From: Gammaproteobacteria bacterium
GTDB lineage: Bacteria > Pseudomonadota > Gammaproteobacteria > Eutrophobiales > Eutrophobiaceae
DNA: 64,000 nucleotides
Reading direction: 5' to 3'
Assembly: GCA_016179185.1 (NCBI GenBank)
Contig: JACORW010000018.1
Span: 1-64,000 of the forward strand
Shown: positions 1 to 64,000 of the stretch, in pieces
How positions within the stretch are numbered: position 1 is the stretch's first letter
How the letters are laid out: each line of letters begins with the position of its first letter
Program-made: the position numbers and the translations under genes
Notes under the pieces: model-generated
Seen by the model: the letters and a program-made list of their open reading frames with translations, nothing else
Told to the model about the DNA's origin: nothing
The model's database searches: none

Positions 1-1097
1 CAGTAGAGCGTCTCGACGTTGTGGATCAGGGTGGGGCGCCCGAACAGGCCTACCTCGGAGGGGTAGGGCGGCTTGTGGCGCGGCTCGCCACGGCGGCCTT
101 CGATGCTCTCGAGCATCGCCGACTCCTCGCCGCAGATGTAGGCCCCGGCGCCGCGGCGCAGATAAAGGGGAGGCAGCGTGCACGGCGGCGATTTTTCGAG
201 TGCGGCGATCTCCCGTTCAAGCAGCGCGCGGCAGGCGGCGTATTCGTCGCGCAGATAAATGTATACCGCCTCCGCTTCGATGGCCCAGGCGGCGATCAAG
301 GCCCCTTCCAGAAAACGGTGCGGTGATCGTTCAAGATAATAACGATCTTTGAATGTTCCCGGCTCCCCCTCGTCGATATTTACGGCAATCAGTCTGGGCT
401 TGGGCTGGTTGCGGAGAATCTCCCATTTTGTCCCCGCAGGGAAACCGGCCCCGCCCAGGCCGCGCAGCCGGGAGTCCTTGAGCGCCCCGATGATTTCATC
501 GCGTGTCAACCGGCCGGCCTGGCAGCGTTGCAACAGCTTGTATCCCCCGTCCCTGCAATAGGGGTCCAGTGTTTCCGCGGCAGGACCGGGAGCCGTCACA
601 GCCTGTTGTTCCACGGCGCGACGCACCTGATCGACGGAGGCAGCGTCGATGGGATTCTGATGCACCACCGCCACCGGTGCCGAGTGGCATCGCCCGACGC
701 AGGGGGCGGGAAGCACCCGCACTGCCGGCGACAGCCTCTTTTCCAGTTCTGCAAGCAGTGATGCCCCGCCGTACATGGCGCAGGTCAATGATTGACAGAC
801 ACGCACCGTAATTGGCGGGGGCGTGTCAACCGGGGATTCCACCACGGTGAAGTGATGATAGAACGTCGCCACTTCATAGACCTCGGTACCGGACAGGCGC
901 AACTCCTCGGCCAGGGCGAGCAGGTGGTCCTTGCGCAGGCATCCATATCGATCCTGAATGCGGTGCAGATATTCCACCAGCAGATCGCGCCGTCGTGGCG
1001 ACTCTCCCAGCAACGACCGCACGTCGGACAGGGCGGTGGAACTTGTCTCCCGTCCGCGGACCGGCAATCGGGACCTGTTTTTAGCCGGCCCGGTCAC
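1..1097 (-). CDS. NAD-dependent formate dehydrogenase NuoE-NuoF-like beta subunit, 3' end cut by window
   Basis: The minus-strand frame is open from a GTG at 1097 to the window edge (365 codons visible). The N-terminal part is a NuoE/thioredoxin-like 2Fe-2S domain with ligand pairs CQSLTC and CVGRC. It is followed by a NuoF domain with the FMN motif GLGGAGFPAGTKW and the motifs GAGAYICGEES and RPTLIHNVETLY. Fused NuoE-NuoF subunits are typical of soluble NAD-dependent formate dehydrogenases such as Fdh1 of methylotrophs, where they pass electrons from the Mo/W subunit to NAD. The GTG overlaps the fhcC stop as GTGA, so it is translationally coupled to the Fhc genes, whose product is formate. 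A hydrogenase or NADH-dehydrogenase role is possible from the domains alone, but the context favours formate oxidation. The catalytic subunit should lie just beyond base 1. Confidence 0.88.
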   Translation of the reverse strand, partial: MTGPAKNRSRLPVRGRETSSTALSDVRSLLGESPRRRDLLVEYLHRIQDRYGCLRKDHLLALAEELRLSGTEVYEVATFYHHFTVVESPVDTPPPITVRVCQSLTCAMYGGASLLAELEKRLSPAVRVLPAPCVGRCHSAPVAVVHQNPIDAASVDQVRRAVEQQAVTAPGPAAETLDPYCRDGGYKLLQRCQAGRLTRDEIIGALKDSRLRGLGGAGFPAGTKWEILRNQPKPRLIAVNIDEGEPGTFKDRYYLERSPHRFLEGALIAAWAIEAEAVYIYLRDEYAACRALLEREIAALEKSPPCTLPPLYLRRGAGAYICGEESAMLESIEGRRGEPRHKPPYPSEVGLFGRPTLIHNVETLY

Positions 1098-1933
1098 GTC
1101 GCCGCACCCGCTCTGGCGTTCAGCAGGATCAGAATCTCGCCCTTGCCGCCCGCGGTGAGATCCCCAGCCAGGCGAATTGCCTCGGGGCCAAAACCGCGAA
1201 ACATTGCCATGGATGTTCGCGTGCCGCCCAGCTGCTTGAACAGCAGGCGCAGGAACTCCATTTTCAGCGTTCCGGCGGCGCGAAATCCGACGGGCGGCAA
1301 CAGCGGTTTGCGCCCCATGAGGATCGTGCCGCGCTTCATGCCGATGCCGGCGTGTGCGCCGGATCGACCCATGACGATGATGGTACCCGCAGCCATCCTG
1401 TGCGCGAGCCACGGACCGCTGTTGCCAAGCACGACGATGGTGCCCGCGCGCATGCGTTCGCCGGCGCGATCGCCGGCATCGCCTGCGATGAGGATCAAGC
1501 CGTCCTTCATGCCCGTCAGTTGTCCCGGCAGCGCCGCCCCGATGCGGTGCCCGACGCAACCGGACACGTCTATCAGTCCTCCGCCCATGGATGCGCCCAC
1601 CCATTCACCGGCATCGCCGCGGACGCGGATCTCACCGCCCTCCATGCGTTCTCCAAGATTGTCTCCGGCATGGCCACGGACCTCAAGAGTGCCGGAACGC
1701 ATCCGGAAACCGATTCGAAACAGCTGGTCCGTACTGCGACGGATTTCCACGCGGCGCGCACCCCGGCCCGTGATTTCGAACAATGTGTCCACGCGCACGC
1801 GCCGCCGGCCGCACTGGAGCCGGATTGCGGCGACGGCATCCCGGTTCATGCCGTGCAGTTTGTCCGGCGTCAGGGGGGAGACATCGATCCGCCCATGGTC
1901 GTTGCGGCGCAGGGTCAGTATCAGCGGCTTCAA
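1094..1933 (-). CDS. fhcC: Formyltransferase/hydrolase complex subunit C (hydrolytic set)
   Basis: This 279-residue protein is the glycine-rich beta-helix subunit of the formyl-methanofuran complex. Repeats of the form G-x-I-x-V-x-G-x-A-G run through most of the chain (for example GEIRVRGDAGEWVGASMGGG), as in FmdC/FwdC and FhcC. A TTG at 1933 overlaps the upstream fhcD stop as TTGA and gives the start MKPLILTLR, which fits the family; a GTG 15 bases upstream is an alternative. The subunit is structural and holds FhcA and FhcD. Its own stop overlaps the formate dehydrogenase beta start. It is clearly diverged from the second C subunit at 7617-8426, so the two are not a recent duplication. Confidence 0.9.
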   Translation of the reverse strand: MKPLILTLRRNDHGRIDVSPLTPDKLHGMNRDAVAAIRLQCGRRRVRVDTLFEITGRGARRVEIRRSTDQLFRIGFRMRSGTLEVRGHAGDNLGERMEGGEIRVRGDAGEWVGASMGGGLIDVSGCVGHRIGAALPGQLTGMKDGLILIAGDAGDRAGERMRAGTIVVLGNSGPWLAHRMAAGTIIVMGRSGAHAGIGMKRGTILMGRKPLLPPVGFRAAGTLKMEFLRLLFKQLGGTRTSMAMFRGFGPEAIRLAGDLTAGGKGEILILLNARAGAAT

Positions 1934-2826
1934 TTCAGGATGTCCCACAGATGAAAATGAAACGGGCCAAGCTTGCCGCCGTAGTTGCCGGCCCCAATGC
2001 GGTAGATCCCCTTGCCGGGACCGAACTTGCACACCGCGCGGATCCCGGCGCACATGGCCTCACGGATCGCCGCCTCGTTAAGGCCGTCGATGACAATCTC
2101 TAGCACCGATCCCACCTCTGCGGACAGCAGCGAAGTTACCTGGCCTTTCAGTGTCGGGCAGAACACCTCGTTCGTCGAGGCGGGCATGAACCTGTATTTC
2201 GAGCCGACCTTGGATCCCGATCCGACAATGCCGCCGGGAAACGTGGTCACCGCGCCGTGCACGGCGCGGATCGCCACCACCGCCCGTTCGCAGGCGGCGA
2301 GACCGTGGCGGGAGGTCTTGGCCATGACGAGAAAATTGCCGCCGCCGATGGCAGGCACGACGCCGGTCGTGTCCTCGCACAGGAACTCGCCGTGCATGAC
2401 CGGAATGCGCCAATAGCGCACACCATTGACCTTCTTCGAGATCTGATAACCGTCGCCGAAATAGCGCAGGCTCTTGCCGAGGGGAATGACGTCGTCGCTG
2501 CGGCTGCCGGCGAAACAGGCGCTGGTGGCAGTGGTCATCACCGACTGGCCCACGCGCCTGCGGACCTGTTCCACCAGTTGCTTGCGGGACATCGCAAAGA
2601 TGATGACGGCGATCCCGGGACGCCCGTCCGGCGTTTCCTCCGGAAGCAGTTCCCGTTCGATGTCCGCCTCGCACCCGCAGGCAATCACTGACGAGGCAAA
2701 TCCGGTCAGCGAATTCGCCGCCCGATACGCCCATTTCAACGTCATCGCGGTGATGATCAGCCGCGTCGCCTTCATTGGAAAGGCCTCGGCGAAAGTATCG
2801 TCAATGTGGACGCCGTTGATGCGCAT
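1930..2826 (-). CDS. fhcD: Formylmethanofuran:H4MPT formyltransferase (hydrolytic set)
   Basis: This 298-residue protein matches formyltransferase (Ftr/FhcD) over its full length. It starts MRINGVHIDDTFAEAFPMKA and has the conserved stretches RYFGDGYQISKKVNG and GGIVGSGSKVGSKY, with the C-terminal EIVIDGLNEAAIREAM. It moves the formyl group from formyl-H4MPT to methanofuran in the oxidative direction, in the cytoplasm, and in bacteria is part of the Fhc complex. It sits 6 bases after fhcA and overlaps fhcC. A second Ftr is encoded at 8423-9325. Confidence 0.94.
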   Translation of the reverse strand: MRINGVHIDDTFAEAFPMKATRLIITAMTLKWAYRAANSLTGFASSVIACGCEADIERELLPEETPDGRPGIAVIIFAMSRKQLVEQVRRRVGQSVMTTATSACFAGSRSDDVIPLGKSLRYFGDGYQISKKVNGVRYWRIPVMHGEFLCEDTTGVVPAIGGGNFLVMAKTSRHGLAACERAVVAIRAVHGAVTTFPGGIVGSGSKVGSKYRFMPASTNEVFCPTLKGQVTSLLSAEVGSVLEIVIDGLNEAAIREAMCAGIRAVCKFGPGKGIYRIGAGNYGGKLGPFHFHLWDILN

Positions 2827-2832
2827 GGCCGG

Positions 2833-4494
2833 CTACACCGGCAGGCAGGAATGGGTGCTGAGGCCGGCCCGGCCGTAGCTCAGCAATTCATCGTCGCCGA
2901 GGCGGAAATTCCCCAGTCGCACGGTATGGTATCTGTCGAAGTAACGCTGCAGCCGCCGCGCGATGGCAGGGTCGAACTCGGGCGCCACCCGATGCACTGT
3001 CCCTGCCGGCGTGTCTATAATCCGGCCATCCTGTACCACCGGCTTCCCGTCCTTGAACACCAGCCGCGGGCTGGAAAACATTTCCTCCATGTTCCTGCGT
3101 TTGCGATACACGACGACGTCGGCCGCAGCCCCCACGCCAAGGTGGCCGCGATCGCCCAATCCCAGGCTGCGGGCGGGCGCGGCCCGGGTCAGGATGGCAA
3201 TTTCATACAGTGAGTATTCCCGGGTCAGGCTCGCCAGGATGGAGTGCTGGCGCGCGGCCGGGTGCAGTCCGGACAGCATCTCCAGTCGGTATTCCCGGTC
3301 CATGAGCAGCCGGATCAGGTGCGGATAGCAGGTGAACGGCGCTCCATTCGGATGATCGGTGGTCAGGAAGATGCGCCACGGGTCGTTGATCAGCAGGAAC
3401 AGCTCGAGGCCGACGCACCACTGCAACGCGTTGACGAAGTTCCTGCTGCGGTAGTTGAACGGGACCACGCCGCAACCGGCGTCGCACTCGATGTCCATGG
3501 TCACGGTCTTCTTCGGGTGCGCGTGCTTCGCGCCGCGGAACTGCAGCATGGTGTCGCCGGAAGCGGTCACCGTCCGGCCGAACATGATTTGGCCCACATC
3601 CAGCGAAATATTCTGCGCGGCATTGATGCGTTCGGCGATGCGCGCGGCGCCGGACGAGAATTTTCTATCCCCTTCCTTGCCGTAGGCATGGAACTGCAGG
3701 TGCGTCAAATGCATGCGCAACCCGTCCGCGGCCGTAATGGTGTCCAGCGTGGTCGCGTCATTCCCCGGCACGCCGAGGTTGCAGCCGTGCACGTGCAGGG
3801 GATGGGGAATGCCGAGATCGTGCACGGCGGTGCACAGTGCCCGCAGAATGCTCCGCGGCGTCACGTCATACACGGCATGGCGCTCGTCCAGGTCCAGCTT
3901 GCGCTGATTGAACTTGAAGGCATTGATGCCGCCGGGGTTCACGACCTTGACGGCCAGCGCCTGGGTGGCGCGCATCGTCCAGGCGACATAATCGGTTATC
4001 AGCGCTTGCGGAGCGCCGTCGGACATCAGTTGCAGCAGGAAGTCGTCATTGCCCATCAGCACATAAGCGCCGGCATCGACTATCGGGATGTCCGCCATCT
4101 CCAGATGCGCCTGGCGTGTGTTGGCCGGCAGCATCGCCGGCTCGAAGCACGCGGTGTAACCCATTTCCGCGTACCGATACCCGGTGACGAACGTGGACGG
4201 CACCGCCCGGCCGGAACCGCCGCGGCGTCCGGCCGATGGCGCCACCGGGTCCTGTTCATGATCTTCCGGCAACAGTACCCGCGCAATGTTGACCTTGCCG
4301 CCGCCGATGTGCGTGTGTATGTCTAGCGCTCCTGCCATGACGATATTGCCCGACAAATCATATTCGCGATCGATCTTGCGCATTGCGGCGGGGGCACGGA
4401 CGATGCGCCCGTCTTCGATGAAGATGTCCCGTTGCACGGCGTTGACGCCGTGCGCCGGGTCAATGATCGTGCCGTTCGCGAGTCTGGTCAGCAT
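2833..4494 (-). CDS. fhcA: Formyl-methanofuran hydrolase subunit A, amidohydrolase (hydrolytic set)
   Basis: This 553-residue member of the amidohydrolase superfamily hydrolyses formyl-methanofuran to formate and methanofuran. It shows the metal-binding HxH at residues 60-62 (ALDIHTHIGGGKVN), the Lys region KVVNPGG, the His motifs HVHGCNLG and HLQFHAYG, and the Asp/His motif TTDHPNG. Its length is normal for FhcA/FwdA. It lies 3 bases after the fhcB stop and 6 bases before fhcD. Compared with the other A subunit (9333-10982) it has bacterial-type replacements such as MAGALDIH for MPGGVDIH. Confidence 0.94.
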   Translation of the reverse strand: MLTRLANGTIIDPAHGVNAVQRDIFIEDGRIVRAPAAMRKIDREYDLSGNIVMAGALDIHTHIGGGKVNIARVLLPEDHEQDPVAPSAGRRGGSGRAVPSTFVTGYRYAEMGYTACFEPAMLPANTRQAHLEMADIPIVDAGAYVLMGNDDFLLQLMSDGAPQALITDYVAWTMRATQALAVKVVNPGGINAFKFNQRKLDLDERHAVYDVTPRSILRALCTAVHDLGIPHPLHVHGCNLGVPGNDATTLDTITAADGLRMHLTHLQFHAYGKEGDRKFSSGAARIAERINAAQNISLDVGQIMFGRTVTASGDTMLQFRGAKHAHPKKTVTMDIECDAGCGVVPFNYRSRNFVNALQWCVGLELFLLINDPWRIFLTTDHPNGAPFTCYPHLIRLLMDREYRLEMLSGLHPAARQHSILASLTREYSLYEIAILTRAAPARSLGLGDRGHLGVGAAADVVVYRKRRNMEEMFSSPRLVFKDGKPVVQDGRIIDTPAGTVHRVAPEFDPAIARRLQRYFDRYHTVRLGNFRLGDDELLSYGRAGLSTHSCLPV

Positions 4495-4497
4495 GGC

Positions 4498-5760
4498 TCA
4501 GATGCAGCCGCGGATCTGATTCAGCACGTCTGCGGCGCCGGGCAGGGTGGTGCCGCGTACGGCACGCAACGGCAGGCCGACAACATTGTCGAGGCGAAAC
4601 ATCGTCCCGGCGGCATCCAGACCGGGGATCGCCACCGGAATAAACACCTCGGCGAGCGCGGCCAGGCGTCGTGACGGCGGCGCGAGGATTATCGTCGGAA
4701 TCCGCCTGCGTTGCGGGGGCGGAAGCGGGTGCAGCGTCGAGATCCACAACAGTGCGTCCGCTTCCCGGCGCTCCAGCAATGCCTCGCAGGCGTTTCGTGA
4801 CGGGTTGTATTCCGGGGCGCCGCCGGCAAAGTTGACGCGCAGGGGGTAGCCGGTTTGCCACGCGCACACGTTCAGTGCCGTGATCGCGCCGTCGCTGCCG
4901 CCGAGGGAAAGCCCCGCCGCGCGCGTGAACCGGTTCAGGTCGGCAACCAGCTCGCAGGCTCCCTCAATGACGATATCGGCCAGTTCGGACGCAAGCTGTC
5001 CGGGAGCCCAGGCCACGACCGCGTAGTGTGCGGAGCGCAATCGGGCAGCAAGTTTTTTCAATGCCGGCATCCTGCCCGCGTGGGGGCCTTTCCGCGGCAG
5101 GGGAATGGCTTGCCCGGACAGCGTTGCGCGCAATACGCTCAGCATCTCCGGCAGGTCATTCGGGCGGCACGTTATGGACGTGGCGGAAGAAATCTGCCGC
5201 TTCAGCGATCTTCCCAGCGCCGCTGCACCGATGACGGCTACCTGCCGTGACCTTCTGGGTTTTCGCCCCATTGTCGGCCGGGGCTGCAGGCAGCGCTCGG
5301 TGAAGCGCGGGTTGACTGAATCGCCGTCGGTGCCCAGCAGCAGCACGAGGTCGGCGCGATTGCGCAACTCCGTGAGCGTTGTCATAATCCAGCCGCGCCG
5401 TTGCACCACCAGCGCGTTGCTGATGACGGCATGACCGTGCATGTGGTCCACGGCGGCGCCGGTCTTCTCCGCCAGCGCCAGCGCGGCGCGGCATCCTGAC
5501 GCGTCCGTCGCCATCCCGGCAATTAATGGCTGGTGTGATCGTTTCAGGACCCGGGCCGCATGTTTGACAGCCTGATCCAGCGTCACCGGCAGTCCCTGGA
5601 CGCGCGCCCGCGGATCGGCGCCGGACTGGGCAAATCCGCTAACGGCGCGGTCGCAGCCCCTGGCGACGACCCGGGCCGTGTCGCCGTCCATTGCCACCAT
5701 CAAATCGTCGCAGTGCAGGCCGCAGAACGGGCAGGTCACATCCTTTATCGTAGTTGACAT
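4498..5760 (-). CDS. fhcB: Fhc subunit B lacking the Mo/W ligand Cys (hydrolytic set)
   Basis: The ATG at 5760 gives a 420-residue protein related to the catalytic Mo/W subunit FmdB/FwdB. The Fe-S type cysteines remain (CPFCGLHC at residues 10-17 and Cys36). The segment that in the paralogue reads SVCHGPS is here AVDHMHGHAV, so the metal-ligand Cys is gone. In bacterial Fhc this subunit is known to be redox inactive, with the complex only hydrolysing formyl-methanofuran to formate; the missing ligand fits that. There is no partner FmdD in this gene set. It is first of the Fhc block and lies 98 bases downstream of the reductase gene. Confidence 0.92.
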   Translation of the reverse strand: MSTTIKDVTCPFCGLHCDDLMVAMDGDTARVVARGCDRAVSGFAQSGADPRARVQGLPVTLDQAVKHAARVLKRSHQPLIAGMATDASGCRAALALAEKTGAAVDHMHGHAVISNALVVQRRGWIMTTLTELRNRADLVLLLGTDGDSVNPRFTERCLQPRPTMGRKPRRSRQVAVIGAAALGRSLKRQISSATSITCRPNDLPEMLSVLRATLSGQAIPLPRKGPHAGRMPALKKLAARLRSAHYAVVAWAPGQLASELADIVIEGACELVADLNRFTRAAGLSLGGSDGAITALNVCAWQTGYPLRVNFAGGAPEYNPSRNACEALLERREADALLWISTLHPLPPPQRRRIPTIILAPPSRRLAALAEVFIPVAIPGLDAAGTMFRLDNVVGLPLRAVRGTTLPGAADVLNQIRGCI

Positions 5761-5789
5761 GTTCGTTACGTTACCGGATATGGAGGCAT

Positions 5790-5814
5790 CCCGGCGTGTC
5801 CCGGAGACGCCGGG
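5790..5814. other. Hairpin between reductase gene and fhcB
   Basis: Arms CCCGGCGT (5790-5797) and ACGCCGGG (5807-5814) form an 8-bp stem in the only sizeable gap inside the minus-strand C1 run. No T-tract follows on the minus strand, so a standard rho-independent terminator is unlikely. An mRNA processing or attenuating structure that sets different levels of the two complexes is possible but inferred. Confidence 0.4.
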
Positions 5815-5858
5815 TTGCAGCGGGCGGATCGACGGCCCAACATGGCTCCACGTGCGGC

Positions 5859-7247
5859 TTACGCCAGCAACGCGAGCATTTCCCTGACGTAGGTAAACTT
5901 CTCCCGCGGTTTGCCGAGATTCGCGCCGCGTGCGACCTCGGCTGCGTCGATTCTCTTCCAGTCGGAGAAGCTGACGGGACGGGTGCCGCGCCCGTGGAGG
6001 AGACTGCGCAGAGAGGCGAATCCGGATTTTCCGCCTGCAGCGGAAAGTTTCGGCAGATCGGCCACCAGCGATGCCACGGTAGCCACGCTGTCGGCGCGAT
6101 TTGTCCCAATGATACCCGTTGGCCCGCGCTTGATCCATCCGGCGACGTATATCTGCGGGACCGACTGACCTTCGGCGACGACGCGCCCCGCGAGGTTCGG
6201 GATCGTCCCGGAACGGGGATCGAACGGCACGCCGGGCATGGCGATGCCGCGGTAGCCGATGCTGCGAAACACGAGTCCGGTCTCGAGCGACATGAATTTT
6301 CCGGTGCCGCGCGCGGACTGATTCATTGGCGCGCCGGAGAGGACATTGTGTTCCAGCACGATGTTACGCACCCGGCTGTCGCCTTCAATGCGCGCCGGGC
6401 TCTTCTGAAACGTGAATACCACGCGCCGGCGCGCCTTTCCCGGGGGCCGGGCTGCAAAACCGGAGAAAATCTCCACAATGCGTTTCGCGCCGGCATTGCC
6501 CGCGCCGGCGATCTCCGCGGCGCTGGCCTCATTGAGGGCGAGTTCGGCCGGATCGATGCTGGCGTCGCATTCCTCCAATTCGCCGAATTCCTTCAATTCC
6601 TTCGAGGTGAATTTTGCCTGGGCCGGCCCGCGCCGCCCGACGACGAAAATCTCCCTGACCTTGCTGGTGCGCAGAACCTCCAGCGCGTGTTCGGCGATAT
6701 CGGTGTGGGCCAGTTCCTGAGGCGACCTTGCCAGTATTCTGGCGACGTCGGCGGCCACGTTTCCCTGGCCGATGATCACGGCCCGTTCATGGGAAAGGTC
6801 GAAAACGCGGTCGCGGAAATCGGGATGGCCATTGTACCAGCCGACAAACTCGGTGGCAGTGTGGCTGCCGGCAAGGCTCTCGCCATCTATGCCGAGGGGT
6901 TTGTCCGCTTCGGCGCCGCACGCGAGGATCACGGCATCGTAGGCTTCGCACAGCTCGCCCACGCTCACGTCGTTACCGACGCGGATATTGCCGTAGTACT
7001 CGAAACCCGGCATTTCCGCGATCCGGGAATAAACATCAATTACCTGTTTCAGCTTGGCGTGATCCGGAGCGACGCCGCTGCGCACCAGCCCGTACGGCAC
7101 CGGCAGGCGCTCGAGCATGCTGATCTGCACCGGCAATCCGGATTTGAACAGCGCCTCAGCCGCGTAAAATCCGCTTGGGCCGCTGCCGACGATGGCCACC
7201 TGCCACGGCGCGCCGGAGGCGCCCGAGCCTTCAGCCACGGCAATCAA
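5859..7247 (-). CDS. Ferredoxin-NADP reductase, adrenodoxin reductase/FprA type
   Basis: This 462-residue flavoprotein transfers electrons between ferredoxin and NADP(H). The FAD-binding motif VAIVGSGPSGFYAAEAL is at residues 17-33. The family signature LPVPYGLVRSGVAPDH follows, and an NADP-binding motif GQGNVAADVARIL lies near residue 160. The late motif GWIKRGPTGIIGTNR is also typical. The class usually pairs with a ferredoxin, and the gene 31 bases upstream encodes one (7279-7584). Its place between two formyl-methanofuran complexes suggests it passes electrons from formyl-methanofuran oxidation, via that ferredoxin, to NADP. NAD versus NADP preference cannot be fixed from sequence. Confidence 0.9.
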   Translation of the reverse strand: MIAVAEGSGASGAPWQVAIVGSGPSGFYAAEALFKSGLPVQISMLERLPVPYGLVRSGVAPDHAKLKQVIDVYSRIAEMPGFEYYGNIRVGNDVSVGELCEAYDAVILACGAEADKPLGIDGESLAGSHTATEFVGWYNGHPDFRDRVFDLSHERAVIIGQGNVAADVARILARSPQELAHTDIAEHALEVLRTSKVREIFVVGRRGPAQAKFTSKELKEFGELEECDASIDPAELALNEASAAEIAGAGNAGAKRIVEIFSGFAARPPGKARRRVVFTFQKSPARIEGDSRVRNIVLEHNVLSGAPMNQSARGTGKFMSLETGLVFRSIGYRGIAMPGVPFDPRSGTIPNLAGRVVAEGQSVPQIYVAGWIKRGPTGIIGTNRADSVATVASLVADLPKLSAAGGKSGFASLRSLLHGRGTRPVSFSDWKRIDAAEVARGANLGKPREKFTYVREMLALLA

Positions 7248-7278
7248 CCCCGGTCACCAGTTTTTGGCTCGGCCCCGT

Positions 7279-7584
7279 TCAGAATCCGAGCGCGGATTTT
7301 CTTTCCTCCGCCCCGGGCAGGGGATCCATCTGCTCGCTGCATACCGGCAGACCCTTGGAGCGTGTGGCGTTGATCTCAATCCACTCGCGCTTGTCATCCG
7401 GGAGATCGTCTTCCTCAAAGATGGCCTGCACCGGGCATTCGGGGATGCACGCGCTGCAATCGATGCAGACGTCGGGGTCTATGTAAAGCATCTCGCCGTC
7501 GTAATGGAAACATTCTACGGGGCAAACGGCGACGCAATCGGTGAAGCGGCAACCTTGGCAGTTGTCAGTGACTACGGTGGTCAT
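7279..7584 (-). CDS. fdxA: 7Fe-type ferredoxin (FdxA-like)
   Basis: The ATG at 7584 has GAGGG about 8 bases upstream and gives a 101-residue ferredoxin; an upstream in-frame ATG at 7620 lacks such a site. The cysteine pattern CQGCRFTDCVAVCP followed by CIDCSACIPECP fits one 3Fe-4S and one 4Fe-4S cluster, with the C-terminal extension seen in FdxA proteins. It lies between fmdC and the ferredoxin reductase, so it is the likely electron carrier of the formylmethanofuran dehydrogenase set. In methanogens that job belongs to the FmdF/FwdF or FmdG-type polyferredoxins, none of which is seen here. Confidence 0.92.
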   Translation of the reverse strand: MTTVVTDNCQGCRFTDCVAVCPVECFHYDGEMLYIDPDVCIDCSACIPECPVQAIFEEDDLPDDKREWIEINATRSKGLPVCSEQMDPLPGAEERKSALGF

Positions 7585-7616
7585 GGGGTTTCCCTCGTTG
7601 CTGTGGCAATGACAAT

Positions 7617-8426
7617 TCAAATTGACGGTGACAGGATCTCGCCGCGGTTAAGCTCCACCGCATCCCCGCACCAGCGGCGGTACGAGGCGGACAGCTGACC
7701 GTCCGTCACCGGCAGACCAAGTCTCCGCAGGTGGAGGAGATACAGGGGCAGAAACGACGGCCGGTATTCGCATGCGTAGGCGAATGTCGGCAGCACTTCC
7801 AGCGGCTGCATTGCGATGATCGTCCCGCGTTTCATGCCGGCCCCGGTCCGAATTCCCGCGGCGCCGAAAATTGTAACAGTGCCGGCCAGCATGTTGACAC
7901 CGGCAAAATCGCCGCAGCTCCCGCCGATGGCAATCAGGCCGCCGCGCATGCCGTGGCCGGCCTCGTTCCGGGCGGCGCCGTGAATGATGATTTCGCCGCC
8001 GGTCATGCCCACGGCGGCGCCGCGGTAAGCGCTGCCTGCGAGATGGCCGGCGCTGCCGCGTATGACGATACGCCCACCCCGCATCTCCGGGCCGACCCAG
8101 TCGCCCGCATTACCGGAGACGACGATGGTGCCGCCGAGCATTTCCGCACCAAGATGGGCACCGGCGTGGCCGTCAATGTGGATCTGGCCGCAGGACATTG
8201 TCGCGCCGATGTGCTTGACCCGGGACATGTCTCCGCGCAGCTGGATGGTTTCACCGGGCGCGCCTGACACGGTGAACACTTCCGCCAGCGGCACCTGGCG
8301 ATTTCCATAAAACACCGGCAGGCGCTCGATTTCGGCAATGGGCAGTTGCCTCAGGCGATCCGGAGTAATGCAGTCCGCTTCCACCGGTACCTCGGGCGCG
8401 GCGCGCAGTTCCAGCCGCAGGGTCAC
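7617..8426 (-). CDS. fmdC: Formylmethanofuran dehydrogenase subunit C (redox set)
   Basis: This 269-residue beta-helix subunit carries repeats such as GGTIVVSGNAGDWVGPEM and GGRIVIRGSAGHLAGSAY across residues 60-200. It scaffolds the A and D subunits. The GTG start at 8426 overlaps the preceding ftr stop as GTGA. The N-terminal segment (VFYGNRQVPLAEVF) resembles methanogen FmdC/FwdC more than the bacterial FhcC at 1094-1933. The ferredoxin gene follows after 32 bases. Confidence 0.88.
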   Translation of the reverse strand: MTLRLELRAAPEVPVEADCITPDRLRQLPIAEIERLPVFYGNRQVPLAEVFTVSGAPGETIQLRGDMSRVKHIGATMSCGQIHIDGHAGAHLGAEMLGGTIVVSGNAGDWVGPEMRGGRIVIRGSAGHLAGSAYRGAAVGMTGGEIIIHGAARNEAGHGMRGGLIAIGGSCGDFAGVNMLAGTVTIFGAAGIRTGAGMKRGTIIAMQPLEVLPTFAYACEYRPSFLPLYLLHLRRLGLPVTDGQLSASYRRWCGDAVELNRGEILSPSI

Positions 8427-9325
8427 GGCACGGCCCCGCCGTTCAGGAGGCTGTGCAGCCGGATCTGGTATTGCCCGAGGTTTCCGCCGTAATTGCCCGC
8501 CGAGATCGCGGCCAGACCGGGGCGGGCCGCGGCCTGCATGCCGGCGGCCATGGCGCAGCGCACGGCGTGTTCGCTCAGGCCGTCAATGACGATCTCCAGG
8601 GCGCAATTCACTTCGGGGCGCAGGCCGGTTGCGCCGGCAACGGAGCGCAGGGTGGGGCAAAAGGCATCGTTGGTCGAGGCAGGCAGGCCCTTGTAACGGG
8701 ACCCCACCTTGCTGCCGCTGCGCACGACCCCGCCGGGGAAGGGCAGGGCCACATCGGGCAGTGCGCGGATCGCGGCAACGGCGGCCTGGGCGGCGGCCAC
8801 GGCCGTCCCGGCGTCCGTACCGCACAGAATCAGGTTGCCGCCGCCGACAGCCGGCTGCATCCCGAAACGATCCTGCACCAGAAACTCGCCGTCCATGACC
8901 GGGATGCGCCAGTAGCGCCGGTCGCCGATTTTCTTGCTCATCTGATATCCATCGCCGAAATATCGCAGTTTCCCGCCGATGCTCGTGTCATGACCGGAGT
9001 CCAGTCCCGCAAAGCATGCCGTCGTGGGACAGGTCATCACGCACTGCCCGATGCGCTCCACCAGCCGCTTGCCGAGCGCGGCCTTGTCCATCGCGAACAG
9101 GAGGATGCTCGCGCCGGGACGGCCGTCGGGCGTCTCCTGCGCCGCAAGCGCGCGTTCGATTCCAGCCTCGCACTTGCAGCCGATGACCGACGTGGCAAAG
9201 CCGGTCATGGATTGCGCCGCTGCCTGCGCCCATTCGGGGCCGGCCGCGGTGACGACCACGCGCGTGCCCCACATGGCGAATGCCTCGGCAAAAGTATCTT
9301 CGATGTGCGTGGATCCGATCTGCAT
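8423..9325 (-). CDS. ftr: Second formylmethanofuran:H4MPT formyltransferase (redox set)
   Basis: The ATG at 9325 gives a 300-residue protein starting MQIGSTHIEDTFAEAFAMWG, the canonical Ftr start; earlier in-frame ATGs would add non-conserved sequence overlapping fmdA. RYFGDGYQMSKKIGDRRYW, GGVVRSGSKVGSRYKGL and EIVIDGLSEHAVRCAM are conserved. It catalyses formyl transfer between H4MPT and methanofuran. It lies 7 bases after fmdA and overlaps fmdC by 4 bases. Having a dedicated Ftr for each complex supports the view that both sets are complete and used separately. Confidence 0.93.
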   Translation of the reverse strand: MQIGSTHIEDTFAEAFAMWGTRVVVTAAGPEWAQAAAQSMTGFATSVIGCKCEAGIERALAAQETPDGRPGASILLFAMDKAALGKRLVERIGQCVMTCPTTACFAGLDSGHDTSIGGKLRYFGDGYQMSKKIGDRRYWRIPVMDGEFLVQDRFGMQPAVGGGNLILCGTDAGTAVAAAQAAVAAIRALPDVALPFPGGVVRSGSKVGSRYKGLPASTNDAFCPTLRSVAGATGLRPEVNCALEIVIDGLSEHAVRCAMAAGMQAAARPGLAAISAGNYGGNLGQYQIRLHSLLNGGAVP

Positions 9326-9332
9326 CGTCAGT

Positions 9333-10982
9333 TCAACCGGTCGCCGGTCGCAGCGGGATGACCTCGTGATCATGCAGGTAGCTGTCAGGGACTGCGTAAT
9401 TGTCGAATTCGATGGAATAATAATTCTCGAAGAACGGACGCACCGCATCCACGATGGATGCGTCGTACTCGGGGGCAATGTGCAGCATCCGGCCGCTGAA
9501 GTCGGCGCAGAACTCGTGGTTATCTATGATCATGTGGCCCGATTTGATTACGTAGCGTGGGGCGCTGAACATGCGTTCCCGGTCAGGGTGGTCGTCATAA
9601 ATGGTGATGTCGGCGTCCGCGCCTGCTCCCAGGTGCCCCTTGTTGCGCAGGCCCAGCGCCCGTGCCGGCCCGGCGCGCGTGATGATGGCGATCTCGTTCA
9701 GGGAGTATTCGCGATCCAGGTCCGGCAGCGTGGTCCTGGCGATGGCGCGCCGGTTGACCCGCTGCATTTCCTGCTTCCGGAAATCGCGATCCATCAGCAG
9801 CCGGATGAGCTTTGGGTAACTCTGGAACGAACCGCCATTGGGATGGTCCGTGGACAGGATGATGCGCCACGGGTCCGCAGACATCAGGAACAGCTCCAGT
9901 CCGATGGCCCATTGCAGGGCGTGCACATAGACTTTTTCCTGATAACTGAACGGCAGAATGCCGCAGCCGCTTTCGCATTCCGTGTCGGCGTTGATCCACT
10001 TGGCCTTCTTGATGCCGCGCAGCATGTAGGCCAGCGGGGCATCCGCGGTCATGATCGTGGACTTGCCGAACATGACCTGGCCCACGTCGCAGGTGATATT
10101 CGGATGCGCGTTCACGTAGTCGGCGATCTCCCGGGCGGCGGAGCCCGGGTTCTTCCCGGGCTCACCGGCGTAGCTGTGAAACTGGATGTGGGCCACGTGC
10201 AGCCGCCGGTCACCGGCGGTCTTCATGGTTTCCAGCGTGGTGCGGAAGTTGCCGCTGTGGCCGAGGTTGTTGCAGTGAATATGCGGCGGGTGCGGGAAAC
10301 CGGCGTCGTTCGCCACCTCGACGAAGGCGTCAATGATCTGGCGTGGGCTGATGCCGAACACGTCGTTCTTTTCGTCCAGATCGGAAACATTGGAATTGCG
10401 CCGCCCCTTCCACGGTTCATCACCGCCGGGATTTACGAGCTTGGCCGTGTAGGCCTTGGTGGAATTAATCCACCAGGCCACCGCCTGCCGGAACTCCGAC
10501 CTGCGCCCGTCCCGCAGCAGCTGCTGCAGAAAAATATTGTTGCCGAGCAGCACATAGAATCCCTTGTCGATGATCGGCGTGTCATGCAGTTCCTCCAGCG
10601 TGTGCCGCGCGCCGATGGGCGTGACCGCCGCTTCCATGGCCGTGGTGTATCCGAGCGTGGCATACCGGTAACCGGTGGCGAATGTTGACGGCACAATCCC
10701 GCCGGAGCCCGAGCGCGTAAACCTGGTTCCCGGGTGCGGGTCGCGGCGGTGGTCCTCCGGCTGGAGCTTGCGCGCGAGATTGACCTTGGGACCGGCGATG
10801 TGACAGTGAATGTCCACGCCGCCCGGCATGACGACCATGCCGCGGGCGTCTATGGTGCGATCGGGCTCCGCAACCGCGTCGGCGATCCTGCCGTCGCGCA
10901 CGAACAGGGTGCGGGGTTCGCCGGCGATCCGGTTGGCCGGGTCATGGACGCTGCCGTTGACGATGCACAGGGTGCTGGACAT
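9333..10982 (-). CDS. fmdA: Formylmethanofuran dehydrogenase subunit A, amidohydrolase (redox set)
   Basis: This 549-residue amidohydrolase-family subunit shows HxH at residues 59-61 in GGVDIHCHIAGPKVN, then KLVNPGG, HIHCNNLG, HIQFHSYAG and STDHPNGGSFQSYPK. In methanogens this subunit interconverts formate and formyl-methanofuran at a metal centre, and formate is channelled to or from the Mo/W site on subunit B. The MPGGVDIH and IAGPKVN forms match the archaeal type better than the paralogue at 2833-4494. It lies 45 bases after fmdB and 7 bases before ftr. Confidence 0.92.
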   Translation of the reverse strand: MSSTLCIVNGSVHDPANRIAGEPRTLFVRDGRIADAVAEPDRTIDARGMVVMPGGVDIHCHIAGPKVNLARKLQPEDHRRDPHPGTRFTRSGSGGIVPSTFATGYRYATLGYTTAMEAAVTPIGARHTLEELHDTPIIDKGFYVLLGNNIFLQQLLRDGRRSEFRQAVAWWINSTKAYTAKLVNPGGDEPWKGRRNSNVSDLDEKNDVFGISPRQIIDAFVEVANDAGFPHPPHIHCNNLGHSGNFRTTLETMKTAGDRRLHVAHIQFHSYAGEPGKNPGSAAREIADYVNAHPNITCDVGQVMFGKSTIMTADAPLAYMLRGIKKAKWINADTECESGCGILPFSYQEKVYVHALQWAIGLELFLMSADPWRIILSTDHPNGGSFQSYPKLIRLLMDRDFRKQEMQRVNRRAIARTTLPDLDREYSLNEIAIITRAGPARALGLRNKGHLGAGADADITIYDDHPDRERMFSAPRYVIKSGHMIIDNHEFCADFSGRMLHIAPEYDASIVDAVRPFFENYYSIEFDNYAVPDSYLHDHEVIPLRPATG

Positions 10983-11027
10983 GCCCGGTACCGATCCAGG
11001 TTGTGGTGGTGCGCTGGGCCGCCGTGC

Positions 11028-12383
11028 TCAGGCGGTCAGCGGCAATTCGAAAGCGGACCTGGCGCCATGCGGGGTGCGGGCCAGCAGCAGCTCGCGCACC
11101 TTCTCCCGGATGGCCTTCAGGATGGACTCGTCATCGGGAAACGGCGAATCGAATGCCTTGCGCATCGTGATCGGCACATCGTCCATCCGGTATACGGTGC
11201 CGCCGGTATTGATGCCGTAGGTCGCGGTCCGAAAGGCCACGCGGGCAAGACCGGAAGTCAGCGTCGCTTTCGGGTCCAGCGAGATCACGGGTATGCGTCG
11301 CAGGTGGGCGGTGGCCTCCCTGGGAAAATTGGACGCGGGATCGCTGGCGATGATCATCGCCGCATCGGCGTCGCCGCGCGCAAGGGTGTCCACCGTGGTG
11401 AATTCTCCGGGATTGAAGCGTGGATAGCCGCGGCTGAAATTGACGCCGAACGGATAGCCGGTCTGCCAGGACATGACGTTGTCCGCGCCGGTGACGTTGC
11501 CGTGGCCGCGCACCGGTTTGGCGACAAAATGGGTGAATTCATTCAAATCCGTGGCCAGCGCAAGCAGCGCGCCGGAATTGAAGTGCCGGCCGCGGGTCAT
11601 GGTCAACCCCATGCCGAAGAACAGCACGCCGTACCGGCAGCCTTTCATCCGCTGCACGAGATCCTCGATCGTGGCCGGCGGCACGCCGGTAATTTCCTCG
11701 ATGTCCGCATGGATCGGGCGCCCCTTGACGCGCACCCGCAGCGCCCACAGCAGTTCAAAATCCTTGCCCGGCTTCAGTTGCACGAAGATGTTGGCGGCGG
11801 GGACGCTGGGCGTGCGGCGCACGTCGATCACGACCACGGTGCGATCCTTCTTGCCGTTGGGGGTGAACATTCCCTTCGCCGTGACCGCGTAGCGGCCAAA
11901 GTGCCGCGGGTGGGATTCGGCCGGATTGCCGCCCCAGTAGATCACCAGATCAGCGCGGTTCTTGACCTCTCCCAGCGTCATGGTGCTTTCACCGACACCC
12001 TGGAAGGCAATACCCGACGGGCCATGACAAACCGATGTGGTGGTGTCGATGTTGCCGCGTACCATGTCCATGATTGCGACCGCCTGCCGCTGGGCCTCGC
12101 AGGTGGTATCGCTGAGGCCGTAGGCGATCGGAAACCGCGCCTCCACCAGTATGCGCGCCGCCTCCGCGACGGCCGCGTCAATCGTGGCGGGTTTACCCTC
12201 CATCAAGGCGGCCGGCGCCTCTTCAATGGTGTGTTCCGCAAACCAGGCCCGTCCCAGCACACAGGCATTCTTGGCCTTGACGATCCGTTTCTGCGTATCG
12301 TCCACGGTCAGGATCATGTCATCGCAGACGCATCCGCAAAAGGTGCAGGTGGCGTTTTCAACGACGCGCAGGTTCTCACTCAT
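11028..12383 (-). CDS. fmdB: Formylmethanofuran dehydrogenase catalytic subunit B with intact Mo/W and Fe-S ligands
   Basis: The ATG at 12383, overlapping the fmdD stop as ATGA, gives 451 residues. The Fe-S ligands are complete: Cys13, Cys16 and Cys20 in CTFCGCVC, and Cys41 in KNACVLG. The segment DTTTSVCHGPSG places a Cys at residue 119, the position of the Mo/W-ligating Cys (Cys118) in methanogen FwdB. Pterin-site sequence such as WGGNPAESHPRHFGRYAV is also methanogen-like. This is therefore expected to be a redox-active subunit that interconverts CO2 and formate for formyl-methanofuran. Mo versus W cannot be told from sequence. Bacterial Fhc complexes are not known to have this activity. 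Confidence 0.93.
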   Translation of the reverse strand: MSENLRVVENATCTFCGCVCDDMILTVDDTQKRIVKAKNACVLGRAWFAEHTIEEAPAALMEGKPATIDAAVAEAARILVEARFPIAYGLSDTTCEAQRQAVAIMDMVRGNIDTTTSVCHGPSGIAFQGVGESTMTLGEVKNRADLVIYWGGNPAESHPRHFGRYAVTAKGMFTPNGKKDRTVVVIDVRRTPSVPAANIFVQLKPGKDFELLWALRVRVKGRPIHADIEEITGVPPATIEDLVQRMKGCRYGVLFFGMGLTMTRGRHFNSGALLALATDLNEFTHFVAKPVRGHGNVTGADNVMSWQTGYPFGVNFSRGYPRFNPGEFTTVDTLARGDADAAMIIASDPASNFPREATAHLRRIPVISLDPKATLTSGLARVAFRTATYGINTGGTVYRMDDVPITMRKAFDSPFPDDESILKAIREKVRELLLARTPHGARSAFELPLTA

Positions 12384-12757
12384 GGATTGACACCTTCGCT
12401 GTTGCGATGTCCGGCAGGCACTTTTTCGACGGTTACCGCCAGGTTTTTCGACAACGGCATGCCGCTGCCCGCGGTATCCGCCTCCATGAGTTCGCTGGAA
12501 CACGGTCCATAGGCCATGAAGATCATGCCGGAGGGGAGGTCCGCGGCCTTGCGCGGCGTGCAGGTGACCGTAGTCTCGCCGGCGTCGTTGCGGAGCCGGA
12601 CGCGATCACCCTCCTTCAGTCCGAGCCGGGCCATATCCTGCTCGTTCATCTCCGCGGTGGAGGTGACCTGCTGGTATTCCGCTTTCAGCTTGCCCTTGTT
12701 CAGGGAGGTTCCCTGCTCGCTGGTGCGTCCCGCGATCAACAACATGGTTTCAGTCAT
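12380..12757 (-). CDS. fmdD: Molybdopterin dinucleotide-binding subunit D of formylmethanofuran dehydrogenase
   Basis: This 125-residue protein is a stand-alone molybdopterin-dinucleotide-binding domain, the counterpart of FmdD/FwdD. It begins MTETMLLIAGRTSEQGTSLN. A GLKEGDRVRLRNDAGETTV segment forms the barrel and FMAYGPCSSELMEADTAG the cofactor-contact region. In the archaeal enzyme it completes the cofactor site of subunit B. It is first in the minus-strand operon and its stop overlaps fmdB. Bacterial Fhc operons normally lack this gene, so its presence is a key sign of a metal-dependent complex. Confidence 0.92.
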   Translation of the reverse strand: MTETMLLIAGRTSEQGTSLNKGKLKAEYQQVTSTAEMNEQDMARLGLKEGDRVRLRNDAGETTVTCTPRKAADLPSGMIFMAYGPCSSELMEADTAGSGMPLSKNLAVTVEKVPAGHRNSEGVNP

Positions 12758-13073
12758 GATCAGGTCCGAATTCGATTGCGCCGGGAGCTTGCCCCGAACA
12801 AGGGCAGTCCGGCAAGGCGTTTCCGTGTTGCCGGGAAAGGGGAGGGGCCTGCCAGCGCCGTCGGACCATCAACCTTGCCGCTGCCCTGCATGATACCTGA
12901 AGAACAGCGGATTTTCCCGGGAGTTCCCTGACATATGGCTGGTCAGGGTGGCGGCCAATTACCCGGTCCGCGCCTTCCGGCGCAACCGGACCGGGTAGTT
13001 CGCGGTGGTAAGATGCGCGGCGAGTCTTACCCCCAGCCTGGTTGCCCCCACGTGCAGCCGGAGGAGAGGCGCA
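12758..13073. promoter_or_regulatory. Divergent intergenic region of the C1 locus with two inverted repeats
   Basis: This gap separates the minus-strand fmd/fhc operon from the plus-strand H4MPT operon and should hold both promoters. An inverted repeat CCCTGAC (12926-12932) / GTCAGGG (12942-12948) with a 9-bp spacer looks like an operator. Just after it, ACCCGGTCCG (12961-12970) pairs with CGGACCGGGT (12987-12996) around an inner GCGCC/GGCGC stem. I could not pick convincing -35/-10 boxes. Shared control of both operons is inferred. Confidence 0.5.
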
Positions 13074-14057
13074 GTGGCCCGAGACGTTCGAATCCATGTG
13101 CAGGCCCATGCCAGGCTGCATCTTGGTTTTCTGGACTTTCATGGTTCGCGCGGCCGCCAGTTCGGCAGCATCGGTCTTTCACTGCAGGACGTTGCGCTGG
13201 AGTTGGCGGTTGCCCCGGATGCAAGTATCAATGTCACCGGCCCGGGTGGTGCGCGGGTCGAAGCCGTGGCGCGTGTGGTGCTGGAGAAAATTGGTCATGC
13301 CGGCGGTGCGAACATCCGGATAAGCCGCGCCATCCCGGAGCACGCCGGACTGGGCTCGGGCACCCAACTGGCCCTGGCGGTGGGTAGCGCCTGCGCGCGA
13401 CTCGCCGGCGCGCGGTTGTCGCCCGAGGAGCTGGCGCAACTGCTGGTGCGGGGTCAGCGATCGGGGATCGGTATCGGGACGTTTTCCCTGGGTGGCTTCA
13501 TCGTGGATGCGGGACGCGGCGCCGCAACCAGCCTGCCGCCGGTCGTCAGCCGCTTGCCGGTGCCCGAGCAGTGGCGATTTGTCCTGATCATGGATCGCTC
13601 ACGCCAAGGCGTCTGCGGCGATGAGGAGCGGCAGGCCTTCGTGGATCTGCCCGCAATGCCGGAGTCCCAGTCCGCGCATCTCTGCCGCATGGTGTTGCTG
13701 CAGCTTTTGCCTGCGCTGGTGGAGTCGGACTGCACCGCGTTCGGCGCCGGCGTCACCGATATCCAGTCGATCATCGGCGAATATTTTGCGGGCCGGCAGT
13801 CGGGACATTATCGAAGTCCCGACGTGGCGGCCGCACTCATGTCCATGATGGAATGCGGTGCCACCGGCAGCGGCCAGAGTTCCTGGGGGCCGACGGGATT
13901 CGCGATATTTCCCGATTCGGCGGCTGCGGCCCGCGCGGTGGAGCTTGCCCGCCGGCGCTGGCATGACAATCCACGCCTCGATTTTGTATCATGCCGCGCC
14001 GCCAACCACCCTGCGGTCATTCGGTCTGAGACCGCGGCCCGCCACGCGCACGGCTGA
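13074..14057 (+). CDS. Beta-ribofuranosylaminobenzene 5'-phosphate synthase
   Basis: A GTG at 13074 preceded by GGAGGAGAGG gives a 327-residue GHMP-kinase-fold protein. RLHLGFLDFHGSRGRQFGSI near the N-terminus and the glycine-rich IPEHAGLGSGTQLALAVG match the beta-RFAP synthase family, which condenses p-aminobenzoate with phosphoribosyl pyrophosphate in the first committed step of methanopterin synthesis. pabB, which supplies p-aminobenzoate, is at 19526-20902. It is the first gene of the plus-strand operon, 47 bases before mtdB. Confidence 0.9.
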   Translation: MARDVRIHVQAHARLHLGFLDFHGSRGRQFGSIGLSLQDVALELAVAPDASINVTGPGGARVEAVARVVLEKIGHAGGANIRISRAIPEHAGLGSGTQLALAVGSACARLAGARLSPEELAQLLVRGQRSGIGIGTFSLGGFIVDAGRGAATSLPPVVSRLPVPEQWRFVLIMDRSRQGVCGDEERQAFVDLPAMPESQSAHLCRMVLLQLLPALVESDCTAFGAGVTDIQSIIGEYFAGRQSGHYRSPDVAAALMSMMECGATGSGQSSWGPTGFAIFPDSAAAARAVELARRRWHDNPRLDFVSCRAANHPAVIRSETAARHAHG

Positions 14058-14104
14058 ACCGCCGGCGCGGGGCAGTCCCGGAAAATATTGCTGGAGATCC
14101 TCCG

Positions 14105-15022
14105 ATGAACGATCCGTATTTGCTGCACATATTCAATCCCACGAAGAACGTGAGCCCTTTTGACGTCAACATGGCTTACGAGGCCGCGTTCAACGGCGTG
14201 ATTCCGTACTCCAACGTGACGTTGGAGGAGATCCATGGACTGACCCAGGACACCATCTTCTCCCGCGGCCCCACCGGCGTGAAGCGCACCGGGATATTCA
14301 TCGGCGGCAGGGAATTCGGCCTCGCCATGGACATGCTGCAGCGGGCGCGGGCGGCCATGGTCCCGCCGTTCGAGGTGTCGGTATTTGTCGATCCAAGCGG
14401 AGCCATCACCACGGCAGCCGCGCTGATGGCCTGTATCGAAGCCGCAATCAAGAAAGTGTCACAGGGAGATCTGAGGGGCAGGAAGGTGCATATCTTCGGC
14501 GGGACCGGCCCGGTGGGGGTATGCGCGGGGATCCTGGCGGACAGTTGCGGCGCCGAGGTGTATCTCGCCAGCCAGCGCGGCCAGTCGGTGGCGCAGGAGG
14601 TCGCCGACGAATACAACCACCGCTTCGATGTGAACATGCACGGCACAAGCAGCAGCTCGGACGCGGAAATCCGGAATATCGTCAGTGACACCGACGTCAT
14701 CGTCGGTTCCGCCAAGGCCGGCGTGCGGGTTGTGACGCAGTCTCAGTTGGAACAGGCGAAAAACCTGCTGGTTGCCGCGGACGTCAACGCGGTACCGCCC
14801 GCCGGTATCGAAGGCGTCGGTGTGCATGACATGGGCAAGCCGCTCGAGTTCACGCCCGGCAAGGCGCTGGGGATCGGCGCGCTGGCCATCGGCAACATCA
14901 AATACAAGGTGCATTACCGGATGTTCGAATTGATGAAGGGTTCCGAAAAGCCTCTGTACCTCGATCACGTGCAGGCATTTGAAAGCGCGCGCGAGCTCGC
15001 CGGGAAGAAACTGCATGGGTGA
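14105..15022 (+). CDS. mtdB: NAD(P)-dependent methylene-H4MPT dehydrogenase
   Basis: This 305-residue protein matches bacterial MtdB along its whole length: NPTKNVSPFDVNMAYEA near the start, a substrate-side FVDPSGAITTAAALMAC, and a Rossmann nucleotide motif VHIFGGTGPVGVCAGILA near residue 128. It oxidises methylene-H4MPT to methenyl-H4MPT with NAD(P) in the cytoplasm. The stop overlaps the mch start by 8 bases. MtdA is a related but distinct enzyme; the N-terminal sequence and H4MPT context favour MtdB. Confidence 0.95.
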   Translation: MNDPYLLHIFNPTKNVSPFDVNMAYEAAFNGVIPYSNVTLEEIHGLTQDTIFSRGPTGVKRTGIFIGGREFGLAMDMLQRARAAMVPPFEVSVFVDPSGAITTAAALMACIEAAIKKVSQGDLRGRKVHIFGGTGPVGVCAGILADSCGAEVYLASQRGQSVAQEVADEYNHRFDVNMHGTSSSSDAEIRNIVSDTDVIVGSAKAGVRVVTQSQLEQAKNLLVAADVNAVPPAGIEGVGVHDMGKPLEFTPGKALGIGALAIGNIKYKVHYRMFELMKGSEKPLYLDHVQAFESARELAGKKLHG

Positions 15023-16007
15023 GATCCCGTCAAGAACCTGGCCCAGCGTCAGCACGCTGACCGCGCCGCTCGTGGAGGGCCTGATCGCCCGGCGCGGCGA
15101 TCTGGATCTGGGTGTTTTCAAGCCGGATCAAAAGGCCACGGTCATTGATGCGGGCATCGAACGGCCGGGTGGGCTGGAGGCGGGGCGTCGCATCGCGGAA
15201 ATCTGTCTCGGCGGCCTTGGGTCAGTGCGCTTTCGCTCCGCGTCCAGCCCGGGCCCGTGGAACTGGTGGGTGGACGTGCATGCCGGCAGCCCGGTTCTGG
15301 CGTGCCTTGGCAGCCAATACGCGGGGTGGAGTCTGTCCCATGGTGAGGGGAAGAGCGGATTTCGCGCCCTGGGATCCGGTCCCGGCCGGGCTGTGGGAAG
15401 CGGCGAGGAACTGTTTGAAGAGTTGGGATACCGCGACCGTGCCGACGGCACGGTGTTGATTCTCGAGGTGGACAAGCCGCCTCCGGCGGGACTCGTGGAA
15501 GAAATATCTGAAAAATGCGGCATTTACGAGGACAATCTAACGTTTATTCTTACACCCACTTCCAGCCTGGCCGGTGTCGTGCAGATCGTTGCGCGCGTGC
15601 TGGAAACGGCGCTTCACAAGGCACACGCCCTCAAGTTTCCGTTGGCGGCGATCATTGATGGTGCGGGAAGTGCGCCGCTGTGCCCTCCGGCGCCGGACTT
15701 GCTGACCGCCATGAGCCGGACCAACGATGCAATCCTGTTCGCCGGGCAGGTTCATCTGTTTGTGCGCGCGGAAGATCCCGAGGCGGAGGCGCTTGCGCAG
15801 CGGCTTCCCAGCAGCGCGTCGCCGGATTTCGGGCGGCCCTTCGGCGAAGTCTTCAAGCGCGCAAATTTCGACTTTTACAAGATTGACCCGCTGCTGTTCA
15901 GTCCGGCGTGTGTCACCGTGACCAACCTGCGATCGGGAACGTCTTTTCACGCCGGGAAGATCCATTCCGAACTGCTCAACGAGTCCTTTTTCGGCAAGTT
16001 CGGCTGA
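15015..16007 (+). CDS. mch: Methenyl-H4MPT cyclohydrolase
   Basis: The ATG at 15015 lies inside the end of mtdB (ATGGGTGA) and gives 330 residues, the usual Mch size. Recognisable segments are VSTLTAPLVEGLIARRGDL, GGLEAGRRIAEICLGGLG and PVLACLGSQYAGWSLS. It hydrolyses methenyl-H4MPT to formyl-H4MPT, the step before formyl transfer to methanofuran by the two Ftr proteins encoded on the other strand. Confidence 0.95.
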   Translation: MGEIPSRTWPSVSTLTAPLVEGLIARRGDLDLGVFKPDQKATVIDAGIERPGGLEAGRRIAEICLGGLGSVRFRSASSPGPWNWWVDVHAGSPVLACLGSQYAGWSLSHGEGKSGFRALGSGPGRAVGSGEELFEELGYRDRADGTVLILEVDKPPPAGLVEEISEKCGIYEDNLTFILTPTSSLAGVVQIVARVLETALHKAHALKFPLAAIIDGAGSAPLCPPAPDLLTAMSRTNDAILFAGQVHLFVRAEDPEAEALAQRLPSSASPDFGRPFGEVFKRANFDFYKIDPLLFSPACVTVTNLRSGTSFHAGKIHSELLNESFFGKFG

Positions 16008-16043
16008 AGAATCACCCGGCCTGCCGCACCGGCCGGCTTGCGA

Positions 16044-16910
16044 ATGCGCCAACAGAGCCCGTGGACACAGGAAGCCCTGGAACGGGCGGTTCTTGAGAGT
16101 CTGCTCGGCGAAATCAACGCCCTGAAGCCGGGCAATGTGCATCGGTTTTCCGGCGGGCATGGCATGCGCTACGAGGACTTTCTCGTCAGCGCGCAAGCGG
16201 TCGTTCCCATTCTTTGCAGTACGGATCTGACCCTGGGCGAACGCTGTCTCGAAGCCGTGCTCGCCACGCGCAAGGCGGTCTGCGCCAACACAAATCTGGG
16301 CATAGTGTTGCTGTTTGCGCCGATAATTTGTGCGGCGCAACAGGGCGATTCGCCGTCTGGCTTCAGAACCCGGATCCGAAAGGTGATCTCCGCCGCAGAT
16401 CATGACGATACGGTGCTGATTTACCGGGCAATTGCCGTTGCCGAGCCAGGCGGGTTGGGGCGGGTGCCGGTCCATGACGTCCACGCTGAGCCGGACTGTT
16501 CCCTGCTGGAGGCCATGTCGGCGGCAGAAGACAGGGACCGCGTTGCGAGTCAGTACACAAACGCCTGCGCGGACCTTTTTGCCGTGGGTTTGCCGGCCCT
16601 CAAAGGGTATGTGCGGCGCGGTATTGGTGTAGAATGGGCCGCAGTTGGCTGCTATCTGCGTTTTCTTGCCTGCTTCCCGGATTCCCACATCCGGCGCAAG
16701 CACGGTGCGGAAGTGGCACGGCAGGTCAGCCAGCGTGCGGAAGCGACGCTGGCCGAGTTGGAACAACATAACGATCCCAGCACCATGACCGGTCAGTTGC
16801 TGGGACTAGACAGGGAATGGAAGGACTCAGGCATTAATCCAGGCACCAGCGCCGATCTGACCGCGGCAAGCCTGTTGCTGTATCACCTGGGAGTGGAGGA
16901 TTTCGGCTGA
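16044..16910 (+). CDS. CitG/MdcB-like triphosphoribosyl-dephospho-CoA synthase family protein of H4MPT clusters
   Basis: A 288-residue protein if it starts at the ATG at 16044; an in-frame TTG at 16038 is also possible. LGEINALKPGNVHRFSGGHGM and the later KGYVRRGIGVEWAA are characteristic of the CitG-like family. No citrate lyase or malonate decarboxylase genes are nearby, so the classical prosthetic-group role does not fit. Homologues are found in H4MPT gene clusters of methylotrophs, which points to a role in cofactor synthesis. The exact reaction is unknown to me. It lies 36 bases after mch. Confidence 0.75.
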   Translation: MRQQSPWTQEALERAVLESLLGEINALKPGNVHRFSGGHGMRYEDFLVSAQAVVPILCSTDLTLGERCLEAVLATRKAVCANTNLGIVLLFAPIICAAQQGDSPSGFRTRIRKVISAADHDDTVLIYRAIAVAEPGGLGRVPVHDVHAEPDCSLLEAMSAAEDRDRVASQYTNACADLFAVGLPALKGYVRRGIGVEWAAVGCYLRFLACFPDSHIRRKHGAEVARQVSQRAEATLAELEQHNDPSTMTGQLLGLDREWKDSGINPGTSADLTAASLLLYHLGVEDFG

Positions 16911-17025
16911 TTGGGGATGCCGGTGCATCCTGACGATCGCCCGGCCGCGCGACGCGCGGCGGCGAATGGTGGGATTGCACGGTAACAGTTTCAGCGTTGC
17001 ATAATCTAAACAGGAGGAGAAGCAA

Positions 17026-17538
17026 ATGGCAGTCATCGATCGAGTACTTGTAGGCGAATCGCTGGTTGGCGACGGCAATGAAGTCGCGCACATCGACCTG
17101 ATCATGGGACCGCGCGGCAGCGCCGCCGAAACCGGATTCTGCAATGCACTGGTCAACAATAAGGACGGTTTCACGACCTTGCTGGCCGTGGTCGCACCGA
17201 ATCTGGCGTGCAAGCCGAATACGGTCCTGTTCAACAAGGTAACCATCAAGGGCGCCAAGCAGGCGGTGCAGATGTTCGGACCCGCGCAGCGCGCAGTCTC
17301 CATGGCCGTCATGGATTGCGTCAAGGACGGCACCATTCCGGCCAATGAGGCGGACGACATTTTCATCTGCGTCGGCGTATTCATTCACTGGCTGGCGGCG
17401 GATGACAAGAAAATCCAGGACTACAACTATCAGGCGGTAAAGGAGTCCATCCAGCGCGCCGTGAAACGTGAGCCGAAGTCCGCGGAAGTGCTGAGCAAGC
17501 GCGGCAGCGCCAACCACCCGTTCCAGGCGCATGCGTGA
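17026..17538 (+). CDS. fae: Formaldehyde-activating enzyme
   Basis: This 170-residue protein is Fae: [18 protein letters not shown] (with the His near residue 22 expected for catalysis) and [19 protein letters not shown] are near-invariant. It condenses formaldehyde with H4MPT to methylene-H4MPT and is usually very abundant. A strong ribosome site GGAGGAG lies 7 bases before the ATG. It is separated by 115 bases from the upstream gene and followed by its own terminator, which suggests a separate high-level transcript. A heptad repeat starts at the first base after the stop codon. Confidence 0.97.
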
Positions 17539-17572
17539 GGCAGCTACAAGTCACAAGTTATAAGTCACAAGA
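17539..17572. repeat. Heptad repeat block (ACAAGTC/ACAAGTT) after fae
   Basis: Directly after the fae stop codon the sequence reads GGCAGCTACAAG and continues as degenerate 7-base units ending in ACAAG. The same stop-codon junction TGAGGCAGCTACAAG occurs after the mutase gene at 62385-62399. Confidence 0.7.
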
Positions 17573-17604
17573 AAACACAAAAAAACAACAAAAAGGTTTT
17601 TGAC

Positions 17605-17661
17605 GGTTGGTACACACACGCCAACCAACAACACACCCCGGCTCAGGCCGGGGTTTTTTTT
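17605..17661 (+). terminator. Rho-independent terminator of fae
   Basis: Stem CCCCGGC (17636-17642) / GCCGGGG (17647-17653) with a TCAG loop is followed by eight T. A weaker stem GGTTGG/CCAACC lies just before it. Together they should end the fae transcript efficiently. Confidence 0.92.
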
Positions 17662-17666
17662 GGAAA

Positions 17667-17764
17667 GGCAGCTACATGCGACAAGCCACAAGCTACAAGC
17701 TACAAGAAAGTGGCCGCGGAATTTCATTTGAGTTCTTGTTGCTTGTTGCTTGTAGCTTGTAGCT
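17667..17764. repeat. Inverted pair of heptad repeat blocks
   Basis: Units of ACAAGCT type on the plus strand (17667-17708) face their reverse complement CTTGTAG/CTTGTTG (17731-17764), so the transcript could fold into a long imperfect hairpin. The right-hand block forms the last codons of the HisA-like gene, whose C-terminus reads QLQATSNKQQELK. The repeat has therefore extended or replaced the gene end. Confidence 0.75.
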
Positions 17765-18428
17765 GAATCAACGTGCCCGTGTGCAGGGCTGTGGCCACCA
17801 GCGCGCCGCGGATCCCGCGCGCCGCTGCCAGTTCCAGGTCCGATGCGTTGCACACCCCGCCGGCGATGTGAAAGGCGCGATCCGGCGCGCGCGCCAGGAT
17901 CTCGTCAATGATCGGCCAAGCGGGGCCGGCGGATGTGCCGACGCTGGGAAGGTGCATGATGATGATGTCCCGCGGCCAGCAGCCGGGACTCTGCAGGACC
18001 GCGGGATCACCGAGGAAGCCACGTGCCGAAAAATCCAGCGACAGCACATAATCGGCGCCGGCCGCGGCCAGAGCGCGGAGCGCGGTTGCGTCCACACCGG
18101 TCTCCGTGCCGATGACGGTCCGGCAGCCGGGACCGGATGCGCCCGAACGCCGGTGGCCGGAATCCACCCAGAAACAGACGCCCGGAAAGCGCCGATGCAG
18201 TTGCAACAGCTCCCGATCGTGGTCGCCGCGCGCAAGTATGGCGCCCAGATCGGCGACATAGACGATCCTGAACGTGTGCAACCGCATCAGCGCGGAGATC
18301 ACTTCAATGGGTTCCGCCGATCGGCAAAGTGTGGACTGTAACGGGAGATACCTGGCGCGATCTCCGCCGCGGGCATGGACGACCTGCCCGTCCAGAAGGT
18401 CAATCGCGGGTATAATTGAAATATTCAA
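17724..18428 (-). CDS. HisA-like TIM-barrel protein of the H4MPT/methanofuran cluster
   Basis: This 234-residue protein resembles the HisA/HisF barrel: IIPAIDLLDGQVVHARGGDR at the start, YVADLGAI in the middle, and a phosphate-site-like FHIAGGVCNASDLELAAARG near the end. It is not the histidine-biosynthesis HisA by context: no his genes are nearby, and it is divergent from an mfnF-like gene 45 bases away. HisA-family proteins occur in bacterial C1 clusters and are presumed to work in cofactor synthesis; the reaction is unknown. The last dozen residues are encoded by an intergenic heptad repeat and are unlikely to be ancestral. Confidence 0.72.
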   Translation of the reverse strand: MNISIIPAIDLLDGQVVHARGGDRARYLPLQSTLCRSAEPIEVISALMRLHTFRIVYVADLGAILARGDHDRELLQLHRRFPGVCFWVDSGHRRSGASGPGCRTVIGTETGVDATALRALAAAGADYVLSLDFSARGFLGDPAVLQSPGCWPRDIIIMHLPSVGTSAGPAWPIIDEILARAPDRAFHIAGGVCNASDLELAAARGIRGALVATALHTGTLIQLQATSNKQQELK

Positions 18429-18473
18429 CCGTTATTCCTCCTCAACCCGCAGGATCGCATCCGGTTTCTCCCC

Positions 18474-19529
18474 GTGACCACGAGACATTGTTTCGGCTGG
18501 GACATCGGCGGCGCACATCTGAAAGTTGCCGAGCTCGCGCCTGACGGCGCCGTGGTATCGGCGGCGCAGTATGCCACACCGCTATGGAACGGCCTGCAGA
18601 GCCTCGATGGCTGTCTGTCGGGCGTCAGCCGCGCCCGTTCCACGCCGGACGTGCGGCACGCGGTAACGATGACCGGGGAACTGGTGGATTTTTTTACCGG
18701 TCGGCAGGCGGGCGTCACGGCGCTGCTGGAGGCGTTCGTCAGGCATTTTCCCGAGGAGCACACCGTGGTGTTCGGCGGGCCGCTGGGATTTCTGCCCGTT
18801 TCCGCGGCGCGCGCCGCGCCGGACAACGTGGCGTCGGCGAACTGGCTCGCCACGACGCTGTGCGCCGCGGGGCGCATTGAGCGTGGCGTGCTGGTGGACG
18901 TCGGCAGTACGACCACTGACATCGTCCCGTTTGCCGCGCACCAGCCGTGTAATCGCGGCTGGAACGACCAGGAGCGGCTGTCCTGCGATGAGCTGGTCTA
19001 CACGGGTATTGTACGCACGCCCGTCATGGCGCTGGTTCAGCGCGTGCCGTTCGCCGGCCGCTGGCAGAACATTGCGGCGGAATTTTTTGCGACCGCCGCC
19101 GATGTGTACCGGATCACCGGGGAACTGGACGACGCGGCGGACCTGCACGAATCCGCCGATCGCCGCGGCAAGTCGGTGGCGGAAAGCATTGCGCGACTGG
19201 CACGCATGCTGGGCGCGGAAGCCCGTGCCGGCGCGGAAGAAGCCGGCCGCTGGCGGCAAGTGGCCGAACACATCGCGGCGGTGCAACTGCGCATAATCGA
19301 GCGCGCCTTCACCGGCGTGCTGTCAAGTCTTGGGGCCGGATTGCCGGTGACGGTGGTTGGCGCCGGCTCCGGCTCGTTCCTGGCACGCAAACTCGCACAG
19401 CGCCACGGCTGCGGCTATGTATCATTCCCGGCACTGTTTGAGAGCTCGGCAGTTGCGCCCGAAGCGGTTGCAACCTGTGCGCCTGCGATTGCGGTGGCGG
19501 AACTCGCGCGGCGTGCGCGGCTGCAATGA
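18474..19529 (+). CDS. mfnF: H4MPT-linked C1 pathway protein, MfnF-like (hydantoinase/oxoprolinase fold)
   Basis: The GTG at 18474 gives 351 residues. FGWDIGGAHLKVAEL is an ASKHA-type phosphate loop, followed by TMTGELVDFFTGRQAGV and LVDVGSTTTDIVPF. These are hallmarks of the family whose archaeal member MfnF joins the tyramine and aminomethylfuran parts of methanofuran. In this setting it should help make the bacterial methanofuran analogue used by both formyl-methanofuran complexes. It overlaps pabB as ATGA and reads divergently from the HisA-like gene. Confidence 0.82.
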   Translation: MTTRHCFGWDIGGAHLKVAELAPDGAVVSAAQYATPLWNGLQSLDGCLSGVSRARSTPDVRHAVTMTGELVDFFTGRQAGVTALLEAFVRHFPEEHTVVFGGPLGFLPVSAARAAPDNVASANWLATTLCAAGRIERGVLVDVGSTTTDIVPFAAHQPCNRGWNDQERLSCDELVYTGIVRTPVMALVQRVPFAGRWQNIAAEFFATAADVYRITGELDDAADLHESADRRGKSVAESIARLARMLGAEARAGAEEAGRWRQVAEHIAAVQLRIIERAFTGVLSSLGAGLPVTVVGAGSGSFLARKLAQRHGCGYVSFPALFESSAVAPEAVATCAPAIAVAELARRARLQ

Positions 19530-20902
19530 AAATCGCCGAGCTGCCTTACCGGCGCAATTCCGCGGAGCTGTTTGAGGCAATCTGCGGCGAGCCGTGGAGC
19601 ATTTTCCTTGACAGCGGATATCCGCTCATTGATTCGGGCCGGTATGACATCCTGGCCGCGCGCCCGTATCTGACGATTACCACCAACGGGGCAGCGACGA
19701 CGATCCGCGGCGGCGGCGTCAGCGAATCCCCGGCCGATCCTTTCGCGCTGGTGCGCGAGCACCTCGGTGATCAGGCCGAGAACCGCTCCGGTATCCCGTT
19801 TTGCGGCGGGGCGATGGGTTACTTCGCTTACGACCTGGGCCGCCGGATAGAGAAGCTGCCCGCAAGGCTGGCGCGGGACGTCAGCCTGCCCGACATGGCC
19901 GTAGGCCTGTACGACTGGGCGGTGGTCGTGGATCACCACATGCGCCGCACCTGGCTTGTAGCCCAGGGCCGGTGCCCGGCGACGGAGCGGGACTGGCCCG
20001 GGCTGGAACGCATGTTCGGCGCAGCGTCGCAGACGCGCCTGCCGCGTTACACGGTGCGCGGCGACATCCTGTGCAACATGACCCGCGAAGATTACGCGCA
20101 GGCGTTCGGGCGCATCTGCCATTACATCCGGGAAGGCGACTGCTACCAGGTAAATCTGGCCCAGCGCTTCGAGATTGAGGTCAGCGGCGACCCGTGGGAC
20201 GTTTACCTCGACATGCGCCGGCACAACCCGGCGCCTTTTGCCGCATTTTTGCGATTGCCGGAAGGTGCGGTGTTGTCATCCTCGCCCGAACGCTTTCTGC
20301 AGGTCACTAACGGCAACGTCGAGACCAAGCCTATCAAGGGCACAATCCGGCGCTCGAAATTTGCCTATGAGGACAAGGCGCTCGCTGCGCAATTGCTGGA
20401 AAGCGAGAAGGATCGCGCCGAGAATCTGATGATCGTGGATCTGCTGCGCAATGATCTCGGAAAGAACTGCCGGATCGGCAGCGTGGCGGTGCCGAAGCTG
20501 TTTGCGCTGGAGAGTTTTGCAAACGTGCATCACCTGGTCAGCACCGTCACCGGCACGCTGGCGGAGGGCCGGCAGGCGTTGGACCTGCTGCGGGGCTGTT
20601 TCCCGGGTGGTTCCATCACCGGTGCGCCGAAGCTGCGTGCCATGGAGATCATCGAGGAACTGGAGCCGCACCGGCGCAACGTCTATTGCGGCGCCATCGG
20701 TTACGTGGGTTTTGACGGCAACATGGACACCAACATCGTCATCCGAACCGCGATCACCCAGGGTGACCGTTACCTGTACTGGGCCGGCGGCGGGATCGTT
20801 GCGGACTCGGATCTGAACGGAGAGTATGAAGAGTCCTTCGCCAAGGCGCAGGCGGTGCTGAGTCTGTTCGGCCGCGGTCTGGCGCGCAATGTGGGTAGTT
20901 AA
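19526..20902 (+). CDS. pabB: Aminodeoxychorismate synthase component I
   Basis: This 458-residue chorismate-utilising enzyme carries PIKGTIRR, the Lys form that separates PabB from anthranilate synthase (PIAGT), together with GDCYQVNLAQRF, ENLMIVDLLRNDLGK and PGGSITGAPKLRAMEII. It makes aminodeoxychorismate for p-aminobenzoate, a precursor of both folate and H4MPT. Placement between mfnF- and mfnE-like genes indicates that its main load here is H4MPT. Its end overlaps the next gene by 14 bases. Confidence 0.93.
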   Translation: MKIAELPYRRNSAELFEAICGEPWSIFLDSGYPLIDSGRYDILAARPYLTITTNGAATTIRGGGVSESPADPFALVREHLGDQAENRSGIPFCGGAMGYFAYDLGRRIEKLPARLARDVSLPDMAVGLYDWAVVVDHHMRRTWLVAQGRCPATERDWPGLERMFGAASQTRLPRYTVRGDILCNMTREDYAQAFGRICHYIREGDCYQVNLAQRFEIEVSGDPWDVYLDMRRHNPAPFAAFLRLPEGAVLSSSPERFLQVTNGNVETKPIKGTIRRSKFAYEDKALAAQLLESEKDRAENLMIVDLLRNDLGKNCRIGSVAVPKLFALESFANVHHLVSTVTGTLAEGRQALDLLRGCFPGGSITGAPKLRAMEIIEELEPHRRNVYCGAIGYVGFDGNMDTNIVIRTAITQGDRYLYWAGGGIVADSDLNGEYEESFAKAQAVLSLFGRGLARNVGS

Positions 20903-21545
20903 GCTCGGCGGCAGCCTGCTTACGTCCCCATGGCTGCGGCTTTGGGTGGACGTGCTGGCGGATCACGGCGCGGGCCGCGTGGTCGTTGTCCCCGGGGGAG
21001 GCCCGTTCGCCGACGCCGTACGAATGACGCAGCAGCGCTGGGGAATCGATGATGCCGCGGCCCATCACTTGGCGTTGGTTGCCATGGAGCAGCACGCGCG
21101 GATCCTCTGTTCCTGGCGCCGTGAACTCGTGCCGCAGCATAACATTGAGGGGATCGCCGCCGTCGCTCGGCAAGGGCGCGTGCCCGTATGGTTCGCCGCT
21201 TCCGAAGTGCTGGACGCGAACATACCCGCATCCTGGGACGTGACATCCGACAGCCTGGCCGCATGGCTGGCAGGTCGGCTCGGCGCGGAGGCAGTCGTGC
21301 TGGTCAAGACGCCGCGGCTGGGCGCACCGGCCGCCATGCCGGAATTAATACGGGAAGGGAAATTGGACCAATGGTTCGCCAAGGCGCTGGCGGGCTTCAA
21401 TGGTCGCGTTTCCTGGCTGGCCCATGGCGAATCCTCGGCCATGGCCGCCGGATTGCGCTCGGGCAGCCTGCCCGGCGTCGAAATCCGGCCGCAATCCGGA
21501 TCCCTGAAAAAGATGCGGACCCGCGAGGGGCCCGCACCGGAATAA
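20889..21545 (+). CDS. mfnE: Amino-acid-kinase family protein, MfnE-like
   Basis: This 218-residue protein starts with WVVKLGGSLL and has VVVVPGGGPFADAVR, the nucleotide and substrate loops of the amino acid kinase fold, but is shorter than aspartokinase or glutamate kinase. In archaea, MfnE of this fold phosphorylates aminomethylfuran phosphate during methanofuran synthesis, and relatives are conserved in bacterial H4MPT clusters. The ATG at 20889 lies within the end of pabB. It closes the plus-strand cofactor block. Confidence 0.78.
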   Translation: MWVVKLGGSLLTSPWLRLWVDVLADHGAGRVVVVPGGGPFADAVRMTQQRWGIDDAAAHHLALVAMEQHARILCSWRRELVPQHNIEGIAAVARQGRVPVWFAASEVLDANIPASWDVTSDSLAAWLAGRLGAEAVVLVKTPRLGAPAAMPELIREGKLDQWFAKALAGFNGRVSWLAHGESSAMAAGLRSGSLPGVEIRPQSGSLKKMRTREGPAPE

Positions 21546-21585
21546 AAGGCCTGGCATCCGGAAGAGGCTGGAGATACCAGGCAAG

Positions 21586-21605
21586 AGCCGAATTCCGTTT
21601 CGGCT
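21586..21605. other. Short hairpin after mfnE-like gene
   Basis: Arms AGCCGAA and TTCGGCT form a 7-bp stem between two converging genes. There is no T-run, so it is a weak terminator candidate at best. Confidence 0.35.
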
Positions 21606-21625
21606 TCCCCGCTAAGCTATTTGCG

Positions 21626-21919
21626 TCAATAGGGAGATTTTATTTTCTCCACCACAAATACATTTTCTTCCTCGAACTCAATCTCCTGACCTTCGTACTT
21701 GTGAATATCGGAAACCAGGGACGGTTGTACTATCCCGCTCAATTTCCCCGGCGCGCATCTGGTGACCATTACGCGAAATAATTGATCGGGTTTCGCGCGA
21801 AGATATGCAAAGTCATTGGGCTCGATAGCACGCTCCGGCGGTTTCCGTCGCGACGTCCCGGAAGACGCGACTGACGGTCCACCGGCATTCCTGCACACCA
21901 AATTGAGTTGGGGTCTCAT
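21626..21919 (-). CDS. Hypothetical protein after nrdB
   Basis: A 97-residue reading frame starts 4 bases after the nrdB stop on the same strand. The C-terminal half (KLSGIVQPSLVSDIHKYEG, then an acidic EIEFEEENVFVVEK run) looks like folded protein, while the N-terminal third is basic and low in pattern. I do not recognise a family and see no cysteine pattern that would suggest a ribonucleotide reductase redox partner. The spacing to nrdB is the main reason to accept it. Confidence 0.42.
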   Translation of the reverse strand: MRPQLNLVCRNAGGPSVASSGTSRRKPPERAIEPNDFAYLRAKPDQLFRVMVTRCAPGKLSGIVQPSLVSDIHKYEGQEIEFEEENVFVVEKIKSPY

Positions 21920-21923
21920 CGCG

Positions 21924-23141
21924 TCAGTCCCAGTTCAAGGCGCCACCGGTCTGGTACTCGGTGACGCGCGTTTCAAAGAAATTCTTCTCCTTCTTGAGGT
22001 CCATCAGTTCGCTCATCCACGGGAACGGATTGGTGGCGCCGGGGTACTGCTCCGGCAGGCCGATCTGCGCGCAGCGGCGGTTGGCGATGAACCGGAGGTA
22101 TTCCTCGAACATCTTCGCGTTCAGCCCCAGCACGCCGCGCGGCATCGTGTCCGCGGCATATCGCGATTCCAGTTCCACGGCCTCGCGCAGCATGCCGATG
22201 ACCTCCTGCTGGAACGCGGCGGTCCACAGTTGCGGATTTTCAATCTTGATCTGGTTGATGACGTCTATGCCGAAATTCATGTGCATGGACTCATCCCGCA
22301 GGATGTACTGGAACTGTTCGGCGCAGCCGGTCATCTTGTTGCGCCGGCCCATGGACAACACCTGCACGAAGCCGACATAGAAGAAGATGCCTTCGAACAC
22401 GATGTAGAACGCGATCAGATCGCGCAGCAGGCGCTGGTCGTTCTCCGGCGTGCCGGTGTGAAAATCTGGATCCCCGAGGCTTTGGGTGAAGCGCATCGCC
22501 CATGCGGCCTTGTCGTGGATGGATGGGACCTCCCGATACATGTTGTATACTTCGGCTTCATCGAGCCCCAGGGATTCGACGCAATACTGGTAGGCATGCG
22601 TGTGCAGCGCCTCCTCGAATGCCTGCCGCAGCAGGTACTGACGGCACTCGGGGTTGGTGATGTGGCGGTACACGGCCAGCACCAGATTGTTGGCAACCAG
22701 GGAATCCGCCGAGGCGAAGAATCCGAGGTTGCGCTTGATGATGGTGCGCTCGTCCGCGCCCAGCCCGTCCGGGCGGCGCCACAGCGCTATGTCCGCGGTC
22801 ATGTTGATTTCCTGCGGCATCCAGTGGTTCGCGCAGGCGTCCAGGTATTTCTGCCAGGCCCACTTGTACTTGAACGGCACGAGCTGATTGAGATCGGCGC
22901 GGCAGTTGATCATGCGTTTGTCGTCCACGGTGATCCGCGCCGCGCCAAACTCCACGTTTTCCAGTCCGGTGACGCCCTGCTGTCCGCCGTTGCGGGAATC
23001 CGGTTGCGGCGCGGCTACTGGTGCCGGCGCGGGCGCCGGCGGACTGTTCAGGGCGGCCGCCACCGCCAGCATCGGCTCCGGCGCCGCGCTCCTGACGGAG
23101 CGTCGTGCGCTGCTGATCGGATCTTCCCAGTTGGTCACCAT
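21924..23141 (-). CDS. nrdB: Class Ia ribonucleotide reductase small subunit
   Basis: This 405-residue protein holds the di-iron tyrosyl radical centre. The motif [11 protein letters not shown] provides Glu, His and, four residues later, the Tyr that fits the radical position. [19 protein letters not shown] and [11 protein letters not shown] provide the other metal ligands. A proline/alanine-rich stretch at residues 30-45 is a linker of no clear function. It lies 36 bases downstream of nrdA and is co-transcribed with it. Confidence 0.95.
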
Positions 23142-23177
23142 GGATTCCCCCTTGTTGGAATTGTCCTGGCGCGCGCC

Positions 23178-26100
23178 TTACTGGCAGGCCTCGCATTCCG
23201 GATTGTCGATGGCGCAGAGCTTGGCTTGCTCCGCTTCCGCAAAGCCGCGATCCACCGCCGCCAGTTTGTTTTCGCGCCCGCCGCTCAGCGTGCTCTTTTC
23301 CACGTGCGTCGCCCCGAGGCTGCGCAGGTAGTAGGTGGTCTTCAATCCCCGTACCCAGGCCAGCTTGTACAGGTTGTCCAGCTTCTTGCCGTTGGGGGCG
23401 GCCATGTAAAGATTCAGTGACTGCGCCTGGTCAATCCACTTCTGACGGCGGGAGCCGGCCTCGACCAGCCAGCGCGGGTCAATCTCCCACGCGGTGGCAT
23501 AAAGCGCTTTGAGGTCATCGGAGATGCGGCCTATGGGCTGCACGCTGCCGTCGAAATATTTCAGGTCATTGACCATGACCTCGTCCCACAGGTTGCGCGC
23601 CTTCAGGTCGCGAACCAGGTACGGGTTCACGACGGTAAACTCGCCGGACAGGTTCGATTTGACGAACAGGTTCTGGTAAGTGGGCTCGATGGACTGGCAC
23701 ACGCCGCAGATGTTGGAAATCGTGGCGGTCGGCGCGATGGCCATGCAGTTGGAATTGCGCATGCCGACCTTTTGCACGCGCTTGCGCAGCGCCTCCCAGT
23801 CCATCCGCACGCTGCGGTCCACTTCCAGATAGCCGTTGCGCTCCTGCTCCAGGATGCCGAGGGAGTCTATTGGCAGGATACCCTTGCTCCACAACGAGCC
23901 CTTGAATGTGGAGTAGGGCCCGCGTTCCGCCGCCAGCTCCGTCGAGGCCTTGATCGCGAAGTAGCTGACCGCCTCCATGCTGGCGTCTGCGAATTCCACC
24001 GCCGCTTCCGAAGCATACGGGATGCGCAGCCGGTGCAGCGCGTCCTGGAAGCCCATGATGCCCAGTCCCACCGGGCGATGCTTCAGGTTGGAACGGCGCG
24101 CCTGTGGGACACTGTAATAGTTGTAGTCAATGACATTGTCCAGCATGCGCATCGCGGTGCGCACGGTCTGCTCCAGCTTCTCCATCCGCAGGCCGTTCTC
24201 GTCCACGTGCTCTGCCAGGTTCACGGAACCCAGGTTGCAGACCGCGATCTCGTCATCGGAGGTATTCAGCGTGATCTCGGTGCACAGGTTGGAGGAATGC
24301 ACGACACCGGCGTGCTGCTGCGGCGAACGCAGGTTGCACGGATCCTTGAACGTCACCCAGGGATGGCCGGTTTCATACAGCATGGACAGCATGCGCCGCC
24401 ACAGGTCCACGGCGCGCACCTGCTTGAAACAGCGGATCTGCCTGCGCGCCGCGGCCGCCTCGTATTCCTCGTAACGGCGCTCGAACGCGGCGCCATACAG
24501 GTCGTGGAGATCCGTTGTTTCATCCGGGGAGAACAACGTCCACGGGCCGTCTTCAGACACCCGCTTCATGAACAGGTCCGGCACCCAGTTCGCGGTGTTC
24601 ATGTCATGGGTGCGGCGGCGGTCATCGCCGGTGTTCTTGCGCAGATCCAGGAATTCCTCCACGTCCAGGTGCCAGGTTTCCAGGTAGGCGCACATGGCAC
24701 CCTTGCGCTTGCCGCCGTTATGCGCCAGCGCGGCGCTGGTCATGTAGGATGTATCGCCTTCGACTTTCAAATCGCACACAAAGGGCACGGGCTCAATGGC
24801 CTTCACGGCGCGTACGCGCGTGAACAACCAGTTATTCCAGATCAGCCAGTTACGCTTGTGGATTGGGCGGCAATCCACCAGCGTCGCGATCTCCGGCACT
24901 GCCGGTATGCGCAGGTCATAGGCCTTGACGGTGCCATGAATGTGAGCGGTGGTGCCGTCAGAACGGTGGGCAACATGATCTTGTGCGCGCTCACGGAATT
25001 GTCCGGCACAGGGCACGCCCAGGCGCAATAATTGGTAACGCAGGCCTTCCGCCAGACCTTGCGACGTACTGGTGAAATAGATTTCCTTGCCGCGACTGAC
25101 GCCGCCGTCCGTTTCCAGCAATCCACGAATGAGCTGCAGGGTCTGCGCGTTTGGCAGGTGCATGAACCGGGGCGCAATGCGCTTGTTGCCCTCCGTGTCG
25201 TACAGATCCGCATAATCGAACGGCAGCGTCGGGGCGCCCGCGCCGACGCTACGCCCGGTGGTGCCGTTTCTGATCACGCCGCGCCCCGCAGCCCAATGGA
25301 TCTGCGCATAGGTTTCGCCACGACCGGTTTCCCAGCAATGGATGCCACGCTCGCTCAGGTAATCGCGCACGAACTGCAGGTGCGCATCACGACATGGGTG
25401 GCCGGACACGCCCCATTGCCTTCCGTCTTTCGATAGATGGCCATCGCCCAGCAGGATGCCGTACAGGCGGCAATCGTCGGTGTCGAGTCCAGGCACCGGC
25501 ACGATCTCGCTGGGGATGACTTGCGCCACGTAGTCGCCGCGTTGCAACTGCCCGGCCTCGACCCACGCCGGGCGGACCTTGCCGCGCTCCAGCCAGGACA
25601 GCGTTCGATCGTTCGCCTGTTCCATCGGCACGCCACGGATCGCCCAGAGCGGATGCCCGGCGGTGACTTTGAGCGGGTGCAGGCTGTGCTTGACGCGGAT
25701 CTCCACCATGGGATCAGTCTGGTTGTAAGCCAGACGGTCGGTTACTTCCCGGTAAATGCCGTGCTGGCCGAGCACCAGATCGCCGATCTCAATGTCCTTG
25801 ATGGACTTGACGCCGGCGGCGGTAAATACGCTGGTGTCTGAGGCGAAGCACTGATTCACTGCTACCGCGGTGTCGTTGGCCACCTTCATGAACGGCACCA
25901 CGCCCTGGGAGCGGCCGTTGGTGCCCTTGATGTGGGCACCCATGGCGCGCACCCGCGTCCAGTCATTGCCCAGCCCGCCGGCGAATTTGGACAGCAACGC
26001 ATCGTCCCGGATGGCGCTGAAAATGCCGTCCAGATCGTCCGGCACCGTGCTCAGGTAGCAGCTCGAAAGTTGCGGTCGCAGCGTGCCGGAGTTGAACAAT

Positions 26101-27227
26101 GTCGGCGTCGAGCTCATGAAATCGAACGATGACAGCTGTTCGTAGAACTCGATGGCGCGCGCCTCGCGGTCCAGTTCCTTGATGGCGAGTCCCATGGCGA
26201 CGCGCATGAAAAACGCCTGGGGCAGTTCGAAGCGAATACCGGAATCGGTGTGGATGAAATACCGGTCATACAGCGTCTGCAGGCCGAGATAGGTGAACTG
26301 CCGATCGCGTTCCGGCTTCAGCGCCCGGCCCAGACGATCCAGGTCGTACCGGGTCAACTCGTGATCCAACAGCTCCAGCGCCGCGCCGCGTTGCACGTAC
26401 TTGCGGAAATAAAGCGGATAGCGATCGGACATCTCCGCCTGCGTCGCCGGGGTGTCGGCGCCTTCAACGTAGCTCAGGGCCTCGCGGCGCAGCGCGTCCA
26501 GCAGCAGCCGCGCCGCGGCCTGGGAGTAATTCGGCTCCTTCTCCACCAGGGCCCGCGCGCTCATCACCAGCGCCGGATTGACATCGGTCTCCTTGACGCC
26601 GTCGAACAGGTTGCGCAAGGCGTCGTCAATGATCTCGTGACCCTGCACGAACTCGAGCCCGGCGCAGGCCTCGTTGACCACGGCCAGCATGCGCGGCATG
26701 TCCAGCGGCCGCCGGCTGCCGTCCCTCAGTGTGACGTTGATGACGACGGGGCGGGGGGCCGCGCCGTCCTCCGATTGTTTCTGCCGGGCCTTCTCGGCAC
26801 GCAGCCGGGCGCGCTGCTCGCGATAGATGACATAAGCCCGGGCCACCTTCTGTTCGCCGCCGCGCATCAACGCCAGTTCCACGTGGTCCTGGATATCTTC
26901 GATGTGGACGGTCCCGCCGCCGGGCATGCGGCGCGTCACGGCCCGTACCACCAGGTCGGTCAGATCCGCCACGGACTGATGGATGCGCGTGGACGCCGCC
27001 GCCGCGCCCCCCTCCACGTCCAGGAAGGCCTTGGTGATGGCCACCGAAATCTTGGAGGCGTCAAACGCCGTAACCTTGCCGTTGCGGCGGATGACCTTGA
27101 ATTCGCCGGGCAGGTGGCTGGTCAGGTCGGTCCGGTCGGCGGCAACCTGGTCAACGGGGAATTCGGAGATATGAACACGCGTACTGTCAGAAACAAGCGA
27201 TGCACCCACGGCAGCAACCTTTTCCAC
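23178..27227 (-). CDS. nrdA: Class Ia ribonucleotide reductase large subunit, interrupted by an intein
   Basis: The 1349-residue precursor minus a 378-residue intein leaves a 971-residue enzyme, normal for the long NrdA form. Two ATP-cone-like regions occupy about residues 35-140 and 165-275. Catalytic segments include SCYLSTVPDDLDGIF, NLCTEITLNTSDDEIAVCNLG, NSNCMAIAPTATISNICGV and the C-terminal redox pair CEAC. It reduces ribonucleoside diphosphates with NrdB. The intein (24717-25850) splits the conserved VNQ/GGKRKGAMCAYLETWH segment. Expression is likely from the promoter at 27332-27360 under NrdR. Confidence 0.95.
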   Translation of the reverse strand: MEKVAAVGASLVSDSTRVHISEFPVDQVAADRTDLTSHLPGEFKVIRRNGKVTAFDASKISVAITKAFLDVEGGAAAASTRIHQSVADLTDLVVRAVTRRMPGGGTVHIEDIQDHVELALMRGGEQKVARAYVIYREQRARLRAEKARQKQSEDGAAPRPVVINVTLRDGSRRPLDMPRMLAVVNEACAGLEFVQGHEIIDDALRNLFDGVKETDVNPALVMSARALVEKEPNYSQAAARLLLDALRREALSYVEGADTPATQAEMSDRYPLYFRKYVQRGAALELLDHELTRYDLDRLGRALKPERDRQFTYLGLQTLYDRYFIHTDSGIRFELPQAFFMRVAMGLAIKELDREARAIEFYEQLSSFDFMSSTPTLFNSGTLRPQLSSCYLSTVPDDLDGIFSAIRDDALLSKFAGGLGNDWTRVRAMGAHIKGTNGRSQGVVPFMKVANDTAVAVNQCFASDTSVFTAAGVKSIKDIEIGDLVLGQHGIYREVTDRLAYNQTDPMVEIRVKHSLHPLKVTAGHPLWAIRGVPMEQANDRTLSWLERGKVRPAWVEAGQLQRGDYVAQVIPSEIVPVPGLDTDDCRLYGILLGDGHLSKDGRQWGVSGHPCRDAHLQFVRDYLSERGIHCWETGRGETYAQIHWAAGRGVIRNGTTGRSVGAGAPTLPFDYADLYDTEGNKRIAPRFMHLPNAQTLQLIRGLLETDGGVSRGKEIYFTSTSQGLAEGLRYQLLRLGVPCAGQFRERAQDHVAHRSDGTTAHIHGTVKAYDLRIPAVPEIATLVDCRPIHKRNWLIWNNWLFTRVRAVKAIEPVPFVCDLKVEGDTSYMTSAALAHNGGKRKGAMCAYLETWHLDVEEFLDLRKNTGDDRRRTHDMNTANWVPDLFMKRVSEDGPWTLFSPDETTDLHDLYGAAFERRYEEYEAAAARRQIRCFKQVRAVDLWRRMLSMLYETGHPWVTFKDPCNLRSPQQHAGVVHSSNLCTEITLNTSDDEIAVCNLGSVNLAEHVDENGLRMEKLEQTVRTAMRMLDNVIDYNYYSVPQARRSNLKHRPVGLGIMGFQDALHRLRIPYASEAAVEFADASMEAVSYFAIKASTELAAERGPYSTFKGSLWSKGILPIDSLGILEQERNGYLEVDRSVRMDWEALRKRVQKVGMRNSNCMAIAPTATISNICGVCQSIEPTYQNLFVKSNLSGEFTVVNPYLVRDLKARNLWDEVMVNDLKYFDGSVQPIGRISDDLKALYATAWEIDPRWLVEAGSRRQKWIDQAQSLNLYMAAPNGKKLDNLYKLAWVRGLKTTYYLRSLGATHVEKSTLSGGRENKLAAVDRGFAEAEQAKLCAIDNPECEACQ
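24717..25850 (-). mobile_element. Intein with LAGLIDADG homing endonuclease inside nrdA
   Basis: Residues 460-837 of the NrdA precursor. It starts CFASDTSVFTAAGVKSIKDI (block A), has the TxxH motif KVTAGHPLW (block B), and ends SYMTSAALAHN with the usual penultimate His and final Asn. Two dodecapeptide-like motifs, LYGILLGDGHLS and LIRGLLETDGGVS, mark a homing endonuclease. The residue after the final Asn is Gly, not Cys, Ser or Thr, so standard trans-esterification cannot proceed by the usual route. I recall bacterial intein-like domains at this NrdA site with Gly at +1, but cannot confirm it here. Confidence 0.93.
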
Positions 27228-27331
27228 GTTCTTGAACCCCCGAGTCTGGTCGGCGTCTCTGCGCCTGTTGTTCTTGTATCCGCGTGCATACAGGAACTTA
27301 GAAACCGCATTAAGTTCTGCACGTAACGCGA

Positions 27332-27360
27332 TCTATAACACCCCAACAAAATGTGGTCAA
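27332..27360 (-). promoter_or_regulatory. Sigma70-type promoter of nrdA-nrdB
   Basis: On the minus strand TTGACC (27360-27355) is followed after 17 bases by TATAGA (27337-27332). The spacing and both hexamers are close to consensus, about 100 bases upstream of the nrdA start. Confidence 0.7.
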
Positions 27361-27388
27361 GTGCCATTAAAACCACAATATGTTGTGT
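27341..27388 (-). promoter_or_regulatory. Pair of NrdR-like boxes at the nrdA promoter
   Basis: CACAATATGTTGTG at 27374-27387 is close to the NrdR box consensus (14 of 16 positions over 27373-27388). A weaker copy at 27341-27356 lies 32 bases away, between the -35 and -10 boxes. Paired boxes about three helical turns apart are usual for NrdR, which represses ribonucleotide reductase genes. Confidence 0.65.
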
Positions 27389-27627
27389 ATTCTACCGAGG
27401 ACAGGCTTTGGAAATCCTGTGAACAATTTGTGGGCAATTTCTGCCGCTGTGACCGACAGATGGCCCACAAATCAGTCAAAATCAAAGGCTTGGAATCGTG
27501 CGCGCGAAGCGGATGTTTGGCTAATGTTTCAGATTGGGCTGAAACGGACGGCGAAATGGCCGGAATTGCCCGGAAATTGCCGAAAACTTAGGCCCCGCCG
27601 GCTGCGGAAATGCGGGTGTGAATTTTT
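27389..27627. other. Intergenic region without recognised gene
   Basis: Between the NrdR boxes and the SDR stop I see only AT-richer, non-patterned sequence and no reading frame that looks like a protein. It may include the 3' untranslated end of the converging or following transcripts. Confidence 0.5.
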
Positions 27628-28359
27628 TCAGTTGAACGACATGGCCCCAAGACTCGCGCCGCCGCAGATAAACCAGGTCTGCCCGGTAATGAATCCGGCC
27701 TGTTCATCGGCGAGAAACATCACGGCCCGGGAGATGTCTTCGGGCTGCCCGAGCCGGCGTACCGGCAGGCGCGCGGCCACGGCCGCATTGCGCGGATCGC
27801 CTTCCGGAATGACGGATCGGAACTGATCGGTGATGATGGGCCCGGGAGCGATGGCATTGACCGTGATCCCGGCGGGGCCCAGTTCCAGGGCCCAGGTGCG
27901 GGTGAGCCCCACCTGCGCCGCCTTGGAGGCGCTGTAGGCGGTGCGGGTTTCCAGTCCGAGAATCGCCCGGGTGGAGACCGTGATGATGCGGCCGAATCCG
28001 GCCTCCCGCATGGCCGGGATGAATGCCTGGCCCAGCACCACCAGCGCGCCCACGTGCAGGCGCATCAGGAAATCCAGGTCGTCCTGTTTCACCTCGCCGA
28101 TGGGCGCACTGCGCAGCACCCCGGCGTTGTGGATCAAGGTCGTGACCTTGTGTTGTGCCGCGACCCCGGCCGCCGCGCGGCGCACCGCGTCCAGATCGGA
28201 GAGGTCAATTCGAATGGTTTCGAGCGCCGGGTGTGTTTCCGCGCAGGGGTTCAAGTCCAAACTGATGACGCGATAGTCTGCCTTCAGCAGATCGCGCCGG
28301 ATCGCGGCGCCTATACCCGCTGTGCCGCCGGTCAGGATGGCTGTTCTGGTGTTTCCCAT
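27628..28359 (-). CDS. Short-chain dehydrogenase/reductase
   Basis: A 243-residue classical SDR (in-frame ATG at 28359; another at 28365). The cofactor motif TGGTAGIGAAI, the NAG motif HNAGVLRS, the catalytic Ser in VSTRAILG, and YSASK are all present. The Asp after the second strand (SLDLN) favours NAD over NADP. The substrate is unknown. The 339-base gap upstream is filled with palindromic repeats rather than another gene of the pathway. Confidence 0.85.
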   Translation of the reverse strand: MGNTRTAILTGGTAGIGAAIRRDLLKADYRVISLDLNPCAETHPALETIRIDLSDLDAVRRAAAGVAAQHKVTTLIHNAGVLRSAPIGEVKQDDLDFLMRLHVGALVVLGQAFIPAMREAGFGRIITVSTRAILGLETRTAYSASKAAQVGLTRTWALELGPAGITVNAIAPGPIITDQFRSVIPEGDPRNAAVAARLPVRRLGQPEDISRAVMFLADEQAGFITGQTWFICGGASLGAMSFN

Positions 28360-28380
28360 GCACAATCCTTTTTTATTGCA

Positions 28381-28415
28381 GGTTTACCCGGCCGGAAAAC
28401 CGGCCGTCTGAAAGC
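28381..28415. repeat. REP-like palindrome fragment
   Basis: GTTTACCCGGCCGGAAAACCGGCCGTC shares the GGTTTACCCGGCC start with the full palindrome at 28618-28670 and contains GGCCGG/CCGGCC arms around AAAA. Confidence 0.55.
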
Positions 28416-28446
28416 GACCCATAGAATGCCGGAAATGCCGCGAGAC

Positions 28447-28466
28447 GCCTACATGGATGTAGGCGG
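28447..28466. repeat. Palindrome with CCTACATGGATGTAGG
   Basis: CGCCTACATGGATGTAGGCG is a near-perfect hairpin. Its CATGGATGTAGG resembles the CGTCCATGTAGGCTC part of the 64-bp repeat cores at 31379 and 60635, so it may be a relic of that family. The rest of the 28366-28704 gap holds no gene I can support. Confidence 0.5.
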
Positions 28467-28617
28467 TACGGGTGTACGGGGAGGTACCCGGTAGAATCGA
28501 GCCGGGAGCGGAGACCGAGACCGACGCAGGGGCCAAAGCCGAGGACAGGATGTCCGGAGCGGCTGGTGCCATAGTTTTTGTCAGATCAGAATCGCACGCA
28601 GGCATGTGATTACACTT

Positions 28618-28670
28618 GTGGGGCCGGGTTTACCCGGCCACAAGTCCGGCCGGCTGGAAGCCGGCCCCAC
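28618..28670. repeat. REP-type extragenic palindrome
   Basis: GTGGGGCCGG at the left pairs with CCGGCCCCAC at the right, with further internal GGCCGG pairing. This is the typical make-up of gammaproteobacterial REP elements. It ends 34 bases before the aminotransferase start and could lie in its 5' leader. Confidence 0.7.
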
Positions 28671-28704
28671 AGAGTGGCCAAACGACAACGAGGAGTGTAA
28701 GCCG

Positions 28705-30060
28705 ATGACGCAGTCCCGTTCCGGCGCCGGCCCTGCGGCACCGGCTGCCGCCCCCGTACCGCACAGCCCGGTCGCCGACGCGCACCTGATCCGCTACGCC
28801 GGCCCGTTCATCCCCGGCCTCGTGGTGCGGGCCCAGGGTGCGTATATCTACGACGACCAGGGGCGGGAGATCCTGGATTTCACCTCGGGGCAGATGTGCG
28901 CCATCCTCGGCCACAACCATCCCGATATCGTTGCGGCGATCACGGAGGCCTGCCGTAACGTCATTCACCTGCACAGCAGCCAGTTGTCGCCGCCGGTGCT
29001 GGAACTGGCGCAGCGCATCGCCGCGCAGCTTCCGCCGCAGTTGCAGAAGATGATCTTCCTGAGCACGGGGTCGGAATCCAACGAAGCGGCGCTGCGCATG
29101 GCGAAGCTCTACCGCGGCGGCTTCGAGGTCTATGCCTTCTCCGGCTCCTGGCACGGACTCACCGGCGGCGCCAGCGCCAGCACCTATGCCTTCGGCCGGC
29201 AGGGCTATGGCCCGACGGTTCCCGGCGTGCAAGCCATACCCACGCCCAACTGCTATCGCTGTCCGATCCGGCACTGCCGCGACAGGTGCGATATGACCTG
29301 CCTGGATGCGGGTTTCGACCTGGCGGATCGGCAGGCCGTGGGGGCGCCCGCGGCGTTCATGTTCGAGCCCATCATCAGCGCCGGGGGCATCATTGATCTG
29401 CCGCCCGGCTACCTCACGCGCCTCAGGCAGCTTTGCGATCAACGCGGGCTGCTGATAATCGCCGATGAGGCCCAAACGGCATTCGGCCGCATGGGGCTGC
29501 TGTTCGGTTACCGGCAGGAGCCGGGATTCGTGCCGGATTTTCTGACCATGTCCAAATCCCTGGGTGGCGGGTTGCCGCTGTCCGCCACGGTGACCAGCGC
29601 GGAGATTGAAGAGACCTGCTACAGCCGCGGTTTCATTCATGCCACGTCCCATGTGTCCGATCCGATGCCGGCGGCAGTGGGCGTCGCACTGCTCAAGGTC
29701 ATCGCCCGGGACGGGTTGGTGGAAAATGCGCGCCGGATGGGGGAGTACCTGAAGGCACAGTTACGGGAGCTTCAGAAAAAGCATGAATGCATCGGCGACG
29801 TGCGCGGTCGCGGCCTGCTGCTGGGCGTGGAGATTGTTTCCGACCGCGACCAGCGCACACCGGCGCCAACGCTGGGAACCGCCATTTCCGAGCGCTGTTA
29901 CGAACTCCGGCTCAGCATGAACATCGTGCGCCTGCCCGCGGTGGGCAGCATCTTCCGCATCGCGCCGCCGTTCACCATCACCCGCACGCAGATTGATTCC
30001 GCCATTGCCGTCCTGGATCAGGCCATCGGCGAGTGCGTCGCGAAGCACGGCGCGGAATAA
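28705..30060 (+). CDS. Class III aminotransferase, 2,2-dialkylglycine decarboxylase-like
   Basis: The ATG at 28705 follows GAGGAG and gives 451 residues. PLP-binding elements are IIADEAQTAFGRMG and the Schiff-base Lys in LTMSKSLGGGLPLSA. The SHVSDPMPAAVG and SMNIVRLPAVGSIFRIAPP segments are specific to 2,2-dialkylglycine decarboxylase rather than ordinary omega-aminotransferases. That enzyme decarboxylates dialkyl amino acids such as aminoisobutyrate to ketones and transaminates pyruvate. A cysteine-rich stretch CPIRHCRDRCDMTC near residue 190 is unusual and could bind a metal. A membrane protein follows 8 bases later, possibly its transporter. Confidence 0.8.
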   Translation: MTQSRSGAGPAAPAAAPVPHSPVADAHLIRYAGPFIPGLVVRAQGAYIYDDQGREILDFTSGQMCAILGHNHPDIVAAITEACRNVIHLHSSQLSPPVLELAQRIAAQLPPQLQKMIFLSTGSESNEAALRMAKLYRGGFEVYAFSGSWHGLTGGASASTYAFGRQGYGPTVPGVQAIPTPNCYRCPIRHCRDRCDMTCLDAGFDLADRQAVGAPAAFMFEPIISAGGIIDLPPGYLTRLRQLCDQRGLLIIADEAQTAFGRMGLLFGYRQEPGFVPDFLTMSKSLGGGLPLSATVTSAEIEETCYSRGFIHATSHVSDPMPAAVGVALLKVIARDGLVENARRMGEYLKAQLRELQKKHECIGDVRGRGLLLGVEIVSDRDQRTPAPTLGTAISERCYELRLSMNIVRLPAVGSIFRIAPPFTITRTQIDSAIAVLDQAIGECVAKHGAE

Positions 30061-30068
30061 CCTCGCGG

Positions 30069-31175
30069 ATGGACGGCAACGTCCGGCGTTTTTTCGAACG
30101 CTACCTGTTGCCCGGGTTCGTCTACACCGGCGTCGTCATCGGCGGCGGGTACGCCACCGGCCGGGACCTTGTGCAGTTCTTCCTGCTCCACAACCCCGCC
30201 GGCGCCGCCCTCGGGATCGGCGTCGCGGCGGCGTTCTGGGGCGTGCTGCTGGCTGTGTGCTTCGAATTCGCGCGCATCCACCACGCCTATGATTACCGAA
30301 CCTTCTTCAAGCACCTTCTTGGCCCGGTGTGGTGGTTATTCGAGGTGCCGTTCCTGATCATGCTGGTCATCGGTCTCGCGGTCATGGGCGCCGCGGCCGG
30401 GGAGATCGTCGCGGGCCTGACCGGGACGCCGAAACTTGTCGGGACCTCCGGGCTGCTGGTGGCCGTGGGGATCCTGGTCGTCACCGGCACGAGGGTGCTG
30501 GAGCGTGTACTCGGCTGGGGTTCGACGCTGCTGTATCTCTTCTACATCGTGTTCCTGTGGCGCTGCTGGCAGCAGTATGGCGCCGAGCTGTTCGTGTTTA
30601 CGCAATTCACGCCGGTGCCGGCTGCGGCTGTCAGTGGGTTTCAATACGTGGTCATGAACGTTTCCATGATCCCGGGATTGCTGTTCTGCCTGCGTCACTT
30701 CGAGAATCGGCGGCAGGCGGTGGCGGCCGGCGTGTTCGCTGGAATACTGGTGGTTACGCCGGCTGTCGCCTTCTTGCTGTGCATGAGCGCGTTCTACCCG
30801 GCGATACTGGAGCAGCCGGTGCCCATCTCCTACATCCTGGGGCAACTGGGCGCGGACTGGTTCGGCGTCGTGTTCCAGTTGCTGCTGTTCTTCACGCTGG
30901 TGCAGACCGGCGTCGGCATCCTGCACGCGGTGAACGAGCGGGTGGACGGCACGCTGCGCGAGCGGGGCAGGGCGTTGCCGGATGCGGCACGCGCCGGCAT
31001 TGCCGTGGGTTATGTGGTTGTGTCGATCATTCTTGCCGAGCAGTTCGGCATCATCGAACTCATCGCCAGGGGATTCACCGCCATGGCCTGGGCGTTCATC
31101 CTGAGTTTTGCCATGCCGTTGATGACGGTGGGCGTGTACAAGATTGCGCGGTACCGCGTCCCGGCGGCGGTGTGA
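30069..31175 (+). CDS. YkvI-like multi-pass membrane protein
   Basis: The ATG at 30069 gives 368 residues with about ten hydrophobic segments. It opens with FFERYLLPGFVYTGVVIGGGYATGRD, where the glycine-rich first helix is typical of the YkvI family, distantly related to amino-acid/Na+ symporters. A glycine-rich unwound helix 1 and the closeness to the decarboxylase suggest amino acid uptake. The substrate is not known. Confidence 0.75.
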   Translation: MDGNVRRFFERYLLPGFVYTGVVIGGGYATGRDLVQFFLLHNPAGAALGIGVAAAFWGVLLAVCFEFARIHHAYDYRTFFKHLLGPVWWLFEVPFLIMLVIGLAVMGAAAGEIVAGLTGTPKLVGTSGLLVAVGILVVTGTRVLERVLGWGSTLLYLFYIVFLWRCWQQYGAELFVFTQFTPVPAAAVSGFQYVVMNVSMIPGLLFCLRHFENRRQAVAAGVFAGILVVTPAVAFLLCMSAFYPAILEQPVPISYILGQLGADWFGVVFQLLLFFTLVQTGVGILHAVNERVDGTLRERGRALPDAARAGIAVGYVVVSIILAEQFGIIELIARGFTAMAWAFILSFAMPLMTVGVYKIARYRVPAAV

Positions 31176-31329
31176 TCCGCAGCCGCGCGCATTGACGCCA
31201 AAAATCCAATCGTCGTGCAACCCGCTGAATTGACCGGATAAACGACCGAATTCTCCGCGTCAGTTATTAATATACTGGCAGGGTATTCGTGCTGTTATTG
31301 AAAACACCAAACCAAAAATCTAAATACGT

Positions 31330-31484
31330 GTTCCGAAATGTGCTACACAATTCCAACGGCTGGCTCGATCTCATGTTGGCGGACACGCCGTAAATACGTC
31401 CATGTAGGCTCGGGTGCCGCGCCTGCGGCACACGGTCCGCCAACATGAGATCGAACCAGCCGTTTGCGCTGCAATTCGGAACAG
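31330..31484. repeat. 155-bp imperfect palindrome around repeat core copy A
   Basis: The 64-bp core at 31379-31442 contains a TGCCGC/GCGGCA hairpin and GCGGAC/GTCCGC ends. It recurs at 60635-60698 with two single-base differences. Outside it, the flanks pair with each other: CTCATGTTG with CAACATGAG, AACGGCTGG with CCAGCCGTT, and GTTCCGAA with TTCGGAAC. These arm sequences are not shared with copy B. The remaining sequence of the 31176-31658 gap has no gene I recognise. Confidence 0.8.
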
Positions 31485-31658
31485 CTATATAGGGGTCAGA
31501 GTCGCTGAAATTTCCCGAAGCGGCAGTTGAGAGTCAAGCCGGGACCTCCATCATTTACCTATTAATGTCACAAGAAAAATTTGATGGATGTCCGGGATGA
31601 TGTGGTCGTCTGAAACTATAGAATATGCGGTCAGGATTGAAATCAATTCGTCGTGCAT

Positions 31659-31679
31659 GTGATATATTCTGTATATCAC
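31659..31679. promoter_or_regulatory. Perfect palindromic operator of a TA-like pair
   Basis: GTGATATA-TTCTG-TATATCAC, 8-bp perfect arms, ends 15 bases before the start of the small DNA-binding-like protein. This is the usual position for antitoxin autorepression. Confidence 0.7.
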
Positions 31680-31694
31680 GATAGGGAGTGGCCA

Positions 31695-32000
31695 ATGGCG
31701 ACACAAGCATCAACAAAGGCATCTCGTTCGAAGTCTCGAACAGAAAAGCCCAAAGCAGTTCTGTTTCGATACCGGGACGCGGACAGCGTTGTCGGCGTAT
31801 CGCGGGGAACTGCCGGCAAGCTGGCGCGGAAACTGGGGTTGAACGAGACGCAGTTGTTGCACTACGCGATGGTGCAATTGGCCAGGAGTGAGCTGCCCCA
31901 GTACGAACCTGATGACGGACCGCTCAGCAAGGGCGACATGGATGCCATTCGCAAACTCGAGCCACAGGGGCGCATGCGTATCAGGCAAAGTCTCTTCTGA
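31695..32000 (+). CDS. Putative antitoxin / small DNA-binding protein
   Basis: The ATG at 31695 (after GGGAG) gives 101 residues. The N-terminus is basic and Ser/Lys-rich. The middle part VSRGTAGKLARKLGLNETQLLHYAMVQLA looks like a ribbon-helix-helix or similar DNA-binding unit. The last base of its stop is the first base of the next ATG (TGATG). The palindrome just upstream supports autoregulation. The family is not certain. Confidence 0.6.
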   Translation: MATQASTKASRSKSRTEKPKAVLFRYRDADSVVGVSRGTAGKLARKLGLNETQLLHYAMVQLARSELPQYEPDDGPLSKGDMDAIRKLEPQGRMRIRQSLF

Positions 32001-32401
32001 TGCCGTTTCCGGCCCCGGTGCCGGGCGCCATTGTCTGGTGCCGTTTCCCGGAGCGGGAACTGCGAACCCGGGGAATCAAGCCTCGCCCCGGACTGGTCCT
32101 CGCAGTTGGCGACTCGAAGGAAGGCGTGGTGATGGTAAAAATCGCCTACGGCACCAGCCGAAAGGTTGCTGATCTGCATCGCGGGGAATTCGCCATCACG
32201 CCCGCTGACGGCGAAGCATTTCGGGTCTCCGGGTTGTCGCTGGCGACTAAATTCAATCTGACTGACGCAACGGAGCTTCCCTACACGGAGAAATGGTTTT
32301 CCGTCGCGCGCAATGCGCGCCATGGTCAGGCGCCTGTGCTCGGATTCCTGCACGCAAGCCTGTACAAGCGTGCGGCGGCGGCATTGGCAGCAAGTTCCTG
32401 A
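32000..32401 (+). CDS. PemK/MazF-like putative toxin
   Basis: This 133-residue protein has PGAIVWCRFPERELRTRGIK followed by PRPGLVLAVGD, which resembles the N-terminal half of the MazF/PemK barrel (GDIVWV...KPRPALV). The second half, with FRVSGLSLATKFNL, is weaker. It is coupled to the upstream putative antitoxin. It could be a toxin that cleaves RNA or an unrelated small barrel; the identification rests on a short motif. Confidence 0.5.
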   Translation: MPFPAPVPGAIVWCRFPERELRTRGIKPRPGLVLAVGDSKEGVVMVKIAYGTSRKVADLHRGEFAITPADGEAFRVSGLSLATKFNLTDATELPYTEKWFSVARNARHGQAPVLGFLHASLYKRAAAALAASS

Positions 32402-32404
32402 CTG

Positions 32405-33421
32405 CTAGAAATCCACTTCAATGCTGAGCTTCAGCGTGGCGTCGGGAGTATTCCCGTTGAGCCCGGCGAGGAAGCCCAGGCCGATTGTCATGCGCGTTCC
32501 CTCCGGGTCGCTTTCGGTATCCTCCAATGACTGGGTTATCGGAGGGTGTGCACCGGTACCGACGCGACGGCCGACGTCGGTACTGTAGTAAAGGACGGGG
32601 CCGAGGCGATGCTGATCGGAATCCCCGAAGCGAAGCGACCCGGCGGACCGGTGTCCGGTTCCGCCAACCCGCTCCACGGTGCCGTAGGCCTCCAGTGTGA
32701 GCGTCCAGCCAGGGGAGAACGAATTGGCGATCTGCGCCGCATAGGCAAGATCCCACTTGTTATCGCGCTGCCCACCTTCATTCGGCCGGCCGTCGAAGTT
32801 GTGCACGGCCATGGGGATCAGCGAAGCCGACCAGGCGTCGAGGGCAAGTTCGATAATCGGCCCTAAAATAACTGAGTCCGGTTCTTCGCGATCGATCGGG
32901 CGCTCCACCTCCGCGACAAATCCCAGGCCGACACCATCGCCCTGGCGCGGAAGCAGCACGGCGATCACCTCGGCACCCAGCTCGGCAAGTTTCAATTTTT
33001 CGAACGCATCGGCATCGGCGATGGCGGCCGGCTCGCCGGCACGTTCCTTCTCGAACTCGATGCCGATCCGTATTTTCAAAAATCTCGTGAAGCCCTTTTC
33101 AATCTCGAAGGCGTGGCGCTGGCGGCTGATCGCGTTCTCGTCGAAGAGCGGTTCGGAAGGATTGCTGGCATCAATCCGGCGCTCGGGCTGACCCCAGGAA
33201 CAGGCGTTCTGGCTCTGGAACTGCACGTGGTCCGGGTCCGATTCGAGATCCTTGAGCTCGAACTGTCCGATCACCGGTTCGGCAAACGCGGGCCGGGTGC
33301 CCAGGCCTTGCGCCAGCGCCGCCCAAAGCACAGCCGCAAGTACCGCCCCGAGCCGGATACCGGCGCGGCGCAACGCCGCCGGGCTGCCACGCGCGTGCGG
33401 CGCGATATCATCGCTGGGCAT
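32405..33421 (-). CDS. Secreted outer-membrane beta-barrel-like hypothetical protein
   Basis: The ATG at 33421 gives 338 residues with a signal peptide (basic start, hydrophobic LGAVLAAVLWAALAQGLG, cleavage after AFA). The mature part has alternating short strands (FLKIRIGIEFEKER, GWTLTLEAYGTVERVGG, DATLKLSIEVDF) and ends in Phe, as outer-membrane barrels do. No enzyme motif is seen. It follows the convergent TA-like pair by 3 bases and stands alone as a transcript. Confidence 0.68.
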   Translation of the reverse strand: MPSDDIAPHARGSPAALRRAGIRLGAVLAAVLWAALAQGLGTRPAFAEPVIGQFELKDLESDPDHVQFQSQNACSWGQPERRIDASNPSEPLFDENAISRQRHAFEIEKGFTRFLKIRIGIEFEKERAGEPAAIADADAFEKLKLAELGAEVIAVLLPRQGDGVGLGFVAEVERPIDREEPDSVILGPIIELALDAWSASLIPMAVHNFDGRPNEGGQRDNKWDLAYAAQIANSFSPGWTLTLEAYGTVERVGGTGHRSAGSLRFGDSDQHRLGPVLYYSTDVGRRVGTGAHPPITQSLEDTESDPEGTRMTIGLGFLAGLNGNTPDATLKLSIEVDF

Positions 33422-33518
33422 TGAAGCACTCCCCGTGCAATGCCGCCGCGCGAAGCGTGCGCGCGGTTCCCGGTCGCAGGAAATTTTACCGTTGCGGCCG
33501 GGAGTATATCCCGGCGGG

Positions 33519-34283
33519 CTATACCCGGTAGGCGCTGTCCGGGCGGGCGTCCGTCGCGGTATTGGGCGGATAAGATCGCCACTTGTCGGCGTAGTACCTC
33601 TGTCGCATGTCACCGTCGGACCGGCGATTGAAGGTGAGATAAATGTTGCGTCGCGGACGATCGCTGGTATTCGCCGGCGATCCGTGCGGTACGTAACAGT
33701 CGAAGAAAACCACATCCCCGGGCTCACCCTCGAGCAGCAGATATTCATCCTCGGGCTGATACGGCGGGTCGGCCTCGGACAGCGGCTGCCACTCCGGCCC
33801 CATCAGGTGGTGCTGATAGTTACCGGATTTCATGATGCTCAACGCCGCATTTTCGCGGGTGTTTGGATCCACCATGATTGCCATGGTGATGAAAAATTTT
33901 CCATAGGCGTTCCAGCCCGCAGCCTGGTCCTGGTGCAGCTTGTCCGGGCGGCACCCCGGAAGTTTGTAATTGACCTTCTCCTTGAACAGCAGCGGCGGCT
34001 CATCCAGGAGCTCGGTGAGGCATTGCAGCGTCCTGGCGTTGAGCAGCAGCTTTTCAATCTCCGCATTGTGTTCTCCAAGGAGAAATTCCGCCCGCACCAG
34101 CAGGTTTGCCCCGGTTACCGGGCTGCGCTCGTAGTACTTTGTCTCGCGCCCCGGTGCCGGCGGCGCCTGCCGCAATCGTTCGAGCCAGTCGGCCAGGCGC
34201 CCAACCTCCGCCGGCCCGAAGAATCCCCTGAGCAAGACAAACCCCTTGTGCCTGAAAAAAGCAATTTGTTCCGTGGTGAGCAT
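33519..34283 (-). CDS. Phytanoyl-CoA dioxygenase (PhyH) family protein
   Basis: The ATG at 34283 gives 254 residues. The iron facial triad is visible as HQDQ (HxD, about residue 117) and a distal His in CYVPHGSPANTSDRPRRN. The Arg in the last segment would bind 2-oxoglutarate. MLTTEQIAFFRHKGFVLLRG is a typical family start. It probably hydroxylates a small molecule or lipid; the substrate cannot be told. The 97 bases downstream and 192 bases upstream have no other gene. Confidence 0.82.
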   Translation of the reverse strand: MLTTEQIAFFRHKGFVLLRGFFGPAEVGRLADWLERLRQAPPAPGRETKYYERSPVTGANLLVRAEFLLGEHNAEIEKLLLNARTLQCLTELLDEPPLLFKEKVNYKLPGCRPDKLHQDQAAGWNAYGKFFITMAIMVDPNTRENAALSIMKSGNYQHHLMGPEWQPLSEADPPYQPEDEYLLLEGEPGDVVFFDCYVPHGSPANTSDRPRRNIYLTFNRRSDGDMRQRYYADKWRSYPPNTATDARPDSAYRV

Positions 34284-34475
34284 GATGCAAGGCCTCCGGG
34301 CCGGATGCGCCGGGCCGGTGTGCGACGCCACCGGGACCGGGTTCGGTTTGTGGTGTGTTATCGCGCGCAACATAAATGCCCTGCCTGACGCCGGAATTGA
34401 TTTGGATCATGGTGCTGCACGTTACCGGAGCCCTCGCAACCCCGTCGAAATGGCGTGGTACCCGGATACCGGTAT

Positions 34476-36284
34476 TCAGTCCGCCGGCAGACTGGCAGGC
34501 GGGAAATACTCGCCGACCAGCGTCCGCTTCCACCAATCCCCGGTTTCAGCGCGTTGTTCCGGCGTCGTGAATTCGTAGCGGTAGAAGCGGGCGCGGACCC
34601 AGCGCGGCGGCGCGTCTAAAAAAGGATTCTCCGCCAGCAATGCGGTAACGGCGGGGCTATTCTGCAACAGCCGAAACAGGAAGTTGCGAAACCACGGCTC
34701 GCGATCAGGATTGCTGAGCGCCGCAAACCACATCTGCCAGTCCACGCGCGGTTGATGGGGAATGATCCAGCCGCCGATCCCGTTCAGCGGGCCGGGTTTG
34801 TGCGGGAACCGGTACACACGCCAGTCGCTGCCGTCGTTACTCCCCTCGATCTCGATTTCATGGCGCACGGTGGTCATCACGGCGAACGGGCCATAGTTGT
34901 TGATGCAACGGCAGGGGGCTGCGGCCCGCGTGATCGGTGACAGCGGACCGGACTGGCCGCGGGAGATCGTGCTCAACAACAGTTCAGAGCTGCTGAACAG
35001 CACAATGGCGGCGAACAGCCAGGTCAGCGCGCCCGCAATACGGCCCGGGGCCTCAACCCGTGCGGCCTGCAACCGCAAGGCGATGCGGCGCGGCAGCAGG
35101 CAGCGCAGCGCCGCGTCATCGAACAGGAACAGGCAGATGCACAGGGTCAGCAGGTTGAAGAAGTTGTAATTCCCGGTCAGCAGGATGGCGAATTGCAGCA
35201 GAATGAAGCACCAGGCGGCGAACATTCTCGGACGGCGCGGCGCGAAGATCAGAAACGGCAGCAGGAGTTCGATGATCAGGGTCGCGCCGGTCAGCCCCAT
35301 CAGCGCGGATTCCGGGAGCTGATGCGCATACCAGCCGGCAACGTTCGGCAGCGGCTGCGTCTCGAAGTGGTAGTTCAGCGCCGTCAGGCTGTCCCAGGTC
35401 CGATCGCCGCTGATGATCTTGACCATGCCGCCGAGGAACATGAACCGGAACACCAGCCAGCGATACAGCCAGACGATGATTGTCGATCCGCCGCGCAGGA
35501 ATATCGCCAGCGCGCCCGCCTCCAGCAACAACATGTCCCACTGAAAGGCCATGAACACCTGGCCCGCGATCACGAGAGACAGGTAGAGCAGGAACAGCGC
35601 GACCAGCGCCGGCGTCGCAAATACGTTGCAGACCACGAGCAGGGCCAGCAGCACTCCCGCAACGCAGGTGCCCACCAGGGTCATGTCGCCGGCGTCGAAC
35701 CAGAACACCATCGGCGCAAGGCTCCAGGCCCGCGTTCCGAAGTGCTCGCGCAGCGCGGTCAGGAAATTCGTGACCGGAAGGATCCCATCGCTGCCGATGA
35801 GCCCGGTGATCTGCGTGCCGAAGGAGACAAAAGCGCCGAGGTAGATGAGCCCGAGCAGGCGCAGAAACATCCAGCTCGTGGCAGTCCACACCGGCGGCTG
35901 GAAATTGCGGCCCCAGAAAAAATGGGTCAGGAAAGCCAGCAAACCGCGATGGTCCGCAAAGAAAGAGTAGCCCGCCTCGCTCAGGGGACGGAAACCCGGC
36001 AGCCACCGGTAAAGGATCGCGAGCAAACCCTGCGGAAACCGGCCGCGATAGATTTGAAACGTCGCGTCCGCGCCGGTGGCGATCCGGCTGTCGGGGAAAA
36101 ACAGGTGCACGGCCCGGGCGAATTTTCCAGGCGCGATGTCCGGGTACTGGCCGGCGGCCTGCTGGTAAGGACAATAGTCAATGGCCGCGCCGGTCAGCGC
36201 CCGCCAGTAATTCACCCATTCAACGCAAATGCCGCAATCGCCGTCGTAGACGAACAGGGGGCGGGCAGGGACGGGGTCAGCCAT
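34476..36284 (-). CDS. DCC thiol-disulfide domain fused to lipase-maturation-factor-like membrane protein
   Basis: The 602-residue protein begins with a DCC (DUF393) domain: FVYDGDCGICVEWVNYW near residue 12, with the DGDCxxC motif. From about residue 130 on it has roughly ten membrane helices, a conserved FMAFQWDMLLLEAGALAIFL, and a soluble C-terminal part with NYGPFAVMTTVRHEIEIEG and GRAGARFYRYEF-like features (here VRARFYRYEFTT). These match the lipase maturation factor family. It probably assists folding or redox of exported proteins. It is transcribed divergently from the glycosyltransferase operon. Confidence 0.78.
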   Translation of the reverse strand: MADPVPARPLFVYDGDCGICVEWVNYWRALTGAAIDYCPYQQAAGQYPDIAPGKFARAVHLFFPDSRIATGADATFQIYRGRFPQGLLAILYRWLPGFRPLSEAGYSFFADHRGLLAFLTHFFWGRNFQPPVWTATSWMFLRLLGLIYLGAFVSFGTQITGLIGSDGILPVTNFLTALREHFGTRAWSLAPMVFWFDAGDMTLVGTCVAGVLLALLVVCNVFATPALVALFLLYLSLVIAGQVFMAFQWDMLLLEAGALAIFLRGGSTIIVWLYRWLVFRFMFLGGMVKIISGDRTWDSLTALNYHFETQPLPNVAGWYAHQLPESALMGLTGATLIIELLLPFLIFAPRRPRMFAAWCFILLQFAILLTGNYNFFNLLTLCICLFLFDDAALRCLLPRRIALRLQAARVEAPGRIAGALTWLFAAIVLFSSSELLLSTISRGQSGPLSPITRAAAPCRCINNYGPFAVMTTVRHEIEIEGSNDGSDWRVYRFPHKPGPLNGIGGWIIPHQPRVDWQMWFAALSNPDREPWFRNFLFRLLQNSPAVTALLAENPFLDAPPRWVRARFYRYEFTTPEQRAETGDWWKRTLVGEYFPPASLPAD

Positions 36285-36329
36285 TCACGATCATCATAAC
36301 TGAGTATGAGATGGGTCCATTCCTTGTGG

Positions 36330-36355
36330 GAGCCTCTTAAGTTTTTCAGAGGCTC
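36330..36355. other. Hairpin in divergent promoter region
   Basis: GAGCCTCT / AGAGGCTC, an 8-bp perfect stem with a 10-base loop containing TTTTT, between two divergent genes. It could be an operator or a REP relic. No other pattern is seen in 36285-36396. Confidence 0.45.
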
Positions 36356-36396
36356 ACTAAGCCAAACGCCAATGTGGTTGCGTATAGTGTCGGCAA

Positions 36397-37998
36397 ATGA
36401 ACGGCAGCGAAGGCACCGATCGAATCCGGCAAATCCACCGGAAGAGCTGGCGATTGATTGATTCCCGCCGCTTCGCCGAGGCCCTGCCTCTGGTGCGCGC
36501 GGGGCTTAAGGATTCTGCCGATGACCCGGTTCTCCTGGCCATGCTGGGCATGTGCCTGTGGGAAACCGGAAAGGTCGAGTCCGCCGGGAAGCGCCTGCGC
36601 CGGGCATGTCGCCTTGCAACTGACGATGCGCGCCTGCAATCCGTCATTGGTATTTTTTTCTACCGCAAGCGGCGGTTTGCCGCGGCGGCACGATGCTTCC
36701 GCCGCGCCTGCGAACTGGTGCCGGGAAATCACGAACATTGGTACCGGCGGGGATCGGCCCTTGCGTTCCTCGGCGAATGGAAGGCGTCGGCGCAGGCCCT
36801 GCAGACGGCGCTGTCTTTGAACCCCAATCACGCGGACGCCCACTTTGAACTGGGAAAATGTCGGCTTGCCGCCGACGATCTGCCGGGGGCGATCATGTTG
36901 CTGGATCGCGCCGCCGGACTGGAGCCGGGCAATTTGCGGGTTCGGATCACCGCGGCCGCCGTCAGGGAAGAACTCGACGCACGGGAATCGGGGCGGCCCG
37001 GGGGTCGCCGAATCGTCCTGCATACCAACAATGATCTGCATCTGTCCATTCTCGGGCCGGTCCTTGCAGCGCTTGCGCCCCGGCATTACGTGCGCATCAC
37101 CGGTGACCCGAATCTGACGGCAATGTTCAACCCGGAGCTTGTCATCGTCGCCGATGCGCAGGCCGGGCGCCTGCGTCCCCTGACGCCCGGCGCCCGGTAC
37201 ATCTATGTCCGGCATGGGTTGATTACCAAGAATCACGCGTTCAAGGCTGCCGGCCTTTGCGATTACCTCGCCGGGGTCTCGAGCCCTGCGATCCGCGACC
37301 TTGCGATCAAGCACGGAGGATTCTCACCGGAACGGGTCTGGGTAACCGGCCATGTGCAGATGGATCCGTTGTTCCGCGGGATCCCTCTGCCCCGGCCGGT
37401 TGAATTGCCGCAGGGGCGGCGGACCGTGCTGTTTGCCCCGACCTATAATCCCAGACTTTCCGCTGCGCCGATGCTGGGAAAGCGCGCCGCGGAACTCCTG
37501 CGGGGCGGAAGGCGTGACCTCAACATTGTCATCAAGCCCCATCCGATAACCTGGAAAGTTGCCCCGGACTGGTTGCGGATCTGGCGCCGGCAGGCGCGCG
37601 ACAGCGATGACGTTTATCTTGTCGAGGACCCCTCGGCCGACGCCATGTCCCTGCTCCAGGCCGCCGACGTGCTCGTCTCCGACGCGTGCAGCATGGCCTT
37701 TGCCTACCTGGTCATGGACCGGCCCATTATCCTGTTGACCAATCCCGACCACCGGGAGGATCCGAACTATGACCCGGTCGGGATTGAGTGGCTGTGGCGG
37801 GACCTGGGCGAGGAGTTGTTCGACGCGGAAGAGCTTCCCGCCGCGGTGGCCCGGGCACTGGACCACCCGGAGCGGCATGCGGACCGGCGGGCCAGATACC
37901 GCGAACTGTTGTACGGTGATCTGACCGACGGACGGGCGGCGGAGCGCATTGCCGCGCACATAGATGCGCTGAGTTTTGACGAGAGGCGGGGGACGTGA
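36397..37998 (+). CDS. TPR protein fused to CDP-glycerol-glycerophosphotransferase-like GT-B domain
   Basis: The 533-residue protein has tetratricopeptide-like helices over about residues 1-190 (for example ALPLVRAGLKDSADDPVLLAMLGMCLWETG). From about residue 200 it is a glycosyltransferase-type domain with RYIYVRHGLITKNHAFK, TVLFAPTYNPRLS, NIVIKPHPITWKV and SDACSMAFAYLVMDRPII, resembling the teichoic-acid CDP-glycerol transferases. It likely transfers a polyol- or sugar-phosphate to a surface polymer. It is first of four genes, each overlapping the next by 4 bases. Confidence 0.8.
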   Translation: MNGSEGTDRIRQIHRKSWRLIDSRRFAEALPLVRAGLKDSADDPVLLAMLGMCLWETGKVESAGKRLRRACRLATDDARLQSVIGIFFYRKRRFAAAARCFRRACELVPGNHEHWYRRGSALAFLGEWKASAQALQTALSLNPNHADAHFELGKCRLAADDLPGAIMLLDRAAGLEPGNLRVRITAAAVREELDARESGRPGGRRIVLHTNNDLHLSILGPVLAALAPRHYVRITGDPNLTAMFNPELVIVADAQAGRLRPLTPGARYIYVRHGLITKNHAFKAAGLCDYLAGVSSPAIRDLAIKHGGFSPERVWVTGHVQMDPLFRGIPLPRPVELPQGRRTVLFAPTYNPRLSAAPMLGKRAAELLRGGRRDLNIVIKPHPITWKVAPDWLRIWRRQARDSDDVYLVEDPSADAMSLLQAADVLVSDACSMAFAYLVMDRPIILLTNPDHREDPNYDPVGIEWLWRDLGEELFDAEELPAAVARALDHPERHADRRARYRELLYGDLTDGRAAERIAAHIDALSFDERRGT

Positions 37999-39440
37999 TT
38001 GAGATCCGCGGGAGTTGTTCCATCGCCGCGGCCGATGGCGGCGAGGATTGGAATGGAGACCGGCTGCGGTCGGAAATTTCCCGTCGCGCGGCCGTGCTGC
38101 GCGAAAACAGCATCGAGCGGGGGGATCGCATACTGCTGCACCGGGGCAGCGAGCCTGCGTTCTTTGCCGATCTGCTGGCGGCGTGGCGGTTGGGCGCCTG
38201 TGTGGCCTGCACCAATCCGGGACTGAGCCGGGAGGAACTGGCGAACGTCGTCGAGTTCATCTCGGCTTCCGTGATCGTCGCGCGCAAGGGAACGGTGGAC
38301 GGAATCCACGGTGCGCGGGAAGTGTACCCGGATGAACATTCTCCTGCCGGCGGGTTGCCGGTTGACCCCGGCGGCGCGAGTCTGGACGACCCGGCGCTGA
38401 TCCTGTTCACTTCCGGGACGACGGGCACGCCCAAAGGCGTCGTGCACAGTTTCCGCTCCCTGCTGGCGCGCGTTGCGCTCAATCGGGCATATATCGGCGA
38501 CGACGCGCTGGCGGAGACCCTGTGTGTATTGCCAACCCATTTCGGTCATGGCCTGATCGGTAACTGCCTGACTCCGCTTCTATCCGGTCAGCGCCTGGTC
38601 CTCGCCCCTGGCACCGACATCGGGCGCGCCGCAGCCCTCGGCGGGCTGATTGACCGGTACGGTATTACGTTCATGAGTTCCGTGCCGGCGTTCTGGCGCG
38701 TGGTTCTGAAGGTTGCCGCGCCGCCGAAGGCGGGAACGCTGCGCCGCGTGCATGTGGGTTCAGCCCCCCTTTCCGCGGAGTTGTGGAAGCGGATCATTGA
38801 ATGGGCGGGAACGAAGGACGTGGTCAACATGTATGGCATCACGGAGACCGCCAACTGGCTCGCCGGATCCTCGGCCCTGGAGTTCACGCCGGAGGACGGC
38901 CTGGTCGGACGCATGTGGGGCGGCGCCATCGGCGTGCTGGGTGACAACGGACAGGTCCGGTCCGAAGGCGAGGGCGAACTGCTGGTGCAGAGCCCTTCCC
39001 TGATGCAGGGCTATTACATGCTGCCCGATCTGACCGAAACCGTGTTGCGTAACGGCTGGTTCCATACCGGGGACGTTGGCCGCGTTGATGCGTCCGGCGT
39101 GGCGCGGTTGACGGGCCGGCGCAAGCATGAGATCAACCGGGCGGGGATCAAGATCCACCCCGAGGACATTGACCTGCTCCTGGAACGGCATCCGGGCGTG
39201 CTGGAATCCTGCGCGTTCGGCATTCCCGACGAGATCAGCGGCGAGATTGTCGGCGTGGCAGTGCGGCTGGATGCCGCTTGCAGCGATACGGTGGAGAGCC
39301 TGCGCGGCTGGTGCAGGGAGCGCGTCCGGCGCGAGGCGGTGCCGGAACGCTGGTTTCTGGTGAACGAAATCCCCCGGACGGATCGGGGAAAGATCAACCG
39401 AGAAGCGGTCATGCGCCGCTGCCTGGAGGGGGCCGCGTGA
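37995..39440 (+). CDS. Acyl-AMP ligase (AMP-binding enzyme)
   Basis: The GTG at 37995 overlaps the previous stop as GTGA; 481 residues. The ATP loop LFTSGTTGTPKGVVHS, the NMYGITETANW segment and WFHTGDVGRVDASGVARLTGR are canonical. The C-terminal catalytic Lys is in RTDRGKINREAV. Such ligases activate carboxylic acids and, next to a free-standing acyl carrier protein (40006-40242), probably load it rather than CoA. The substrate acid is unknown. Confidence 0.88.
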   Translation: MIEIRGSCSIAAADGGEDWNGDRLRSEISRRAAVLRENSIERGDRILLHRGSEPAFFADLLAAWRLGACVACTNPGLSREELANVVEFISASVIVARKGTVDGIHGAREVYPDEHSPAGGLPVDPGGASLDDPALILFTSGTTGTPKGVVHSFRSLLARVALNRAYIGDDALAETLCVLPTHFGHGLIGNCLTPLLSGQRLVLAPGTDIGRAAALGGLIDRYGITFMSSVPAFWRVVLKVAAPPKAGTLRRVHVGSAPLSAELWKRIIEWAGTKDVVNMYGITETANWLAGSSALEFTPEDGLVGRMWGGAIGVLGDNGQVRSEGEGELLVQSPSLMQGYYMLPDLTETVLRNGWFHTGDVGRVDASGVARLTGRRKHEINRAGIKIHPEDIDLLLERHPGVLESCAFGIPDEISGEIVGVAVRLDAACSDTVESLRGWCRERVRREAVPERWFLVNEIPRTDRGKINREAVMRRCLEGAA

Positions 39441-40009
39441 ACTGGCGGCCGGGACAACCCGTGTGCCTCGGGACGGAACGCTTCGAACTGCGCAGCCTGG
39501 GCGAAGGCGACGCCACGGAACGCTACCTGGGCTGGTTGCGTGACGCGGAGGTGATGCGTTATGTAAACGCGCGGCGCGATGAAACCACCCTTGAGGAATT
39601 ACGGTCCTTTATCCGGCGGCACGACAACCGCGACAATTTTCTGTTGGGGATCTTCACGAAATCCGGCGGCCTGCATATCGGCAACCTGTCCGCCGAATGC
39701 CATCCGATCCATCGCACCGCGAAGCTGGGAGTACTGATCGGTGATCGCGCCTTCTGGGGGAAACGCGCGGTGCTGGAAGTGCGCACTATCTTCCTGGATT
39801 TCCTGTTCGGGCCGGCGGCGATGGTGAAGGTGTGGGGGCCCTGCTACGCGCACAACGTGCCTGCGCTGTTCAATTACCGGATGCTCGGATTCACCGTGGA
39901 GGGCGTGCAGCGATCCCACGTCGTATGCGACGGGGAACGCATGGACGTCGTGAATTTCGCCATGTTCCGCGAGGACTGGCAGGCGCTCAGGGCGGCAAGC
40001 GGAAAATGA
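39437..40009 (+). CDS. GNAT-family N-acetyl/acyltransferase
   Basis: The GTG at 39437 overlaps the ligase stop (GTGA); 190 residues. It has the RimJ/RimL-like layout: ELRSLGEGDATERYLGWLRD near the start, HIGNLSAECHPIHRTAKLGVLIGD, WGKRAVLEVRTIFLDFLF and a YAHNVPALFNYRMLGFTVEG end. It may move an acyl group from the downstream carrier protein onto an amino-sugar or similar. Relatives act in pseudaminic-acid and perosamine pathways. Confidence 0.83.
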   Translation: MNWRPGQPVCLGTERFELRSLGEGDATERYLGWLRDAEVMRYVNARRDETTLEELRSFIRRHDNRDNFLLGIFTKSGGLHIGNLSAECHPIHRTAKLGVLIGDRAFWGKRAVLEVRTIFLDFLFGPAAMVKVWGPCYAHNVPALFNYRMLGFTVEGVQRSHVVCDGERMDVVNFAMFREDWQALRAASGK

Positions 40010-40242
40010 GCGGGGCAGCCGGACCGGCCCGCGCGCTGCTTGGAAAGGCATTGGGCCTTTCGCCCGCCGCCATCGCGGATGACGCCACTGTTCACGATCT
40101 GGAACAGTGGGACAGCCTCGGGCACATGCGGCTGGTCGCGGCCATCGAAGCGGAAACCGGAACGATTCTTTCGGCGGAACAGATCCTCGCGCTGTCCTCG
40201 CTGCCGGACGTGGTGCGAATTCTTACAAGGAGCGGCAAATAG
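40006..40242 (+). CDS. Acyl carrier protein
   Basis: The ATG at 40006 overlaps the GNAT stop (ATGA); 78 residues. The phosphopantetheine site is Ser37 in EQWDSLGHMRLV, followed by an acidic helix IEAETGTILSAEQI. It would carry the acid activated by the ligase at 37995-39440. Dedicated carriers of this kind are separate from the fatty-acid AcpP. Confidence 0.85.
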   Translation: MSGAAGPARALLGKALGLSPAAIADDATVHDLEQWDSLGHMRLVAAIEAETGTILSAEQILALSSLPDVVRILTRSGK

Positions 40243-40335
40243 AACACTTCGAGTGATGAGTCCCGGGAGAGGAGAGTTTGGAATTTCGCAAGTTGTTTCC
40301 GGGAGTTTACGCCGGCAGCGCTCCGGGGAGATCCG

Positions 40336-42141
40336 CTACCGCAGATGTTCCTCGGTATGCAGCGACAGCTCGATCAGTCGCTCCAGTATCTGCGGGGCGG
40401 GCAGTCCGGGGAAATTCCTCAGCACCATTTCTTTCGCGAACAGCCGGGCAATATAGCGCAGCTTCAGCATCCGGTTGCGCGAGGCGAAAATGAAGTCGCG
40501 ATGCCCGTTGTTGACGGCGATAAGATTTTTCTCCGCGTCATAACGTGAACGCCAGGTCTGGCCCGGCACGTGTTCAAAGGTGTAACCGGGCAGCCCCTGG
40601 CGCGTTGCCGCGCGTTCGCCGGTCTCCGGGATCAGCGAGTCAGTGACGGTGATCAGGGCCTCGGCGTCACAGACAACATCGCCTTGCGTGGCGCTGACGC
40701 CGATGCGCACCAGCCCCGGCTCCTCGGGCGCATGGTAATGCGCGAATTCTCCGGCGCTTTCGTCAATCCTCCCGCCGCCCTCGACAATTCGCCAGGAGTA
40801 GACGACGTTTTCGGTTACCGCGTGCCGCGAACGATCCCGGGCGACGGCGCGAAAGTCGCGCGTGGTGTTCACGGCCAGTGTGCAGGCCCCGGGGGCGATG
40901 CGGACGCTGAATAACGGTCCGGCGAACTCGAAGAACTGCCTTTGGGGCGAATCGTTCTCCGTTTCCCGTTCCGCGCCCGTGACCGGGTCGGCGACTTCAT
41001 CGGCCGTGCCTGTTTCCGGGCGGCCGCGTGCCGAAGGTCGCTGCGAGTGCAAGTCGAACCAGTCGTATTCTTCCGGGGGCAGCGCCAGCATGGCCTCGCG
41101 AAAGGCCCGCTGAATGGAACGCAAAGTCCCGGTGCTGATGCGCTCCTCCTCGGCGCGTTTTTGTTCTTCGATGATCCGGATGAGTTCTGATTCCAGTGGT
41201 TTCAGGATTTCGACAAAGGATTCCAGCGCAGCGTCCTGGATGACGCCGGTGCGCGTGGCCGGGGTCAACTGGAGAAACGACACATCCACGATGCCCTGCA
41301 GAAAACCCTCCGTCCACGGCGGGCGCTGAAAGGAATCAAGTTCGGTGAGCGATTTCAGGATGCGCGTGCCGGAACGGTACAGCCCGACGGCGTTCTCCGC
41401 GCCGGCGTCCCCGATATACAACTCCACGTATACATCGCCATGTGGGGATACGGCCACGGGCAGGTTGTGCAGCAACTGGCCGGTGAACTGGCGTGGTTCG
41501 ACCAGGTATTCCTTGCGCGCGGCACGGTCGATCACCTTCACGGTAACACCGGACTGGCGGATCCGCTCGCGCAACTCGGAGGCGAGGTACCACTGAATTT
41601 TTTCGCCGCTAAGCCTGCGCACGCCGGGCAGCAGCGGGCGGATCTTGAGGCGCGTCCCGATCTCGGGCACCAGCGTATGACGGCGGGTGACCCGGTATTC
41701 CGGCCGGCCCTTGCGCATGTGCATTTCGTAGGTGCTGCCATCGGCGCCGGCGCAGCGCATCGCGAGTTCCTCGCCCACGGTCCAGAAACTCAACAGTCCG
41801 ATCCCGAACTCGCCCTGAATGCCGCGCGCACCGTCCAGCTTCAGGCGGCGTTTTACGGAATCGCAGACGTGGGTTGCGACGTAACGAAAATCCGGGTTGC
41901 CATCGCCGTCTCTGGGCACGCCCGCGCCGTCGTCGGTTACCATCAGATAGGATTCACCGCTTTCCCGCCCGCGGGTGATGGTGATATTCCGGGCGCGGGC
42001 GTCAATGCTGTTCTCCACGAATTCCGCGATCGCCTTGAGGGGATTTTCCTGGGATAGGGCGATGATGGTGATCGCGTTCCAGTCATCGCCGATCTTGAGT
42101 CGGCCGGACGCGGCTTTGTCTTCGGTTCGGTTCCTGGCCAT
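40336..42141 (-). CDS. MORC/Hsp90-like GHKL ATPase with Ig-like insert
   Basis: The ATG at 42141 gives 601 residues. The GHKL ATP site is clear: AIAEFVENSIDARA (N box), VTDDGAGVPRD (G1 box) and GIQGEFGIGLLSFWTVG. The middle part continues the Hsp90/MutL-type transducer (FLQGIVDVSFLQLTPATRTG). Residues about 440-500 (YSWRIVEGGGRIDES ... ITVTD) look like a bacterial Ig-like domain, followed by a helical C-terminus. Stand-alone genes of this type occur in accessory regions, sometimes with defence genes, but no partner nuclease or helicase is visible here. Function unknown. Confidence 0.8.
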   Translation of the reverse strand: MARNRTEDKAASGRLKIGDDWNAITIIALSQENPLKAIAEFVENSIDARARNITITRGRESGESYLMVTDDGAGVPRDGDGNPDFRYVATHVCDSVKRRLKLDGARGIQGEFGIGLLSFWTVGEELAMRCAGADGSTYEMHMRKGRPEYRVTRRHTLVPEIGTRLKIRPLLPGVRRLSGEKIQWYLASELRERIRQSGVTVKVIDRAARKEYLVEPRQFTGQLLHNLPVAVSPHGDVYVELYIGDAGAENAVGLYRSGTRILKSLTELDSFQRPPWTEGFLQGIVDVSFLQLTPATRTGVIQDAALESFVEILKPLESELIRIIEEQKRAEEERISTGTLRSIQRAFREAMLALPPEEYDWFDLHSQRPSARGRPETGTADEVADPVTGAERETENDSPQRQFFEFAGPLFSVRIAPGACTLAVNTTRDFRAVARDRSRHAVTENVVYSWRIVEGGGRIDESAGEFAHYHAPEEPGLVRIGVSATQGDVVCDAEALITVTDSLIPETGERAATRQGLPGYTFEHVPGQTWRSRYDAEKNLIAVNNGHRDFIFASRNRMLKLRYIARLFAKEMVLRNFPGLPAPQILERLIELSLHTEEHLR

Positions 42142-42285
42142 ATAACGGGACGGTGTGCCGGATATTCGGGATGGTAGCGGAGATTTGCCCGAGGCGAGAG
42201 ATAAAAGCCCGAGCATGGGCTTTTGCGTCTACCCGCCAATCAATGCCTGGATGTCCCCCGGTGAATGAATGGGGTTGAATTGCAT

Positions 42286-42303
42286 ACACATTGTTCATTG
42301 TGT
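42286..42303. promoter_or_regulatory. Inverted repeat before vapBC-like pair
   Basis: ACACA (42286-42290) / TGTGT (42299-42303) with an 8-base spacer, within a wider CATACACA...TGTGTAATATGTATG dyad. It ends just before the antitoxin start and is a likely autorepression site. Confidence 0.6.
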
Positions 42304-42306
42304 AAT

Positions 42307-42555
42307 ATGTATGACACAATGCATCGCGCCCAGATACTGCTTGATGATTGGCAATATGCCGCGCTCAAGGCGCGCGCGCAGCGCGAAGGACGCAGCATGT
42401 CTGAAATGCTGCGCGAACTCCTGGCGACGCAGCTTGGGCGGCCGGACGCGGCCGGCAGCGGACTTTCGGCCATCGAAGGAATAGGTGAAGATCGCGCAGC
42501 CTGTGGACGGGATCACGACCGTTTTCTCTATGGCAAGGTGTCCCGGCGCCGATGA
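42307..42555 (+). CDS. VapB-like ribbon-helix-helix antitoxin
   Basis: An 82-residue protein from ATG 42307 (ATG 42319 is also possible). MHRAQILLDDWQYAALKARA and EGRSMSEMLRELLATQL form a classical ribbon-helix-helix. The C-terminal tail would bind and block the toxin. The stop overlaps the toxin ATG (ATGA). Confidence 0.83.
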   Translation: MYDTMHRAQILLDDWQYAALKARAQREGRSMSEMLRELLATQLGRPDAAGSGLSAIEGIGEDRAACGRDHDRFLYGKVSRRR

Positions 42556-42956
42556 AGCGGCTGTTCGTGGACACGAGCGCCTGGTTTGCGTACGCCAATC
42601 GCGCTGATCGTGAACACCGAAAAATCAAGGATATCCTTGCTTCGTTCGACGGGCGTCTGGTGACTTCCAATTTTGTCGTGGATGAGACCGTTACGCTGTT
42701 CATGTACCGGCTTGGTCACCGGGCCGCTGTTTCATTCGGCGAAGCGTTGTTCAGAAGCCGCACGGTCGATCTGGTCCGATTGACTCCGGAAGACGAGCAG
42801 GCAGCGTGGCTGGTGTTTGCCGGGCGCCAGGACAAGAAGTACAGCTTTACGGACTGCACATCGTTTGCGCTGATGCGGCGACTCGGCCTTACAACGGCGC
42901 TCGCGCTGGATGACGATTTTGCGCAGGAGGGGTTTGAAGTTCTTCCGGCAAAATAA
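42552..42956 (+). CDS. VapC-like PIN-domain toxin
   Basis: A 134-residue PIN-domain protein. Metal-binding acids appear as Asp7 in LFVDTSAW, Glu in NFVVDETVTLF, Asp in SFTDCTSFALM and a final Asp in ALALDDDF. VapC toxins cleave tRNA or rRNA. It is coupled to the antitoxin by a 4-base overlap. Confidence 0.88.
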   Translation: MKRLFVDTSAWFAYANRADREHRKIKDILASFDGRLVTSNFVVDETVTLFMYRLGHRAAVSFGEALFRSRTVDLVRLTPEDEQAAWLVFAGRQDKKYSFTDCTSFALMRRLGLTTALALDDDFAQEGFEVLPAK

Positions 42957-43065
42957 GCAACCCGCCGGCGGTCAGGTTATTGTCGTTCGCGCGAAGATTC
43001 GGGACATCCAACGAATTGCACTGGCGCCACGCGTGATCGCGTGGCCGCGGATCCAGCGTGAACCG

Positions 43066-43281
43066 TCAGCGCTTGTCGCCGTACTTGAACGAGACCTTGA
43101 CCCTGGCGCGATAGGCCTTGATCTTGCCGTTCTCGATCTGCATGTCGAGCTCCGACACTTCCGCGATGCGCAGGTCGCGCAGCGACTTTGCGGCCTTGTT
43201 TATCGCTGCGGCTGCGGCCTTTTCCCACGATTCCTTGCTGGTGCCTATGAGTTCGATGACTTTGTATACGCTGTCCGCCAT
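43066..43281 (-). CDS. Dodecin
   Basis: A 71-residue protein (ATG 43281 after GGAGG) with the full dodecin pattern: VYKVIELIGTSKESWEKAAA, AAKSLRDLRIAEVSELD and IKAYRARVKVSFKY. Dodecins form 12-subunit flavin- or CoA-binding storage shells. It is transcribed alone. Confidence 0.93.
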   Translation of the reverse strand: MADSVYKVIELIGTSKESWEKAAAAAINKAAKSLRDLRIAEVSELDMQIENGKIKAYRARVKVSFKYGDKR

Positions 43282-43612
43282 GACTGCCTCCTGACTGGTT
43301 GTTTAGCCGTGTTCCTGCCACGGCGCGCGCCGCGGCCGCAACTGCAAAGTTGCCCTGACGCACCCTGCCGCACGTTGCTTATATGCCGCTGCTGACGGCG
43401 TTGCAAGCGCCTTCCCTGAGGCCGGTGCGATTCTCTCCATCCGGAACACCTGAACTGTCTTTAAATCGCCAACCCGCCACGGCAACCGGCTTTATTCGGG
43501 TTGCCAATGAGTGCGCGTCCGGGTTTCGTAGATTGCGCTATTATCAACGATGGTCGCAGGCACATCCGGCTGAATTGGCGGGGATTGCTCCGCGCACCAG
43601 GCAAGGTGAACG
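43282..43612. other. Intergenic region between divergent dodecin and amidotransferase genes
   Basis: The 331-base gap carries two promoters in opposite directions by layout. I see a ribosome site AAGGTGA before 43613 but no convincing operator, RNA gene or small coding frame. Confidence 0.4.
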
Positions 43613-45520
43613 ATGTGCGGTATAAGTGGTTATCTGGCTCTCGAATCCGGTGCTCTGCCTGATGTATTGAGTGTGCGGCGCATGAATCGCGCGCTCGCGC
43701 ATCGCGGGCCGGACGCGGACGGCACGTGGAATCACGGCCCCTGCGCGCTTGGCCACAGGCGGCTCTCGATCATTGATTTGAGACCGGAAGCGAATCAGCC
43801 GTTCCTGAACGAAGATAACACTCTGGTACTGGTGGCGAACGGCGAAATCTATAACTTCAACGATCTGCGCGCGGAGCTCGTGCAGAAAGGCCACCGCTTC
43901 CGTTCGGACAGCGACAACGAAGTAATCCTGCACCTCTACGAGGAACTCGGCCCGGCCTGTGTGGCGCGGCTTCGCGGCATGTTTGCGTTTGCGGTTTACG
44001 ACTGCAAACGGCAACAGTTGCTGCTTGCGCGTGATCGTGCCGGCAAGAAGCCGCTATTTTATCGGCGGCTGCGCGCGGGTTTTGCCTTCGCTTCGGAAGT
44101 GCAGGCGTTGATCTCCGCCTTTCCCCGGGAACCCCCGGTCGTGGACTATGCGGCCCTCGACGAGTTTCTGACGCTGCAGTACGTGCCTTCGCCGCGGAGC
44201 GCGTACAAGAACATCTGGAAGCTGCCGGCGGCCCACTATGCGCTGCTTACGCCCGGCAGGGAACCGCAAATCGTTCGCTATTGGGAGAAACCGCGCGGCG
44301 AGACCATGACCGGCTCCGAGCCGGAGCTTGCGCTGGAACTCCAGCGGCTGTTGCGCGAGGCAGTGCGACGGCGCCTGACGTCCGACGTGCCGCTCGGGGC
44401 ATTTTTGTCAGGGGGTATGGACAGCTCCAGCGTGGTGGCGCTGATGGCGGCTACGAGCAACCGGCCAATAAAGACATTCTCGATCGGGTTTTCGGATGCG
44501 GACAACAGCGACCTTGTTCATGCACGCCTCGTCGCCCGGCGCTATGCGACTGAACATCACGAAATGATGGTGAGCCCCTCCATGGCGGACGTGGTGCCCG
44601 AGATCGTGCGGCACCACGGCGAGCCCTTCGCCGACAGCTCGGCAGTGGCGACCTGGTACCTGTCGAAAATGACCCGCGCGCATGTGACGGTGGCGCTTTC
44701 TGGCGATGGCGGGGACGAAAACTTCGCGGGCTACAAGCGTTATTGGCTGGCGCGGCTGGGGCACGCCTATGATCGCATACCCGCCCCTTTGCGCGCGCCG
44801 TACCAACATGCCCTGCGCGCTGTCGGCCGCCTGTTTGCCCCGCGCCTGGGGAACTTCGCCAGGGCGCTGTCGCAGGGTGAAGCGCGGCGTTACCTGATTT
44901 TGGCCGGCCAATTTTCCGATGCCGACAAACGCGGGCTCTACCTGGAGCCGTTGCGAGAATTTCACTCGGCTGCGACCCTGGAACGATTTGAGCGGGTGCT
45001 TTCGGAGGGCAGTGCAACGTCTGCGATGGGGAGGCTCGCTGATCTCGACTGGCAGACCTACCTGGTGGACGACATCAATGTGAAAGTTGACATCACGGCA
45101 ATGGCGCATTCCCTGGAAGTGCGCTGTCCGTTTCTCGACACGGACGTTGTCGAGTTCGCTGCGCGCCTGCCGTCACGATTCCTGATGCGCTGGCGCGGCA
45201 AGTATCTGCTGCGACGCGCTATGAGGGCTTTGGTGCCGGCGCGCATCATCTACCGCAGGAAGCGCGGGTTTGGGCTGCCGCTCAAGCGCTGGATGCGCCG
45301 GGATTTGCGGCAAATGATTGAAGACGTGTTGCTTGACAAGACCGCGCGCGAACGCGAACTCTTTCGCCCGAGCTACATCGAGGGTCTGGTGCGATCGCTG
45401 AATACTCCGTCACCGGAGGTGGATCGACTCTGGACTTTACTCGTACTCGAGCTGTGGTTTCGTGAATTCATCGATCACGGGAGCGCACAGGCCGCGAGCG
45501 AACTGCGGACAGCCGGCTGA
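43613..45520 (+). CDS. asnB: Asparagine synthase (glutamine-hydrolysing) family amidotransferase
   Basis: This 635-residue protein starts MCGISGYLAL with the nucleophilic Cys2 of class II glutamine amidotransferases, followed by ALAHRGPDADG and LVANGEIYNFNDLR. The synthase part has the ATP motif GAFLSGGMDSSSVVAL and LSGDGGDENFAGYKRY. The length and single-gene setting fit asparagine synthase types often found in surface-polysaccharide gene sets as well as housekeeping AsnB, so the acceptor is not certain. It has its own promoter region shared with dodecin. Confidence 0.85.
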   Translation: MCGISGYLALESGALPDVLSVRRMNRALAHRGPDADGTWNHGPCALGHRRLSIIDLRPEANQPFLNEDNTLVLVANGEIYNFNDLRAELVQKGHRFRSDSDNEVILHLYEELGPACVARLRGMFAFAVYDCKRQQLLLARDRAGKKPLFYRRLRAGFAFASEVQALISAFPREPPVVDYAALDEFLTLQYVPSPRSAYKNIWKLPAAHYALLTPGREPQIVRYWEKPRGETMTGSEPELALELQRLLREAVRRRLTSDVPLGAFLSGGMDSSSVVALMAATSNRPIKTFSIGFSDADNSDLVHARLVARRYATEHHEMMVSPSMADVVPEIVRHHGEPFADSSAVATWYLSKMTRAHVTVALSGDGGDENFAGYKRYWLARLGHAYDRIPAPLRAPYQHALRAVGRLFAPRLGNFARALSQGEARRYLILAGQFSDADKRGLYLEPLREFHSAATLERFERVLSEGSATSAMGRLADLDWQTYLVDDINVKVDITAMAHSLEVRCPFLDTDVVEFAARLPSRFLMRWRGKYLLRRAMRALVPARIIYRRKRGFGLPLKRWMRRDLRQMIEDVLLDKTARERELFRPSYIEGLVRSLNTPSPEVDRLWTLLVLELWFREFIDHGSAQAASELRTAG

Positions 45521-45706
45521 AGCCGGATTTCGCGCGCAGGCGCAGGGTAAGGCGCGCCAGGGGTGTCCCTGCCGACGCACGGGTTTCTTGAGCACCGGTG
45601 GTCGTCGTTCCCGCCGGCCGGGAAGAGAACCTCCCGATCGGCGTGCAGATCGCCGCGCAACCCAGGCAGGAGCATGTGGCCCTGGCCGCACCGGAGAAAT
45701 CGCGGA

Positions 45707-46324
45707 TCATTCCGGTTCTTTCACTTGACTCGTGCGACGCCCTCCCCAGAAGAAGCCCAGTACGACGAATACGACGATCACCGCAACGACCGCGATTCCG
45801 CCATAGGGACTCACGGCTTCCACGCGCTCGTGCAGTTCCTTGAGCAGGATGGCCCAGGCCACGCACGCCATGTACGTACCGCCAAGGACGACCGCCATGT
45901 TGACCCAGGGACGCAGTCCCAGCAGGAAGCCGATCACCGAGCCGACGACGGGGCCGGTGCCCCAGAATGGAAACAGCACGATGAGAAATATTCCGGGGAT
46001 GCCCCAGCGGTGGATCACGCGGCGCCGGGATTCCGCAGCACGATAGACTCGCTCCATGAATTCGCGCAGGGTCGCGGAAACCAGCAGCCGGCGCAGGGTA
46101 AATACGAACAGCGGGTAGACGAGCATCACAATAATGGTTTCGATAATGATGTTGGCGGAAAATACGAGGCCGTGGCCGTAGCCCAGCGAATAACCGTAGG
46201 ACATCCCGGCCGCGCGACCGAACAGCACGTGTGCCGCGGTCATTCCGACCAGTGCCTGAAACGTCCCGGTGGCATGAAACCAGCTGATCGCAATCCCGGC
46301 ACCGTACAGGAACCCGATCCCCAC
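45707..46324 (-). CDS. Small multidrug export-type membrane protein
   Basis: A 205-residue protein with four or five hydrophobic segments and IPGIFLIVLFPFWGTGPVVG, typical of the small multidrug export protein family (PF06695-like). The GTG at 46324 is the first usual start after the TAG that ends the CBS gene. Conserved-looking sequence upstream of the GTG (LLTGLTQKLSSGKFATPEGH) suggests a non-standard upstream start. A short degenerate repeat shared with 47060-47105 lies at about 45555-45600. Confidence 0.62.
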   Translation of the reverse strand: MGIGFLYGAGIAISWFHATGTFQALVGMTAAHVLFGRAAGMSYGYSLGYGHGLVFSANIIIETIIVMLVYPLFVFTLRRLLVSATLREFMERVYRAAESRRRVIHRWGIPGIFLIVLFPFWGTGPVVGSVIGFLLGLRPWVNMAVVLGGTYMACVAWAILLKELHERVEAVSPYGGIAVVAVIVVFVVLGFFWGGRRTSQVKEPE

Positions 46325-46402
46325 GGCGGTCAGGAGGATGTGCCCTTCCGGCGTCGCAAACTTGCCGGAGCTCAGCTTCTGGGTAAGTCCTGTCAGAAAC
46401 CC

Positions 46403-46831
46403 CTAGCCCGCGATATAGGATTCGAGTTGTTTGATCACGAATTCCTTTTCGGCCAGGATCGACTTGACCAGATCACCGATCGAAACAATGCCGATGATTC
46501 GTCCCGCGTCGCGGATCGGCAGATGTCGGATGCGCTTCTCCGTCATCAGCGCCATGGCAACGTCAATGCTGTGGTCCGGCCCCACGCAGTATACCTGCGC
46601 CGTCATGATGTCGCGCACCGGCGTGTCCTTCGAGGAACGTCCCTGCAGTATGACCTTGCGCGCGTAATCGCGCTCGGAAACGATGCCGGCGAGTTTGTCC
46701 CCGTCAATCACGGGCAAGGCGCCGACGCCCTTCTCGGCCATCAGCCTGATGGCGTCGAAGACCACGTCGTCCGGGCCGATGGACCAGACGTCATTCCCCT
46801 TGGACTCCAAGACCGTCTTCATCGTCGCCAT
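46403..46831 (-). CDS. Two-CBS-domain protein
   Basis: The ATG at 46831 gives 142 residues made of two CBS motifs: VFDAIRLMAEKGVGALPVID and MALMTEKRIRHLPIRDAGRI with SIGDLVKSIL. Such proteins sense adenosine nucleotides and regulate neighbours. The region between its start and the membrane anchor gene (46832-47063) contains small hairpins such as CCACGCC/GGCGTGG but no gene. Confidence 0.85.
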   Translation of the reverse strand: MATMKTVLESKGNDVWSIGPDDVVFDAIRLMAEKGVGALPVIDGDKLAGIVSERDYARKVILQGRSSKDTPVRDIMTAQVYCVGPDHSIDVAMALMTEKRIRHLPIRDAGRIIGIVSIGDLVKSILAEKEFVIKQLESYIAG

Positions 46832-47063
46832 GGTGGGCCTCCCGTTGGATGAAATGTCCCAAAGTTCAATAATAGTCGCTGCGGCGACCACTGTATCGAT
46901 CCGGCGGCACAACGTGTATGGCTCCCGGCGGGGGGAGCGCCCACGCCACTGGCGCAGGCGTGGACGTATCTCCTGTGGTCGGTCGCTGGATAGTGTCGCG
47001 CGCGGCTCAAACGAGCCGTAGAGCGTGATGAATGTCTGAAGGGCTGGGACGTCGGGTACGGGC

Positions 47064-47936
47064 TCAAGCCCGCCAGGGATCGCCGTCACGGCGAACAGGT
47101 TTCCGGAGTGTGGGTCTGCCGCGCTGTAATTTGCCGATGCCATAACCCTGTACCTGTGCGGCGCTGGTGACGATGACGAATTTCAGGTACCAGCCGCCGA
47201 TCAGGGCCAGTATGGCCGCGAGTTCCAGCAGCGCCGCGCGCCAGAACAGCGCCGCCACCAGCCCGATCACGACCGGCAGGGCATTGCCGACGAGCAAGAA
47301 CGGCACGCGCAATGACGCGATGCGATTCAATGTTGCGGCCGACGCCTGCGCCCGTTCCAGCGCGGCGCGATAATGAAAAAAGGCCCAACTGCGCAATACC
47401 AGCGCAATGACAAGCGCATTCAGAAGGCTGGCAGTCGGCCCGCCGAAATAACCAAACAACAACATCAGCAGCGCGACACCTTCCGCGAGCCCGGTGCTGA
47501 CGATCAGCGGCACGACGGCGGGCTCGCGCCACGCCGGTATGCCCCGGGACCCATGCAGAATGCGTCCCTGGCAGAACAGGAACAACGCGCCCAGCGCGCC
47601 GGCGACCATAAACAGCGCGCCATTGCCGATCCATATTGCGGCAAGCGTCAGCGGGAACAGGACCGTGGCCACGGCAGCCTCGCGGCTCATCCAGGAAGTT
47701 TGCGGGTGGAAAAACACGTTCAGTGCCCGCCACGGCCGTCCAATCTCCAGCCAGACCAGCAGCAGTCCCAGTCCAACCAGCGCCAGCGCCGTAAGCCCGA
47801 CGGGCAGGGAAGGAGACCGCCCCATTTCGGCCAGTGCTATCACGGCGAGCAGCGCGCCCCCCGCGCCCCCGAAGACAAAGTTGCCGGCCGCGCGCCAGTC
47901 CCAGTTGGTCTGCAGGTAGGAACCGAAGCGGATCAT
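47064..47936 (-). CDS. DmsC-like membrane anchor of a molybdopterin oxidoreductase
   Basis: The ATG at 47936 overlaps the Fe-S subunit stop (ATGA); 290 residues with about eight membrane helices, in the DmsC/PadD layout. It would anchor the enzyme and exchange electrons with quinone. The last residues (LRKPVRRDGDPWRA) are encoded by a short repeat resembling one at 45555-45600, so the native C-terminus was probably shorter. Confidence 0.8.
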   Translation of the reverse strand: MIRFGSYLQTNWDWRAAGNFVFGGAGGALLAVIALAEMGRSPSLPVGLTALALVGLGLLLVWLEIGRPWRALNVFFHPQTSWMSREAAVATVLFPLTLAAIWIGNGALFMVAGALGALFLFCQGRILHGSRGIPAWREPAVVPLIVSTGLAEGVALLMLLFGYFGGPTASLLNALVIALVLRSWAFFHYRAALERAQASAATLNRIASLRVPFLLVGNALPVVIGLVAALFWRAALLELAAILALIGGWYLKFVIVTSAAQVQGYGIGKLQRGRPTLRKPVRRDGDPWRA

Positions 47937-48583
47937 GGCGCCTTGTTCCACAGGTAAAAGAAGCCGGGCTCCGTGCCCAGCTCCGCGTGCATCTGGAACC
48001 AGGTGTTCTCGGCCAGCAGCTCCGACACGTTACTGTGTTCGTCCTCGATATCGCCGAAATGCAGCGCATTGGCGATGCAGGAATTGACGCAGGCCGGCGT
48101 CGCATCTGGGTCCACGCCGGGTTTCAGGCCCTGTTCCAGCCCGGCATCCACGCGGTCGGAACAAAACGTGCACTTCTGCGCGACGCCGATGCGGCGCTCG
48201 TCGAAGCACTCCGCCTCGTTCTTCATCGGCTGATCGCCGTAGGCGAAGGAGGGTTTATCCACCTTGTAGCGCGCCTGGTACGGGCAGGCCACAGCGCAGT
48301 AGGCGCAGCCGATGCAGAGATCATAATCAATGGTGACGATGCCGTCGGCGCGCTGGCCGGTGGCCGTGCTCGGGCAGACGTGCATGCACGGCGGATCCGA
48401 GCAATGCTGGCATCCCACCGGCATGAAGAACCGGCTCACCTCCGGGTAATCGCCCACTTCCACGTCCAGCACCTTGCGCCATTGCACGCCGGGCGGCGTC
48501 GCGTTGGTGAGCTTGCAGGCGGCCGTGCAGGTCTGGCAACCGACGCAGCGGTTCAGATCGGCGATCATCACGTAGCGCGTCAT
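47933..48583 (-). CDS. Four-cluster Fe-S electron-transfer subunit (DmsB/PadC type)
   Basis: A 216-residue protein with four ferredoxin-type cysteine clusters: CVGCQTCTAAC, CQHCSDPPCMHVCP, CIGCAYCAVACP, and CTFCSDRV with CVNSC. It passes electrons between the molybdopterin subunit and the membrane anchor. It overlaps both neighbours by 4 bases. Confidence 0.93.
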   Translation of the reverse strand: MTRYVMIADLNRCVGCQTCTAACKLTNATPPGVQWRKVLDVEVGDYPEVSRFFMPVGCQHCSDPPCMHVCPSTATGQRADGIVTIDYDLCIGCAYCAVACPYQARYKVDKPSFAYGDQPMKNEAECFDERRIGVAQKCTFCSDRVDAGLEQGLKPGVDPDATPACVNSCIANALHFGDIEDEHSNVSELLAENTWFQMHAELGTEPGFFYLWNKAP

Positions 48584-51348
48584 GCTGCCTCCGCGATGCG
48601 CCGCACGCTGACCTTGGTGGCTTCTATGCTGGAGCCGGACGCGTCGAGGAAATCCGGATGCATGGGTACGAGATCACTGAGACCCGGCACATCGAGGTCC
48701 TTGGCGAACGGCGTCTTCCAGTGGCCAAACTGCGCCACCATGACGATCACGTCCGGCCGTACACCGCCGCGCAACCGGGCGCGGCCGCGGGTCCTGCCCA
48801 CGGGCGAGGCGACTTCAATCCGATCGCCTTCGCCGATGCCCAGCTCCCGCGCCGCTTTTGCGTTGATCAGTATGCCGTCATGGCCGGCGACATTGCTGGC
48901 CACTTCGTTGATCATCTGGATGCCCACGTTCCCGCCCCAGGCATACTGCATGCTGCGCGCGCCCAGCAGCCAGAACGGCAGGTCCTTTGCCTTCACCTGA
49001 TAATTCTTTTCCAGCAGCGCATCCCAGAGCTGATTGAGATCCTTCCACTCCGGCATGGCCTCGTACTCCCGCAATTGCCGCTCCCACCAGTCCACCCCGG
49101 TCTCGTGGAGGCGATTGGCGAGCTGCCTGCCGACCCGCAGAATGCGTTCCTGGTATGGCAATTCGAAGCGCAGCCCCAGCTCCTCCAGTTTCGGATACAG
49201 GTACCAGTTGACGGACGAGAACGGGCGGATCTGGAAACCGTGTTCACGGAACCAGCCCAGCCCGTGCACGTCCCTGCCGCCGGTCAGGTCCGCGCTGGCC
49301 GCCATGCAGACGCGGTCCCAGATCACGTCCGGATCGTGCACCTGCGCTTCATCCACGGAATAGTCATACCCCGGCGTCTTCAGCGGGATGCCGCAGGCGC
49401 CGACATTGATCATCTGGTTGTACTCTTTCAGGATGCCGATGCGGCGCGCGAGCTCATTGCAAATCCAGGAGAAATCCCGCGCGTCACCCTGGGGCGGCAC
49501 CACGCGCTGGCGCAGCGCCCAGCCTTCCGCCTCCCACTGCTGTTCGAAGTAGTGTGTCCCGCCGATGCGGATCAGCTGATCGCTTTCGAGATCCATCGCC
49601 TCCGGCAGGATCAGATCGGCAAAGTGATTTGTTTCATCCAGGGTGTAGCCGAAGGCGACCATGAACGGGAATTCCGCCATGGTTTGACCCAGGCGGCTCG
49701 TTTCCGAGAACGAAATGGACGGATTGCACTTGTACACGAACCAGACATCGGGCGGCTTCGGCTTGGGCCAGGTGCAGGCGGCGCGGCCCTGCATGCGCAT
49801 CCAGGTGAGGGTGGACGCGCCCAGGAACGGCGCGTAAAAACCGCTGCCGACCAGCGGCGTCAGCATCTTGTAGGCATGGCGCATCTCGCGCTGTTCTTTC
49901 CATGCGCCTTTTTCGGTGGGATTGAGCGGGAAGTGCATGAAACCATCGGGGCCGGCGGAAACACTGGCCATCCGATCCCAGTCCGGGCCCACAATCAATG
50001 ATGTGGCGCCCAGCAGGCCGCCCGGCACTTCCAGCGCGCCGACCAGGATCTGCATCACGGTTCGCGCCCACACGCATTCATAGGCACCCCAGCCGTTGTT
50101 CACGGATTTGCCCAGCACCACCGCCACCGGCCGGAGCGGCAGCGTGCGGCCTTGCACGGTGGAGGTGGCGCCAATCTTTGCCGCGGCCAGGAATTCATTG
50201 GCGATGCGGCGGATGGTGGCGGCAGACACGTCGGAGATGGGTGCGGCCCATTCCGGGGTGCAGCGCGCAACGTGGTGTTTCAGCAATTCATGGGCCGTGC
50301 GCGCCTCCACGTTGCGATGTTCCCAGCGCTGATCGTCGGCGCCCACCTCGATGGCGGCCTCGACCCGCTGTTTTCCCTCCAGCGCGGGGTCCGTCCCCGG
50401 CGTATCGAAGGGCACGGCACGGTTCGATCGCAGATCCCACAGCAGCGGTTTCCGCGTGGCCGGATCGCGCAGGTAATAGCCATTGGGGCCCACGAGATAG
50501 GGTGTAGCCGTGCGCTGCTTGAGGAACGGCACATCCAGTTCCGTGATCGGGTGTTCGTGCACCAGCACGTGGATCATCGCGAACAGCACGGCGCCATCGG
50601 TCTTGGGTCTGATCGGCACCCATTCCGAGGCCTTGGCGCCGGTCACCGACAGGTGCGGCTCGAACTGGATGCGCTTCCAGCCCCGCGCCCGGGCATCGGC
50701 CTGGCGGTAGACAGCGGTGACACCGCCGGAGGCGTCAATGTTGTTGCCGAAGGAAATGACATATTCGCAGCGCGGCGTGTCCGGCAGCACCGTGAACGCG
50801 CGGTGCCACAGTTCCCCGAAAATATGCTCGGAGTGGTAGCACTTCACCGTGCCGCCGGCACCGAGGCTCAGGTCCATGGGGCCCCAGGCACCGAGAAACG
50901 CGCCCAGCGTGCCGGCATAGAACATCGGCGTACCGGCGCCGCCGGTGGTGAACGCGAAACGCGGGTCGCCGTTCTGGTCCATGAGGCCGGTTTCGCGGAT
51001 GTGGCGGAGCTTGCCGGCGACCAGGTCCAGCGCCTCGTCCCAGGAGATTTCCTGCCAGCCCGGGTCTTCATCGCGGCCCTTCCTGGGATTGGTGCGCCGC
51101 AAGGGCTTCAACAAGCGGTTCGGGTTATAGAGCTTCTGCACCAGTCCGTAGGGTTTGACGCACACCTTGCCCTCGGCGGGGTGATAGCCCTTGGCGTTGA
51201 AATTGGGCTCCACTTTCGTGGCGACGCCGTTTTGCACCTCGACCATCAGCAGGTCGGGGCCGTTTACGCACTGGTAACAGAACGTGGAAACCTTTTTTAT
51301 CTCGGGCTTGGTCTGGGCGTGCATGCGGGCGACCCTCTCTGCAAACAT
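48580..51348 (-). CDS. Molybdopterin oxidoreductase catalytic subunit with incomplete Fe-S motif
   Basis: This 922-residue protein belongs to the DMSO reductase superfamily. The N-terminal Fe-S motif reads CYQCVNGPDL ... KVCVKPYG: two Cys, then Pro or Asp where a third Cys is usual, then a last Cys near residue 63. There is no twin-Arg signal, so it appears cytoplasmic. GAGGTVKCYHSEHIFGELWH lies where the metal-ligand region is expected. The subunit order matches phenylacetyl-CoA:acceptor oxidoreductase (PadBCD) and other dehydrogenases. The substrate is unknown. Confidence 0.82.
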   Translation of the reverse strand: MFAERVARMHAQTKPEIKKVSTFCYQCVNGPDLLMVEVQNGVATKVEPNFNAKGYHPAEGKVCVKPYGLVQKLYNPNRLLKPLRRTNPRKGRDEDPGWQEISWDEALDLVAGKLRHIRETGLMDQNGDPRFAFTTGGAGTPMFYAGTLGAFLGAWGPMDLSLGAGGTVKCYHSEHIFGELWHRAFTVLPDTPRCEYVISFGNNIDASGGVTAVYRQADARARGWKRIQFEPHLSVTGAKASEWVPIRPKTDGAVLFAMIHVLVHEHPITELDVPFLKQRTATPYLVGPNGYYLRDPATRKPLLWDLRSNRAVPFDTPGTDPALEGKQRVEAAIEVGADDQRWEHRNVEARTAHELLKHHVARCTPEWAAPISDVSAATIRRIANEFLAAAKIGATSTVQGRTLPLRPVAVVLGKSVNNGWGAYECVWARTVMQILVGALEVPGGLLGATSLIVGPDWDRMASVSAGPDGFMHFPLNPTEKGAWKEQREMRHAYKMLTPLVGSGFYAPFLGASTLTWMRMQGRAACTWPKPKPPDVWFVYKCNPSISFSETSRLGQTMAEFPFMVAFGYTLDETNHFADLILPEAMDLESDQLIRIGGTHYFEQQWEAEGWALRQRVVPPQGDARDFSWICNELARRIGILKEYNQMINVGACGIPLKTPGYDYSVDEAQVHDPDVIWDRVCMAASADLTGGRDVHGLGWFREHGFQIRPFSSVNWYLYPKLEELGLRFELPYQERILRVGRQLANRLHETGVDWWERQLREYEAMPEWKDLNQLWDALLEKNYQVKAKDLPFWLLGARSMQYAWGGNVGIQMINEVASNVAGHDGILINAKAARELGIGEGDRIEVASPVGRTRGRARLRGGVRPDVIVMVAQFGHWKTPFAKDLDVPGLSDLVPMHPDFLDASGSSIEATKVSVRRIAEAA

Positions 51349-51471
51349 TTTGATCTCGTGCTTGGATTACAGTCTCAATCCACGGGGATGTCCACCGCGG
51401 AAGGGCCAGTCCCGTTACCCGACAACCGGGGTATATCTATCTGTGGCATGAGCGCAACAAGTTGTAAACTA

Positions 51472-51512
51472 TTTGCACGTCAAGTTTGAAGCGAATAATA
51501 TTGACGTGTAAA
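51472..51512. promoter_or_regulatory. 12-bp inverted repeat upstream of the TonB receptor
   Basis: TTTGCACGTCAA (51472-51483) and TTGACGTGTAAA (51501-51512) pair at 11 of 12 positions across 17 bases. An ACAA-G-TTGT dyad lies just before. It sits between two divergent genes (51348 and 51603) and may serve the MarR-like regulator at 54294-54890 or another protein. The rest of 51349-51602 shows no gene. Confidence 0.62.
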
Positions 51513-51602
51513 TTTTGCGCGGAAGATTGATAAAAAGTCCAGTAACTTTCAATCCCACAAAAGCGGCGTTGAATCCATCAAGACTTTGGGGGGTACAGCA
51601 CC

Positions 51603-54116
51603 ATGAAATCGCCGACCCAGCGCGCGTCCGCGCGCTCGTATAACTTGCAGGTCACACGACTGCTGCCGGCAGTCCTGCTGGCAGGACTCAGCGCCGGGGC
51701 ATGGGCGCAGGGTGTGCTCGAAGAGGTGATCGTCACCGCCCAGAAGCGCGAGCAATCGGTCCAGGACGTCGGTATCTCCATCTCGTCGTTCTCCGGCGAC
51801 CAGATGGAAGCGCTGGGGGTAACGCAGAGCATAGATGTGGCCAGCATGAGCCCGGGCGTGCATATCGGCGGTTCCATCGCGGGCCAGACCTCGTTGTTCA
51901 CGATCCGCGGTGTCACCCAGAACGATTTCACGGACTCGGTGGAATCCCCGGTCGCGGTGTACGTGGACGAGGGTTACATCGCGATGGCGCAGGGGCAGGG
52001 CTTTGCGACGTTTGATATCGACCGCGTCGAGATTGCCAAGGGCCCGCAATCCACGCTGTTCGGCCGCAACGCCACCGGTGGCGTCATTCATTACATCACC
52101 CGCAAGCCCACCCGCGAGGTGGAGATGCGGGCCAACGTCGGCTACGGGTCCTTCGACAACGTCACCGCCGAGGGCGCCTTGGGCGGCCCCCTCGGGGAGA
52201 CGCTGTCGGGCCGCATCTCGGCGTATTACAACAATTTCGACGAGATCCTGGACAACAACTACACGGCGGCGGATGCGCCGATCCATCCCGGCACCGGCCT
52301 GCCCATGGCCGGCAGCCCGAATGGCGGGCAGGACATGTGGAACGATGACAGCCTTGGGCTCCGGGCCCAATTGCTGTTCGAGCCGAACGACGACGTGGAC
52401 CTTCTGGTCATGGGGAATTACGCGAAGACGGACGTCTCCTCCGGCCCCTACCAGTCGAGCCCGAGCGTTCCGGTGTTCGATTCCGCCGGCAGGCTGGTGA
52501 ACACAATCAAGGCCGATCCCGGCCAGAATTGCGAGGCCATCACGCTGGGGGTCGCCGGTTGCACGGCCATTCCGTTCGTGGACGGCGAGGGCGCCGGACT
52601 CCCCGGCTTCCTGGTGCTGGGTCCGGCAGGGGTGGAGGATGGTTTGCGCCCGGTGCCCGGCGGGGACTTTTTCGGTTATATCGATGAGGATGGGGCCGAT
52701 CATGACACCCTCACCGATTTCGGTTATCGGGATCTGAACGAGTTCGAGAGCTGGGGCGTGACGGGCAAGTTCACCTGGGACCTGCATTTCGCGACACTGA
52801 CCGCCGTGTCCGATTACAAGCAATTCGACAAGCTGGTAATCATGGACGTGGATGCAGCCCCGGTTCCCCAGTCCCTGTTCCAGTCGGATGCGGAAACCGA
52901 TCAGTTTTCCCAGGAAGTGCGCCTCAATGGCGAGCTGGATCGGGCGCGCTGGGTGGCAGGATTCTATTACCTGTGGATCGACAACAAGACCTTCAATGGC
53001 CTGGCGTTGCCGGCGAACTCGCCGCTGTTCGGGGTGGCATTTGCGCTCCCGGACGGCACGCTGGGGGTCGTCCCCTTTGCCGGACTGGACGCGAACAACG
53101 ACATCCGCCTCAAGACCAATTCCTACTCGCTGTTCGGTCAGGTGGAATATGACCTGACCGATCAGTTCATGTTGACCCTGGGGTTGCGCGGCATCCAGGA
53201 GGAAAAGGACTACGACCTGAGCTCACCGGTGTTCGTGAACACCGACGACCGCGTCGTTGACGACTCGATATTCGCGTTCCCGTTGCCGATTGACAGCCTG
53301 GGCAACATCGCCTTCGAGGACAGCAGCGGCAAGACACTGTGGGCCGGCAAGATCCAGCTCGACTGGAAGCCCAATGACGATGTGCTGCTCTATTTCGGCA
53401 TCAACCGCGGCGTGAAGGCCGGCAGCTTCAACGGCCAGTTGCAGGACGGTTCACCGCGCCTGGATCCGGACGAGATCGGCTACAAGGAGGAGGTGCTGAC
53501 CAATTACGAAGGCGGCGTGAAGTGGACGCTGTTCGGCGGCCTGGCGCGGCTGAATGGCAGCATCTACTACTACGACTACAACGACTACCAGGCGTTCGTG
53601 TTCGTGCAATCCTCCGGCACCGTGTCCAACAACGACGGCAGCACCATCGGCACCGAATGGGAGCTGATCGCCCAGCCGGCGGAAGGTTGGGATCTGATGC
53701 TGAGCGTCGCCTACTTCGACGCCGAGGTCGAAGATCTGGCGCTTGCGCCGGATCTGCTGGTGGACGTGGAGCCCAGCTTCGCGCCGCCGCTGCAGTTTGC
53801 CGGCCTCGCGCGCTACGAGTGGCCGGCGTTCGGCGGCAAGATGGCGGTGCAGGGCGATTTCAATTACTCGGACCGCTTCTATTACAACATCCGCAACTTC
53901 GATTCACAGAAATATGACGAATACGTGGTGGGCAATTTCCGCGTCAGCTACACGACGGCGGATGAACACTGGACGCTGGCGGCGTTCGTCAACAATGTGG
54001 CGGATGAGCGCTACGGCGTCATCGGGTTTGATCTGGCGACGCTGTGCGGTTGCAACGAAGACTACTACGGCAAGCCGCGCTGGTGGGGCCTGAGCGTGAA
54101 TTACAGTTTCCAGTAA
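51603..54116 (+). CDS. TonB-dependent outer-membrane receptor
   Basis: An 837-residue receptor with a signal peptide (LLPAVLLAGLSAGAWA), a TonB-box/plug start EEVIVTAQKREQSVQDVGI, the plug segment GRNATGGVIHYITRKPTREV and a C-terminal strand ending WWGLSVNYSFQ. No FecA-like signalling domain precedes the plug. This type imports varied substrates, not only siderophores. With the nearby catabolic genes it may take up the compound they degrade. It has its own terminator. Confidence 0.92.
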   Translation: MKSPTQRASARSYNLQVTRLLPAVLLAGLSAGAWAQGVLEEVIVTAQKREQSVQDVGISISSFSGDQMEALGVTQSIDVASMSPGVHIGGSIAGQTSLFTIRGVTQNDFTDSVESPVAVYVDEGYIAMAQGQGFATFDIDRVEIAKGPQSTLFGRNATGGVIHYITRKPTREVEMRANVGYGSFDNVTAEGALGGPLGETLSGRISAYYNNFDEILDNNYTAADAPIHPGTGLPMAGSPNGGQDMWNDDSLGLRAQLLFEPNDDVDLLVMGNYAKTDVSSGPYQSSPSVPVFDSAGRLVNTIKADPGQNCEAITLGVAGCTAIPFVDGEGAGLPGFLVLGPAGVEDGLRPVPGGDFFGYIDEDGADHDTLTDFGYRDLNEFESWGVTGKFTWDLHFATLTAVSDYKQFDKLVIMDVDAAPVPQSLFQSDAETDQFSQEVRLNGELDRARWVAGFYYLWIDNKTFNGLALPANSPLFGVAFALPDGTLGVVPFAGLDANNDIRLKTNSYSLFGQVEYDLTDQFMLTLGLRGIQEEKDYDLSSPVFVNTDDRVVDDSIFAFPLPIDSLGNIAFEDSSGKTLWAGKIQLDWKPNDDVLLYFGINRGVKAGSFNGQLQDGSPRLDPDEIGYKEEVLTNYEGGVKWTLFGGLARLNGSIYYYDYNDYQAFVFVQSSGTVSNNDGSTIGTEWELIAQPAEGWDLMLSVAYFDAEVEDLALAPDLLVDVEPSFAPPLQFAGLARYEWPAFGGKMAVQGDFNYSDRFYYNIRNFDSQKYDEYVVGNFRVSYTTADEHWTLAAFVNNVADERYGVIGFDLATLCGCNEDYYGKPRWWGLSVNYSFQ

Positions 54117-54135
54117 TCCGGCTCCGGTAAGACAG

Positions 54136-54169
54136 CGGCACTGCCCGGGATTCCGGGCAGTGCCGTTTT
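54136..54169 (+). terminator. Rho-independent terminator of the TonB receptor
   Basis: Perfect 13-bp stem CGGCACTGCCCGG / CCGGGCAGTGCCG with a GATT loop, then TTTT, 20 bases after the stop codon. Confidence 0.9.
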
Positions 54170-54293
54170 CATTGACAGGTCAGCCCTTGAGGCCCGGCGC
54201 GAACACCACCTCCAGGTCATGGCTCGGTGCGAATCAGAACGATGGCGGCGACCATGGCGTCATTCCTCCCGGAAATCGCCGCCGGCAGTCCGG

Positions 54294-54890
54294 TCAGCGA
54301 TTGCTGCCGGCATCAGGGGGCGGGCGGTTGTGCAGGGAGCTGTACGTTCCGGAAATGCGGCCCGCTTCATCGTACATGCCGGTCAGCAGGTTGATGAGCT
54401 TGGAGGCCTCGGCCAGCTTGCTGTCCACCTGCCCGATGATCATGGTCTGCTCGGTCAGGATCTGGCGGCGCAGATCGGCGTAATTGTCAGTCAGGGTGCG
54501 CCCGGCCTCGGTCGCTTCGTAGGCGAAGGTCTTCGGCGTCTTTTCCTTGACCTTGCGGCACAGGCCCATCTTCTCCAGCTTGCGCAGGCAGTACTGGATG
54601 TTCGGGATGTCGTCCCGGTTGAGCTGGCGGGCGATCTGGGCCGCGGTCTTCGGCCGGTCCTGCATCCGGATCACGTGCAGCACGACGCTCTCGATGTAGC
54701 TCAGGTCACCCATGCCGGCCACGTCGGCGAGCTGCGTCACCCAGCGTTCCCACGCCTGCTGGAAACGCAGCAGGGACCATTCGAATTCAGTGGTGGCGGC
54801 CTCGTGCGGCGTTCGCGCCAGATGCCACTTGCGCTGCGATCCGGGCTCCGGTTGCATCTGGCGGCCCTGGGGTTTGTTCCGGGTCCTCAT
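54294..54890 (-). CDS. MarR-like winged-helix regulator
   Basis: The ATG at 54890 gives 198 residues. The winged-helix part is DLSYIESVVLHVI through TAAQIARQLNRDDIPNIQYC and LRKLEKMGLCRKV, with a long C-terminal helix for dimerisation. It lies between the TonB receptor and the catabolic genes and is divergent from 54993, so it is a candidate local regulator. The ligand is unknown. Confidence 0.82.
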   Translation of the reverse strand: MRTRNKPQGRQMQPEPGSQRKWHLARTPHEAATTEFEWSLLRFQQAWERWVTQLADVAGMGDLSYIESVVLHVIRMQDRPKTAAQIARQLNRDDIPNIQYCLRKLEKMGLCRKVKEKTPKTFAYEATEAGRTLTDNYADLRRQILTEQTMIIGQVDSKLAEASKLINLLTGMYDEAGRISGTYSSLHNRPPPDAGSNR

Positions 54891-54992
54891 GGGTGCGCGG
54901 GCGCGGGGCGTACGGTCAGGATTCTGCGGATCACGTCCGGTAAACTGTAGTATACCGCGGAACGTCGAGGCCATCGGTCAGGGGAGCAGACT

Positions 54993-55604
54993 ATGCACGG
55001 ATTGGTGCGGGGATCCGTCGCCGGGATCGGCGCGGCCCTGTTCTGTGTTCTCTGTGGCCGGCCGGTGACTTCGGCCGCGGATGATCCCGCTGCGGGCCCG
55101 GATCTCAGCGGCACCTGGGTTCTGAACCTTGAACTCAGCGACGACCCGGATCGGCAGATTGAAAAGTCGATCCGGGCGGCGGGCGGGCGCCCGGACAGCG
55201 GCGGCAGACGCGGCCGCGAGCGCTACCGGGGCGGGCCCGCGGACCAGGAAATCTATGATCACCTGATCTACGACGGGACGGTACGCATTGTGCAAAACGG
55301 CGCCGAGGTTCACATCGCTTACGGGTCGGGTTTCGAACGCCGCTTCTTCACCGACGGCCGCAGCCGGACCGTCAGCGCCAGTGGTTCCGGCAGCGGCGAC
55401 GGCCTCGATTTTTCCTTTGGCGCGTGGAGCGGCCCGACGCTGCACGTCGAGGCCAAACCCCGCGACGGCGGCTGGACCCGGGAGAGCTATACGCTGGAAC
55501 CGGGTGGCAACCGGTTGCGCGCCGAAATGGAAATGAAGCCGCTGCTGTTCCCTGCGGTGGTGCAGGTACGATTGATCTACGACCGCGGTCCGGTACGCCG
55601 GTGA
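54993..55604 (+). CDS. Secreted hypothetical protein
   Basis: A 203-residue protein with a signal peptide (MHGLVRGSVAGIGAALFCVL, cleavage near TSAA). The mature part starts DLSGTWVLNLELSDDPDRQI, then a basic Gly/Arg stretch, and ends in alternating strands (LHVEAKPRDGGWTRESYTL, NRLRAEMEMKP). The SGTWxLN start suggests a lipocalin-like barrel. No catalytic motif is seen. It is divergent from the regulator gene. Confidence 0.65.
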   Translation: MHGLVRGSVAGIGAALFCVLCGRPVTSAADDPAAGPDLSGTWVLNLELSDDPDRQIEKSIRAAGGRPDSGGRRGRERYRGGPADQEIYDHLIYDGTVRIVQNGAEVHIAYGSGFERRFFTDGRSRTVSASGSGSGDGLDFSFGAWSGPTLHVEAKPRDGGWTRESYTLEPGGNRLRAEMEMKPLLFPAVVQVRLIYDRGPVRR

Positions 55605-55675
55605 ACGATGCCCGCGGGCCGGAACCGATCCGGTGCGGCGCGGCGGGTCCGGCCTGAAGCGGTCCGCGCCCGAAT

Positions 55676-56422
55676 TCATCGCGGCCCGCCGAACAGGTTC
55701 TCGTCCTGCAGGATTTCGGGATCGGGCCAGGCGTGCTTGGAATGGGTGAGTCCGAGTTCAAGGAACAGCTCGCAGAGTTTGTAGGCCACCAGGCCGGGGT
55801 TGATCACCGGCACCGGGAGTCGCCCGGCGAGATGGCGATGGGACTGGTGCATGGTCGTCGAACCCAGCACGATGACATCGGCCCCGTCCTCATCCATGGC
55901 GCGGCGCGCCGCCGCCTCGAGTCTGGCGAAAACGATCTCCTCCTTGCCCTGCAGCAATTCCTGCACGTCCGGCCGCGTGTCAATGTGGCGGATGGAGGCG
56001 CACCTGGCCTCCAGCCCGTAATCCCGGAGAGTCTTCCGGTACATCGGCAGCCACGGCTCCCACATGGTCAGGATCGAGAACCGGTGTCCGAGCATGCAGG
56101 CCAGGTGAAAGCTCGCCTGCCCGGGACCGATGACCGGGATCCGGAGTCGCGAGCGCAGCGCATACAGGCCCGAATCGCTGACCGTGTTGATGCACACGGC
56201 GTCGAATCCCTCCTGTTCGGCGCGGACGCCGGCGTCTATTACTATGGTGTCCATGATGAACAGGTCGTAATGGCTGTTGGCCAGCGTCATCAGGCGCCGG
56301 GAGCCCACGAAACTGACGTCGTAGCCCGGGCCGATGAATTCGCGCGGCACCTGGGACTCAATCAGGGCGCGGGTATGCTCGGACAGGGGGACCGGGAAAA
56401 TGACCTTGATGCGTCTGCCCAT
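55676..56422 (-). CDS. Asp/Glu/hydantoin racemase family protein with one catalytic Cys replaced
   Basis: A 248-residue protein with the family layout: KVIFPVPLSEHTRALIES, DAVCINTVSDSGLYALRS carrying the first Cys, GPGQASFHLACMLGHRFSIL, and near residue 195 DVIVLGSTTMHQ. The second catalytic Cys of hydantoin or aspartate racemase normally sits where Ser or Thr is found here. It may act as an isomerase or decarboxylase of another type, or have lost activity. It stands divergent from the hyuA-like gene. Confidence 0.75.
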   Translation of the reverse strand: MGRRIKVIFPVPLSEHTRALIESQVPREFIGPGYDVSFVGSRRLMTLANSHYDLFIMDTIVIDAGVRAEQEGFDAVCINTVSDSGLYALRSRLRIPVIGPGQASFHLACMLGHRFSILTMWEPWLPMYRKTLRDYGLEARCASIRHIDTRPDVQELLQGKEEIVFARLEAAARRAMDEDGADVIVLGSTTMHQSHRHLAGRLPVPVINPGLVAYKLCELFLELGLTHSKHAWPDPEILQDENLFGGPR

Positions 56423-56496
56423 GGGGTATGACCACTCCCGTGAATGTGAAAGATTGATTGAAATTCTATTGAAAGTTGATATCTTCGGCCAGTCCG

Positions 56497-56627
56497 GAAG
56501 TGTAGAAAGTGAAAAGTTTAAAGTGAAAAGTGAAAACTAAGGGGGGCCGCGAGCCGTCCGGCTGACACGCCTGCTCCTTCTGACTTGCATCATCACTTTT
56601 CACTTTAATACTTTGCACTTTTAACTT
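56497..56627. repeat. Inverted pair of AAAGTGA heptad-like repeats
   Basis: Left block 56497-56538 repeats AAAGTGA/AAAAGTT units; right block 56592-56627 is its approximate reverse complement (CACTTTT/CACTTTA). The pair lies in the leader of the hyuA-like gene and could fold into a long hairpin. Confidence 0.65.
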
Positions 56628-56645
56628 GTATTTCAGGGGATTAGC

Positions 56646-58739
56646 GTGGGCTTGCGAGTCGGCGTGGACGTGGGCGGCACCTTCACGGACTTCCTGGTGG
56701 CCGATGCACAGGGCAACGCCGGGATCTTCAAGACCTCGACCACGCCCCGGGACCCGACCATCGGCTTCTTCCGGGGGCTGGAGAAGGCGGCCCAGGCGCG
56801 GTCGCAGACGCTGGCGGACTTTCTCGGGCAGGTGGAGGTGATCGTGCACGGCACCACCATCACGACCAACGCGACGCTCACCGGCGACGGCGCCGTCACC
56901 GGGTTTGTGACCACAAAAGGCTTCCGCGACGTGCTCAACATGCGCCGCGGCCTCAAGGAGCGCCAGTTCGAGAAATACGCGCCGCCGCCGGCGCTGGTGC
57001 CGCGCCACCGCATCCGGGTCGTGGACGAGCGGGTCTCGGTCACCGGCGCGGTGGCCCGGCCGCTGAACGAAGACGACGTCAGTGCCGCCGCGAAATATTT
57101 TCGCGAGCAGAAAGTGGAGGCAGTGGCGGTATCGTTCCTCTGGTCATTTCGCAACCCGGCCCACGAACTGCGCGTGCGCGAGATTCTGGAGCGCGAACTG
57201 CCGGGCGTTTACATCTCCCTGTCCACGGAAATCCTGCCGCAGATCCGCGTCTACGAGCGGCACAGCACGACCGCGCTGAACGCCTATGTCGGCCCGGTGC
57301 TGGCACGCTATTTGAAGCGCCTCCAGCAGGAACTCGAACAGCGCAGGTTCGGCGGGGCGCTCCTGATCATGCAGTCCAACGGCGGGGTCATGTCGCCGGA
57401 GGTGGCGCAGCGCTTCGCCTCCAATACCCTGCTGTCCGGCCCGGCCGGGGCGCCCATGGCCGGCGTGTTCTACGGCGGTACCCACGGCTTCCGGAACGTG
57501 ATCACCGTGGACATGGGCGGGACCTCCTTCGACGTGGCGCTGGTCAGGGATGCCGAGCCTTCGGTGACCACGGAGGGCGTCATCGGCGGGCACCGCATCG
57601 CTTCCCCGATCCTGGACATTCACACCATCGGGGCCGGTGGCGGCTCGATTGCGTGGATCGACAGCGGCGGTCTGCTGGCGGTCGGACCGAAGAGCGCCGG
57701 CGCGGAACCCGGGCCGGCCTGCTACGGCCGCGGCGGCACAAAGCCCACGGTCACCGATGCGCAGTACCTGCTCGGATACCTCGACCCGGCGTTCTTCGAG
57801 GCCGGGGAGCTTGATTTCGACGGCGAGGCGGCGCACCGCGCCGTGGAACAGCACGTCGCGAAGCCGTTGAAGATGGACGCGGTGCAGGCCGCAGCGGGCA
57901 TCTACGACATCGTCAACAACAACATGGCCGCGGCGCTGGGTGTCGTGTCCGTGCAGCGCGGCTACGATCCGCGGGAGTTCGTGCTGATCGTGGCCGGGGG
58001 CGCAGGTCCGATCCACGCGGCGCCGATCGCGCGCGAACTGCAGATCCCGCTGATCCTGATCCCGCGCGCCTCGTCGGTGTTCTGTGCCGCGGGCATGCTG
58101 ATCTCGGACCTCAAGCATGATTACGTGCGCACCTATGCCCGGGATTTTGACCAGATCGATCCGGCCGAGGTCGAGCGGCTGTTCGCGGAGATGGCCGCCG
58201 CGGCGCGCAAGGTGCTGAAGACCGAGCATGTCGCCGACAGCAGGGTCGAGATCACATACACCGCTGACATCCGCTACGTGGGCCAGTTCAACGAGGTGGA
58301 AGTGCCCGTGCCGTCCCGCGGCAGGATCAGCCAGGCGGCACTGAAAAAGATGGCGGAGGATTTCCACAGGCGCCACGACGGTTTGTACGGCTACTCCATG
58401 CGCGGCGCGGCGCTGGAACTCATCAATCTGCGCATCACGGCCCGCGGGCGCACGGAGAAACCGAAGCAGGAGAAGTACCAGCGCCAGGGCGGAGCCTCGA
58501 CCCACGCCCGCATCGGCAGGCGGCGCGCGTATTTCGGCGGCAGATTCCGCGACGTGCCGGTGTACGACGGCCTGAAGCTGGATGCCGGAAACCGCATTGC
58601 GGGGCCGGCTATTGTCGTGCAGCCAACGACGACCATCATCGTGCCGCCGGATTTCGACCTCATGTGCGATGACTGCATGAACTACCTGATGTACGGCAAG
58701 GGCCGGAACGTGGACCGGCTGTGCCGGGCTCTGCGATAG
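56646..58739 (+). CDS. HyuA-type hydantoinase/oxoprolinase/carboxylase subunit
   Basis: The GTG at 56646 (after AGGGGA) gives 697 residues. RVGVDVGGTFTDFLV is the ATP phosphate loop, followed by VDMGGTSFDVALV and GAGGGSIAWID. This is the ATP-dependent HyuA subunit found in N-methylhydantoinase, 5-oxoprolinase, caprolactamase and acetone/acetophenone carboxylases. The two-gene arrangement with HyuB fits all but the single-chain oxoprolinase. Here the substrate is unknown. HyuB follows after 10 bases. Confidence 0.9.
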   Translation: MGLRVGVDVGGTFTDFLVADAQGNAGIFKTSTTPRDPTIGFFRGLEKAAQARSQTLADFLGQVEVIVHGTTITTNATLTGDGAVTGFVTTKGFRDVLNMRRGLKERQFEKYAPPPALVPRHRIRVVDERVSVTGAVARPLNEDDVSAAAKYFREQKVEAVAVSFLWSFRNPAHELRVREILERELPGVYISLSTEILPQIRVYERHSTTALNAYVGPVLARYLKRLQQELEQRRFGGALLIMQSNGGVMSPEVAQRFASNTLLSGPAGAPMAGVFYGGTHGFRNVITVDMGGTSFDVALVRDAEPSVTTEGVIGGHRIASPILDIHTIGAGGGSIAWIDSGGLLAVGPKSAGAEPGPACYGRGGTKPTVTDAQYLLGYLDPAFFEAGELDFDGEAAHRAVEQHVAKPLKMDAVQAAAGIYDIVNNNMAAALGVVSVQRGYDPREFVLIVAGGAGPIHAAPIARELQIPLILIPRASSVFCAAGMLISDLKHDYVRTYARDFDQIDPAEVERLFAEMAAAARKVLKTEHVADSRVEITYTADIRYVGQFNEVEVPVPSRGRISQAALKKMAEDFHRRHDGLYGYSMRGAALELINLRITARGRTEKPKQEKYQRQGGASTHARIGRRRAYFGGRFRDVPVYDGLKLDAGNRIAGPAIVVQPTTTIIVPPDFDLMCDDCMNYLMYGKGRNVDRLCRALR

Positions 58740-58749
58740 GGAGGCAAAC

Positions 58750-60540
58750 ATGAAAAAGGCAGCGAAAAAGCCGGAGAAGAGAACAGCAAGGGGCAGCGGG
58801 CGTACCATCATGGTGGATCCGATCCGGGTCTCCGTGATCGACAACCGGCTGGATGCCATCAGCAAGGAGATCGGGCTCACGATGTTGCGCACGTCGCGCT
58901 CGCCGATCTTCTCCGAGGCGCGGGATTTCGTCACCGGCGTGTTCGACCGCGAACTGCGCCTTGTGGCGCAGACCGCCTACATCCCCGTATTAATGGGCGC
59001 GTTGCCATACGCGGTGCGCAGCATCGCCGGGACCTTTGCCGGCGACATTAACGAGGGCGACGTGTTCATCCTCAATGATCCGTATCGCGGCAACAATCAC
59101 CCGCCCGACATCACGATCGCGAAGCCCGTGTTCTTCAAGGGCAAGGTCGAGTTCTGGTCGGTGTGCAAGGGCCACCACGCCGACGTGGGCGGCAGCGGCG
59201 TCGCCGGTTACAACCCCGGCGCGCGCAGCATCTGGGACGAGTGCATCCGCATCCCGCCGGCGAAACTATACAACGCGGGAATGCTGAACAAGGCGTTGCT
59301 GGACACCATCCTGCTGAATGTGCACCTGCCGTTCCTGGTGGAGGGGGACCTGCATTGCCAGGTCGGCGCGGTCACCATCGGCGCGCGCAACCTCACCGCG
59401 CTGCTCGAGAAGTACGGCCCGAGCACGCTGCATGCGGCCATCAACCGGATCTTTGACGCGTCCGAACGCCAGATGCGCGACGTGATCGAACGTGTCCCCG
59501 ACGGAGAGTACCGCGCCGAGCGTAACGTGGATCATGACGGGATCCACAAGGACCGGATGATTACAGTGCGTGTCAATGTGAAGGTGAAGAAATCCGACAT
59601 CACCTTCGATTTCACCGGCAGCGACAGCCAGGCGGCGGGCTACATCAACAGCACAATGCCGAACACGGTGTCCTCGGCGTTTCTGGCGCTGTTCATGTCC
59701 GTCGGGTCCGGCGTGCGTTTCAACGAAGGGGCGCTGCGCGCGCTGCACGTGGTGGCGCCGCCCGGCACCGTGGTCAATGCCCTGGAACCGGCGCCGGTCA
59801 CCGGCTGCACCATCGCAGCGGCGCAATGCATCATCGAGGCGGTCTGGCTCGCGCTGGCGCAGGCTGTGCCGGACAAGGTGGACGCCTGCTGGGCGCGCTG
59901 GTGCGCGCCCGCGTCCATGGGCTTCAACCCGCGCACTGGCCGCCCGTTCGGCGACATTCATTTCATGTGCAAGGGCGGGGCCGGAGCATCGCAGGGCCTC
60001 GACGGCTGGGATCATCTGGGCACCGTGGTGTGCGCGGGCGGACTGCGCGCGCCGGACCCGGAACTGCATGAACTGGTGAACCCGTACACCGTGCTGCAGT
60101 ACGAGTTCTGGCCCGACAGCGCCGGCGCCGGGCAGTGGCGCGGCGGCATGGGCACGATCTACCGCTGGCGCGTGGAAACGGACAACATTGCCGTCGCAAA
60201 TTTCGGCGGCGGCAACCGGCTGGAGACTGCGCCCTTCGGCTTGCAGGGGGGCAAGGCGGCGCCGCCGCACCAGCTTTTTCTGCGGCACAAGGACGGCATC
60301 GAAAATGTGGACGCCGAGAGTTTCTACAACTACAGCACCGGGGACATCTTCGAGATCTACGAGAGCGGTGGCGGCGGCTACGGCGATCCGCGCAAGCGCC
60401 CGGTGGACAAGGTGCGCGATGACGTATTCAACGGCCTCGTGTCGGTGGAAAACGCGCGTCACGATTACGGGGTGGTCATAGACCCGGAGACAATGAAACT
60501 GGATGCGCAGGCCACGGCCAAGCTGCGCGCGGGTGCATGA
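58750..60540 (+). CDS. HyuB-type hydantoinase/carboxylase subunit
   Basis: A 596-residue HyuB protein with a Lys-rich N-terminal tail. FSEARDFVTGVFDRELRLVAQ, DVFILNDPYRGNNHPPDI, CKGHHADVGGSGVAGYNPGA and the C-terminal YESGGGGYGDPRKRP are near-invariant in this family. It carries the hydrolytic or carboxylating metal site. The ribosome site GGGAGG lies just before the ATG. Confidence 0.9.
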   Translation: MKKAAKKPEKRTARGSGRTIMVDPIRVSVIDNRLDAISKEIGLTMLRTSRSPIFSEARDFVTGVFDRELRLVAQTAYIPVLMGALPYAVRSIAGTFAGDINEGDVFILNDPYRGNNHPPDITIAKPVFFKGKVEFWSVCKGHHADVGGSGVAGYNPGARSIWDECIRIPPAKLYNAGMLNKALLDTILLNVHLPFLVEGDLHCQVGAVTIGARNLTALLEKYGPSTLHAAINRIFDASERQMRDVIERVPDGEYRAERNVDHDGIHKDRMITVRVNVKVKKSDITFDFTGSDSQAAGYINSTMPNTVSSAFLALFMSVGSGVRFNEGALRALHVVAPPGTVVNALEPAPVTGCTIAAAQCIIEAVWLALAQAVPDKVDACWARWCAPASMGFNPRTGRPFGDIHFMCKGGAGASQGLDGWDHLGTVVCAGGLRAPDPELHELVNPYTVLQYEFWPDSAGAGQWRGGMGTIYRWRVETDNIAVANFGGGNRLETAPFGLQGGKAAPPHQLFLRHKDGIENVDAESFYNYSTGDIFEIYESGGGGYGDPRKRPVDKVRDDVFNGLVSVENARHDYGVVIDPETMKLDAQATAKLRAGA

Positions 60541-60601
60541 GTCGAATGTCGTGGATGAGCAGGCTGCGGCGAAGTTACGCGCAAGTGCCTGAAGGCTTGC
60601 C

Positions 60602-60727
60602 GGCGCATTCTTACAGGTGCCCGATCGCACGGTTGCGGACACGCCGTAAATACGTCCGTGTAGGCTCGGGTGCCGCTCCTGCGGCACACGGTCCGCCACC
60701 GTGCGATCCGGCTCCCTTGAATGCGCC
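60602..60727. repeat. 126-bp imperfect palindrome around repeat core copy B
   Basis: The core at 60635-60698 matches copy A (31379-31442) except for two bases. Its flanks pair with each other (GGCGCATTC with GAATGCGCC, and CGATCGCACGGT with ACCGTGCGATC) but differ from the flanks of copy A. It lies between hyuB and the mutase gene. Confidence 0.8.
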
Positions 60728-60764
60728 TGCCGCCGGGCCCAACGCAAAATGAGAGCTACCTGAA

Positions 60765-62387
60765 GTGACCGAGACCGTACGCGACTCAGAGCAGCAGGTT
60801 TTTGAAACCAACTCCGGTATCCCGGTGGAGGAGTTGTACGACGCCCATGCGCTGCAAGGCTTCGACCCGGAGCGCGACCTTGGCGCGCCGGGGGAATTTC
60901 CGTTCACGCGCGGACCCTATGCAGGCATGTACCGGCGGCGCATCTGGACGCGCCGCTTTCAGGTCGGATTCGGCTCGCCGCAGGAATCCAACGAGCGCAT
61001 CCGTTACCTGTATGAGAACGGCGCCAACGGCTTCGTCATCACCATTGATTTGCCCACGTCCTACGGTTTCGATTCCGATGATCCCATCGCCGAGGGCGAG
61101 GTCGGCGTCACCGGTGTCACTTTGAGCACGCTGGAGGACATGAGTGCCCTGTATGAGGGTTTCGGCCCCGACCGGGTGTCCTACGCGCTTTCCATCCGGC
61201 CGCCGGTGTCCAGTGTCACGCTGGCGATGCTGGCATGCGTGGCCGAAGACAAGGGCGTGCCGTTCAAAGACGTCATCGGAACGCAGCAGAACGATCCCTT
61301 CTACCAGATGAGCGGCGGCCCGCTGCAGACCATCACGCAATTCTTCCCGCTCGACGGCACGTTGCGGCTGTGCATTGACAACATCGAGTTCATATCGAAG
61401 CACATGCCGCGCCTCAACTGGATGGTGACCAACGGTTACAATCTGCGCGAGACCGGCGTGAACGCGGTCGAGGACGGGGCGTTCACGCTGGCCCACGCCT
61501 TCGACATCTTCCGCATGGCCAGGGCCCGGGGCCTGGATGTCAACGAGTTTCCAAGGCGCGCGTCGTTTTTTCTGTCGGCGTCCATGGACTTCTTCGAAGA
61601 AATTGCGAAGTTCCGCGCCATGCGGCGCCTGTACGCGCGCACCATGCGCGATGAACTGGGTGCCACGGATCCGGCCTGCCTGCGGCTGCGGTTCTCGGTG
61701 CAAACCGCCGGCAACACGCTGACCACGCAGCAGCCCGAGGTCAACATCGTGCGCGCCGGCATCGAGGCCATGGCGGCGGTATTCGGCGGCGCGCAGTCAA
61801 TACATCTCTGTTCCTACGACGAAGGTCATGGCCTGCCCACCGAGGAATCCTCGCGCATTGCGCTGCGCACGCAGCAGGTGGTTGCCTACGAAACGGGCGT
61901 GACCAGGACCATTGACCCGTTGGCGGGTTCCTATTACGTGGAACACCTGACCAACAGGCTGGAACAGGCCATTCAGACCAAAATCAGGGAGATCGACCAG
62001 ATGGGCGGCATGGCGAGCGCTATCCGCGACGGCTGGCTGGAGCAGCAGATCAACGCGGCTCGTTACCGCAACCAGCGGGAACTGGATTCAGGACGGCGCA
62101 CGCTTGTGGGTGTCAATCGCTTCACCATTCCGGCGTCAGAGGAAAAGCCGGTGCGCGTGCACAGGATCCGCGCCGATGAATGGGGCGCGCGCCGCGGCGA
62201 CTACCTGCGCAACTACCGCATGCATCGCGACGCTGACCGCTGGAACGCCGGCCTGTCCCGGGTCGAGGAAGGCTGGAAGGCGAACGAGAACATGGTGCCG
62301 GTGATCATGAATGCCCTGAGGTGCCAGGCCACAATGGGGGAGATCCATGAAGCCATGCGGCGGGCGCAGGGGTGGAGGTTTCGGTGA
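60765..62387 (+). CDS. B12-dependent acyl-CoA mutase large subunit, atypical substrate pocket
   Basis: A 540-residue protein (GTG start) of the methylmalonyl-CoA mutase catalytic-domain family, without its own B12-binding domain. WTRRFQVGFGSPQESNERIR, IDLPTSYGFDSDDP and VSVQTAGNTLTTQQPEVNI-like sequence (here FSVQTAGN) fit the barrel. The Tyr89 position of methylmalonyl-CoA mutase is Gln66 here, and the Arg207 region is altered by an insertion with no matching Arg. The substrate is therefore probably not methylmalonyl-CoA. The small subunit follows at 62490. Confidence 0.85.
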   Translation: MTETVRDSEQQVFETNSGIPVEELYDAHALQGFDPERDLGAPGEFPFTRGPYAGMYRRRIWTRRFQVGFGSPQESNERIRYLYENGANGFVITIDLPTSYGFDSDDPIAEGEVGVTGVTLSTLEDMSALYEGFGPDRVSYALSIRPPVSSVTLAMLACVAEDKGVPFKDVIGTQQNDPFYQMSGGPLQTITQFFPLDGTLRLCIDNIEFISKHMPRLNWMVTNGYNLRETGVNAVEDGAFTLAHAFDIFRMARARGLDVNEFPRRASFFLSASMDFFEEIAKFRAMRRLYARTMRDELGATDPACLRLRFSVQTAGNTLTTQQPEVNIVRAGIEAMAAVFGGAQSIHLCSYDEGHGLPTEESSRIALRTQQVVAYETGVTRTIDPLAGSYYVEHLTNRLEQAIQTKIREIDQMGGMASAIRDGWLEQQINAARYRNQRELDSGRRTLVGVNRFTIPASEEKPVRVHRIRADEWGARRGDYLRNYRMHRDADRWNAGLSRVEEGWKANENMVPVIMNALRCQATMGEIHEAMRRAQGWRFR

Positions 62388-62465
62388 GGCAGCTACAAGC
62401 TACAAGCGACAAGCTACAAGTGAAAAAATGTTTTCCTTGTTGCTTGTGGCTTGTAGCTTGTGGCT
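62388..62465. repeat. Inverted pair of heptad repeat blocks after the mutase gene
   Basis: GGCAGCTACAAG follows the stop codon directly, then CTACAAG/CGACAAG units to 62420. The reverse complement block (CTTGTTG/CTTGTGG/CTTGTAG) runs 62436-62465. Same family as 17539-17764. Confidence 0.78.
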
Positions 62466-62489
62466 CAGATAGCACCTGAGGCACAACGC

Positions 62490-62891
62490 GTGAACTCTCC
62501 AAAGCGCATCCTGCTGGCCAAGATGGGCCTCGACTGCCACGACACCGGCATCATCACCGTCGCCCAGCAGTTGCGCGAAAACGGTTTCGAAGTGATCTAC
62601 CTCGGCCTGCACAACTCCGCGCAGCAGGTGATCAAGGCCGCAATGGAGGAGGACGTCGATCTCGTCGGGGTCAGCTTTCTTTCCGGTCAACACATGGCGC
62701 AGATGTGCAATCTGCTCGAGGCGATGCGGGAGGCAGGAATGAGGCTGCCGGTGATCTGTGGCGGCGTCATCCCGGACGACGACGCGGCCGAGCTGCGCGG
62801 GATGGGGGTTGCGGAGGTGATTCGACCCGGCTGCCTGACTGCTGACATTCTCCGCATTGTGAGTAGTGCTTTGGAAATGCGACGTGAGTAG
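62490..62891 (+). CDS. B12-binding small subunit of the acyl-CoA mutase
   Basis: A 133-residue protein from GTG 62490; another GTG at 62460 lies inside the repeat and is less likely. The cobalamin motif is KMGLDCHDTGIITVA (DxHxxG) with VGVSFLSGQHM and ICGGVIPDDD. It binds B12 and docks on the large subunit. Separate large and small subunits are also the rule for 2-hydroxyisobutyryl-CoA mutase and archaeal mutases. Confidence 0.93.
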   Translation: MNSPKRILLAKMGLDCHDTGIITVAQQLRENGFEVIYLGLHNSAQQVIKAAMEEDVDLVGVSFLSGQHMAQMCNLLEAMREAGMRLPVICGGVIPDDDAAELRGMGVAEVIRPGCLTADILRIVSSALEMRRE

Positions 62892-62950
62892 CAAGCGACA
62901 AGCCACAAGCAACAAGCGACAAGTGGAACCAAGGTACGTTCCTTGTGGCT
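62890..62950. repeat. Heptad repeat block between mutase small subunit and ligase
   Basis: GCAAGCGACAAGCCACAAGC-type units at 62890-62923 start at the stop codon of the preceding gene. A partial reverse complement CCTTGTGGCT is at 62941-62950. Confidence 0.7.
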
Positions 62951-62958
62951 GACTTTTT

Positions 62959-64000
62959 ATGACCCTCGACGAAATCCCCGCGCGCAATGCCCTGCGCTTT
63001 CCGCACAAGCCCGCCTTCATCATGGGCGAAGTCCGCCGCACCTGGGCTGAAGTTGATGCGCGCGTGACGCGGCTGGCCCATGCGTTGTCAGACGCCGGGC
63101 TGCGGGCGGGAGATCGCGTCGCGGTGCTGCTGCCCAACTGTCCCGAGTATTTCGAGATCTATTTCGGCTGCGCCCGCGCCGGTGTCATCGCCGTGCCGCT
63201 GAACTACCGGCTCACCGCGCGAGAACTGACGCAGATCCTGTCGCACGCCGAGCCCGCGCTGCTGGTCGTCGGCGCTGAATATCTGCCGCAGGCCCGTGAA
63301 CTGAAGAAGCTGTTGCCGGCCGTGCGCCGCTATTGGGTGCTGGGGGAAGGCAGCCTCGACGGGGCGGGGAATTATCGTCAGTTACTCAGTGCAGCCGGGA
63401 CCGGCCCGGTTCATGCCCTCCGGGCGGACACGGATCCGTGCGCGATCTTTTACACCAGTGGCACCACCGGCCTGCCCAAGGGCGCCATGGTGTCGCACTT
63501 GAATCTGGAGATGAACGGCTACAACCAGATGATCGCCGACGCAAGCCGGCATGACGACATCAACCTGGTCTCGACGCCCATTTACCATGTGGGCGCCGTG
63601 TTCGTCGCCGTGACCTACATGATGCTGGGCTGCGCGCAGGTCATCGTGCCGCGCTTCGAGCCGGGACTGTGGTTGCAGACCACGGCCGCAAGCCGCGCCA
63701 CGGTGGCGCTGTTGATCCCCACGATGATCAACGCCGTACTGCATCATCCGGGCTGTGATCAAACGGATCTGTCCGCATTGCGGCTGATCTTCTATGGCGG
63801 CGGCCCGATGCCGCCGGCCGTGCTGGAGCGTGCGATGAAACGGTTGCACTGCGGGTTCACCCAGGGCTACGGGTTGACGGAGACACTGGAGGCCACGTTT
63901 CTCACGTCCCAGGACCATGTGCTCGGCGGCACGGCGCTACAGCAGAAGCGCCTGGGATCCGCCGGCCGCGAGGCAGTGGGCGCGGAAGTGCGCATCGTTG
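62959..64000 (+). CDS. Acyl-CoA synthetase (AMP-binding), 3' end cut by window
   Basis: The ATG at 62959 opens a frame that runs off the window (347 codons). AMP-binding features are IFYTSGTTGLPKGAMVSH, the substrate/adenylate segment TPIYHVGAVF, and FTQGYGLTETLEATFL. It would make the CoA thioester for the mutase just upstream, as in the 2-hydroxyisobutyrate pathway, where a ligase accompanies the mutase. The acid is unknown. Confidence 0.88.
   Translation, partial: MTLDEIPARNALRFPHKPAFIMGEVRRTWAEVDARVTRLAHALSDAGLRAGDRVAVLLPNCPEYFEIYFGCARAGVIAVPLNYRLTARELTQILSHAEPALLVVGAEYLPQARELKKLLPAVRRYWVLGEGSLDGAGNYRQLLSAAGTGPVHALRADTDPCAIFYTSGTTGLPKGAMVSHLNLEMNGYNQMIADASRHDDINLVSTPIYHVGAVFVAVTYMMLGCAQVIVPRFEPGLWLQTTAASRATVALLIPTMINAVLHHPGCDQTDLSALRLIFYGGGPMPPAVLERAMKRLHCGFTQGYGLTETLEATFLTSQDHVLGGTALQQKRLGSAGREAVGAEVRIV

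Follow-up and report, generated by a model that had tools for sequence, protein, structure and literature searches.

Aerobic H4MPT methylotrophs are usually drawn with a single exit, in which Fhc leads to formate. Two genes for B subunits of this kind of complex are found in one operon of the window (the whole stretch of DNA analyzed, 64,000 nucleotides of a gammaproteobacterial contig), which raises the question of whether both encode the same type of enzyme and, if not, where the electrons of the second one would go. A previous sequence-only reading had answered the first part with one residue, a cysteine claimed to separate a redox enzyme from a hydrolase. The larger finding is the operon itself, with its fwd, fdx-fprA and fhc genes.

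Gene Organization of the Operon

The operon consists of a one-strand run of 11 genes in the order fwdD-fwdB-fwdA-ftr2-fwdC-fdx-fprA-fhcB-fhcA-fhcD-fhcC, spaced −25 to +98 bases apart; fwdD and fwdB overlap by 4 bases. The relevant features of the window are:

12380-12757, minus strand: fwdD, molybdopterin-dinucleotide-binding subunit, 125 aa (Pfam Molydop_binding 2.7e-13; NCBIfam FwdD 6.3e-21, below cut-off)
11028-12383, minus strand: fwdB, putative Mo/W catalytic subunit with invariant site residues (TIGR03129 507 bits, cut-off 327.8; 5t5i_B 2.4e-112)
9333-10982, minus strand: fwdA, amidohydrolase subunit, HxH, Lys, His and Asp motifs kept (TIGR03121 702 bits, over cut-off; 5t5i_A 7.8e-140)
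8423-9325, minus strand: ftr2, formylmethanofuran:H4MPT formyltransferase of the fwd half, start set at the ATG at 9325 (TIGR03119 417 bits)
7617-8426, minus strand: fwdC, beta-helix subunit (TIGR03122 277 bits, over cut-off)
7279-7584, minus strand: fdx, FdxA-like ferredoxin (NCBIfam FdxA_Protbact 1.1e-33, below cut-off; Pfam Fer4 domains)
5859-7247, minus strand: fprA-like ferredoxin:NADP+ reductase, adrenodoxin-reductase type (FprA 1lqt 6.7e-118; 1cjc 1.4e-103)
4498-5760, minus strand: fhcB, cofactor-less paralogue, Fe-S cysteines kept, Cys118/His119/Arg288/His290 missing (AlphaFold pLDDT 89, TM 0.88 to 5t5i)
2833-4494, minus strand: fhcA, amidohydrolase subunit of Fhc (TIGR03121 735 bits; 6s6y_A 3e-135)
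1930-2826, minus strand: fhcD, formyltransferase of Fhc (TIGR03119 415 bits)
1094-1954, minus strand: fhcC, start approximate (TIGR03122 220 bits)
13005-14057, plus strand: beta-RFAP synthase of H4MPT biosynthesis, oriented away from the operon (TIGR00144 144.6 bits, above cut-off)
14105-15022, plus strand: mtdB-like methylene-H4MPT dehydrogenase (Pfam Mpt_N 3.5e-34)
14979-16007, plus strand: mch, methenyl-H4MPT cyclohydrolase (TIGR03120 363 bits)
17026-17538, plus strand: fae, formaldehyde-activating enzyme (TIGR03126 243 bits)
18474-19529, plus strand: MfnF-like protein, methano/methylofuran biosynthesis (TIGR03123 320 bits; MfnF model 3e-37, below cut-off)

Formyltransferase and amidohydrolase genes are thus kept in both the fwd and the fhc half, while the F/G polyferredoxin module of the methanogen enzyme is absent from the gene cluster, with fdx and fprA there instead. 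The contig ends just past fhcC. In a genome of the same family (L091), a NuoF-like protein and Fdh-alpha, and then a PQQ methanol-type dehydrogenase, are encoded beyond fhcC; in the genome of the window, the Fdh-alpha and PQQ dehydrogenase genes are located at the start of another contig, C84. Given these genes together with fae, the mtdB-like gene and mch, the source organism is probably a methanol-oxidizing H4MPT methylotroph.

Cofactor Site of the Two B Subunits

The minus-strand translation of 12383-11028 is uninterrupted over 451 aa and comprises the SVCHGPS motif with Cys119, as well as Cys13, Cys16, Cys20 and Cys41, all of them as previously read. A phmmer search against PDB sequences paired this motif with SVCHGPS of 5t5i_B (E 2.4e-112), whereas FhcB of M. 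extorquens (6s6y_B) was a weak match (5.4e-14). Consistent with the predicted correspondence, which an alignment off the metal-ligand position would have undone, Cys119 fell in a joint alignment on Cys118 of 5t5i, the tungsten ligand in the FwdB of Methanothermobacter wolfei, to which the window FwdB is 44% identical. Cys118/His119/Arg288/His290 of 5t5i corresponded to C119/H120/R292/H294, and these positions were unchanged in 91/91 fetched bacterial FwdB rows, about 10 of which are genomes fetched twice. The numbering of 5t5i in this alignment agrees with a review that names His119 and His290 (PMC11656701).

The paralogue is also encoded on the minus strand (5760-4498; the plus-strand frame is full of stops), where the corresponding stretch reads AVDHMHGHAV and, as first described, holds no cysteine. 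In the joint alignment, A111, V112, G287 and S289 replace Cys118, His119, Arg288 and His290, respectively, and a cysteine at 5t5i position 118 was found in 0/29 FhcB rows. With Cys and His in every FwdB row and Cys in no FhcB row, chance is excluded as the source of the cysteine contrast. However, its description as a one-residue contrast was too narrow, as all four site residues checked differ, and so does the D subunit, whose gene is absent from the fhc half and was found in the fwd half only. The two features that mark Fhc, a B subunit devoid of the cofactor site and the absence of a D subunit, are therefore both present for 5760-4498, whereas the 12383-11028 protein has the site. Judged by its residues, the window FhcB cannot bind Mo/W in the way that FwdB does.

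The Fe-S cysteines, by contrast, did not serve as the separating feature for which they had been taken. The window FwdB keeps the N-terminal [4Fe-4S] set (C13, C16, C20, C41), but FhcB retains all four too (C10, C13, C17, C36), and among the 29 FhcB rows Cys occupies these positions in 27, 29, 27 and 26, respectively. In the AlphaFold model of the window FhcB, the N-terminal domain is in place; the 361-aa M. extorquens FhcB in 6S6Y is without this Fe-S domain and matches from residue 54 of the window FhcB onwards. The [4Fe-4S] cysteines are kept, here and in FhcB of other loci, although the Mo/W site is gone; such proteins may represent a stage on the way to losing a redox site. The FwdB model, built with 25 sequences, reached a pLDDT of 72, with values below 50 for residues 116-142 and 293-328, i.e., the cofactor-site loops, so that no site geometry is readable; Foldseek ranked 5t5i first for this low-confidence model.

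A tree of 60 B subunits resolved three clades, FhcB, bacterial FwdB and archaeal FwdB (support 99, 99 and 94, respectively; some long branches were flagged). The window FwdB fell with FwdB, apart from FhcB (support 99), and the window FhcB grouped with FhcB. Neither the databases, which give FwdB and FhcB the single name 'formylmethanofuran dehydrogenase subunit B', nor TIGR03129 separates them well: some Methylococcales FhcB scored 342–347 bits against a cut-off of 327.8 (L072 and L083 genomes, i.e., G045 and G042). Since some FhcB pass this cut-off, annotations under that name mix both proteins, a trap that the present reading corrects.

Because the checked Mo/W-site residues are complete, the Fe-S cysteines are present and an FwdD partner is encoded, the 12383-11028 protein is very probably a redox enzyme. 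To this extent, the proposed separation of redox enzyme from hydrolase stands, with FhcB lacking the site, but it does not hold for the complexes as a whole. The HxH, Lys, His and Asp motifs of both FwdA and FhcA line up with 5t5i_A and 6s6y_A, and these residues presumably act as metal-site ligands. As both subunits keep them, the contrast is really one of hydrolase plus dehydrogenase against hydrolase alone.

The fwd genes might instead be a vestigial, non-functional second Fhc, with a hydrolase as product and the FwdB residues kept by descent only; after all, the Fhc of M. extorquens proves that hydrolase-only complexes work. This we consider highly improbable, as all site residues are invariant across several phyla, fwdD and MobA are conserved, and FwdB evolves more slowly than FhcB (mean column identity 77% versus 55%). 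The dN/dS of FwdB was low (approximately 0.07–0.15, a rough ratio given that dS is near saturation), indicative of strong purifying selection.

A Candidate Route of Electrons to NADP+

Based on site residues, subunit set, gene order, co-occurrence and the fusion described below, all of which are read directly from sequence, we propose that fwdDBA-ftr2-fwdC probably encodes a working Mo/W formyl-(methano/methylo)furan dehydrogenase that delivers electrons to NADP+ and forms a second exit beside Fhc. Its loading with Mo or W, its oxidative direction, ferredoxin and NADP+ as acceptors, and a regulation of both exits are what we infer. Firstly, Ftr would move the formyl group from formyl-H4MPT onto the furan cofactor, and FwdA would hydrolyze formyl-furan to formate within the complex. 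Then, FwdBD, whose Cys119 would hold a bis-MGD center with Mo or W, would oxidize this formate to CO2. Electrons would pass from the [4Fe-4S] cluster of FwdB to the 7Fe-type ferredoxin encoded in the operon, and from there via the FprA-type flavoprotein to NADP+. The fhcBADC product, in turn, would set formate free as a possible substrate for a separate formate dehydrogenase of the NAD type. Formyl-H4MPT derived from methanol or formaldehyde would thus have two parallel exits, one directly to CO2 and the other via formate.

The ferredoxin and the FprA-type reductase encoded between the two halves, which were missing from the sequence-only reading, probably indicate the destination of the electrons. 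The fdx product shows the pattern CxxC...C...CP / CxxCxxCxxxCP of the 7Fe type, and homology of the 5859-7247 product to FprA is full-length (1lqt, query 14-459), with adrenodoxin reductase (1cjc) as a further match. Among 229 genomes of the class, an FprA-type reductase was present in 11 of the 12 with Cys-type FwdB and in 5 of the remaining 217 (Fisher p 3e-14, without correction for relatedness), and in 8/9 families with FwdB. In 9 of these 11 genomes, the FprA gene was on the same contig at no more than about 6 kb from the FwdB gene. Among loci with long enough flanks, fprA lay within 9 kb in 40/50; in the other 10 none was nearby, so we rejected the view that FprA is used by every bacterial Fwd. 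It was not nearby in the Chloroflexi loci and one planctomycete locus, and was missing genome-wide from the L086, L072 and L083 genomes. That FprA merely follows H4MPT methylotrophy was likewise rejected, given its presence in only 3/19 FhcB-only genomes (against the 11/12 FwdB genomes, p 9e-5, ignoring relatedness).

Two further arrangements place a nicotinamide-linked flavoprotein next to Fwd. In Methylococcales, FwdD is the N-terminal domain of a 733–758-aa protein, the remainder of which is a CysJ-type NADPH diflavin reductase (NCBIfam cysJ 739.6 bits, cut-off 668.15; match to sulfite reductase [NADPH] flavoprotein, 2.7e-145). This fusion was intact in five assemblies, and no FprA-type reductase was found near fwd in the loci that carry it. 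The second arrangement is a fused flavoprotein beside fwd. The features concerned are:

L072:7535-9745, minus strand: FwdD-CysJ fusion of Methylococcales MAGs, divergent from fwdB (also in L071, L073, L081 and L084)
L086:5784-9353 and L077:14842-18393: fused GltD/NfnL- and NfnS-like flavoprotein of about 1185 aa, beside fwd
L086:148-5727: rnf genes, upstream

Taken together, the FprA linkage, the FwdD-CysJ fusion and the Nfn-like fusion suggest that separate solutions supply Fwd with a nicotinamide-linked flavoprotein, which is our strongest inference beyond the active site.

Ferredoxin and FprA could also serve another enzyme. Fwd would then still oxidize formyl-furan to CO2 but pass its electrons to the respiratory chain, Rnf, nitrogenase or other ferredoxin users, as the FwdB genomes without FprA and the rnf genes next to fwd in L086 might indicate. 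We regard this as unlikely, since FprA co-occurs with and adjoins FwdB, unlike the situation in FhcB-only genomes, and the FwdD-CysJ fusion is an independent pointer to NADPH.

Direction and Physiology

The midpoint potential of NADP+ is about −0.32 V. For the formyl-MFR/CO2 couple, a value of about −0.53 V has been given (PMC11656701). Oxidation of formyl-furan by NADP+ is therefore downhill, whereas the reverse reduction by NADPH is not. This bears on the view that Fwd is a real Mo/W redox enzyme that runs reductively, from CO2 to formyl, with reduced ferredoxin derived from NADPH or another source, as in methanogens and the H4MPT branch of the Wood-Ljungdahl pathway. Such is the direction of methanogen Fwd, CO2 reduction is discussed for the Hakuba actinobacterial Fwd (PMC7325909), and rnf genes adjoin fwd in L086. 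Nevertheless, it appears quite improbable for this locus, because the neighbors form an oxidative methylotrophy set (fae, mtdB and mch, with the FDH and PQQ methanol-type dehydrogenase genes on contig C84), NADPH at about −0.32 V cannot drive the −0.53 V reaction unless energy is put in, and neither a bifurcating nor an ion-driven module is encoded in the operon.

In line with the proposed oxidative role, the complete 1.6 Mb chromosome of Candidatus Porisulfidus encodes Fwd, FprA and mch, with no FhcB and no strong formate dehydrogenase match. As FhcB is missing there, Fwd is the only recognizable exit for formyl-H4MPT, and the gene content of this chromosome suggests that Fwd alone can complete formyl-H4MPT oxidation. 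MobA was present in 8/8 genomes checked. FdhD, which is required for sulphuration of formate dehydrogenases, was found in 7/9 genomes, below cut-off, and not in the Candidatus Porisulfidus chromosome.

Distribution

A scan of GTDB-species genomes, from which the best 80 of 253 relatives were kept, yielded among these 80 mostly uncultured Gammaproteobacteria, together with Chloroflexi, Gemmatimonadetes, Planctomycetes and beta- and alphaproteobacterial MAGs. Gene orders vary: many loci have fwd-fdx-fprA-fhc, and others fwd-fdx-fprA without nearby fhc. Most loci have the fdx and fprA genes downstream of fwd, and L034, L045, L052, L067 and L074 have them upstream; the linkage of fwd to fdx-fprA thus outlasts rearrangement. 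Within 229 genomes of the class, Cys-type FwdB was present in 12 and FhcB in 28. In the Methylococcales family, only 6/151 genomes have Cys-type FwdB and most others FhcB only, which makes it a patchy accessory there. A different arrangement was seen in planctomycete loci L085, L087 and L090, where fwdD-fwdB stands alone, the fetched flanks being devoid of fwdA, fwdC and ftr; this may be a free-standing formate dehydrogenase-like pair.

A broader generalization, which we consider about as likely as not, is that a formyl-(methylo)furan dehydrogenase linked to NADP+ and widespread in bacteria would convert formyl-H4MPT to CO2 and NADPH without free formate, often in tandem with Fhc, the NADP coupling varying by lineage (Fdx plus FprA, FwdD-CysJ in methanotrophs, or the Nfn-like fusion).

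Comparison with Known Systems

The window cluster shares its Mo/W-site and Fe-S residues, as well as FwdA, FwdC and FwdD homologues, with FwdABCDFG of M. wolfei (5T5I), but differs in its bacterial H4MPT setting and in its genes for Ftr, a small ferredoxin and an FprA-type reductase in place of FwdF/G. FhcABCD of Methylorubrum extorquens (6S6Y) has its counterpart in the window fhcBADC, and its A-Ftr-C organization is common to the fwd half; in contrast, the window FhcB has an N-terminal Fe-S domain, and the window FwdB has all cofactor residues and FwdD. The F420-reducing enzyme of Candidatus Ethanoperedens thermophilum (8RJA) likewise has a reductase attached that couples formyl-furan oxidation to a soluble hydride carrier (PMC11656701), the acceptor being F420 there and, putatively, NADP+ via Fdx/FprA in the window.

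Closest in gene order is the fwdDBA-ftr-fwdC operon of Hakuba actinobacteria, also in a bacterial host, for which Cys118 and [4Fe-4S] are reported as present in FwdB; H4MPT biosynthesis genes were not observed there, and in the part of that source available neither coexistence with Fhc nor fdx-fprA is described (PMC7325909). Wells et al. listed 149 bacterial FwdB and inferred transfer from Archaea (PMC10100899). In view of both reports, a bacterial FwdB with the Mo/W cysteine is by itself no novelty. For the two-exit operon and the NADP modules, among them the fdx-fprA linkage and the FwdD-CysJ fusion, there was no description in the literature searched, although an earlier notice of the two-exit operon is possible. 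If our reading is correct, a second, metal-dependent exit leading directly to CO2 and NADPH would exist in many uncultured Gammaproteobacteria, USC-gamma and oxygen-minimum-zone Methylococcales among them, and in members of other phyla, and predictions of NADPH/NADH yields, of formate excretion and of the need for Mo/W would all change.

Other Features of the Window

Two further regions were noted. Judged by eye, the ribonucleotide reductase alpha gene (23178-27227, minus strand) carries an intein-like insertion (CFASDTSVF...AHN), followed by Gly and not the usual Cys/Ser/Thr. At 47064-51348 (minus strand), a PhsA/ArrA-like molybdopterin oxidoreductase and a ferredoxin-type subunit are encoded, joined by what looks by eye like a membrane subunit; together they may form a respiratory operon.
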